Positions 1-34,790 of a stretch of DNA of 34,790 nucleotides are shown here, piece after piece; position 1 is the stretch's first letter; each line of letters begins with the position of its first letter. This stretch comes from Marinifilum sp. D737 (GTDB taxonomy: Bacteria; Bacteroidota; Bacteroidia; Bacteroidales; Marinifilaceae): assembly GCF_026672275.1 (NCBI RefSeq), contig NZ_JANQCD010000043.1, positions 1 to 34,790 of the forward strand, read 5' to 3'. Made by a program: the position numbers and the translations under genes. The notes under the pieces are model-generated. The model ran no database searches and was not told the origin of the DNA. It saw only the letters and a list, made by a program, of their open reading frames with translations.

Positions 1-966
1 TTATTTAGAAGTGTTGAAATTAATTCACATGATTCCTTATTGTTCGAAACAGGAGCACAAATAATTACCCATTGCGATGATGGAACATCTGTCCTCTTAT
101 CTGAGACGGCACCTGGAAAGTACATTAATACAAATCCTTCTTTTAAAGGAGATGTTAATAAATCATATTGGATTGAAATTACTACCAAAAATGGTAAAGT
201 ATTCGAATCCAATCCTGAGATAATGCTTTCACCAATATCGATCAGCAAAATTTATGGAGAAGTCGATAAAGTTATCGTTGATAAGGATGAAATCAAAAAT
301 GCAGTTAAGTTTTATTTCGATTTACAGAACCCACTAAACGATACCGACTTTTTTTTGTGGGAATATCAAGCAAGCTGGGAGTGGCACACAATTGTAAATA
401 TTCCCAAATCTGAGACCCCTGCCTTTATCTGTTATCCTAAGGAGCGCTCAAATAAAGTTTTTATTTATGATGCATCGAATTTAGAAGTTAAATCTCTAAG
501 CCATTTGCAAGTTACCTCCATAGCAGAAGATGACGTTAAGTTGAACTATGAATACTATCTTCAAATCCAAGCATATACAATTAGTAAAGAATGTTATAAA
601 TTTTGGAGTAACATTAAAAAATTGAGTCAATCAAACGGGAGCTTATTCGATGTTATCCCATCTAATGTAGAGGGCAATATTCAATGTTGTAATGGTGATG
701 AGCAAGTTTTAGGTTATTTTCAGGTCTCCTCGCATACCAAAAATGCTGATTCTTTCAAGTCTGTAAATTACGATATTGAATTTTCTCTTGAACCTATTGA
801 ATGCAGAACTTATATTATTGATTCTAAAGCATATCAACCACAAAAGCACCATATCATAAAAGTTGAATCTTATCCAGAAAGCGTTTCGTACCATGTAAAA
901 CCCACTTTTTGTTATGATTGTAGTTTGAAACACCCAAGAACCAAACCATCATTCTGGATTGATTAA
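1..966 (+). CDS. DUF4249 family protein, 5'-truncated by the window edge
   Basis: The frame is open from base 1 (LFRSVEINSHDSL precedes the TTG at 40), so the true start and the expected lipoprotein signal lie outside the window. The visible ~320 residues show DUF4249 hallmarks: a YWIEITTKNGKVFES segment, a YYLQIQAYTISKECYKFW segment, then GSLFDVIPSNVEGNI, VLGYFQVSS, and a C-terminal cysteine pair (CYDCS) followed by PSFW. DUF4249 proteins are Bacteroidetes outer-membrane lipoproteins usually encoded beside a TonB-dependent receptor, and one lies two genes downstream. The likely role is accessory to uptake of an unidentified ligand, which is inferred from context. The TTG at 40 is an internal codon, not a start. 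Base composition is very AT-rich, like the following three genes. Confidence 0.85.
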   Translation, partial: LFRSVEINSHDSLLFETGAQIITHCDDGTSVLLSETAPGKYINTNPSFKGDVNKSYWIEITTKNGKVFESNPEIMLSPISISKIYGEVDKVIVDKDEIKNAVKFYFDLQNPLNDTDFFLWEYQASWEWHTIVNIPKSETPAFICYPKERSNKVFIYDASNLEVKSLSHLQVTSIAEDDVKLNYEYYLQIQAYTISKECYKFWSNIKKLSQSNGSLFDVIPSNVEGNIQCCNGDEQVLGYFQVSSHTKNADSFKSVNYDIEFSLEPIECRTYIIDSKAYQPQKHHIIKVESYPESVSYHVKPTFCYDCSLKHPRTKPSFWID

Positions 967-1002
967 ATTTTAATATCAAATAAACACATAGATCTGAATC
1001 CC

Positions 1003-1683
1003 ATGAGACCATTTCAAAAAACATTTCTTTTAATACACATCATCCTTGCATTTAATAACATAATATTAGCCCAACCTATTCCAAAGCAATCAATCAAGAA
1101 TATAATTAATGGGAAAACCTGGACTCCTTCTTTAATGAATTCTGAAAATTCACAACTATTCTTAAATAGTTTAAATTTAAAAGGTCAGGTGCAAATGCAA
1201 TCAACTATATATCAAAATGTCATACTAGGCTATGACCTTGAACAAGATGAGATACTTGCTACAATTAAAACCCGAAATAATACCAAGAGAATCATTGCAT
1301 TAAACAAATCTGAATTAGAAGAATTTAAATTCTCAAAAGCGGGTCAAGATTTTCACTTCAAACGTGGAGATCTCATCCATGAGAATCTTAATGAAAATAC
1401 ATATTATCAAGTAACTATTACTAATGGTTTAGTATATGTAATTCATCGAAAACTGATTAAAATTCTTCGACAAAAGACATCCAAATACACTTTTAAAAGC
1501 GCTAACAATATTTATATAATCCAAAAGGGATTAATACATCCGATTAGAAATCGAAGAGATCTATTAAAAATCTATACTAATAATTCCAGCGAAATTAAAA
1601 AATTCATACAGCAGAATAAACTTAAAATCAACCCAAAACATCCTATGGATATCATTCCTGTAGTATTGAAGTATGACTCTTAA
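1003..1683 (+). CDS. Secreted protein of unknown function in TonB receptor cluster
   Basis: A 226-aa protein starting MRPFQKTFLLIHIILAF, with a typical signal peptide cleaved near ILAQ (about residue 23). No membrane segments follow. The body is rich in beta-like stretches (GQVQMQSTIYQNVILGYD, TYYQVTITNGLVYVIHRK) and basic towards the C-terminus, ending in a helix-like segment with KKFIQQNKLKI. I do not recognise a named domain. The layout resembles the small exported proteins of about 230 aa that often accompany DUF4249 and TonB-receptor genes in Bacteroidetes. It sits 36 bp after the DUF4249 gene and 12 bp before the receptor, so it is probably co-transcribed with both. A role at the outer membrane or in the periplasm is inferred only from the signal peptide and neighbours. 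Confidence 0.75.
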   Translation: MRPFQKTFLLIHIILAFNNIILAQPIPKQSIKNIINGKTWTPSLMNSENSQLFLNSLNLKGQVQMQSTIYQNVILGYDLEQDEILATIKTRNNTKRIIALNKSELEEFKFSKAGQDFHFKRGDLIHENLNENTYYQVTITNGLVYVIHRKLIKILRQKTSKYTFKSANNIYIIQKGLIHPIRNRRDLLKIYTNNSSEIKKFIQQNKLKINPKHPMDIIPVVLKYDS

Positions 1684-1695
1684 TGACTGAAAAAA

Positions 1696-4410
1696 ATGAA
1701 AAGAAAAATCCTATTATTAATTAGTTTGCTATTACTAATCCAAGTTAGCATTTATGCACAAAAGTATTTTTCTCTCGGAAAAAGTGGCATGTCATTTATA
1801 GAGTTCACAACTGAATTAAAAAACAAGCATAACATACAGTGCTTTTATAAAGTTGATTGGGTCAGAGATATTCATTTGAATAAAACCTATGAAGATGAAA
1901 AATTGGAAACTATTCTAAAGGATATTCTTAAAGGTAAGAAATTAAAATTCATCGTAAGACAAGACATGATTATTTTAACGAATCAGGTCGATTTCAATTC
2001 TACCTTTAGCATATACGAAAACGAAAATATTACTTCTCCAAAAGCCAATGTTTCAAGCAATTCTGATCTATCAAAACTTCAGGAACAGGAATATAGAATT
2101 CACTATATAGGGAATTCAATTGGCAAGAAAAAGGTGAAATTATTTGGTTATATTTCACATCACGAAAGTCTTACTCCTCTTAATTCCGTTGAAATTTATT
2201 TACCCAAAATTGCTCAAGGAGTCACTTCTGATTCAAAAGGCTATTATGAATTTGAGTTACCGCCAGGTCGATACAATTTACAATTCAAATATATGGGGTT
2301 GAAATCTACAAGTCGAAAAGTTAATCTCAGAGGAACAGGACGTTTGGATGTGCAAATGACCAATGAAATAAGGCAGATTAAAGAAGTCAAAGTTACCGCA
2401 AAAAATGATAAAGTAACTCGCTCTTCCATGGGGATTGAACACATTAAAATGGAAGAAGTACATAGTTTACCAACTGCCTTAGGAGAACCTGATATCATAA
2501 AAAGTACTACTATGCTACCAGGTGTAGAAAGTGCTGGTGAAGGAGCAATTGGTTTCAGTGTACGTGGTGGATCAGCTGATCAAAATTTAATCCTGATCGA
2601 CAATGCTCCTATTTACTACCCGGCACACTTTTTTGGTTTCTTTTCACCTTTTAATAGTGATATCATTAATGAAGCAAGCCTATATAAAGCAAGTATACCT
2701 GTTAAATTTGGAGGAAGAATTTCTTCAACTTATGACATTCACGCTCATGATAATATTAACAATAAAATTAAGACAAAATTAGGGATTAGTCCTGTTACAT
2801 CAAAAGTTTACTCAAGTATCCCAATAATCGAAGATAAATTATCCATTGTCAATTCATTTAGATTTACCTACTCTGATTGGGTAATGGAAAGAATAAATTC
2901 AAAAGAGCTTATTAATAGTAAGGCAGACTTCTATGATATACATGGCAAAGTTTTGTACAAACCCAATCAGAACAATCAACTTTCTCTAAGTTATTATAAA
3001 AGTAAGGATGAGTTTCAGTTGCATTCAGACACAATATATAACTTTAAAAACTTCATAGGATCGATAAATTGGAGACATAGATTTTCAGAGAAGTTAAAGG
3101 TATTACAAACAGCCTACACAACACATTTTTCCTATGACATGAGCTCCGATGAAGTAACAACTAATGCTTTTAACCTAAAACATAAGGTGAAAGAAACTGG
3201 GTTTAAATCTTCCTGGAACTACGAAAAAAACCTGAACACAAGTTTTGATTTTGGTGGAGATATTAAATATTACAACATTGAACCAGGTAAAATGACTGCA
3301 GCCTCAGAATCTTCATATGTAAAAACAAGGGAAATAGGCAAAGAGAAAGCCATTGAGAGTGCATTATTTTTAGGTTCAAAGTTTGATCTTAGTTCATCAA
3401 TTACAGTTGAAGGAGGAATCAGATATTCTTTATTTGGTAATATTGGTTCAAAAAAAGAGCTAAATTATAAGGATAATATTATCGATGAATTAAATATTAT
3501 TGACACTACAAATTCTTCTGGAATAAATAATATCAGCCATGGTCCGGAAGTTAGGTTAGGACTAAGTTATAGGCTTTCACCTCAAAGTTCACTTAAAGTA
3601 AGCTATAACCGAAACAGACAATATATTCATTTATTATCCAATACAACTGCAATATCTCCAACGGACACATGGAAACTTTCGGATAAATATATGAAAGCAC
3701 AAGTTGGAGATCAATTGTCTTTAGGGTTTTACAAGAACTTTAAAAATACTGCTACTGAATTTTCCGTTGAAGCCTATTATAAAAAAATTAAAAATGTTAA
3801 GGATTACAAAAACGGTGCTGAATTATATCTGAATGAGTTTGCAGAGCTGGAAGTTATTAATGCAAGAGGTAAAAACTATGGAATTGAATTTTTATACAGA
3901 AAAAATATAGGAAGATTTAAAGCTATGCTAAGTTATTCCTACTCCAGAAGTTATTTAAAATCTGCAGATAAAACAGGAGAGTTCGCGATAAATGATGGAG
4001 ATTATTATAGAGCACCATTTGATAAGCCTCATAATATCAAATCATTTTTAAGTTTAAAATTATCCCGAAGATTTATCTTGTCAACAAACCTCACTTATCA
4101 AACTGGACGACCAGCTACCTATCCTATAGCAAAGTACTATATTCAAGGTATACCTGTAATGCATTACTCTAAACGTAACTCCTACAGACTACCAGATTAT
4201 TTTAGAGCCGATTTTTCTCTGCTAATGCAAGGAAATTTAAAGAAGAAGAAGCCATTTCATTCTTCATTGATTTTTGGTGTGTATAATGTTACCGGCAGAA
4301 AAAATGCTCACTCAGTTTATTTCAGATCTGCTCACAATAATGTCACTGGCTATAAACTATCAATTTTTGGACAAGCAGTTCCTACCATTACCTATAATAT
4401 TGAATTCTAG
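1696..4410 (+). CDS. TonB-dependent outer-membrane receptor with STN and carboxypeptidase-regulatory domains
   Basis: A 904-aa receptor that imports a ligand across the outer membrane using TonB energy. Visible order: signal peptide (1-21, ending IYA); STN domain (about 25-97, with YEDEKLETILKDILKG and a MIILTN end); linker; carboxypeptidase-regulatory beta-sandwich (about 147-222, GVTSDSKGYYEFELPPGRY); plug (about 235-350, including FSVRGGSADQNLILIDNAP); then a beta-barrel to the C-terminus, which ends in aromatic YNIEF. The ATG at 1696 directly precedes the signal peptide. STN-bearing receptors often signal to FecR-type anti-sigma factors, but none is in the window. The ligand cannot be read from sequence. 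The plug and barrel resemble the smaller DUF4249-associated receptors rather than SusC, and no SusD gene is present. Confidence 0.93.
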   Translation: MKRKILLLISLLLLIQVSIYAQKYFSLGKSGMSFIEFTTELKNKHNIQCFYKVDWVRDIHLNKTYEDEKLETILKDILKGKKLKFIVRQDMIILTNQVDFNSTFSIYENENITSPKANVSSNSDLSKLQEQEYRIHYIGNSIGKKKVKLFGYISHHESLTPLNSVEIYLPKIAQGVTSDSKGYYEFELPPGRYNLQFKYMGLKSTSRKVNLRGTGRLDVQMTNEIRQIKEVKVTAKNDKVTRSSMGIEHIKMEEVHSLPTALGEPDIIKSTTMLPGVESAGEGAIGFSVRGGSADQNLILIDNAPIYYPAHFFGFFSPFNSDIINEASLYKASIPVKFGGRISSTYDIHAHDNINNKIKTKLGISPVTSKVYSSIPIIEDKLSIVNSFRFTYSDWVMERINSKELINSKADFYDIHGKVLYKPNQNNQLSLSYYKSKDEFQLHSDTIYNFKNFIGSINWRHRFSEKLKVLQTAYTTHFSYDMSSDEVTTNAFNLKHKVKETGFKSSWNYEKNLNTSFDFGGDIKYYNIEPGKMTAASESSYVKTREIGKEKAIESALFLGSKFDLSSSITVEGGIRYSLFGNIGSKKELNYKDNIIDELNIIDTTNSSGINNISHGPEVRLGLSYRLSPQSSLKVSYNRNRQYIHLLSNTTAISPTDTWKLSDKYMKAQVGDQLSLGFYKNFKNTATEFSVEAYYKKIKNVKDYKNGAELYLNEFAELEVINARGKNYGIEFLYRKNIGRFKAMLSYSYSRSYLKSADKTGEFAINDGDYYRAPFDKPHNIKSFLSLKLSRRFILSTNLTYQTGRPATYPIAKYYIQGIPVMHYSKRNSYRLPDYFRADFSLLMQGNLKKKKPFHSSLIFGVYNVTGRKNAHSVYFRSAHNNVTGYKLSIFGQAVPTITYNIEF

Positions 4411-4414
4411 AACT

Positions 4415-6508
4415 ATGAAAAGGCAATTTATAATATTCATATTACTTTCCATCCAAATTAGTTTACAAGCGAAAGAGAACCAGAAGTTGTTTTTGGAGAA
4501 GATACACCTGCACACAAATAAAAGTATCTTCATTGCAGGTGAACCATTATGGTTTAAAGCTTACTGTATCAACCTTGGAAATAACTCACTTTCAAAACAA
4601 AGTAATGTAGCTTACATTGAGCTTATTAATAAAGATGGAATACCAGTCTCAAAAGAAAGTGTCATTTTAAGAAATGGAATGGGCGAAGGAGGTTTTGTAA
4701 CCAACAAAGATTTACCAACAGGTAATTACAGTCTCAATGCATATACTCATTGGTCAAATTCATTCTCAAAGGAACTTATTTCTGTCGTTCCCATATACAT
4801 TTTTAACAATAATACGACTACAAAACCACCCATTAAAAATTCTCAAGCTGATGTTTCAATAGATCCTTTAAAATCCAATTCATGGACTATATTAGATAGT
4901 ATTTCTAATCAAGATATTAAGATTGAAGCTCAAGTTGAAGACCTGGAAAGAATTTTAAGCCTGCAATTTACAATTCCCCATACAAATGAACAAAGTCAAT
5001 CTGAATTTGAGCTTGTCCTTAGGTCACAAAGAGATTCTATTCGTTCAAAATTCCGATTTTCAGATGGAAAATGGACTAAAAAAATCAAAATCAATAGTCT
5101 TAAAGGTGAGATATATTCCTTCCTCTTACTAAATAAGCAAGGAGAAAAAATAGCAGAGCATACTCTTTTCTTAAGGAAATTATGGAGTACAACACCTATG
5201 GAAAAAGCACGAATAACTCTTGGCACAAGACAAAATGCTAAAATTCAACTTAACTACAATGACTACTCCAGCTTTGGTGATACCTTATTTCTTTCTGCAA
5301 GTCTGTGTAAAAAGGAACCTGTAAAAAGTAGAATTGATTTTATTAATTTTTTAAACTTTTATAAATATTTTAACCATAAGGCAAATCTATTCGAACCATC
5401 AGTATTGCAAAACTTAAATAGAGTATGCTTCAGTTCTTCAATTGCACCCTATAGAAAAATATTAACCGATAAACACCAAGTTAGCAATGATAAATATATA
5501 GAGAAAGACAATTTTATTCTAGAATGTAAAATAATTAATCCTGATACTAAGAATACTTTATCAGATCATGAAATTCTAATGACCAAAACCGGGGAGTATG
5601 CTGATTTGCAATCCCAATACACAAATGATCATGGGAAATGCTATTTTAGATTACCTCTTCAATCCGGTTTGCATGATATTGCCCTACAACTAATAGATAC
5701 TGATACAATAAAATACAATTTTATATTAAAAGATAAATTCAACAAATCAGGCGTAAATTTAAACAAATCTATTCTCAATATAAGCAACAAGGAAAACCTT
5801 AAATTCGTTAAAGAACAATGGGAAAATTACAAAGTTAGAGAGATTTACAATCAAATTGATTTTGAACCTTATAAAGATACTATATTACACCGCGCTCAAT
5901 CTAATTTTTTCGGCACACCAAAAATTAAAGTTGCCATTGAAGATTATGTAAGATTGGACTCTTTGCCTGAATACTTCCATGAATTAATCTCACATGTTAG
6001 AATAAAATACAATAAGAAAAAATCAAATATTTTCATTTATAATGATGATCAGCGCAAGCAAATGTCTTATGAAACATTATTCTTATATGACGGATTAGTC
6101 TTTTCGAACCCCAATGAGATACTTTCTATGAATCCTAGAGATATCGATAGAATTGAGGTAGTTCCTTATGAATATTTATTCTCAGATTCACATTTTTATG
6201 GAATTACACACATTATTTCTAAAAAGAAAAACTGCGAAATACAGCAACTACCTTTTAATACTGAAAGATATTATCTTCCACTTTTCACAAAAGAATGTAA
6301 ACAAATCGATAAACCAAATATTCCGAATGGATATCCTGATTTTAGAACAGATATTTTATGGCAACCAAAATTGGTGCTATCAAAAAACAAGAATATTGAA
6401 TTAGACTTTACATCTAGCGATATAGTAGGTGATTATGAATTGGTTATAGAGGGAATATCTAACACAGGAAAACCATTTGTACTCTCACAAGTTATATTAG
6501 TTGAATAA
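4415..6508 (+). CDS. Secreted MG2-like / degenerate plug-domain protein
   Basis: A 697-aa exported protein. I chose the ATG at 4415, 4 bp after the receptor stop, because it opens a signal peptide (MKRQFIIFILLSIQISLQA). An earlier in-frame ATG at 4274 lies inside the receptor gene. Residues about 28-115 resemble a macroglobulin MG2 strand domain (HTNKSIFIAGEPLWFKAY, DLPTGNYSLNAYTHW). Residues about 539-602 look like a reduced TonB-receptor plug (FLYDGLVF, then MNPRDIDRIEVVPYEYL, then FYGITHIIS). The last ~50 residues carry the PDFRTDILWQPKL and FTSSD motifs common to this Bacteroidetes family. No barrel follows, so it is not itself a receptor. It is likely a periplasmic or surface partner of the adjacent receptor (inference). 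It is the last gene of the + cluster. Confidence 0.75.
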   Translation: MKRQFIIFILLSIQISLQAKENQKLFLEKIHLHTNKSIFIAGEPLWFKAYCINLGNNSLSKQSNVAYIELINKDGIPVSKESVILRNGMGEGGFVTNKDLPTGNYSLNAYTHWSNSFSKELISVVPIYIFNNNTTTKPPIKNSQADVSIDPLKSNSWTILDSISNQDIKIEAQVEDLERILSLQFTIPHTNEQSQSEFELVLRSQRDSIRSKFRFSDGKWTKKIKINSLKGEIYSFLLLNKQGEKIAEHTLFLRKLWSTTPMEKARITLGTRQNAKIQLNYNDYSSFGDTLFLSASLCKKEPVKSRIDFINFLNFYKYFNHKANLFEPSVLQNLNRVCFSSSIAPYRKILTDKHQVSNDKYIEKDNFILECKIINPDTKNTLSDHEILMTKTGEYADLQSQYTNDHGKCYFRLPLQSGLHDIALQLIDTDTIKYNFILKDKFNKSGVNLNKSILNISNKENLKFVKEQWENYKVREIYNQIDFEPYKDTILHRAQSNFFGTPKIKVAIEDYVRLDSLPEYFHELISHVRIKYNKKKSNIFIYNDDQRKQMSYETLFLYDGLVFSNPNEILSMNPRDIDRIEVVPYEYLFSDSHFYGITHIISKKKNCEIQQLPFNTERYYLPLFTKECKQIDKPNIPNGYPDFRTDILWQPKLVLSKNKNIELDFTSSDIVGDYELVIEGISNTGKPFVLSQVILVE

Positions 6509-6538
6509 AGAAAGATTAGTGAATTTCAAGTCATAACC

Positions 6539-6934
6539 TCATCTATACCTCTGAACTTTGGGATCGACCTCTACAGACCAGCGGTCGATTCCACCTTTTA
6601 AATTATAAACACGAGAGAATCCATTTTTTCGAAGATAATTCATAACCTGCTTGCTTCGTATTCCCATATGGCAAAAAACAACTAAATCTTTATCCTTTGG
6701 TAGTTCTTCCATTTTGGAAGGAATATCTCCCATCGGAATATGTCTGGCATTTTCCAAATGGCAAATTTGAACTTCGACAGGTTCGCGAACATCAAGCATT
6801 ACCATATCTCTTCGTTTCTCCATTTCCTGAAGAATTTCAAGAGGAGTAAACTCTTTTCTATCCAAAGTATCGTCTTTTATTCTAAAAATCACATCATTAT
6901 ATTTTGCGTTTACAGTAAAGATAAGCAGTTCCAT
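6539..6934 (-). CDS. Rhodanese-like sulfurtransferase (copy 1)
   Basis: A 131-aa single-domain cytoplasmic rhodanese. The substrate-side motif VMLDVREPVEV (about 45-55) and the active-site loop VFCHMGIRS give catalytic Cys88, followed by KQVMNYLRKNGFSRVYNLKGGIDRW, the conserved end of the fold. Single rhodanese domains carry persulfide sulfur from a donor to an acceptor thiol; the partner is unknown here. The start at 6934 gives N-terminal MELLIFTVNA, which resembles the MNIFTSN start of the second rhodanese at 25274-25627. The two share the IPMG, LPKDKD, FCH-G-RSKQV-NYLRK and LKGG blocks and are clear paralogues flanking the efflux region. It converges on the preceding + gene with a 30-bp gap and no clear terminator. 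Confidence 0.92.
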   Translation of the reverse strand: MELLIFTVNAKYNDVIFRIKDDTLDRKEFTPLEILQEMEKRRDMVMLDVREPVEVQICHLENARHIPMGDIPSKMEELPKDKDLVVFCHMGIRSKQVMNYLRKNGFSRVYNLKGGIDRWSVEVDPKVQRYR

Positions 6935-7058
6935 AAAATTATTCCATTTTCTGTAACCTTTCTTCCATATTTCTTGTCTGATAATCTACATAAATCGAGT
7001 AAACCAGTTAGTTTATCGAATAATGAATTTAAAGCATATGAAAACTTAGCATAAATTG

Positions 7059-7066
7059 TAAATTTG
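7059..7066 (+). promoter_or_regulatory. Candidate -7 promoter element for the efflux operon
   Basis: TAAATTTG matches the Bacteroidetes -7 consensus TAnnTTTG exactly and lies 69 bp upstream of the first ATG of the efflux operon (7136). No good TTTG -33 element is found at the usual 19-21 bp distance, so support is partial. An inverted repeat TAAAC-N6-GTTTA lies just upstream at 7000-7015 and could be a regulator site. Confidence 0.4.
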
Positions 7067-7135
7067 ATAGGCAGTTTCAATTAATTATGCATATCAATCA
7101 CACCACCAACAAAATTCACTAATTGAAGGCTACCA

Positions 7136-8020
7136 ATGCAAATTAAAATAGACTCTTTGAGTAAAATTTACCCTAATGGCAAAAAGGCTCTTGACAACAT
7201 CAATTTAGAAATTGGCAACGGCATGTTTGGTCTATTGGGTCCAAACGGTGCTGGTAAATCCAGTTTAATGAGAATATTAGTAAGCCTAATGCAAGCTTCG
7301 GAAGGCAATGTGTATTACGATGAATACGACCTTGTTAAAGACCGAAAGGAAATTAGGAACATGCTTGGTTACTTGCCACAGGATTTTCGATTTTTCACAA
7401 AATTAAAAACCTGGGAATTTTTAGACTATGCCGCATCACTAGCAGGAATTAGAAGTAAAAAAGTAAGAAGGGCAAAGGTTGATGAATGGCTAGAAAAAGT
7501 GGGTTTGTTTGATGTAAGAGAACGTGACGCAAACAAACTCTCCGGAGGAATGAAAAGAAGATTGGGTATTGCTCAAACTTTAATTGGCGATCCTAAAATT
7601 ATCATTGTTGATGAACCAACAACAGGCCTTGATCCAGAAGAACGAATCCGTTTCAGAAATATATTATCCGAAATTAGTCAGAAAGATGTTATCATCATTC
7701 TCTCCACACATATCGTAGGCGACATTTCAAGTGTTTGCAACAATTTGGCTCTTTTAAATACTGGAAAACTTGCCTTTAATGGTTCTCCACAGGAATTAAT
7801 CGAACAAGCAAAAGGACATGTTTGGCAAGTAAATACTTCAGGTTATGAATACGATTTAATCAAAGAACAGTACGCTGTGGTGTCAACTATTCCAACTAAA
7901 GATGGTTGGGAGGTTCAGTTAATTGGAGATGGTAGCAATTTTAAAAATGCCATTGAACTAGAACCTAACCTTGAACATGCCTATGTGTATTTTATGGAAA
8001 AATCAGCAACCTTAATTTAG
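7136..8020 (+). CDS. ABC transporter ATP-binding protein (ABC-2/NatA type)
   Basis: A 294-aa cytoplasmic ATPase that powers an ABC-2 exporter. Motifs in order: A-loop tyrosine in LSKIY (Y12), Walker A GPNGAGKS (K41), Q-loop in GYLPQD (Q82), signature LSGGM (135-139), Walker B IIIVDEP with catalytic Glu160, D-loop GLDP, and H-loop THIVGD (H192). The C-terminal ~70 residues form the usual extra regulatory region of this class. It is the first gene of the operon, 7 bp before its permease partner. Its core (IGNGMFGLLGPNGAGKS) is almost identical to the ATPase domain at the end of the RND fusion at 17237-21979, so the two arose by duplication. The substrate is unknown. Confidence 0.95.
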   Translation: MQIKIDSLSKIYPNGKKALDNINLEIGNGMFGLLGPNGAGKSSLMRILVSLMQASEGNVYYDEYDLVKDRKEIRNMLGYLPQDFRFFTKLKTWEFLDYAASLAGIRSKKVRRAKVDEWLEKVGLFDVRERDANKLSGGMKRRLGIAQTLIGDPKIIIVDEPTTGLDPEERIRFRNILSEISQKDVIIILSTHIVGDISSVCNNLALLNTGKLAFNGSPQELIEQAKGHVWQVNTSGYEYDLIKEQYAVVSTIPTKDGWEVQLIGDGSNFKNAIELEPNLEHAYVYFMEKSATLI

Positions 8021-8027
8021 AATTTAC

Positions 8028-11000
8028 ATGCTTTCTCTACACACCATACAATCCGTAGCCAAATACGAAACCAAAACATTGCTTCGTTCATGGTTTTTTA
8101 GAATTTTCGCCATAATGGCCATCCTTTTTATAGGAGGTTTTAATATTGCTGCTTTTGTTGAAGGTAGCAATGCTCCCTGGATTTACCGGGCCTTGCCTGC
8201 TGCTATTCCTTACGCCAATCTTATTATTCTTAATCTTGGACAAGCCATTGTTGCAGTCTTTTTGGCATCGGAATTCTTAAAGCAAGACAGTAAAAATGAT
8301 ACTGTTGAAGTGATTTATGCCCGTTCAATGACCAATAGCGAATACATTTTAGGCAAATCCCTTGGCATCATCATGGTGTTTGTAATTCTGAATGTAATCA
8401 TGCTGCTTATGGGGATCGGTTTTTCCTTTCTAAGTAACGAATCATCACAAAGCATTTGGGTACTTTTATATTACCCTCTTTTAATATCAATACCCACACT
8501 TGTCTACATATTAGGATTGGCTTTCTTCATGATGATTTTACTAAAGAATCAAGCCATTACATTTATTGTTTTATTGGGTTATATCGCTTTAACCATCTTT
8601 TATCTAAACACAAAAGTCTACCAAATATTCGATTATATTGCCTACCAGATTCCCATGATGAATTCAACAATAGGCGGATTTGGAAACATATTTGAAGTGG
8701 CGATTCACAGAGGAATCTATCTATTTTTAGGAATTGGGTTGATACTATTTACCATTTGGAAACTACCACGTCTTCCTCAATCGAAAAGATTGGTTTCCTT
8801 ACCTATTTATTTGGCACTAATAAGTTTTGCCATAGCAGGTGGCCTAAGCTATAAATATCTGGATATTAAGATAGGAAGTGAAAAATACAGAGACAAGCTG
8901 ATTTCAATAAACAACCAGTATGTTGATTACGCAAAACTTGAAGTTAGCAAGTGTAACTTACACCTAACGCACCTTGGTGATCAAATTCAAGCTTCAGCAA
9001 AAATCATAGCCAAAAACAATTCTAAGCAAAGTATAGACACACTAATATTTAGTTTAAACCCACAACTTAAAATCAACTCTGTATCAATCGATAACAAGCC
9101 TGTTCAATTTCTTCGAAACGAACAGTTAATAAAAATTGTTCCGAAGAACAAAATTGCGATAAACAAAGACCTTAACATTCAATTCGATTATGCAGGTAAA
9201 ATAGATGAAAGAACACACTTTTTAGATTCTGATCCTAACTTGATAAGGGACAACTTTACCGCAGAAATGTTTAGAATTAGAAAAAGAAATTCATACCTAA
9301 AAGACGATTTTGTTTGCCTGACAAGCGAAGCACTTTGGTATCCGATTTCAGGAGTGGGTTATTCTTCTCTTTATCCAAGTTTATATTCTCCTGATTTTGC
9401 AGAATTCAAATTACATGTAAAAACCCAGGAAAACTTAACAGCAGTATCGCAAGGCAAGCCAAGCAAAACAAATGCTGGTGAATTTTCTTTTGAACCTGAA
9501 TATGCTTTACCTCAGATCAGTTTATTAATAGGCGATTATCAAAAACAAAGTATTGATGTTGATTCGGTTGAATATTCGATTTATTCAATCAGGGGAAATC
9601 AGTTTTTCCTAAAGCACTTTGATGTCATTCAAGATAGTCTTCCATCTTTAATACGAGAGCTTAAAAATGAGTATGAAACTTCACATGGTTACTCCTATCC
9701 TTTTAAAAGGTTGTCAATGGCCGAAGTACCAATTCAATTCTCGCTAGACAAACACAATTGGTCAATTGCCAGCAATGCCATACAGCCTGAAATTATTTTC
9801 TATCCTGAAAAGGGAGTTGTAATGGAAGAAACTGATTTTAAAAATCGCAGAAAGCGCTTTGAGAGACGAATGAAAAGGGATAATGAAGAAGTTTCTGAAG
9901 AAGAATTACAGGCGCGAATTTTTAAACGCTTCATTCGTGGTAATTTAATGCCACCACCAAATGAGTGGTATCAATTCGACCATGTCGATAGAAATACATT
10001 CTCTATTTTCCCAAATTACTTTTCTTATTCATCTGGTATATCATCGAAAGAAATACCTGCATTAAATACAGCATTAGGGGTTTATATCAAGGAAAATAAC
10101 GAAGTATCACAAAACTTCTCACGTTGGCGCTGGCAAGGAATCAGCAAAGCCGAAAGAATTAATCTACTTCTTAAGAACTCTTCGCTTAAAGATATTGCTG
10201 ATATAAAAATTCCTAAGGCAGATGATTCAGATGATCAAATCATATTAAACGATATTTTAAGAGTAAAAGGCAAGCATTTGTTCTCTCTTTTTAAAGCCAG
10301 ATATGGCGAAGATAAATTCAACAAGGTGCTTAAGGAATTTATTGAAACAAATCGTCACCAAAAGTTCGATTTCTCTCAATTCGATAGCCTTTTGTTGGCC
10401 AACTTTAATTCATCTGTAAAATCGGAAATTGAAGATTGGTACACCACGACCAAATTGCCTGGCTTTTTATTAAAAGATCTTCAAACCTACAAGGTTAAAG
10501 ATGGTGATCACATTAAATATCAAATTCGATTTAAAATTTCGAATCCAGAATCGGTTGATGGAATTGTAAGCGTTATTATTGAAACTGGTGGACAAAATAA
10601 CCGATTCAGAAGAAGAGGCGGAGGAAACAAAAAACCTGATTTCACAAAATCCATATTTATTCCTGCTCATTCTGCTAAGGAAGTCGGATTTGTATTTCCA
10701 TCAGAACCTGGCAGAATGAATGTCTTTACTCACCTTTCTGAGAATCTTCCGAACAGTCTGGTCTATGATTTTAGCTCATTTGCCGAAACCAAAAGAAGCA
10801 AGTTCTTTAATGAAACCCAGGAGTGTGAGGTTTTTGAGGGTGTTTTAGATGCCAATGAATTTGTTGTAGACAATGAAGACAAGGGATTTGAATACATACA
10901 GGTTTCTAACAAAAGCCAATTAAAACAATGGGTTGATAGCCGAAGAGATGATATTGAAGAATATGCCAGATTAAGAACCTGGAATCCCCCAAATGAATGG

Positions 11001-11375
11001 AAAAATGTGCTACGATCGGGCTTCTTTGGGAAGTATGTACGCTCAGCATTTTTTACAAAAACAGGTATTGGAGACAGAAGTGCCAGCTGGAAACCTGAAT
11101 TAAAAAAACCTGGGTACTACGATGTGTTCTGCCACGTGAATAAGATTGAGCAATATTGGGGCCGAAGAAAAAAAACAAAAACAGATTACAACTTTAAGAT
11201 CTATCATGAAGATGGATTTGAGGAGGTGAATAAATCCGATCAGGAACTGGAAAATGGTTGGAACTATTTGGGCAGTTACTATATCACTCCCGAAACCGCA
11301 AAAGTTGAATTAAATAACAAATCGGTTGGTGCATACTTATTCGCCGACGCAATTAAATGGGTAGAAAACAAATAG
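8028..11375 (+). CDS. ABC-2 permease fused to an inactive M1-peptidase-like domain and golvesin-like tail
   Basis: A 1115-aa inner-membrane protein. Residues 1-~285 hold an ABC-2 permease with six or more hydrophobic segments (AIMAILFIGGFNIAAF, LGIIMVFVILNVIMLLMGI, FIVLLGYIALTIFYL, LVSLPIYLALISFAIAGG). A long periplasmic part follows, of the kind annotated as permease/M1 aminopeptidase in Bacteroidetes, with an M1-like beta-rich region (about 300-520) and a catalytic-like region. I find no HExxH zinc motif in the latter: the stretch after IIFYPEKG continues into a charged helix with FERRMKRDNEEVSEEE. The last ~150 residues resemble a golvesin C-terminal domain (GFFGKYVRSAFF, ASWKPELKKPGYYDVF, ENGWNYLGSYY, AYLFADAIKW). 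It is the partner of the ATPase 7 bp upstream. Peptidase activity is unlikely; a binding or structural role is inferred. Confidence 0.85.
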   Translation: MLSLHTIQSVAKYETKTLLRSWFFRIFAIMAILFIGGFNIAAFVEGSNAPWIYRALPAAIPYANLIILNLGQAIVAVFLASEFLKQDSKNDTVEVIYARSMTNSEYILGKSLGIIMVFVILNVIMLLMGIGFSFLSNESSQSIWVLLYYPLLISIPTLVYILGLAFFMMILLKNQAITFIVLLGYIALTIFYLNTKVYQIFDYIAYQIPMMNSTIGGFGNIFEVAIHRGIYLFLGIGLILFTIWKLPRLPQSKRLVSLPIYLALISFAIAGGLSYKYLDIKIGSEKYRDKLISINNQYVDYAKLEVSKCNLHLTHLGDQIQASAKIIAKNNSKQSIDTLIFSLNPQLKINSVSIDNKPVQFLRNEQLIKIVPKNKIAINKDLNIQFDYAGKIDERTHFLDSDPNLIRDNFTAEMFRIRKRNSYLKDDFVCLTSEALWYPISGVGYSSLYPSLYSPDFAEFKLHVKTQENLTAVSQGKPSKTNAGEFSFEPEYALPQISLLIGDYQKQSIDVDSVEYSIYSIRGNQFFLKHFDVIQDSLPSLIRELKNEYETSHGYSYPFKRLSMAEVPIQFSLDKHNWSIASNAIQPEIIFYPEKGVVMEETDFKNRRKRFERRMKRDNEEVSEEELQARIFKRFIRGNLMPPPNEWYQFDHVDRNTFSIFPNYFSYSSGISSKEIPALNTALGVYIKENNEVSQNFSRWRWQGISKAERINLLLKNSSLKDIADIKIPKADDSDDQIILNDILRVKGKHLFSLFKARYGEDKFNKVLKEFIETNRHQKFDFSQFDSLLLANFNSSVKSEIEDWYTTTKLPGFLLKDLQTYKVKDGDHIKYQIRFKISNPESVDGIVSVIIETGGQNNRFRRRGGGNKKPDFTKSIFIPAHSAKEVGFVFPSEPGRMNVFTHLSENLPNSLVYDFSSFAETKRSKFFNETQECEVFEGVLDANEFVVDNEDKGFEYIQVSNKSQLKQWVDSRRDDIEEYARLRTWNPPNEWKNVLRSGFFGKYVRSAFFTKTGIGDRSASWKPELKKPGYYDVFCHVNKIEQYWGRRKKTKTDYNFKIYHEDGFEEVNKSDQELENGWNYLGSYYITPETAKVELNNKSVGAYLFADAIKWVENK

Positions 11376-11392
11376 ACAAACACTATAATAGC

Positions 11393-12886
11393 ATGATTCT
11401 TAACAAGCTTACATTAAAAACATTCGCTTTAACAGGATTTTTATTCATCGGTTCGTTTTATGCTTCGGCACAAAAGGAACTCACTTTGGAAGAAGCCCTT
11501 TTAATAGCATTCGACAACAGTCCTGACATTAAAAAATCAAGGATTAATATGCAACAGAATAAGGAACGTTTGAATGCTCAGTTGGCATCATTGCGTTCTA
11601 GATTCTCATTTGATGTTACGCCAATTTCATACGAAAAAACCGAATCGTATAATGAGTATTTTTCTACTTGGAATACTTCAGAAAATAAAGGTGCCAGCGG
11701 AACTTTTACCGTTTCTCAACCTATTAAATTAACAGATGGTAAATTGTCGTTACGAAATGAATTTGGGTATCAGGACAATTCATCAGAAGCAAGTGGTTCT
11801 TCTTATTCTGGTTATAACAATTCGTTGTACATGCAGTACGATCAGCCGATTTTCACCTTTAACAAAACCAAAATGGATCTAACTCGAAACGAGTTGAATC
11901 TGGAAAATGCAACTCTTTCCTATTCCATTCAGATGCTGAATATCGAGCGTCAGGTAAATCAGGCATTCTATAACATTTACCAAAAACAAATGGCCTTAAA
12001 AATTTCTGAGGAAGAATACGAAAATCAGAAAATCAGCAAAGAAATTATTGCAAGTAAAGTAGAAGGAGGACTTTCGGCCAAGGAAGAATTGTACCAGGCA
12101 GAATTAAACCTGGCGACTAGTAAATCTAATATGGACAACAACCAAGTTGAACTTGAGAATGCAAAAGATGACTTCAAACTACTACTAGGAATTTCTCTTT
12201 ACGAGGACATCGCAGTTTCTACCAATATTCAATACGTTCCTGTAATTGTGGATCTTGAAAAAGCCATTCAAAATGGATTAAGCCAAAGGTTGGAACTTAC
12301 CCAAAGAGAAATTGATTTGAATAATGCAAAATTCGACTTGATTGAAACCTCATCAATTAATGAATTTAAGGGAAATATCAGCCTTTCAATGGGGATAATG
12401 GGAAATAACAAAAACCTGGCCGATGTTTACGACAAGCCAACTAAAAGCCCACGAGTTGGTGTTACGTTCTCTATCCCGATTTTCGATTGGGGTGAAAGAA
12501 GAGCAAGAATCAGAGCAGCAGAATTGGAAGTGGAAAGTAGACAGATCGATAAAAACAGTTTGAAAGACGATATTACCATCAACATCCGAAAAACTTATCG
12601 CAACCTTCAAAACCTCATTCAACGAATAGAAATTGCCAAGCAAAATGAGAAAAATGCTCAGTTAACCTACGATATCAACCTGGAGCGATACAGAAACGGA
12701 GATTTAACGAGTATCGACCTTGAGCGATTCCAAAATCAACTTTCAGGGAAAAAAATGGAACTTGCCAATTCTTTAATAAGATACAAACTTGAACTGTTAA
12801 ATCTTAAAATTCAATCACTTTGGGATTTCGAAAAAGATCAATCATTTGTACCACTAGAGTTACAAGAGAACTTAAAAATGAACTAA
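11393..12886 (+). CDS. TolC-family outer-membrane efflux channel
   Basis: A 497-aa exported outer-membrane factor. The ATG at 11393 starts a signal peptide (MILNKLTLKTFALTGFLF, cleaved after YASA), whereas the earlier ATG at 11357 lies inside the upstream permease gene and would spoil it. Mature start KELTLEEALLIAFDNSPDIKKSR is the canonical beginning of the first OEP repeat. The second repeat is seen at VTFSIPIFDWGERRARI and NLERYRNGDLTSIDL. Long heptad-like helices between them fit the periplasmic alpha-barrel. It would form the exit duct used by the adaptor and RND proteins encoded just downstream. It is the only channel gene in the operon, so it may serve both RND pumps and perhaps the ABC exporters (inference). 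Confidence 0.95.
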   Translation: MILNKLTLKTFALTGFLFIGSFYASAQKELTLEEALLIAFDNSPDIKKSRINMQQNKERLNAQLASLRSRFSFDVTPISYEKTESYNEYFSTWNTSENKGASGTFTVSQPIKLTDGKLSLRNEFGYQDNSSEASGSSYSGYNNSLYMQYDQPIFTFNKTKMDLTRNELNLENATLSYSIQMLNIERQVNQAFYNIYQKQMALKISEEEYENQKISKEIIASKVEGGLSAKEELYQAELNLATSKSNMDNNQVELENAKDDFKLLLGISLYEDIAVSTNIQYVPVIVDLEKAIQNGLSQRLELTQREIDLNNAKFDLIETSSINEFKGNISLSMGIMGNNKNLADVYDKPTKSPRVGVTFSIPIFDWGERRARIRAAELEVESRQIDKNSLKDDITINIRKTYRNLQNLIQRIEIAKQNEKNAQLTYDINLERYRNGDLTSIDLERFQNQLSGKKMELANSLIRYKLELLNLKIQSLWDFEKDQSFVPLELQENLKMN

Positions 12887-12927
12887 TTTAAAAATCAATA
12901 CTAATTCAAAATATAATGGCCTTAACA

Positions 12928-13977
12928 ATGAAACGACTTGCATTTTTACTTTTAGGAGCTACACTTTTCGCTTCTTGCGATGATAAAAAAGCTGATTTAA
13001 ATAAGGATATCGCAATTCAGGTATCCGTAAAGGAAATTGCACCCAAAAGCATCGAAAAATATATCAGTACAACAGGTACAGTAGAACCAATCAAAACGGT
13101 GAGTTTAAAATCGGAAGTTGCCGGTAAATACCAGCTTCAAACCAATCCTCGTACCGAAAGAAAATTTCAATTGGGAGATTACGTAAAAGAAGGAACTGTT
13201 GTAATTCAGCTTGAAGACAAGGAATATGAAAATAATATCAAAATCAAATCCTTAGAACTACGATTGGAAATTTCCAAACAGACTTTCGAAAAACAACAGT
13301 CGCTTTACAAAAAAGGAGGAGTGACTCTTTCTGAATTAAAGAATGCTGAAATTGAATTGATAAATGCCAAATATTCATACGAGGATGCCATATTCCGATT
13401 GGAGAAACTAAAAGTAAAAGCTCCATTTTCAGGAACCATTACCAACCTTAACTATTATACCCAAAACACCAGAATCGAAGCAGCTTCTCCTGTTCTAAAC
13501 ATGATGGATTACAGCAAACTTCACATGGAAATTAATCTTGCTGAGAAAAACATTTCCATGATTAAAACTGGTCAGCCGGTTAATATCGTGAACTATACCA
13601 TTCCTGGCGATACTTTAAATGGAGTGCTTGCTCAACTTTCACCAGCCATTGATGCCGAAACACGTTCGTTCAAAGCGGTAATTGACATCAACAACTCAAA
13701 ACTATTGTTACGCCCCGGGATGTTTGCCAAGGGAGAAATTGTTGTTGCCAAAGCCGATTCTGCTCTTGTAATTCCTAAAAATGTAATTCTAAACAAACAA
13801 AAAGGAAACGTTGTTTTTGTTGTTCACAAAGGACTGGCAGAAGAGCGTGTAATTGAATTTGGCTTAGAAAACCCAAATGAAGTGCAAATTGTTTCAGGAT
13901 TGGAAAAGAAAGATCGATTGGTTGTTAAAGGTTTTGAAACGCTTCGAAATCGTTCAAAAATTAAGATTGTAAAGTAA
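12928..13977 (+). CDS. RND efflux periplasmic adaptor (membrane fusion) lipoprotein
   Basis: A 349-aa adaptor linking the inner-membrane pump to the TolC channel. The start at ATG 12928 places a lipoprotein signal MKRLAFLLLGATLFAS before Cys17; an ATG four codons earlier (12916) is possible. Visible parts are a split lipoyl/barrel-sandwich domain (STTGTVEPIKTVSLKSEVAG, then LKVKAPFSGTITNLNYY), a helical hairpin between them (RLEISKQTFEKQQSLYKKGG), and a beta-barrel (PAIDAETRSFKAVIDI, LLLRPGMFAKGEI). The membrane-proximal domain is at the C-terminus (VVFVVHKGLAEERVI). It is separated by 6 bp from the RND gene and is the only adaptor in the operon. Confidence 0.95.
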   Translation: MKRLAFLLLGATLFASCDDKKADLNKDIAIQVSVKEIAPKSIEKYISTTGTVEPIKTVSLKSEVAGKYQLQTNPRTERKFQLGDYVKEGTVVIQLEDKEYENNIKIKSLELRLEISKQTFEKQQSLYKKGGVTLSELKNAEIELINAKYSYEDAIFRLEKLKVKAPFSGTITNLNYYTQNTRIEAASPVLNMMDYSKLHMEINLAEKNISMIKTGQPVNIVNYTIPGDTLNGVLAQLSPAIDAETRSFKAVIDINNSKLLLRPGMFAKGEIVVAKADSALVIPKNVILNKQKGNVVFVVHKGLAEERVIEFGLENPNEVQIVSGLEKKDRLVVKGFETLRNRSKIKIVK

Positions 13978-13983
13978 TTCCAC

Positions 13984-16900
13984 ATGAAGAAAATAACTCA
14001 ATTTTCAGTTAATTACCCGGTAACTGTGTCCATGATTGTATTGGCCATTTTACTCTTAGGCTATGTTTCGCTGGGTAAACTGAGTGTAGATCTGTTTCCG
14101 GAAATGAATGCACCGCGCATTTTTGTGGAAATAAAGGCAGGCGAACGACCTCCCGAAGAGATAGAAAAGCAATTTATTGAAAGCATAGAATCCCAGGCCA
14201 TCAGGCAAAAGGGCGTAAGTCAGGTATCATCGGTTTGTATGGTTGGTTCGGCTCGCGTTAGCGTTGAATATACCTGGGGAAGCGATATGGATGAAGCTTT
14301 TCTTGACCTGCAAAAGGCTTTAACAACATACTCTCAAAATTCTGAGTTAGACGATTTCACGATCACTCAACACGATCCTAACGCATCTCCTATTCTAATT
14401 ATGGGAATGCTTCATCCTGAAATAAAAGACATGGATGAGCTTCGTAAGATTGGTGAAAATTACATCCGAAATGAATTGATCAGATTGGAAGGCATCGCTG
14501 AAGTGGAGCTAACAGGTGCACTTGAGAAAGAAATTAGAATTGAAACCAACCAATATCTTTTAGATGCTCATGATCTGACTGTTGATCAAATTGTTCAGAA
14601 AATTCAAAGTCTAAACCGAAATGTATCGGGCGGAAGCATCGTTGAAATGGGTACCAAGTACATTATTAAAGGGGCTGGTTTAATTCGAGATATTGAGGAA
14701 ATAGAAAATGTAATTGTTGGTACCAAAAACCTACAAACAAACCTTCCAACTCAAGCCGGTACAAATCAGGGTAACCAAGTACCTGTAAAAAATAAGGTGC
14801 CAATTCGATTGAAAGATATAGCACAGGTAAAGTTTGTTCCTAAACAAGCTCAAAATATTGTTCGAATAAATGGTGAACGCTGTGTAGGGCTTTCCATTTA
14901 CAAAGAAACAGGATCGAATACAGTAAAAGCTGTAGAAGATTTCGATACTGCAATGGAATCCATTAAAAAAGCTTTGCCGGGATATCAATTTATCATTGTA
15001 CAAAATCAGGGTCAGTTTATACAAAAAGCCATTGATGAAGTAGAAGAAACAGCTTTACTTGGAGTTTTGATCGCGATTTTTGTATTATTCATTTTCCTTC
15101 GAAGATTCAAAGTTACAGCTATTGTAAGTTTCGCAATTCCGGTTTCTATTATTGCCACCTTTAACCTGATGTACTTTAATGGCCTTAGTCTGAACATTAT
15201 GACCTTGGGTGGATTGGCACTTGGTGCAGGAATGTTGGTCGACAATGCCATTGTTGTGATTGAGAATATCTTTAGAAAAATGGAGCTTGGCTTATCGGTG
15301 AAAGATGCAGCCATTGAAGGAACCTCTGAGGTAGGTGGCGCCATTGTTGCTTCCACTTTAACCACCATTGTGGTATTTCTTCCAATTGTATATCTGCATG
15401 GCGCTTCTGGTGCTTTGTTCAAAGATCAGGCCTGGACTGTTGCATTCTCATTAATCGCTTCACTTTTTGTAGCCATTCTCTTTATTCCAATGCTTTTTAA
15501 CTATGCCTACAAGGGAAGCAAGAAAAAGGTCCAATTTAAATCTGTTAAGATTGGATGGTATGGCGAATTATTAGCAAATCTTTTAAATAAAAGAGGACTT
15601 GTAATGATTAGTGCTTGTGTTTTACTGATTGTGACCGGACTAATTCTTCCAATGGTTGGTAATGAATATTTACCCAAAAGTGGTGTTGGTGAGTTTAGTT
15701 TAGATGTAGAACTACAAGAAGGAACCCAACTGGAAAGAACTTCAAAAACGGTTGAAGCCATTGAATCGATGCTTTGGCAATCAATGGGTGATCAAATTGA
15801 AACAGTTTACAGCAAAATTGGTCCTGATACAGGAAGTGCAACCGACAAAGCTGTTTTCCAAAATGAGAATACTGCCAATATCAAAATTAAATTAAAGAAG
15901 GAATACATTTCTCTATCGGAAGAAATTCTAAACAATGTTGGGACTTTAATCAGCAATGTTCCCAATGCAGAAATATCCATAGTAAGAGATGAAACCGCTT
16001 TACAATCAACAATTGGAACTGAAGACGCTCCTATTGAAGTTGAAGTAAAAGGAAAAGATATGGCGGTTTTAGAACGCTTATCGAAAGAGATAAAGGAGAG
16101 TTTGATTTCCATTCCTGAGTTGGCCAATGTACAAACCAATATTGAGGAAGGTGCTCCTGAAGTTAATGTTGTGGTTGATCGCTATAAAGCAGGTATTTTC
16201 AATATGAGTACCGAAAGCATTGCTGGACAATTGCAAGACATGCTTATGGGAAAACAAGCCGGCAAGTACGAGCACGATGGCGAAATGAGCGACATCACCG
16301 TTCAACTTCCTGAGATCAGTATCAACGAGCTGAATTCTGTAATGCTTCAGAATGGCAATTCAGAAATTCCTCTTTACGAACTTGCCCATATCGAAAAATC
16401 CTCATCGCCGAAACAAATGCTTCGCAGAAACCAAAACCGAATCGGAAAAATTAGTGCTGATATTCGTGGTGACATAGCATTCGACCAGGTTGTTGGAAAG
16501 ATTAATGAGAAATTGGCAAATGTAGACTTGCCAACGGGTTACCAAATTGGATTAATTGGTGAAGAACAAAAAAGACAGGAAGCCATGTCGAACCTTAGTT
16601 TTGCTCTAATGCTTTCGGTAATTCTTGTGTATATGGTAATGGCATCTCAGTTTGAGTCTTTAATTCATCCATTTACCATTTTACTTACCATCCCTTTGGC
16701 AGGTGTTGGAGCTGTTTGGGCTTTCTTCCTACTAGGGATTCCTATGAACATTATGGCCTACATCGGAATTATCATGCTGGGAGGAATTGCGGTAAACGAC
16801 TCCATAATTCTGGTAGATGCCATCAACCAGTTCAAGGAGCAAGGAAACTCATTACGCGATTCCATTATCATGGCTGGTGAGAACAGAATTCGACCAATTA

Positions 16901-17124
16901 TCATGACCAGTGTAACAACCATTTTGGCTCTTCTTCCATTAACAATTGGATTTGGCGAAAGTGCTGCCCTTAGAGCTCCGATGGCTATTGCAGTAATTGC
17001 AGGTTTGATTACTTCTACCCTTCTGAGTTTGGTAGTAATTCCTTGTGTATACTTTGCCTTCGATAGAATTCAAAGTTTTATCACCAACTCAAGGGAAGAG
17101 AGAATTAAATATGTGAAAGAGTAA
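13984..17124 (+). CDS. RND efflux permease, 1046 aa (HAE/CusA-like)
   Basis: A proton-driven inner-membrane pump of standard RND length. It has TM1 (MKKITQFSVNYPVTVSMIVL), a first large periplasmic loop (PPEEIEKQFIESIESQ), then TM2-6 with the relay motif GMLVDNAIVVIENIF. The acidic residue is D420, and the position that is a second Asp in AcrB is Asn here, as in many Bacteroidetes RND proteins. A second periplasmic loop and TM8-12 follow (VYMVMASQFESLIHPFTILL, GIAVNDSIILVDAINQ). The substrate is not readable; both organic-compound and metal export are open. It follows the adaptor by 6 bp and precedes the RND-ABC fusion, so the two RND proteins could work as a heteromeric pair with a single adaptor and channel (inference). 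Confidence 0.95.
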   Translation: MKKITQFSVNYPVTVSMIVLAILLLGYVSLGKLSVDLFPEMNAPRIFVEIKAGERPPEEIEKQFIESIESQAIRQKGVSQVSSVCMVGSARVSVEYTWGSDMDEAFLDLQKALTTYSQNSELDDFTITQHDPNASPILIMGMLHPEIKDMDELRKIGENYIRNELIRLEGIAEVELTGALEKEIRIETNQYLLDAHDLTVDQIVQKIQSLNRNVSGGSIVEMGTKYIIKGAGLIRDIEEIENVIVGTKNLQTNLPTQAGTNQGNQVPVKNKVPIRLKDIAQVKFVPKQAQNIVRINGERCVGLSIYKETGSNTVKAVEDFDTAMESIKKALPGYQFIIVQNQGQFIQKAIDEVEETALLGVLIAIFVLFIFLRRFKVTAIVSFAIPVSIIATFNLMYFNGLSLNIMTLGGLALGAGMLVDNAIVVIENIFRKMELGLSVKDAAIEGTSEVGGAIVASTLTTIVVFLPIVYLHGASGALFKDQAWTVAFSLIASLFVAILFIPMLFNYAYKGSKKKVQFKSVKIGWYGELLANLLNKRGLVMISACVLLIVTGLILPMVGNEYLPKSGVGEFSLDVELQEGTQLERTSKTVEAIESMLWQSMGDQIETVYSKIGPDTGSATDKAVFQNENTANIKIKLKKEYISLSEEILNNVGTLISNVPNAEISIVRDETALQSTIGTEDAPIEVEVKGKDMAVLERLSKEIKESLISIPELANVQTNIEEGAPEVNVVVDRYKAGIFNMSTESIAGQLQDMLMGKQAGKYEHDGEMSDITVQLPEISINELNSVMLQNGNSEIPLYELAHIEKSSSPKQMLRRNQNRIGKISADIRGDIAFDQVVGKINEKLANVDLPTGYQIGLIGEEQKRQEAMSNLSFALMLSVILVYMVMASQFESLIHPFTILLTIPLAGVGAVWAFFLLGIPMNIMAYIGIIMLGGIAVNDSIILVDAINQFKEQGNSLRDSIIMAGENRIRPIIMTSVTTILALLPLTIGFGESAALRAPMAIAVIAGLITSTLLSLVVIPCVYFAFDRIQSFITNSREERIKYVKE

Positions 17125-17140
17125 AATATTGCGGATTAAG

Positions 17141-17212
17141 TCCCCCTTAAAAGGGGAATTTAGGGGGATGTCTGTCTCAAAACACTCCCCTTTGTCCCCT
17201 CTCAGGAGGGGA
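17141..17212. repeat. C/G-rich palindromic repeat inside the operon
   Basis: Between the two RND genes lies a block with two small hairpins: CCCCTTAAAAGGGG (17143-17156) and TCCCCTC-tcag-GAGGGGA (17195-17212). Both copies share a GGGGAATT edge. C-rich, G-rich interspersed palindromes of this kind are frequent between genes in Bacteroidetes genomes. It occupies a 112-bp gap in an otherwise tightly packed operon and could form an RNA structure that affects downstream expression. Confidence 0.6.
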
Positions 17213-17236
17213 ATTGGAAGCTAAAATTTGAAATAT

Positions 17237-20200
17237 ATGAACTTCATTATAAAAAGAAAGGTTTTAATTGCCATGCTCTTCGCAGGATTAAGTATGCTGG
17301 GATATTTCTCCTACAAGCAGCTACCTGTCGAATTGATTCCCAATGCAAACCTTCCTATGCTCTTTGTTCAGGTTGGTACCGGTATCGAGGTGGATCCACG
17401 ATATATGGAAAATCAGGCAATTATACCTTTAGAAGGAGTTGCCGGAAGCCTTGAGGGAGTTGAGAAAATAGAATCAACTGCAGGACAGCAACGCGGAAGC
17501 ATCGAAATTTCTTTTGAACAGGGCACAAATATCAAGTACGCCTATTTAAAACTTGCCGAAAAGGTGGAGGAAGTCAAAAAAGATCTTCCCCAGGAATTTC
17601 AGGTTCAGGTTTTAAAATTTGACATGGAACAACTCAACAACATGTTCATGAACATTCAGGTTCGCGGAAGTGGTGGAGTGGACCGTGTGCGACAAATCAC
17701 CGAAAATGAAATCCTCGATAAAATCCAAAACATTGATGGCATTGCCAATGCAGCAATATTTGGTGGTCGTGAAAAATCAGTAGAAATATTGCTTCGCGAT
17801 GATGTGTGTAAGAGCTATGGAATTAGTCCTTCCGATGTTCGAACGGCACTGAATAACAATGGCAACATTCGACGTTTTGCAGGAAAGGTAATCGATAAAG
17901 ATCAACTGAATTTTGTAAATGTGGTTTCCCAGTTCTCTGATATCAACGAGCTACATGAGTTGGTTGTACAGGAAAAGGGAGATATCCGTTTAAAGGATAT
18001 CGCTTACATTCATTACGGGGTAAAAACTCAAACTTCCTACAGTCGTGTAAATGGTAAGGAAGCGGTAACCCTGCAATTGACCCGCGATGCTCAGTCAAAC
18101 ATCATTGATTTATCGGAGGTCACCCTTGCCAAAATTGATGATCTAAACAAAGAACTAAAGACCAAAGATATAGAAATGGTTGTTCAGCTAAATATGGCTG
18201 AAACCATGAAAACCAATATCGATTTAATCATCGAACTGGCCCTGGTAGGAGGTGTGTTGGCAATATTTATCCTATGGATTTTCTTAAAAAACTTGCGATT
18301 GGTAACTGCAATTGCTTTGGCAATTCCAATCTCGGTTTACACTGCTTTCAACTTCTTTTATGCCTACGGAATCAGTATCAATACACTAACGCTGTTGGGA
18401 ATGGCCCTGGCCATAGGTATGCTCCTCGATAATAGTATTGTCGTCCTCGAGAACATATACCGACTGGCTGCACAAAAGAAAGATGCAAATACGGCAGTAA
18501 TTCAGGGAACCAAGGAGGTTTGGCGCTCAATCTTCGCAGCAACCCTAACCACCATAACGGTATTCCTGCCATTCGTATTTTCATCCAATTTCCTAATCGG
18601 ATTAATGGGCAAGCACATTGGTGTTTCCATCATTTCTACCCTATTGGTATCCTTGGTGGTGGCTTTGCTGTTGATTCCTATGATTACGCACAGCTTTTTA
18701 AGACGTAAAGGAAAATTTCAGGAGATAAACTTTGAGAATATCTCCTATCACAACCGATTGGTACAGGTGTACCTGGTATTGCTAAAATCTTGCATGCGTC
18801 ACCCGGGAAGAACCGTTGTGGGCGCTTTAGGTTTATTCTTCATCACTTTACTGATCAGTTTGGGATTAAGCTTTATTTCTGCTGAAGAAACCGAAAACAA
18901 AGACCTAAACCTATATGTAAACCTTCCGGGAGGTACCACACTTGAAAATACCGATCTGTTTGTTCAGCAGATAGAAGAAAAGTTGGCCTCACTCGAGGAG
19001 AAGAAAGATATCACCAGCCAGATTTACGAAGAGGAAGCCATGCTTACCATTAGCTTGGTAGATGATTATCGCGAAAAGCAAAATTTAAGCATTCCTGGCA
19101 TCAAGAAAAACATCATGGAACGCCTTGACGGCTTGCCTCGCTCCTCTTTTAGCTGGGAACCTCCGGCACGAGGAAGAAGGTTTGGTGGCGGCGGAGGCGA
19201 TGGCTTCGGTGGCGACGATCCATTCATGGAAATGCTGGGTATCGGAAGTCAAAAAGAAAAGCTGATTATTAAAGGTCAGAATTTCGATAAGATGCTTAAC
19301 CTTTCGGAAGATTTGGACTATTACCTTAACCAGCTTACCTCCATTAAGAATGTGAATGTACGCATTCCTTCCAAACGACCTGAATTGGTTTTGGAATTGG
19401 ACAAGCAGGTAATGGCTTTGTATGATATTCCTGTGAGTGCGGTTTTATCGGAGCTGAACTCTTTCCCAAAAGAGTTTTCGAGTAATGTTATGTTTAAGGA
19501 AGGAAACGAAGAGTACGATATCGTTATTAAAACCCTTGGTGAGAATCCTGAAATCACGCGAAATGCACAAGATCTGCGCAAGCTAACTGTTCGAGGAACT
19601 CAAGGGGCAGAATTCGAATTGGAAAATATCAGTAAATTCAATTTTACCGATGGCTTGTCTACCATTAAGCGAACCAACCAGGAAAAACAGCTGGTGGTTT
19701 CTTATCAATTTATCGATGAAGTAAACGATGACAAGGACCTTCTTACCGCTGCACGAGTAGAAATCGACGAAATCATTGGAGGAATGACCTTGCCTTCGGG
19801 ACTGGCCGTTGAAATTGTTCACGAGGAAAACAGCTTGGGCGAATTTGGCTTCCTTTTCCTTATGGCATTTATTCTTATTTTCATGATTCTGGCATCGGTT
19901 TTCGAATCGTTTAATATGCCAATTGTAATGATGTTCTCGATACCAATGGCTGCCATTGGTTCATTGCTTGCCCTGATACTTACCGGAACCTCATTGATGA
20001 ATGCCAATGTGTTTACAGGTCTTATTATTTTGCTGGGAATTGTGGTAAACAACGGAATCATCATGATCGATTATTCCAATGTGCTTCAAAAAAGAGGTTA
20101 CCGACAATCCAGAGCCTTAATGATGGCAGGTTTGGCGCGTATACGTCCGATTTTAATTACAGCCATTACCACCATTATTGCCTTAATGCCATTGGCACTG

Positions 20201-21979
20201 GGACGAGCTGAATATGTAACGCAAATTGGTGTTCCGTTTGCCATTACGGTAATAGGAGGATTAAGCTTAAGTACCATCTTAACTTTGGTATTCATTCCAA
20301 CACTTTATACCGGATTACAAACCAGCTTAAACTGGATGCGCAATCAGCAAGTTTGGGTTAAAGTAATACAATTTGGCATTTGGATAGCCGGAGCCTATTT
20401 CATATACACCGAGGTAGACAGTAAAATCTGGCAAATCATCGATCTATTGGTACTTCTGTTATCGGTACCTGCCTGTATTTATTTTATTCAGGCAAGTTTG
20501 CGCAAAGCCAACGAAGAGCTCATTGCTGCCGATGACGAATTGCAAATCCAGATCCGAAATCTTGTAAAAATATACGATTGGGATGGCAGGTTTATGCGCG
20601 AATGGAAATCAGGATTAAGAATAAGAGAACGTTTGGGATTAAAACACTCTTACACCCGCTTGCGCGATTTCTTAACTCTGATATGGCAATTGCCACTAAT
20701 CGCCTTCATGATCTTTTTCATCTATTTCCATTTGCAAAGTAAATTTTGGTTGGTTTTCTTATCCATCAACTTCCAAATTATGCTTTTGTATTTCATGGCG
20801 CCAATTATGGAATACAAAAAACACCTAATGGAAAAGGGCAAAAGCAAATTGGGCAGAATCGTAATCAACCTGTTCCATAAGTTCATTTACTGGATTTTCC
20901 CATTGGCTGTATTGGCTTATTTCAACAGCAAATACGAATTAATCGGCTTGACCATTCCGGTTGCGGTACTGTGGTATTTTGCCTTGCTGATTAAGAAAAC
21001 ATCAGACAAAATTTATCGCGAAAAAATCAATATCAACCGATTAACAGGAAGGTTTAAAGGAATACGCAAATTCTTCTACCGATTCGTATTGATTATCCCA
21101 ATCATCGGGAAACAGAAGGTTCCTTTTAAAGCGGTAAAGAGCGTTTCTTTCGACATTGGCAACGGTATGTTTGGATTGCTGGGACCTAACGGTGCCGGTA
21201 AATCAACCCTAATGCGTATTGTTTGTGGAATACTGGAACAGAGTTACGGACAAATCACCATTAATGGCATTGACGTACGTGAAAAAAGAGAAGAACTGCA
21301 AGGCTTGATCGGTTACCTTCCTCAGGAATTTGGCATGTACGAAAACATGACCGCCTGGGATTTTCTGAACTACATGGCCATCCTGAAAAAGATTCACAAT
21401 ACCGAAGTACGCACAGAGCGTGTTCGATACGTGCTGGATGCAGTGCACATGCTCAAGAACAAAGATGAGAAAATTGGATCCTTCTCGGGTGGTATGAAAC
21501 AGAGAATTGGAATTGCTCAAATCTTGCTTCACCTGCCAAGAATTCTTGTGGTAGATGAGCCGACAGCAGGTCTTGATCCTCGCGAACGAATCCGTTTCAG
21601 AAACCTTTTGGTTGAGCTGAGTAAGAAACGAATTGTGATCTTCTCTACTCATATTATCGAGGATGTAGCAAGCTCGTGTAACCGGGTGGCGGTAATGAAA
21701 AAAGGAGAACTGAAATATCTTGGTGAACCTGTTCATATGGCAGGAATTGCCAACGAAAAAGTTTGGATGTTGAAGATTTCGCCTGAAGAATTTGAACAGT
21801 TTAAGAAAGAACACGTGATTATTCATCACATGCGCGATAAGGATCATATTCGAGTAAGATGCCTATCGGATGAAGATCCGGGATACGGAGCAGTGAATAC
21901 CAAAGCAAATCTCGAAGATGCATATTTGTGCTTGTTGAATGACAGCAGCGAGCAAAAAATAACCATGATGAATGTGTAG
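17237..21979 (+). CDS. RND permease fused to a split ABC ATPase domain (1580 aa)
   Basis: A single open frame encodes a complete RND pump plus an ABC ATPase. I chose ATG 17237 (MNFIIKRKVLIAML), three codons after an in-frame TTG. Residues 1-~1030 form an RND permease (relay motif GMLLDNSIVVLENIY with D398; glycine-rich insert GRRFGGGGGDGFGG in the second periplasmic loop; 12 TM). Two extra TM segments follow (about 1038-1085). At 1102 an ATPase domain begins (LQIQIRNLVKIYDWDGR), but it is interrupted at about 1119-1296 by ~180 residues with about four TM segments. It resumes with FKAVKSVSFDIGNGMFG, Walker A GPNGAGKS (K1322), Q-loop GYLPQE, signature FSGGM, Walker B VVDEP (E1441), GLDP and H-loop THIIED. 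All ATPase motifs look intact. It is likely an inner-membrane machine coupling proton and ATP use, or an RND protein that hosts the ATPase of the downstream ABC-2 permease (inference). Confidence 0.9.
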   Translation: MNFIIKRKVLIAMLFAGLSMLGYFSYKQLPVELIPNANLPMLFVQVGTGIEVDPRYMENQAIIPLEGVAGSLEGVEKIESTAGQQRGSIEISFEQGTNIKYAYLKLAEKVEEVKKDLPQEFQVQVLKFDMEQLNNMFMNIQVRGSGGVDRVRQITENEILDKIQNIDGIANAAIFGGREKSVEILLRDDVCKSYGISPSDVRTALNNNGNIRRFAGKVIDKDQLNFVNVVSQFSDINELHELVVQEKGDIRLKDIAYIHYGVKTQTSYSRVNGKEAVTLQLTRDAQSNIIDLSEVTLAKIDDLNKELKTKDIEMVVQLNMAETMKTNIDLIIELALVGGVLAIFILWIFLKNLRLVTAIALAIPISVYTAFNFFYAYGISINTLTLLGMALAIGMLLDNSIVVLENIYRLAAQKKDANTAVIQGTKEVWRSIFAATLTTITVFLPFVFSSNFLIGLMGKHIGVSIISTLLVSLVVALLLIPMITHSFLRRKGKFQEINFENISYHNRLVQVYLVLLKSCMRHPGRTVVGALGLFFITLLISLGLSFISAEETENKDLNLYVNLPGGTTLENTDLFVQQIEEKLASLEEKKDITSQIYEEEAMLTISLVDDYREKQNLSIPGIKKNIMERLDGLPRSSFSWEPPARGRRFGGGGGDGFGGDDPFMEMLGIGSQKEKLIIKGQNFDKMLNLSEDLDYYLNQLTSIKNVNVRIPSKRPELVLELDKQVMALYDIPVSAVLSELNSFPKEFSSNVMFKEGNEEYDIVIKTLGENPEITRNAQDLRKLTVRGTQGAEFELENISKFNFTDGLSTIKRTNQEKQLVVSYQFIDEVNDDKDLLTAARVEIDEIIGGMTLPSGLAVEIVHEENSLGEFGFLFLMAFILIFMILASVFESFNMPIVMMFSIPMAAIGSLLALILTGTSLMNANVFTGLIILLGIVVNNGIIMIDYSNVLQKRGYRQSRALMMAGLARIRPILITAITTIIALMPLALGRAEYVTQIGVPFAITVIGGLSLSTILTLVFIPTLYTGLQTSLNWMRNQQVWVKVIQFGIWIAGAYFIYTEVDSKIWQIIDLLVLLLSVPACIYFIQASLRKANEELIAADDELQIQIRNLVKIYDWDGRFMREWKSGLRIRERLGLKHSYTRLRDFLTLIWQLPLIAFMIFFIYFHLQSKFWLVFLSINFQIMLLYFMAPIMEYKKHLMEKGKSKLGRIVINLFHKFIYWIFPLAVLAYFNSKYELIGLTIPVAVLWYFALLIKKTSDKIYREKININRLTGRFKGIRKFFYRFVLIIPIIGKQKVPFKAVKSVSFDIGNGMFGLLGPNGAGKSTLMRIVCGILEQSYGQITINGIDVREKREELQGLIGYLPQEFGMYENMTAWDFLNYMAILKKIHNTEVRTERVRYVLDAVHMLKNKDEKIGSFSGGMKQRIGIAQILLHLPRILVVDEPTAGLDPRERIRFRNLLVELSKKRIVIFSTHIIEDVASSCNRVAVMKKGELKYLGEPVHMAGIANEKVWMLKISPEEFEQFKKEHVIIHHMRDKDHIRVRCLSDEDPGYGAVNTKANLEDAYLCLLNDSSEQKITMMNV

Positions 21980-21983
21980 ACTG

Positions 21984-22032
21984 AACCACGAAGTAAAAAC
22001 GAAGGATAATACTTTGAGAACCCTTTGTGGTT
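21984..22032. repeat. Interspersed imperfect palindrome between fusion gene and permease
   Basis: AACCACGAAG (21984-21993) and CTTTGTGGTT (22023-22032) are inverted copies with one mismatch, separated by an A-rich 29-base spacer. ACCACGAAG...CTTTGTGGT palindromes are a recognisable class of dispersed intergenic repeat in Bacteroidetes. It may fold in the polycistronic RNA just before the next start. Confidence 0.5.
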
Positions 22033-22045
22033 AAAAACAAAAAAC

Positions 22046-22753
22046 ATGAAAGCAATAGAACAAATAAAACTCATAACAGACTTTGTTCTCTACAATGTGA
22101 AAATCATATTTGCGAATAAATTCATCTATTTTCTGATAGCAGCCTTCGCCTTCTTCTTTATGGTTATGGGCATCATGCTATTTACAGATTCTAGTCCCGA
22201 TGAGTCGGATATTTACACAAGCTTAATTTTCCCGGGAATATTGATCCTCTTTTATCCGGTGATCTATATCATCCAAAGCGATAAGGATACCCGAATGCTC
22301 GAAATTCTATTCGGAATTCCCAATTACCGATACAAAGTTTACCTGGTACGTTTTGCATTAAGCGTTCTCTTACTGGTATCACTAATGTTTTTAATGTCGT
22401 GGTTAACGGTCTTTCTGGTAATCAAGATTGATGTATTCCATATGGTTTACGAGCTGATGTATTGTCTCCTGTTTTTGGCAAGTTTGGCATTTTTGCTCAC
22501 CACTTTAATTAAAAATGCAAGTGGAGCAGCTGTAGTCATGGTGGTTTTAGGATTGGTATTTCTGATACTGGCCGAACCTTTACAATACAGCAAGTGGAAC
22601 ATCTTTCTAAATCCTTTTAACGTTCCGGGCGATATGAGTTACACCATCTGGCAAAATGTACTGTATCAAAATCGCATGATGCTAATTATAGGTTCACTAA
22701 TTACCATTCTGTGGAGCTTAATCAACCTGCAACGCAGAGAAAAGTTCGTATAA
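22046..22753 (+). CDS. ABC-2 type permease
   Basis: A 235-aa inner-membrane protein. The ATG at 22046 is preferred to a TTG seven codons upstream, which falls in the palindromic repeat. About six hydrophobic segments are visible: FIYFLIAAFAFFFMVMGIM, LIFPGILILFYPVIYII, FALSVLLLVSLMFLMSWL, LMYCLLFLASLAFLLTTLI, AAVVMVVLGLVFLILAEPL and MLIIGSLITILWSLINL. The KDTRMLEILFGIPN loop after TM2 is typical of ABC-2 permeases, corresponding to the DTVEVIYARS loop of the permease at 8028. There is no peptidase-like extension. Its ATPase partner is probably the domain fused to the RND protein immediately upstream, which would mirror the ATPase-permease pair that opens the operon. It is the last gene of the operon. 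Confidence 0.85.
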   Translation: MKAIEQIKLITDFVLYNVKIIFANKFIYFLIAAFAFFFMVMGIMLFTDSSPDESDIYTSLIFPGILILFYPVIYIIQSDKDTRMLEILFGIPNYRYKVYLVRFALSVLLLVSLMFLMSWLTVFLVIKIDVFHMVYELMYCLLFLASLAFLLTTLIKNASGAAVVMVVLGLVFLILAEPLQYSKWNIFLNPFNVPGDMSYTIWQNVLYQNRMMLIIGSLITILWSLINLQRREKFV

Positions 22754-22755
22754 AA

Positions 22756-22795
22756 CAATGAACAGTTAGCAGTAAGCAGTTATCGGTTCATAGCT
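22756..22795. repeat. Dispersed AGCAGTTAGCA-type repeat, copy 1
   Basis: AATGAACAGTTAGCAGTAAGC and following bases match the low-complexity AACAGTTAGCAGT family seen again at 25777-25824. Such elements are dispersed between genes in many Bacteroidetes genomes. No function is visible. Confidence 0.5.
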
Positions 22796-22816
22796 GCAAA
22801 TTTAAAGCATTAAATG

Positions 22817-22852
22817 CCCGGGGTAAATGAGTGAAAAAAATCTCACCCCGGG
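22817..22852 (+). terminator. Hairpin at the end of the efflux operon, possible terminator
   Basis: CCCGGGGT (22817-22824) pairs perfectly with ACCCCGGG (22845-22852), and an inner GAG/CTC extends the stem after a small bulge. It lies 64 bp after the last efflux gene. The following bases (TTAAAAATTCTT) are not a strong U-tract, so termination is plausible rather than proven. The rest of the 355-bp gap holds a dispersed repeat and the promoter of the next gene pair. Confidence 0.45.
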
Positions 22853-23037
22853 TTAAAAATTCTTCCAATTCATTGTCGCGCTCAACTCTGCTATTTATTC
22901 CAGAATAGTTTTTGCGACAATCTTGAAACCTGAGTTCAGAAACATTTCCACAGAAATTTATAAAAATTACAAACCTCCTTTTTCCCAGTATTTTCGGCAC
23001 TTTTAGTTCACTTTTATTGTTTATCAACTACATCTTC

Positions 23038-23071
23038 TAGTTTTTAAACTGTACTTTTAGTTGTTAAACTA
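23038..23071. promoter_or_regulatory. Two tandem operator-like sites upstream of the BlaI-type repressor
   Basis: TAGTTTTTAAACTG (23038-23051) and TAGTTGTTAAACTA (23058-23071) share the near-palindromic consensus TAGTTKTTAAACTR and start exactly 20 bp apart, about two helical turns. The second overlaps the candidate -33 region of the promoter. A related half-site in ACTTTTAGTT occurs at 22999-23008 and again at 23053-23062. Dyads of this size suit a dimeric BlaI/MecI repressor, so autoregulation is inferred. Confidence 0.6.
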
Positions 23072-23090
23072 GATTTTATAGTTATATTTG
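23060..23090 (+). promoter_or_regulatory. Promoter of the BlaI/BlaR1-like pair
   Basis: TATATTTG at 23083-23090 fits the Bacteroidetes -7 consensus TAnnTTTG exactly. A GTTG at 23060-23063 lies 19 bp upstream, the expected -33 spacing. The ATG at 23109 is 18 bp downstream, giving a short leader. The -33 element is inside the second operator dyad. Confidence 0.6.
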
Positions 23091-23108
23091 ATTAAAATAT
23101 TTTGCAAA

Positions 23109-23474
23109 ATGAAGAAGTTAACACAGAAAGAAGAGGAAATTATGAAATTATTTTGGGCCGAAGGTCCGATGTTTGTAAAAGAACTTCAGAAAATCTTTCC
23201 CGATCAGAAATTACACTACAATACCCTATCGACCATGGTAAGAGCTTTGGAAGAAAAATCATTCATCGCTCATGAGACCTTTGGAAAAACGCATCGCTAC
23301 TATGCTGCCATTACCGAAGAAGAATATCACAAAAAAACCATGGGGAATGTAGTTAAAAAATACTTCGACAACTCTTACAAAAGAGTAGTATCCATGTTTG
23401 TTGAAGAAGAGAAACTATCCATCGACGAGCTGAAAAGATTAATTCAGGACATTGAAGACAATAAAGACAAATAA
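23109..23474 (+). CDS. BlaI/MecI-family transcriptional repressor
   Basis: A 121-aa winged-helix repressor. The ATG at 23109 gives MKKLTQKEEEIMKLFWAEGP, the standard family N-terminus; a TTG seven codons upstream overlaps the promoter and is rejected. The recognition region LHYNTLSTMVRALEEKSFIAHE and the wing GKTHRYYAAITEEEYHKK are clear. The C-terminal helices (SMFVEEEKLSIDELKRLIQ) form the dimerisation arm whose cleavage inactivates the repressor in known BlaI/MecI systems. It overlaps the sensor gene by 1 bp, so the two are translationally coupled. Two operator-like dyads lie in its promoter. It may control only its own pair, since I see no copy of the dyad upstream of the efflux operon. 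Confidence 0.93.
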   Translation: MKKLTQKEEEIMKLFWAEGPMFVKELQKIFPDQKLHYNTLSTMVRALEEKSFIAHETFGKTHRYYAAITEEEYHKKTMGNVVKKYFDNSYKRVVSMFVEEEKLSIDELKRLIQDIEDNKDK

Positions 23475-25192
23475 TGCTGTTTAGTTTTATTACATACATG
23501 ATAAAAACAGGTATTGGCCTGGCATTTTTCTACCTTCTGTTCAAATTGTTGTTGAGCAGAGATGGAAGACATGCCTACAAAAGGTTGATACTTCTGCTAT
23601 CGGTAGGTGCTGCTTTTACAATACCGCTGCTGGCCAATATGATTCCCGCTAGCGAGATAAATTCTACCCCAATGGTAAAAGTTCGGGAACTTATTGAATT
23701 GCCATTGGTGGAAACTGGCATAAGCGACAGCACACCTCTCGAAACGACAGGCAAAATAAGCCATACACATCAAATAAATTGGTATGTGCTGATTTACCAA
23801 TTGGTTCTGATTCTGCTGTTCCTGCGTTTCCTGCTATCCTATATAAACATTTTTAAATGGCTAAAACAAGCCAACATACAATCCTATAAAAATTTACTAC
23901 TGGCGATTGTACAAGATAACATACAGGCATTCTCGTTTTGGAAATACATTGTACTCTCAAAACAAGATTACCAGAACAATAAAACTCCAATTCTTCTGCA
24001 CGAAGAAGCACACCTAAGGCTGCATCATTCATACGATGTAATCTTAATGGAACTGGTTTGTTTTCTGCAATGGTTCAATCCATTTGCATGCTTATTGAAA
24101 AAGGAATTAAAACTGGTTCACGAATTTCAGGCCGATCAGGCCGTACTCAAATCTGGCATCGATGCAACACAATATCAACTGTTGATTTTGGAAAAAGCTG
24201 TAGGCAAAAGACGTTTTGCTTCAGCAAATCATTTCAAACAAGGTTCAATCTCAAAACGAATTAAGATGATGAAAAAGAAACAATTATTACGATGGAGCGT
24301 TGCAAAAACCCTACTCTTTTTACCTGCAGGATTCCTGCTTTTACAGGCATTTGCCAATCCGAAAGTAAGTGAAAAGGTAAATACTCTGCCTGCTCTCATA
24401 GTTCAGGCCAAGGATAGTGAATCGTGGCTTAAGGAATGGCGATATGACAATATCGAAAATTTAAATGCTGGTGTTTTCTTTGGCAAACAGCCTGCCCACA
24501 AACCCGATTTAAGTTGGAAGTTAAGACCCATTAAACAAAGAAATGTTTTACAGGTATTGCAAAACAAACGCGGTGATATTCTTATAAACGGGCAATTGGT
24601 AGCCAAAAAAAATCTAAAAGCCATTGCAAAATCATTTATCAGTGGTAAAAACCATTGGAACAATGCCCATCCTGAAATGGCTGTAAGCAAATTGAGCAAT
24701 GGCAAATCGGCAAAGGTAAACCAGCTTGCCATTAGCTACCAAGTTGACAGGGCTACTCCAAAAGAAGCCATTGCCAAAAGCATGCAAGCCTTTGGGAAAG
24801 CTTACCTGGAAGTGCGATCGGAAAAAGCACAAGAGCTGTTTGGAAAGGATTACTTTCAGTTGTCGGATACACAGCAATTGGAAATTGATGAAAGAGTTCC
24901 GATCCGCATCGCGCCTTTCACAGCCGTTAAAACTTCTGCCAATGCAGTTGACATCAGAATTACAAAGGAAGGAATCTTTATCGATCAGAAAAAATGTGCG
25001 TTAAGCCTTATCGAAGAGAGAACAAAAGCTTTGGTACAAAACAAAAACCGATCGCTTGCCGAAATCAGAGTTCTCGATCCAGCAATCAATAAGGACACCA
25101 TTGAAGAAATCAAAAGACAAGTCCGAAATGCGGGCATCAAAAGAATTAACTATTCCGGCGTAATGAGTGTAGTGGAAACTCCCGCCAGGTAG
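23474..25192 (+). CDS. BlaR1-like M56 metallopeptidase with tandem ExbD-like C-terminal domains
   Basis: A 572-aa inner-membrane zinc peptidase partner of the repressor. The N-terminal half has hydrophobic helices (MLFSFITYMIKTGIGLAFFY, LILLLSVGAAFTIPLLANM, WYVLIYQLVLILLFLRFLL), then the zinc site HEEAH (176-180) and the third-ligand motif EFQAD (from Glu217). A last TM segment follows (about 275-297, LLFLPAGFLLLQAFA). The ~275-residue periplasmic tail has no penicillin-binding domain. Instead it carries two stretches resembling ExbD/TolR periplasmic domains: VLQNKRGDILINGQLV with ISYQVDRATPKEAIAKSMQ and AYLEVRSEKAQELFG, then DIRITKEGIFIDQKK with IEEIKRQVRNAGIKRINYS. In BlaR1 systems the sensor detects a signal outside and triggers repressor cleavage; the signal here is unknown. 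Confidence 0.88.
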   Translation: MLFSFITYMIKTGIGLAFFYLLFKLLLSRDGRHAYKRLILLLSVGAAFTIPLLANMIPASEINSTPMVKVRELIELPLVETGISDSTPLETTGKISHTHQINWYVLIYQLVLILLFLRFLLSYINIFKWLKQANIQSYKNLLLAIVQDNIQAFSFWKYIVLSKQDYQNNKTPILLHEEAHLRLHHSYDVILMELVCFLQWFNPFACLLKKELKLVHEFQADQAVLKSGIDATQYQLLILEKAVGKRRFASANHFKQGSISKRIKMMKKKQLLRWSVAKTLLFLPAGFLLLQAFANPKVSEKVNTLPALIVQAKDSESWLKEWRYDNIENLNAGVFFGKQPAHKPDLSWKLRPIKQRNVLQVLQNKRGDILINGQLVAKKNLKAIAKSFISGKNHWNNAHPEMAVSKLSNGKSAKVNQLAISYQVDRATPKEAIAKSMQAFGKAYLEVRSEKAQELFGKDYFQLSDTQQLEIDERVPIRIAPFTAVKTSANAVDIRITKEGIFIDQKKCALSLIEERTKALVQNKNRSLAEIRVLDPAINKDTIEEIKRQVRNAGIKRINYSGVMSVVETPAR

Positions 25193-25214
25193 TTATTAAA
25201 TAATGTTCATAAAT

Positions 25215-25244
25215 AAAGCTCAATAATTCAGATTATTGAGCTTT
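25215..25244. terminator. Bidirectional hairpin terminator between convergent genes
   Basis: AAAGCTCAATAAT (25215-25227), loop TCAG, and ATTATTGAGCTTT (25232-25244) form a perfect 13-bp stem. It lies 22 bp after the peptidase stop and 29 bp before the end of the converging rhodanese. A- and T-rich arms on both sides fit termination from either strand. Confidence 0.8.
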
Positions 25245-25273
25245 CCCTTTATACATTAATAACCTGAGTTCGA

Positions 25274-25627
25274 TTAATAAGCATTCGCCTTCATTTTCTT
25301 AAGTTGACGGTTCCAGCTGTACAATCCACCTTTTAGATGCGCAGCTTTGTGGAAACCAATTTTACGCAAGTAATTTCGCACCTGCTTGCTTCTAAATCCC
25401 AAATGGCAAAAAATAATGATATCCTTATCCTTAGGCAGGGTAGGAATCTTATTTTGAATCTCTCCCATCGGAATATGAATGGAGTTCTCGATCCCTTCTT
25501 TTGCCAATTCATGCGGCTCACGAATGTCAATCAGTAAAATATCCGAACCCTTTTCCAACTCCTCCATCAACTCTAAAGCGGTAAAACTTGTTTTGGGTGC
25601 ATTATCATTGCTTGTAAAAATATTCAT
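25274..25627 (-). CDS. Rhodanese-like sulfurtransferase (copy 2)
   Basis: A 117-aa single-domain rhodanese. The start at 25627 (MNIFTSNDNAPKTSFTALEL) is preferred over one 25 codons upstream because it aligns with the start of the paralogue at 6539-6934. The active loop IIFCHLGFRS places the catalytic cysteine at 74, flanked by LLIDIREPHEL and KQVRNYLRKIGFHKAAHLKGG. The two rhodaneses share over half of their residues across the domain by eye. A role in persulfide transfer is family knowledge; the acceptor is unknown. It is transcribed towards the peptidase gene and separated from it by a perfect hairpin terminator. Confidence 0.92.
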   Translation of the reverse strand: MNIFTSNDNAPKTSFTALELMEELEKGSDILLIDIREPHELAKEGIENSIHIPMGEIQNKIPTLPKDKDIIIFCHLGFRSKQVRNYLRKIGFHKAAHLKGGLYSWNRQLKKMKANAY

Positions 25628-25776
25628 ATTCAATAGTTTAATAAAATAGGGGAACAAAACTCTTGAAAGGCTCTGTTTACAGCCCTTCCGAACAAGTACC
25701 AAATTAAAAAAAAATCACGATTCAAGCCTCATCAGGCAGGAATAGATACCGCTTCTTTGGCTTATACAGATCAATT

Positions 25777-25824
25777 ATGAACAGCGAACAATTAGCAGTT
25801 AGCAATGAACAATGAGCAGGAATC
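25777..25824. repeat. Dispersed AGCAGTTAGCA-type repeat, copy 2
   Basis: TGAACAGCGAACAATTAGC, then AGTTAGCAATGAACAATGAGC, is a second member of the repeat family at 22756-22795. It sits between the serine hydrolase end and the start of the rhodanese gene. The surrounding 200 bases contain no gene. Confidence 0.5.
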
Positions 25825-25833
25825 AATGATCCA

Positions 25834-26958
25834 TTAAAACTCAGCCTTCAAAATTTCATCTACACAATGCAATAGGGTCATTTTGCCTTTGTAGCTATCG
25901 CAATTGGTTTGAAATGCCACGGCAATTTTTTGATCCGGATAATACAGGAATATGGAACGAAATCCGGGAACGAAACCCGTATGACCATATGCTTTGCCAT
26001 GCGCGCTCTTAAAAATAAAGCTGCCCATACCATAGGCGTCGTGCTCGCTTAAAATCCCATTGGGATTAGGGGTAATAATTTTCTGCAGCATTTCATTGGA
26101 AAATGGCAGAGCCTCGTAGTAAAACCTGGCCCATTTTGCCAGGTCGGATGTGGTGGAAGCATACCCTCCGCCAGTCCATTCCATTTGCGGATTAAAAGCA
26201 TACATTCCATCAACCACCATCTGTTTTGGCATATGAAAAAAGGCATCCAAACCCGAATAGCCAACTGGCAATCTTGGGATATCGCGACGGGTTGCCCCAT
26301 AGGTTTCTTTAAAATGCAGTGGGGCTAAAATCCTGGCATTAACCACCTCGTAATAATTCATGCCCGTAACTTTTTCAATCAGCATCCCAATCAGCAAATA
26401 GTTGGTATCGGAATAAGCCCAGCCCTCGCCTGCCTTGTGCACCGCTTGCATATCAAATGCAAACTGCAGTCGGTCCTTGTAAGTCCATACCTTATCGGGA
26501 TTATTTTCCAGTTCGATCCACAACTGCTCATTCTCTATATAACGCGGCAAACCACTGGTGTGCTGCAAAAGCATCTCAACGGTAATCTCCCCAATGTTTG
26601 GCAATTTCGACAACCAACACTCCCCTTTGCAGTAGTTAAAAAACTTCTCGTTCAAATCAACTTTACCCTCTTCAACCAATTGGTACAACACTGCTGCAGC
26701 ATAGGTTTTCCCAATGCTTCCCGAAAACATTACGTGTTGCAGATTCATTCTTTCCTTACGGATAGAATCGGAATAACCTGTTGCATAGTTTTCCTGTCGT
26801 CCATCCTGAAAAATGATGGAGAATTTTGCTCCAGGCATATCCAACAACTGCACAATGCTATCGAGCTTATGCTGATAGGTACACTGCGAAAATCCGTCGG
26901 TGCAAAAAGAGAATACCAGAATAAAAAATAGGGGAAGAGAGGTGTACTTGTTTTTCAT
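25834..26958 (-). CDS. Exported serine hydrolase, beta-lactamase (class C / S12) family
   Basis: A 374-aa secreted enzyme of the PBP4/AmpC-like fold. A signal peptide (MKNKYTSLPLFFILVFSF, cleaved near DGFS) leads into MPGAKFSIIFQDGRQ. The nucleophile motif is SIGK (S81, K84) in MFSGSIGKTYAAAVLYQL. The second motif reads YSDTN (Y182), where YxN is usual; the Y-S-D-T-N form is common in Bacteroidetes members. The third motif is HTG in AYGHTGFVPGF, followed by a YYPDQKIAVAFQTN strand. All three catalytic boxes are present, so it is probably active. Members include D-aminopeptidases, esterases and carboxypeptidases, and sequence alone does not say which. Its nearness to the BlaI/BlaR1-like pair is suggestive but it is on the opposite strand with its own upstream region. 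Confidence 0.9.
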   Translation of the reverse strand: MKNKYTSLPLFFILVFSFCTDGFSQCTYQHKLDSIVQLLDMPGAKFSIIFQDGRQENYATGYSDSIRKERMNLQHVMFSGSIGKTYAAAVLYQLVEEGKVDLNEKFFNYCKGECWLSKLPNIGEITVEMLLQHTSGLPRYIENEQLWIELENNPDKVWTYKDRLQFAFDMQAVHKAGEGWAYSDTNYLLIGMLIEKVTGMNYYEVVNARILAPLHFKETYGATRRDIPRLPVGYSGLDAFFHMPKQMVVDGMYAFNPQMEWTGGGYASTTSDLAKWARFYYEALPFSNEMLQKIITPNPNGILSEHDAYGMGSFIFKSAHGKAYGHTGFVPGFRSIFLYYPDQKIAVAFQTNCDSYKGKMTLLHCVDEILKAEF

Positions 26959-27041
26959 AGCGTGGCTGGCTTGGGTTAAGTGACTGTAATATAGCTTGTT
27001 TTTTTGAATTTATCCAGACATAACATTATTATTCATATCAT

Positions 27042-27806
27042 TTATCTCTCTTTCAATAAATCCCTTATGTAATTCTCCATTCTCTTAAAGTGCGATCCTT
27101 TCCAAAACACCTTATCACAGACTGTACAATAAAAAAAGCGATCAAAAATCCTGTAAGTATCTTCGTCTACTCTTGTTTTCACCCATTTTTTATCAACCAC
27201 TTGCAGCTTGGCATTACAGCTTATGCAACGACTAAATGATTTAAATTGCTGATACAAATCGAACTTTTGAACCACCTCTCGAAGCTGTTCGTGTTTTTCG
27301 ATAGATCTTAGGTAATAGGCATGGGTAATTCTTTCTGATTTTAGCAGGAGTTTATCGCGTGTTAAAATGATTCGTCCCTCATGTAATGATTTATCTATAA
27401 TTGCCTCATCATCCATCTGGTTCTTGTAAAAACAGTCGAAGCCCAGCATTCGTAAATACCTCGTGAGTTTTCCCAAATGGCAATCGAGAATAAACTTTGT
27501 TTCGCGCAAAGGAATTTTTCTCAATTGAGTCTGTCCCCTTATGTCCATACTTTCGAACTGCGGATAAACGCTAACTCTATCCTTCTCTTTTAGGCTATGT
27601 TTTACATTGGCCGATTCTCCGTTTACAAGAATTAAGTCGACCTCCGAAAAGGGAATTCCAAAAGATACCAATGTATCACCAACATTGATAGGAGTTTTAA
27701 ACCACTCCTCAAACTCCCTTTGTCTTCGCTGTTCTGGTAAAAAATCATTTAGCTCAGCATAAAAGCGAAATACAAATCGTTTTTTAATGGAATTGATTTT
27801 TGACAT
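27042..27806 (-). CDS. Mut7-C RNase-domain protein with ubiquitin-like N-terminus
   Basis: A 254-aa cytoplasmic protein with two recognisable parts. Residues about 8-95 are a Mut7-C ubiquitin/ThiS-like domain (FVFRFYAELNDFLP, VILVNGESA as DLILVNGESANVKHSL, KEKDRVSVYPQFESMDI). Residues about 100-254 are the Mut7-C PIN-like RNase domain: FILDCHLGKLTRYLRMLGFD with the first acidic residue, GRIILTRDKLLL, and a C-terminal zinc ribbon (CISC and CTVC) ending VFWKGSHFKRM. The family is thought to act on RNA, but bacterial substrates are not established. All signature blocks are intact. It is divergently placed from the tandem-repeat region and 83 bp upstream of the hydrolase on the same strand. Confidence 0.93.
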   Translation of the reverse strand: MSKINSIKKRFVFRFYAELNDFLPEQRRQREFEEWFKTPINVGDTLVSFGIPFSEVDLILVNGESANVKHSLKEKDRVSVYPQFESMDIRGQTQLRKIPLRETKFILDCHLGKLTRYLRMLGFDCFYKNQMDDEAIIDKSLHEGRIILTRDKLLLKSERITHAYYLRSIEKHEQLREVVQKFDLYQQFKSFSRCISCNAKLQVVDKKWVKTRVDEDTYRIFDRFFYCTVCDKVFWKGSHFKRMENYIRDLLKER

Positions 27807-28035
27807 ACAAGTAAATTAAACCAGGTATTGTCTACATATTGGCTTGTGGATAATGCTTGCTTACAAGCTTACATTCAATCAAATCTTATGGTGCGAAGCA
27901 TGTAACAAAAAATAATTTCTTTGGCAGGATAATTACCCTATGCAAGTTAGGGCTTTTAGTATCATTCCACAACACATCCCCTTTATCTTTTAAGCCGGTA
28001 TGTCATTGCAAACCAAACAAATCGTTTTTAACTCT
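27807..28035. other. Intergenic stretch without recognisable genes
   Basis: Upstream of the Mut7-C gene I find no open frame with coding character and no tRNA-like fold. A clear -7 element for the Mut7-C gene is not visible either. The stretch continues to the tandem repeat; after the repeat, 28267-28404 is AT-rich and carries only a weak TAGATTCG (28359-28366) that could be a -7 element for the next gene. Confidence 0.4.
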
Positions 28036-28266
28036 CCTGCAACATGCAGCACGCTCTGCAAGGGTATTGTAATGCTTCCTGCAGATTGCAGGAAGATTTA
28101 CAAGGGTATTGTAATGCTCCCTGCAGATTGCAGGAAGATTTACAAGGGTATTGTAATGCTCCCTGCAGATTGCAGGAAGATTTACAAGGGTGTGTAATGC
28201 TCCCTGCAGATTGCAGGAAGATTTACAAGGGTGTGTAATGCTCCCTGCAGCTTGCAGGAGGGTTTA
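28036..28266. repeat. Palindromic 41-42 bp tandem repeat, five units plus a degenerate leader copy
   Basis: Units start at 28059, 28101, 28143, 28185 and 28226, with lengths 42, 42, 42, 41 and 41. Each reads CAAGGGTATTGTAATGCTCC followed by CTGCAGATTGCAGGAAGATTTA with small changes. The core CCTGCA-gat-TGCAGG is a hairpin, perfect over 8 bp in unit 1 (TTCCTGCA/TGCAGGAA). A degenerate copy (CCTGCAACATGCAG) starts at 28036. The 42-base units keep a frame open by chance, but the 41-base units break it, so I read this as non-coding. There are no unique spacers, so it is not CRISPR. Confidence 0.85.
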
Positions 28267-28404
28267 CAACAAGCCAAAACACAGAGAACATACGGAATAA
28301 TAAAAACTTAACCTTTTCTTAACAGTAAAAACACACATATCCCTTTATTACTTCACATTAGATTCGTAAATTCAACATGTATTATTAACCAATCACAATT
28401 GTTT

Positions 28405-29169
28405 ATGTTTTCATTTATCAACTATCCAAGTCTTCGATTAAATGAATTTATTCAATTTTATCAAGACATTTTAAAAATTTTAGGTGCCAACGATCCAGAG
28501 GCACTGAAGGTAAAATCGCAGTACGACGATTTAAATGCACTGGTGGCTATTTTAGCCAGCTATTACAAACCTGAATTGGGCTCAGAAATTACGGCCGAAT
28601 TGCAAGAATTGGATGAAAAGCGCGATAGCGCACTGCGTGGAATCGAATTACAGGTGAAATCTTACACCTTTCATTACAACGATTCAATACGTTTGGCAGC
28701 CAACCTGTTGAGCAAATTTTTTGAGCATTATGGTGCAGCAATTAGCCGACTAAACTACCAAGCCGAAACCTCTACCATTAACAGCTTAATTGAAAAACTG
28801 GAAAGCGAACAAAAGTATGCTGATGCAGTTACAGCTTTGAAACTGATCGACTGGAAAACAGAGCTAAAAAGCATTAATACCAAGTTTAACCAACGCTACC
28901 TGGCACGAATAGAAGAAAATGCTGACAATCCTGAAACCACAGCAATGGAGCTGCGAGCAGGTATAGCAGCAAGTTACCGTAGCCTGACAAATTATTTGCA
29001 GGCCTACGCAACTCTGAGCACAGAAGGCGAATACGATAAAGTAGTGAAGCTAATAAACGAATTGGTGGACGAATACAACAAGCTAATTAAGAGCCGAACC
29101 AATTCGGAAAAAGAAACAAGTCCGGAAACGGAAAATCAAGAGACACAAGCCGGAGAGGCTTCTGAGTAG
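28405..29169 (+). CDS. DUF6261-like protein of unknown function
   Basis: A 254-aa soluble, mostly helical protein with no signal peptide. The ATG at 28405 (MFSFINYPSLRLNEFIQFY) is preferred to a TTG two codons earlier. Helical blocks include DDLNALVAILASYYKPELG, RDSALRGIELQVKSYTFH, RLNYQAETSTINSLIEKLE and LIDWKTELKSINTKFNQRY. The ratio of helix-formers and the R-D-x-A-L-R-G-I pattern resemble the Bacteroidetes DUF6261 family, though I cannot confirm this by search. The last ~25 residues are a charged, low-complexity tail rich in Glu and Thr. It stands alone with its own terminator just downstream and directly follows the palindromic tandem repeat, which could influence its expression. Confidence 0.75.
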   Translation: MFSFINYPSLRLNEFIQFYQDILKILGANDPEALKVKSQYDDLNALVAILASYYKPELGSEITAELQELDEKRDSALRGIELQVKSYTFHYNDSIRLAANLLSKFFEHYGAAISRLNYQAETSTINSLIEKLESEQKYADAVTALKLIDWKTELKSINTKFNQRYLARIEENADNPETTAMELRAGIAASYRSLTNYLQAYATLSTEGEYDKVVKLINELVDEYNKLIKSRTNSEKETSPETENQETQAGEASE

Positions 29170-29190
29170 TTGCGCATTGTTATAGTAGTA

Positions 29191-29214
29191 GAGCCCTTCG
29201 GGGCTCTTTTTTAT
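29191..29214 (+). terminator. Strong intrinsic terminator after the DUF6261-like gene
   Basis: GAGCCC-ttcg-GGGCTC (29191-29206) is a 6-bp GC stem with a stable UUCG loop, followed by TTTTTTATT. It starts 21 bp after the stop codon. Confidence 0.92.
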
Positions 29215-29243
29215 TGTAGATATTTTTCGATTATTTTTAATAC

Positions 29244-29305
29244 ACGAGAAAACTCGTTCTATAGTGAGGTCGTAACAAACTAATATACTGTTACGACCTC
29301 ACTAT
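29244..29305. repeat. Perfect 17-bp inverted repeat with a small flanking hairpin
   Basis: ATAGTGAGGTCGTAACA (29261-29277) and TGTTACGACCTCACTAT (29289-29305) are exact inverted copies with an 11-base spacer. A small hairpin ACGAG-aaaa-CTCGT lies just before (29244-29257). There is no U-tract on the + side. On the - strand it is 9 bp past the end of the small membrane-protein gene and could terminate that unit, or it could be a recombination or regulatory site. Confidence 0.6.
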
Positions 29306-29313
29306 TATAATAT

Positions 29314-29505
29314 TTATTCTCTAAATTTATTTACAAAGACTAGAAGCAAAGACACAAAAACACCTATAAAAATAGCATCTTTAATTTCTTTAACTATAGG
29401 ATACCTATCAGCATTAGTGAATAAATCAAGCAACCATTCTCCAACAAATATTCCTACACTAAATATTATAGAATAAAATAAAAACTGAAATACTTTTGGT
29501 TTCAT
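29314..29505 (-). CDS. Small two-helix membrane protein
   Basis: A 63-aa protein starting at ATG 29505 (MKPKVFQFLFYSIIFSVGIF). A start 11 codons upstream would overlap the stop of the preceding gene. It has two hydrophobic segments, FLFYSIIFSVGIFVGEWLL and AIFIGVFVSLLLVFVNKF, joined by a short charged loop (TNADRYPIVKEIKD). I do not recognise a family. The gene lies 13 bp downstream of the frameshifted lipoprotein gene on the same strand, so the two were probably an operon. A pair made of an exported glycine-rich protein and a tiny membrane protein is reminiscent of toxin-immunity pairs, but this is speculation from layout only. Confidence 0.65.
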   Translation of the reverse strand: MKPKVFQFLFYSIIFSVGIFVGEWLLDLFTNADRYPIVKEIKDAIFIGVFVSLLLVFVNKFRE

Positions 29506-29518
29506 ATAAGTAATTTTA

Positions 29519-30303
29519 TCAAGATGCAACATGATCAATTAATGCAACTATTCCTCTTGCAGCAGATGAATAGCATGCAGTACCAACCATTCCTGGAGGA
29601 CCTCCTACAGATCCTATAATACCACCTACCAGATCCGACTTACCCATAGCTTCTACTGTATCACAAAACCAATCCCAAGATTTGACACTTGATTTAGAAG
29701 ATGTTTGAGAGTTTAATTCATTTACCCATTTGTGATAATTTTCATGCCAATATTGAATAGAGTAACGACCAATAGAGGTAGCTGATAATAAAAGTTCTGC
29801 ATCTTCGGAGTTACATTTGGATGTTATTTCATTTTCTAATTCCTTTATTCTTGAAATTGTTTGATCAAGTCCTTCATTAAGATTAGATCTAATTTACTTA
29901 AATATATAACTTGATTTTCAGTCAAATTAACTTCGCTTTCAACTGCTGAAACAATATCATCGCTACCCGCACTTTTAATTTTAGAAAAAGTTAAAGAAGG
30001 AAAAGTTTTAGTGATTTGAGTTATGTTTTCATTTCTAGTAAACTCTGATGTTTCAAGAAAATCAATAGTCCCATTATGAACTAGAGAGGTTAAATCCACG
30101 GAACTCTTTAACTTTTCAGAGACTTTATTATCTTTTAAATATTGAAACACATGATCTAATCCCTTGTTGTGTTCTTGCCCAATTTTTTCATAGTCTACCT
30201 TTGATTGAATTTCATCAACATTTGAATCTTTTGAACAAGATTGCCATAAAAAACCGGATATCAATATACCTAATAAACATCCGAGCAATACATTTTTTCT
30301 CAT
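29519..30303 (-). pseudogene. Lipoprotein gene split by a frameshift, with glycine-rich C-terminus
   Basis: The ATG at 30303 opens a lipoprotein signal (MRKNVLLGCLLGILISGFLW, then QSCSKD with the lipid cysteine). This frame stops at 29845 after ~152 residues. A shifted frame opens beside the end of it (after a TAA near 29894) and runs with coding character to a TGA at 29519-29521: NEGLDQTISRIKELENEITS, then SIGRYSIQYWHENYHKW, then WDWFCDTVEAMGKS and the glycine-rich GGIIGSVGGPPGMVG. The second frame has no ATG, GTG or TTG near its beginning. The simplest reading is a one-base loss (a -1 shift) near 29860-29890 in a gene of about 260 codons; a sequencing error or a programmed shift is possible. 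I do not recognise the family. The C-terminus resembles small exported glycine-zipper proteins. Confidence 0.65.
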
Positions 30304-30493
30304 AACTATTTTTTTTAGGTTAATATTCAAACATTTATTCTTTAAATATCCAAAAGGTAACCCACAACTCAGCATGCTATGCAACATAATTAAATATTTG
30401 TTTTTTTACAAAAAAAATCTATTATAGTTTTGTTTTACTACACATTAGGCTTTCTTCGTTTATCATTTACAACTATTTTATCCGATCTATTCC

Positions 30494-30549
30494 TGTGATA
30501 AATGCTAAGAAATTCACAAGCATGGATGCTACAAAAACAAAACAGCTTA
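30494..30549. repeat. 56-bp direct repeat, copy A
   Basis: This matches copy B (31153-31208) at 48 of 56 positions without gaps, starting TGTGATAAATG in both. Copy A ends exactly on the stop codon (30547-30549) of the membrane-protein gene that lies between the two copies. The 190 bases between 30304 and 30493 hold no gene that I can see. Confidence 0.75.
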
Positions 30550-31041
30550 GTCGACAAAAGTTATAATTTTTAATTTAGGCTCCACATTTCCAGGCCACTT
30601 CTGCTTGGCATCAGGAAATAGCAAACTTGTGATTACATAACTTTCATCATTCCTTAATGTGATTTTAGTATAGTGATAGAAATCTGTAGGGAGTATCATA
30701 TGTTTGCCATTGAATAGCCTGCGTGTCATGAATCGTTCAATTTTCTTAATGTCCTGAAAATTGATTTCCGCATCTACACCTTTTTTGGAATAAATGATTT
30801 TATCCCTCTCAATAGTTAAGCTAACACCTTTATTGGTGAAATAGTACTCCAAATGCAGATATAGAACTAAAATAGAATATCCAATCATGAAGGCATAGAC
30901 CACAATCAAAGCATCAATGCTATGCTGTATCCCTTTCGAATACTGATAGAATGCAAATAGTGTGAAGAAAGCTAAAAAAAAGAATATGCCTTTTAGGTGT
31001 TTCAAATGACTTCTCCATGAAATCTTAATGATTGTATCCAT
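30547..31041 (-). CDS. Small membrane protein with bacterial PH-like domain
   Basis: A 164-aa inner-membrane protein. Two hydrophobic helices (GIFFFLAFFTLFAFYQY and ALIVVYAFMIGYSILVLYL) are followed by a beta-rich cytoplasmic part (YYFTNKGVSLTIERDKIIYS, INFQDIKKIERFMTRR, HYTKITLRNDESYVITSLLF) ending with a basic strand. The two-helix plus beta-sheet layout and the order of strands resemble bacterial PH-domain (bPH) membrane proteins; I cannot confirm the family by search. No catalytic motif is present. Its stop codon is embedded in copy A of a 56-bp repeat and copy B lies 111 bp upstream of its start, so the gene sits between direct repeats. Function is unknown. Confidence 0.7.
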   Translation of the reverse strand: MDTIIKISWRSHLKHLKGIFFFLAFFTLFAFYQYSKGIQHSIDALIVVYAFMIGYSILVLYLHLEYYFTNKGVSLTIERDKIIYSKKGVDAEINFQDIKKIERFMTRRLFNGKHMILPTDFYHYTKITLRNDESYVITSLLFPDAKQKWPGNVEPKLKIITFVD

Positions 31042-31152
31042 AGTGTTTACGATCTCCTGTTTGATAAATCATCCATCATTCTATTGATTTAGAAACTATA
31101 TGATCCCATGCGTTCATATAGTTACAGAATGTCGCTCTTGCTATCTCTATCG

Positions 31153-31208
31153 TGTGATAAATGGTAAGAAATTAACAAGCCTGGATGGTATGAAAACAAA
31201 AAAGCTCA
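31153..31208. repeat. 56-bp direct repeat, copy B
   Basis: Partner of copy A at 30494-30549 with 8 mismatches and no gaps. The pair brackets the bPH-like gene. Copy B runs into a hairpin (31204-31219), which copy A has lost. Confidence 0.75.
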
Positions 31209-31284
31209 TCTGCATGAGCCAATGAGTTTTTATTCGAATTTTTCAGAGTCTCTGGCAGACTGAAATTCGCTGAAATCACTCATT
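31204..31284. other. Structured intergenic segment (minus-strand terminator plus nested stem-loop)
   Basis: GCTCAT-ctgc-ATGAGC (31204-31219) is followed on the minus strand by TTTTTT, a good leftward terminator, although no leftward gene is visible to its right. Next to it AATGAGT (31221-31227) pairs with ACTCATT (31278-31284), and inside lie CGAATTTTTCAGAGTCT and AGACTGAAATTCG, which pair apart from two 2-base bulges. The segment could encode a small structured RNA or be the remnant of an element end. Confidence 0.4.
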
Positions 31285-31382
31285 TTTAAAATCGCTGAAA
31301 TTTACACCTTTTTCCCATGAACTCTACTACTTTCGGCACATTTAGAAAGTATTCAAATAAATGACAGATAAAGATTATTTAA

Positions 31383-31784
31383 TATCAAGAACGAAATTCC
31401 GTCAGGTTTACCCTCAGGCCTCAAAATATTCTTAGCCTAGTTCCAACACGATTCAACAACAAAAGGATTGTGTATTATTTACCTGTTAAAGTACATCCTA
31501 ACCATTGGGACAAGTCAAGGGACAAAACTTCAATAAATAGCCTCTTAAATGTGGTAAACCACCTAAAACAATGGCTAACTACAAGATTAAAGAGCTTGGG
31601 AAATGGCAGAAATAGACGCGGTATAGAATCTACAACAAGGTCAAAAGGCGGCATTAAGGAAAATAAACATGTACCAGAATTCGAGCTTATAAAAACCCAT
31701 ACCGCCCGAAGAAGTTTTTGTATCAATGCATACACGAATAATGTAACAAACAACAATATACGCGAGCAGAATTTGCTTCTTTAA
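31383..31784 (+). pseudogene. Decayed tyrosine recombinase (phage-type integrase) remnant
   Basis: The open frame has no start codon near its beginning and encodes the two ends of a Bacteroidetes integrase with the middle missing. The first part, SVRFTLRPQN and then NNKRIVYYLPVKVHPNHWDK, is the arm-type DNA-binding start. The last part, EFELIKTHTARRSFCINAYT, carries the catalytic HxxR motif (HTAR) of the tyrosine recombinase fold. Between them only about 60 residues remain, where the core-binding domain and first catalytic Arg should be, and the C-terminal Tyr is absent. The gene cannot be functional. It marks past mobile DNA activity next to the cassette-like units at 31961-34599. It resembles conjugative or phage integrases rather than integron integrases. 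Confidence 0.75.
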
Positions 31785-31870
31785 TATATCTAGATGAGTT
31801 CTAAACAAAGTTAGGAGCTCATCTTTTTTTTTAATTTATCAATTGTATATTACTGCTATTTATAACTTTA

Positions 31871-31907
31871 TTACGTTTACATACACAAATTAGACATGTA
31901 AACGTAA
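31871..31907. promoter_or_regulatory. Perfect 12-bp inverted repeat upstream of the TIR-like unit
   Basis: TTACGTTTACAT (31871-31882) and ATGTAAACGTAA (31896-31907) are exact inverted copies with a 13-base spacer. A third partial copy, AAACGTAACTAG, follows at 31933. It could be an operator or promoter region serving the TIR-like gene, whose unit has almost no leader of its own. The bases between 31785 and 31870 hold nothing recognisable. Confidence 0.5.
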
Positions 31908-31960
31908 TGGAGTAAAAAGATATAAGAAAAATAAACGTAACTAGTTAAGCTAACATATAC

Positions 31961-33287
31961 GTTGTGCTTAATTTAAAAAAAAACAGAAATTGAAACGAAC
32001 AATATTTTATTCTTGGCAATCTGACCTTCCAAATAATTCTAACCGAGGGTTTATTGAATCATGCTTGACTAAAGCTATTAAACAGGTTAATCATATTGTA
32101 CCATTTCAATTAGAATTCAATATTGATAGGGATACCCAGTCTGAGATCGGGACACCAAATATCTTAGATTCAATATTTAAAAAAATAGAGCGCTCAAAAG
32201 TTTTTATAGCTGATATTTCGATTATTAACCCCGATAGCGAATATAGGAAGTGTCCAAATCCTAATGTACTTATTGAATTAGGTTATGCAGCTCGTGTATT
32301 GGGCTGGGAAAGAGTTTTTTGTTTTTATAACACCGATTATGGAAACATCGAAGATTTGCCTTTTGATTTAAGGCAAAGGCGTCCAATTCAATATAGTTTA
32401 AAAGGGAAAAATAAGTCGGAAGTACGAAACTCAATATCCAAAATTCTTGCAGAATCAATAGCACAGTTACATAAGAATGGTGGTCTATTTGATAAAATCG
32501 ACGACTACATGAAAGAGAAAATTGATACAGAATTATTAACTATTGCAGGTCACTTAGGTAAAATACTGTTTGGTTATAACGGTAAATCAGCACCTGAATT
32601 ATTACAGTTAGTAATGAATCTTTCAGATGAAGAAATTGAAACGTCAATAAAATCACAAGAATTCATTGGATTTCAAATATTCAAGAATTTAAATGTACAT
32701 GAAAAGAATCTTCGAGTAATTGCTGATAGCTTAATCTCTTCTGTGCACCATAACAGAGAAATGACGCGCCCTATTATTGAATTGGTAAGTTGGGCAGGTA
32801 GATTTGATGCATTAAATTCTCCTAGAAATGAATTTCAATGGTTTAAGAAGCTTGACTCGAAAACTCAAGAATATAGAGTTGCTCCACCTTCACAATTTGC
32901 AAAAAATGACAAACTCCCTAATCGTTTTGTATTATTGAAGAATTTAAATGAAAAAGAAGGAGTTGTAGTTGATTTTGGAGATTTCATTTATAAACCAAGA
33001 GTTCAAAACTTAACGACCCGTTTCAAATTTGATGACAAAAACATTAAAACTTTTGTTTCCATCATAAGACATTTTATTACAGCTACAGAAGATTGGCTGG
33101 ATTTGACAAATGGTGAAATCATAATTGATTTTCATCACAACTTTGAAATAAAAACAAACTAAGCACAACACACGCTCATAAATAATTGCCGAGGTTGTAG
33201 GTATTCAAAGGTCTCTAGCTCGCATAAACTGCGATTAAACTTGAAAATAAAACACTTCGTAACCGGCAACTATTCATAGCGCAAAAC
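31961..33287 (+). mobile_element. Integron-like gene cassette 1 (TIR-like protein)
   Basis: The unit begins with GTTGTGCTTA (31961-31970) and its 3' recombination-site-like region begins with the exact reverse complement TAAGCACAAC (33160-33169). In integron cassettes the 5' core (R'') of attC is complementary to the first bases of the same cassette, because they meet when the cassette circularises, so this match is diagnostic in form. The unit holds one gene and a 3' attC-like region, ending at the G of the next GTTAGGG core (33288). No integron integrase is visible in the window. Confidence 0.6.
31990..33162 (+). CDS. TIR-like domain protein, candidate anti-phage NADase-type effector
   Basis: A 390-aa soluble protein. 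The start is TTG 31990 (MKRTIFYSWQSDLPNNSNRG): an in-frame stop lies at 31969-31971, no ATG intervenes, and the family typically begins right at this strand. Residues 1-~140 form a TIR / deoxyribosyltransferase-like nucleotide-binding fold: FYSWQSDLP, NIDRDTQSEIGTPNI, VFIADISIINPDSEYRKCPN, and NPNVLIELGYAARVLGWE with the conserved glutamate at the position that is catalytic in TIR and NDT enzymes, then LPFDLRQRRPIQYSL. The remaining ~250 residues are an unassigned sensing or effector part. Proteins with this head often occur in defence islands and some TIR enzymes consume NAD; activity here is inferred. It is carried on a cassette-like unit and its stop codon overlaps the R'' core of the downstream attC-like site. 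Confidence 0.75.
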   Translation: MKRTIFYSWQSDLPNNSNRGFIESCLTKAIKQVNHIVPFQLEFNIDRDTQSEIGTPNILDSIFKKIERSKVFIADISIINPDSEYRKCPNPNVLIELGYAARVLGWERVFCFYNTDYGNIEDLPFDLRQRRPIQYSLKGKNKSEVRNSISKILAESIAQLHKNGGLFDKIDDYMKEKIDTELLTIAGHLGKILFGYNGKSAPELLQLVMNLSDEEIETSIKSQEFIGFQIFKNLNVHEKNLRVIADSLISSVHHNREMTRPIIELVSWAGRFDALNSPRNEFQWFKKLDSKTQEYRVAPPSQFAKNDKLPNRFVLLKNLNEKEGVVVDFGDFIYKPRVQNLTTRFKFDDKNIKTFVSIIRHFITATEDWLDLTNGEIIIDFHHNFEIKTN

Positions 33288-33294
33288 GTTAGGG
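33160..33294 (+). repeat. attC-like recombination site 1
   Basis: The 135-bp site runs from R''-like TAAGCACAAC (33160-33169) to R'-like GTTAGGG (33288-33294). Inner arms CGCTCATAAATAATTGCCG (33173-33191) and CGGCAACTATTCATAGCG (33264-33281) pair with one extra-helical base and two G-U-type mismatches. They enclose a 72-base spacer. Paired arms, extra-helical bases, a long spacer and a GTTRRRY-type 3' core are the structural hallmarks of attC. The 3' core matches GTTRRRY at six of seven bases. Confidence 0.6.
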
Positions 33295-33305
33295 GGCATA
33301 AAAAA

Positions 33306-33390
33306 ATCGTACCGTTTACGCATCTAATCGCATCATAACGTATCACTCTTATCGGATAGTTATCGTATAATAACGAATCATATCGTATCA
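33306..33390. promoter_or_regulatory. Helically phased CG-centred motif array upstream of the Fic gene
   Basis: Eight AT-flanked CG steps occur at 33308, 33319, 33329, 33339, 33353, 33364, 33374 and 33384, with spacings 11, 10, 10, 14, 11, 10 and 10. Flanks follow a WWWWCGNATM-like pattern such as TTATCGTATA and ATATCGTATC. The periodicity fits proteins binding one DNA face, perhaps the Fic protein's own winged-helix, or a decayed tandem repeat. A TATCTTTG (33409-33416) downstream matches the -7 consensus but lies only 3 bp before the ATG. Confidence 0.5.
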
Positions 33391-33419
33391 TTCAAGCAGG
33401 AAGTTTTGTATCTTTGAGT

Positions 33420-34460
33420 ATGGATAATAGAGTACATACCTTTAGTTTAGCTCTGGATTGGCAATTGGTAAACCATATTAGCCAAATTGACAGATTTGAT
33501 GCATCATGGGCAACAATTGAAAAAAGAGAAGGACAAAGCCTAAAGCAATTGAAGAGTATTGCGACAGTTAGAAGTGTTGGCGCTTCAACCAGAATCGAAG
33601 GGTCAAAAATGTCGGATAGAGAGGTAGAAGTTTTGTTAGGCGACTTGGATATTACAAAATTAACAGATCGTGATTCTCAGGAAGTGGTTGGATACTTTGA
33701 TGTTCTGGATTTGATATCAGAATCCAATGAACACATAGAGATCTCTGAGGCTGGAATAAAGAATCTGCACAACATGCTGATGAAATATAGTTCAAAGGAT
33801 GATTGGCATAGGGGTGACTATAAACAGCACAGCAACACGGTTGAAGCATCTATGCCAGATGGAACAAAACATGTTGTTTTCCAAACTACTCCAGCAGGAT
33901 TTGCAACAGAGGATGCAATGAGAGCCTTAGTAGAATGGTATTATGAAGACAAGAATACACATCCATTGGTTAAAGCAGCAGTTTTTGCCTATGATTTTGT
34001 TAGTATCCACCCATTTCAAGATGGAAACGGAAGGCTTAGTCGCTTGTTATCTACTCTTTTGCTCTTAAAGCAGGGATATGATTGGATTCAATATGTCAGT
34101 TTCGAGCATGAGATTGAAAGTCGGAAGACTGAATACTATAGGGTGCTCAGAAGTTGTCAGGCTAATAGGCCAAATGAAGAAATTACAGTTTGGATCCGTT
34201 TTTTCTTTAGTTGTATGAAAAATATTCAGGACCAGCTTATGAAAAAATTGGAAACACAAAGTGTAGAACGAAGTCTTTCTCCTAGGGATAAATCTATTTT
34301 AACATATATTGGAACTTATCCAGGTTGCAGGTCAGGTGAAATAGCTAAAAGATTAGGTATTCCAAGTCCAACAGTAAAACGAATTCTTTCAGAATTATTA
34401 CAATTGAATTTCATAGAAAAACATGGCTCTGGTCCGGGAACCAACTATTCAATAAAATAA
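33420..34460 (+). CDS. Class II Fic-domain protein with C-terminal winged helix
   Basis: A 346-aa protein that probably transfers AMP or a related group to a target side chain. I chose ATG 33420 (MDNRVHTFSLALDWQ) over a TTG two codons earlier. The catalytic loop is HPFQDGNGRLSR, matching HxFxDGNGRxxR with all key residues. The upstream helix motif STRIEG matches the inhibitory S/TxxxEG of class II Fic proteins, whose glutamate blocks ATP binding until displaced. The flap region includes VVFQTTPAG. The C-terminus (SGEIAKRLGIPSPTVKRIL, then LNFIEKHGSGPGTNYS) is a winged-helix DNA-binding domain, so autoregulation through the phased array upstream is possible. It is the sole gene of cassette-like unit 2. 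No antitoxin gene is adjacent, fitting built-in inhibition. Confidence 0.93.
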   Translation: MDNRVHTFSLALDWQLVNHISQIDRFDASWATIEKREGQSLKQLKSIATVRSVGASTRIEGSKMSDREVEVLLGDLDITKLTDRDSQEVVGYFDVLDLISESNEHIEISEAGIKNLHNMLMKYSSKDDWHRGDYKQHSNTVEASMPDGTKHVVFQTTPAGFATEDAMRALVEWYYEDKNTHPLVKAAVFAYDFVSIHPFQDGNGRLSRLLSTLLLLKQGYDWIQYVSFEHEIESRKTEYYRVLRSCQANRPNEEITVWIRFFFSCMKNIQDQLMKKLETQSVERSLSPRDKSILTYIGTYPGCRSGEIAKRLGIPSPTVKRILSELLQLNFIEKHGSGPGTNYSIK

Positions 34461-34467
34461 AAAGAAC

Positions 34468-34599
34468 GCCCCATAACATAATGCAAACCCAACAGCAAGG
34501 TCACGAAGTTGCAATCACCGCCTCACGCCCGATCGACTATCCTAACGGATACTCGATTACAAGCTGGGCTTGCTGAAGTGTTTGCACCGAACGTTAGGC
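34468..34599 (+). repeat. attC-like recombination site 2
   Basis: A 132-bp site from R''-like GCCCCATAAC (34468-34477) to R' GTTAGGC (34593-34599), which matches GTTRRRY fully. Inner arms ATGCAAACCCAACAGCAAG (34481-34499) and CTTGCTGAAGTGTTTGCAC (near 34569-34587) pair as TGCAAAC/GTTTGCA and CAGCAAG/CTTGCTG around a mismatched 4-base bubble, like the L and R boxes of attC. The length is close to that of site 1 (135 bp). Confidence 0.6.
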
Positions 34600-34659
34600 A
34601 CAACTAGGCTAAAATGAAAACTTCTCAACAAAAATAACAATCCGTCAGGCATAAAAAAC

Positions 34660-34695
34660 AAAACGCTTAACTTTTAAAAGTTAAGCGTTTTTCCT
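34660..34695. terminator. Perfect palindromic terminator-like hairpin near the window end
   Basis: AAAACGCTTAACTTTT (34660-34675) is followed directly by its exact reverse complement AAAAGTTAAGCGTTTT (34676-34691), then T and C residues. It would form a strong hairpin with a U-tract. It lies in what may be the start of a third cassette-like unit (from 34593). I see no gene between 34600 and 34790; the tail is more GC-rich and otherwise featureless. Confidence 0.65.
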
Positions 34696-34790
34696 GAGGT
34701 CTCTGGCGCATGCCGCGGTTTGGCTCGGCTGGATACAGAAGTGAGATTTTAACAACAGAACTATAAACAACAGACCTGCGGAAACAGCGG

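Follow-up and report, generated by a model that had tools for sequence, protein, structure and literature searches.

An RND permease and an ABC ATPase in one reading frame, with membrane segments inserted in the putative ATPase domain, in an efflux operon of Marinifilum sp. D737

Organisation of the operon

The window, by which we mean the whole stretch of DNA that was analysed (34,790 nucleotides, contig NZ_JANQCD010000043.1 of Marinifilum sp. D737), holds seven co-directional genes that are separated by -19 to 112 bases (Table 1). In order, these encode a stand-alone ABC ATPase (from 7136), a permease with an M1-like domain (8028), a TolC-type outer-membrane efflux protein (OEP, 11357), a periplasmic adaptor (12916), an unfused RND permease (13984, here the second RND), the RND–ABC fusion and a further permease (22046). 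Partner genes were counted only in loci that reach far enough. The adaptor and the TolC-type protein were present in all such loci, which satisfies the gene complement of a tripartite pump, and the M1-like permease was present in 56/58. By a distance rule the second RND was found in 62 of 64 loci; in the two exceptions (L117 and L126) an RND frame is present outside that distance. A clear stand-alone ATPase was seen in 17 of 18 homologous stretches long enough to cover its position, the exception being L047 (18543-18944; 406-807 in L149), where a 134-aa frame has only a 33-residue, 32-bit ATPase match. In L047/L149 the stand-alone ATPase could be lost, broken or misassembled.

Table 1. Coordinates of the operon genes and of the parts of the fusion protein in the window
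Feature	Position	Strand	Basis
Stand-alone ABC ATPase, 294 aa, first operon gene	7136..8020	+	ABC_tran, E 4.5e-30; canonical motifs
ABC-2-like permease with large M1-peptidase-like domain and Golvesin_C domain	8028..11375	+	Golvesin_C, E 5.8e-11
TolC-type outer-membrane efflux protein (OEP)	11357..12886	+	PF02321, E 8.5e-45; 58/58 loci
Periplasmic adaptor (membrane fusion protein)	12916..13977	+	HlyD_D23, E 1.6e-20; 60/60 loci
Second, unfused RND permease, 1046 aa	13984..17124	+	ACR_tran, E 2.9e-209
RND–ABC fusion protein, 1580 aa	17237..21979	+	ATG at 17237 to stop at 21979, frame open
RND permease part, residues 1–1030, 12 TM	17237..20326	+	ACR_tran and hydropathy
Two extra TM segments between RND and ATPase, residues 1039–1084	20351..20488	+	Hydropathy; model helices
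First ATPase strand and A-loop Tyr1113, residues 1102–1113	20540..20575	+	Window scan, model, conserved Tyr
182-residue ATPase insertion with conserved flanks and four TM, residues 1114–1295	20576..21121	+	Alignment, hydropathy
ATPase remainder (Walker A, Q-loop, signature, Walker B, H-loop), residues 1296–1580	21122..21976	+	ABC_tran
Six-TM ABC-2-type (type V) permease	22046..22753	+	PF12698 below threshold; six segments; fold

The protein encoded at 8028-11375 has seven hydrophobic segments in its first 273 residues, and its M1-like domain is without the HExxH zinc motif. Its matches to Peptidase_M1 (E 0.0097) and ABC2_membrane_2 (E 0.076) are both below cut-off, and comparison with PDB sequences returned nothing at 0.01. 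The M1-like/Golvesin_C part may have a periplasmic binding or structural role.

The surroundings of the operon were also recorded. It adjoins genes of the RecO and RdgB (Ham1) clusters in eight of 14 homologous regions (L137, L138, L140–L142 and L147–L149), and RsgA is also beside it in seven of the 14; the cluster names rest on Pfam matches of members from two or three loci. The RecO/RdgB neighbourhood suggests a fixed chromosomal place for the operon. Directly after the operon, at 23088-25192 of the window, lie a BlaI-type repressor and an M56/BlaR1-type protein. We considered these as general regulators of the operon and dropped the idea, since BlaI is near the fusion in only 6/64 loci and the arrangement is therefore probably local. 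Upstream of the operon, a TonB-receptor-like protein (1696-4410), which has a carboxypeptidase-regulatory domain and matches FecR_C weakly, is kept in place in three of the 14 regions, all from near relatives. Towards the end of the window (31990-34460), a weak CAP12/Pycsar TIR match just below cut-off is followed by a Fic protein that matches the SoFic defence model, and these are possible defence genes.

Domain layout of the fusion protein

A preliminary description of this DNA had claimed that a single frame of 1580 residues joins an RND pump to an ABC ATPase, and this is borne out: the frame is open throughout and both domains are matched in Pfam. Residues 2–1025 match ACR_tran (PF00873, E 1.2e-161, profile positions 3–1018 of 1021) and residues 1301–1444 match ABC_tran (E 5.6e-28). 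The profile coverage, together with 12 hydrophobic segments, qualifies the first part as a full-length RND permease. A Met aligns with the start codon in 17 of 18 fetched homologues whose sequence extends to the N-terminus, L048 being the exception. When the whole fusion was compared with NCBIfam, none of the best 25 of 192 matches attained its own cut-off.

Hydropathy gives 18 TM segments, comprising the 12 of the RND part, two ahead of the ATPase (residues 1039–1057 and 1066–1084) and four within it (1145–1163, 1172–1190, 1208–1226 and 1234–1252). The four segments inside the ATPase had been named in the preliminary description and are upheld, whereas the two ahead of it had not been named there. 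The ATPase carries the motif set of its family, namely Walker A (1316–1323, at the end of FDIGNGMFGLLGPNGAGKS, residues 1305–1323), a Q-loop, a signature (1416–1423), Walker B from 1437 with the catalytic Glu E1441, and an H-loop (1470–1476). The catalytic motif residues are invariant in 81 aligned sequences, in agreement with the earlier statement that the ATPase motifs look intact.

The predicted split of the ATPase domain

The first ATPase strand and the A-loop Tyr (LQIQIRNLVKIY, residues 1102–1113) stand apart from the rest of the domain, which begins at residue 1296, with 182 residues and four TM segments between them, much as had been described. In contrast, just five residues, PNGKK, separate the A-loop Tyr of the stand-alone ATPase (7136-8020) from the Ala with which its following strand starts. 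Measured against this short spacing, the insertion of the fusion falls in the first β-hairpin of the ATPase, and the insertion point proposed by comparison with this stand-alone protein stands. At E 0.05 no Pfam family matched the insertion of the window's own protein; among 21 homologous rows, two gave one weak Pfam match each.

The displaced element is conserved. In a set made up of the window's protein and 20 homologues gathered without regard to the motif, from 20 of the 33 genomes matched by the junction query described below, the A-loop Tyr is kept in 21/21 and lies 186–202 residues ahead of Walker A, so none of the 21 sequences has the contiguous domain of an ordinary ABC ATPase. The strand letters vary among the 20 homologues (NLVKIY, NLTKIY and NLVKVY), and the Tyr is also kept in six further genomes found by profile, one of them with NVVKIY. 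A larger scan that kept the best 80 loci was seeded with the peptide pattern IxNLVKIY[GDE], and the invariance of the A-loop letters in those 80 loci is therefore by construction.

We then asked how well the displaced segment fits an ATPase, using a profile of three stand-alone ATPases of the same genome and scoring the ATPase core either alone or preceded by each 16-residue window of residues 1028–1295. This was done for the window's own sequence and 19 of the 20 homologues, L036 being omitted for a 3' frameshift. Residues 1100–1115 ranked first among 236–252 windows in 20/20 sequences, with a gain of 11.6 to 16.1 bits, and the runners-up were overlapping neighbours.

An AlphaFold model of residues 1028–1580, built with 78 sequences, had a mean pLDDT of 80.5 and a pTM of only 0.56. 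In this model residues 1104–1112 form a strand and no other strand occurs before residue 1298, near which the next one starts, so the partner of the displaced strand must be in the ATPase. That the strand pairs within the ATPase is thus an inference from the secondary-structure string of the model and not from its coordinates; the assignment as the A-loop strand rests on the scan rank and the modelled strand. The long helices of the model span residues 1039–1059, 1063–1092, 1151–1165, 1169–1200, 1204–1233 and 1236–1261. Foldseek returned TM_1403, PH0203, ABCA4 and NosDFYL chains as the best matches, as ABC ATPases, with TM-scores on the query of about 0.35, since the query is longer than its matches.

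The window scan, the modelled strand and the invariant catalytic motifs support the reading of a split ATPase. The structure prediction proposed in the preliminary description, made here for the C-terminal part of the fusion alone, agrees with that reading at the level of secondary structure, and neither of the outcomes named there as refuting (a strand located elsewhere, or a frame broken by a stop or a frameshift between the RND and the ATPase) occurred in these data.

Conservation and distribution

Homologues were sought with a junction query of 256 residues that includes the insertion and excludes Walker A and the RND domain. It was matched in 33 of 57 genomes with the window's own included (32/56 without it). 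In 31 of these 33 the fusion is one open frame of 1558–1604 aa, and the remaining two frames start at contig bases 2 and 3; the same split, which the preliminary description had suggested searching for, thus recurs with the spacing from Tyr to Walker A given above. The junction is 98% identical to those of M. breve and M. flexuosum. In evenly drawn samples of the phylum and of the class, it was found in at least 6/395 genomes (E 1e-8) and at least 5/395 genomes (E 1e-5), respectively, own genome included; these are lower bounds, as at most six candidates were scored per genome. The fusion is rare in these wider samples.

The larger locus scan, made in named genomes, gave 264 pattern matches; 162 of these were relatives, of which the best 80 were kept. 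The whole fusion lies in one frame in 70 of these 80. Among the other ten, seven start at contig bases 1–3, L104 lacks roughly the first 50 positions of the profile, L106 begins only at position 358, and in L117 the protein is split over two frames. By their record titles, the best 80 of the 162 include Marinifilum, Labilibaculum, Ancylomarina, Prolixibacter, Sunxiuqinia, Mangrovibacterium, Odoribacter, Prolixibacteraceae and other Bacteroidales. A variant of 1640 aa (L054, L055 and L182, in the last at 1665-6584 on the minus strand) has a longer insertion, with 229 residues from the strand motif to Walker A, in an otherwise similar operon. Fifteen IMG/VR stretches fitted a pattern, and none of them encoded a viral relative of the fusion.

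No unfused protein closely related to the RND half was found in 60 genomes of the class, in which the 29 unfused RND matches given as loci are 24–27% identical to it. In the same 60 genomes we saw many Bacteroidia RND frames of 1435–1552 aa, longer than a plain RND, which are perhaps fusions with an outer-membrane efflux part.

The downstream permease

A permease gene lies directly downstream of the fusion in 71/71 loci that reach far enough. In the window its product matches PF12698 (ABC2_membrane_3) at E 2.6e-5, below cut-off, and 22 of 67 permease homologues match this family at 0.01. Comparison of its sequence profile with the PDB gave only two weak, unrelated matches (E 0.26 and 0.34), for which reason we turned to a comparison of folds. 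The model of the permease (pLDDT 84.1, pTM 0.81) had PmtCD and ABCG2 as its best PDB matches in Foldseek (E 0.018–0.031), with NosDFY and CcmABCD also found. No Foldseek match reached E 0.001, and 45 of the 50 matches listed are ABC exporters or CcmABCD. Six segments, a Pfam match below threshold and fold matches without a significant E-value identify the protein as a six-TM ABC-2 permease. That it forms one transporter with the fused ATPase is inferred, and only from their constant adjacency.

Proposed mechanism

At the level of sequence, the predicted architecture (an RND, two linker TM segments and a hairpin-split ATPase in one frame), its conservation and the set of operon genes are demonstrated. 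From these we propose that the fusion serves as a subunit of an export machine that spans the envelope and physically joins an ABC exporter to an RND tripartite pump, a reading towards which the balance of evidence leans, if only slightly. It is supported by the intact domains, the invariant motifs, the fit of the displaced strand and the nearly fixed partner genes, and also by the resemblance of the permease model to the TMDs of type V exporters, with weak E-values. Against it, operon linkage does not prove a complex, and the ATPase and the RND could act on different substrates.

In the proposed machine, the two ATPase pieces would fold into one working cytosolic domain. The C-terminus of AcrB is cytosolic, and with even numbers of TM segments (two and four) both pieces would lie on the side of the RND C-terminus. 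The fused ATPase would then power the adjacent six-TM ABC-2-type permease; that it drives this permease beside the RND conduit is the most likely arrangement by inference. The permease may take up a substrate, hydrophobic or peptide-like, from the cytoplasm or the inner leaflet and deliver it to the periplasmic side, from where the RND porter domains, the adaptor and the TolC-type channel would export it. The TM insert, together with the fusion to the RND, would clamp motor to pump so that both steps occur in one place.

The numbers of an RND trimer and an ABC dimer do not match unless the trimer consists of two fused subunits and one plain subunit, in which case it would supply the two ATPase domains of an ABC dimer. 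A plain RND accompanies the fusion in nearly every locus examined, and the available passages of one study report MdtBC, a pump with two RNDs, as a heterotrimer, MdtB2C1 (PMC7015380). Alternatively, the fused ATPase may pair with the stand-alone ATPase of the operon in a mixed ABC dimer, together with its permease. Sequence does not decide which ATPases pair, as both the fused and the stand-alone proteins have complete motifs.

Proton relay residues and the role of ATP

The RND part resembles the HAE-type RNDs (MdtB, CmeB, AcrB and MexB) in its whole-length RND match and in its operon with an adaptor and a TolC-type protein. CmeB aligns to fusion residues 2–1036, and MdtB is the best-scoring solved relative of the RND part, with its best stretch at 4–540. 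Unlike these proteins, the fusion has about 550 extra residues with six TM segments and the ABC ATPase, and it has Asn in place of both the second TM4 Asp and the TM10 Lys. In alignments with MexB and MdtB, D398 corresponds to the first TM4 Asp, N399 replaces the second and N938 replaces the Lys, so the fusion keeps one of the three residues of the AcrB/MexB type. In AcrB these residues form the proton relay, and AcrB fails without them.

These changes bear on an alternative in which ATP hydrolysis by the fused domain, transmitted via the inserted TM module, would power the RND directly, the proton relay being lost or weakened and the permease helping or having another role. D398/N399 and N938 are invariant in the fusion family (74/74 and 79/79 readable rows), and the second RND shares the change, with Asn at position 399 in 62/62 and, at position 938, Asn in 60/62 and Ser in 2/62. 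With Asn at two AcrB relay positions in each of the operon's RNDs, the proton side is on less sure ground than the preliminary description assumed, and ATP may do more than assist. For comparison we used the 28 readable unfused RNDs among the best matches of the 60 class genomes (29 rows, less L162, an antisense frame). The relay sets of these are D-D-K-E in ten, D-D-K-D in seven and other in 11, with Lys at position 938 in 21 and Arg in three; D-N occurs with Lys in four and D-N-S-D in one, and the set D-N-N-D in none of the 28. Three other RNDs of the window's genome keep Asp-Asp in TM4.

Ordinary RNDs with similar changes weaken the idea that ATP does more than assist, however. L005, one of the three other, unfused RNDs of the window's own genome, has Asn at the Lys position together with a TM4 Asp-Asp, and L181 (616-3741), the RND with D-N-S-D, lies in an RND–adaptor–OEP operon with no ABC genes on its 7.9-kb contig. 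Moreover, the first TM4 Asp (398) and an acid at the position of D945 are invariant in both the fusion family and the second RND, so the altered relay may still carry protons, and no mechanism is known to us whereby an NBD would drive an RND trimer. We consider direct energisation of the RND by the ATPase unlikely, although it is the leading alternative. A more elaborate proposal, which would amount to a new class of exporter, is held to be slightly less likely again: a heterotrimer of two fused RNDs and one plain RND with altered relays, in which the two split ATPases would dimerise over a pair of ABC-2 permeases, ATP and not, or not only, proton flow would power the RND trimer, and a two-fold cycle would be converted into a three-step rotation. 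That a single exporter couples proton energy with ATP energy, as raised in the preliminary description, is plausible but unproven.

Other explanations

The ATPase could instead be a regulator or gate, for which FtsEX-like systems are the model: ATP binding would switch the assembly or activity of the RND, or signal across the membrane, and the fused ABC part would move no substrate. The tight fusion and the TM clamp speak for this, intact motifs alone are no proof of transport, and the stand-alone ATPase with the M1-like permease could be the transporting ABC module. The six-TM ABC-2-type permease that follows the fusion in 71/71 loci is nevertheless a better fit to transport, and we regard a purely regulatory role as improbable. 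It is also improbable, and a shade more so, that two independent exporters are merely co-translated, with the fusion equalising their amounts and the parts acting separately. Each domain is intact and could work alone, but the 182-residue insertion with its conserved flanks and the unbroken frames in 31/33 genomes point to a mechanical use. Finally, a sequencing or assembly artefact, frameshift or chance frame through two genes can effectively be discarded, as nothing suggests it for the window itself, one frame is conserved in 31/33 genomes and 70/80 loci with seven of the ten exceptions at contig starts, and the broken frames of L036 and L117 look like draft errors.

Relation to known systems and significance

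The proposed joining of an ABC exporter to an RND pump can be set against several known systems. MdtABC and MuxABC likewise have two different adjacent RND genes and one adaptor in one operon, to which the present operon adds two ABC ATPases and two ABC-2-like permeases, with one RND carrying an ATPase. Among the ABC-2/type V exporters (NosDFY, PmtCD, ABCG and ABCA), the fused ATPase matches TM_1403, a NosDFYL chain and ABCA proteins, and the downstream permease resembles chains of PmtCD, ABCG2 and NosDFY; the putative NBD of the fusion differs in being split by four TM segments and attached to an RND permease. The ATPase fold of UvrA, SMC and Rad50 tolerates long insertions, which are soluble and lie between Walker A and the signature. 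The fusion shares a long insertion with these proteins, but its own is a predicted membrane module between the first two strands. The NBD of MacB is uninterrupted and N-terminal, unlike the split NBD of the fusion, and MacB is without an RND part. According to the available passages of one study, MacAB–TolC is, like the proposed machine, a tripartite pump with an ATP-driven inner-membrane transporter, its NBD being fused to the permease (PMC8277102).

Those passages of PMC8277102 contain no RND–ABC fusion, and the passages available from PMC10434189, in which RND, ABC and Bacteroidetes all occur, do not describe this operon. Among the titles and abstract openings listed in searches of open-licence PubMed Central papers, none names an RND–ABC fusion, a scope in which descriptions elsewhere could be missed. 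The parts are of known kinds and the sequences are already in public genomes; the combination and the place of the insertion are apparently undescribed.

RND and ABC exporters are regarded as distinct superfamilies, each with its own source of energy. With a conserved RND–ABC polypeptide, the coupling of ATP and protons in one pump becomes directly testable, as do the way in which a three-fold RND and a two-fold ABC motor fit together and the extent to which the ABC fold tolerates interruption. In the bacteria that carry this operon, two energy sources may feed one export machine.
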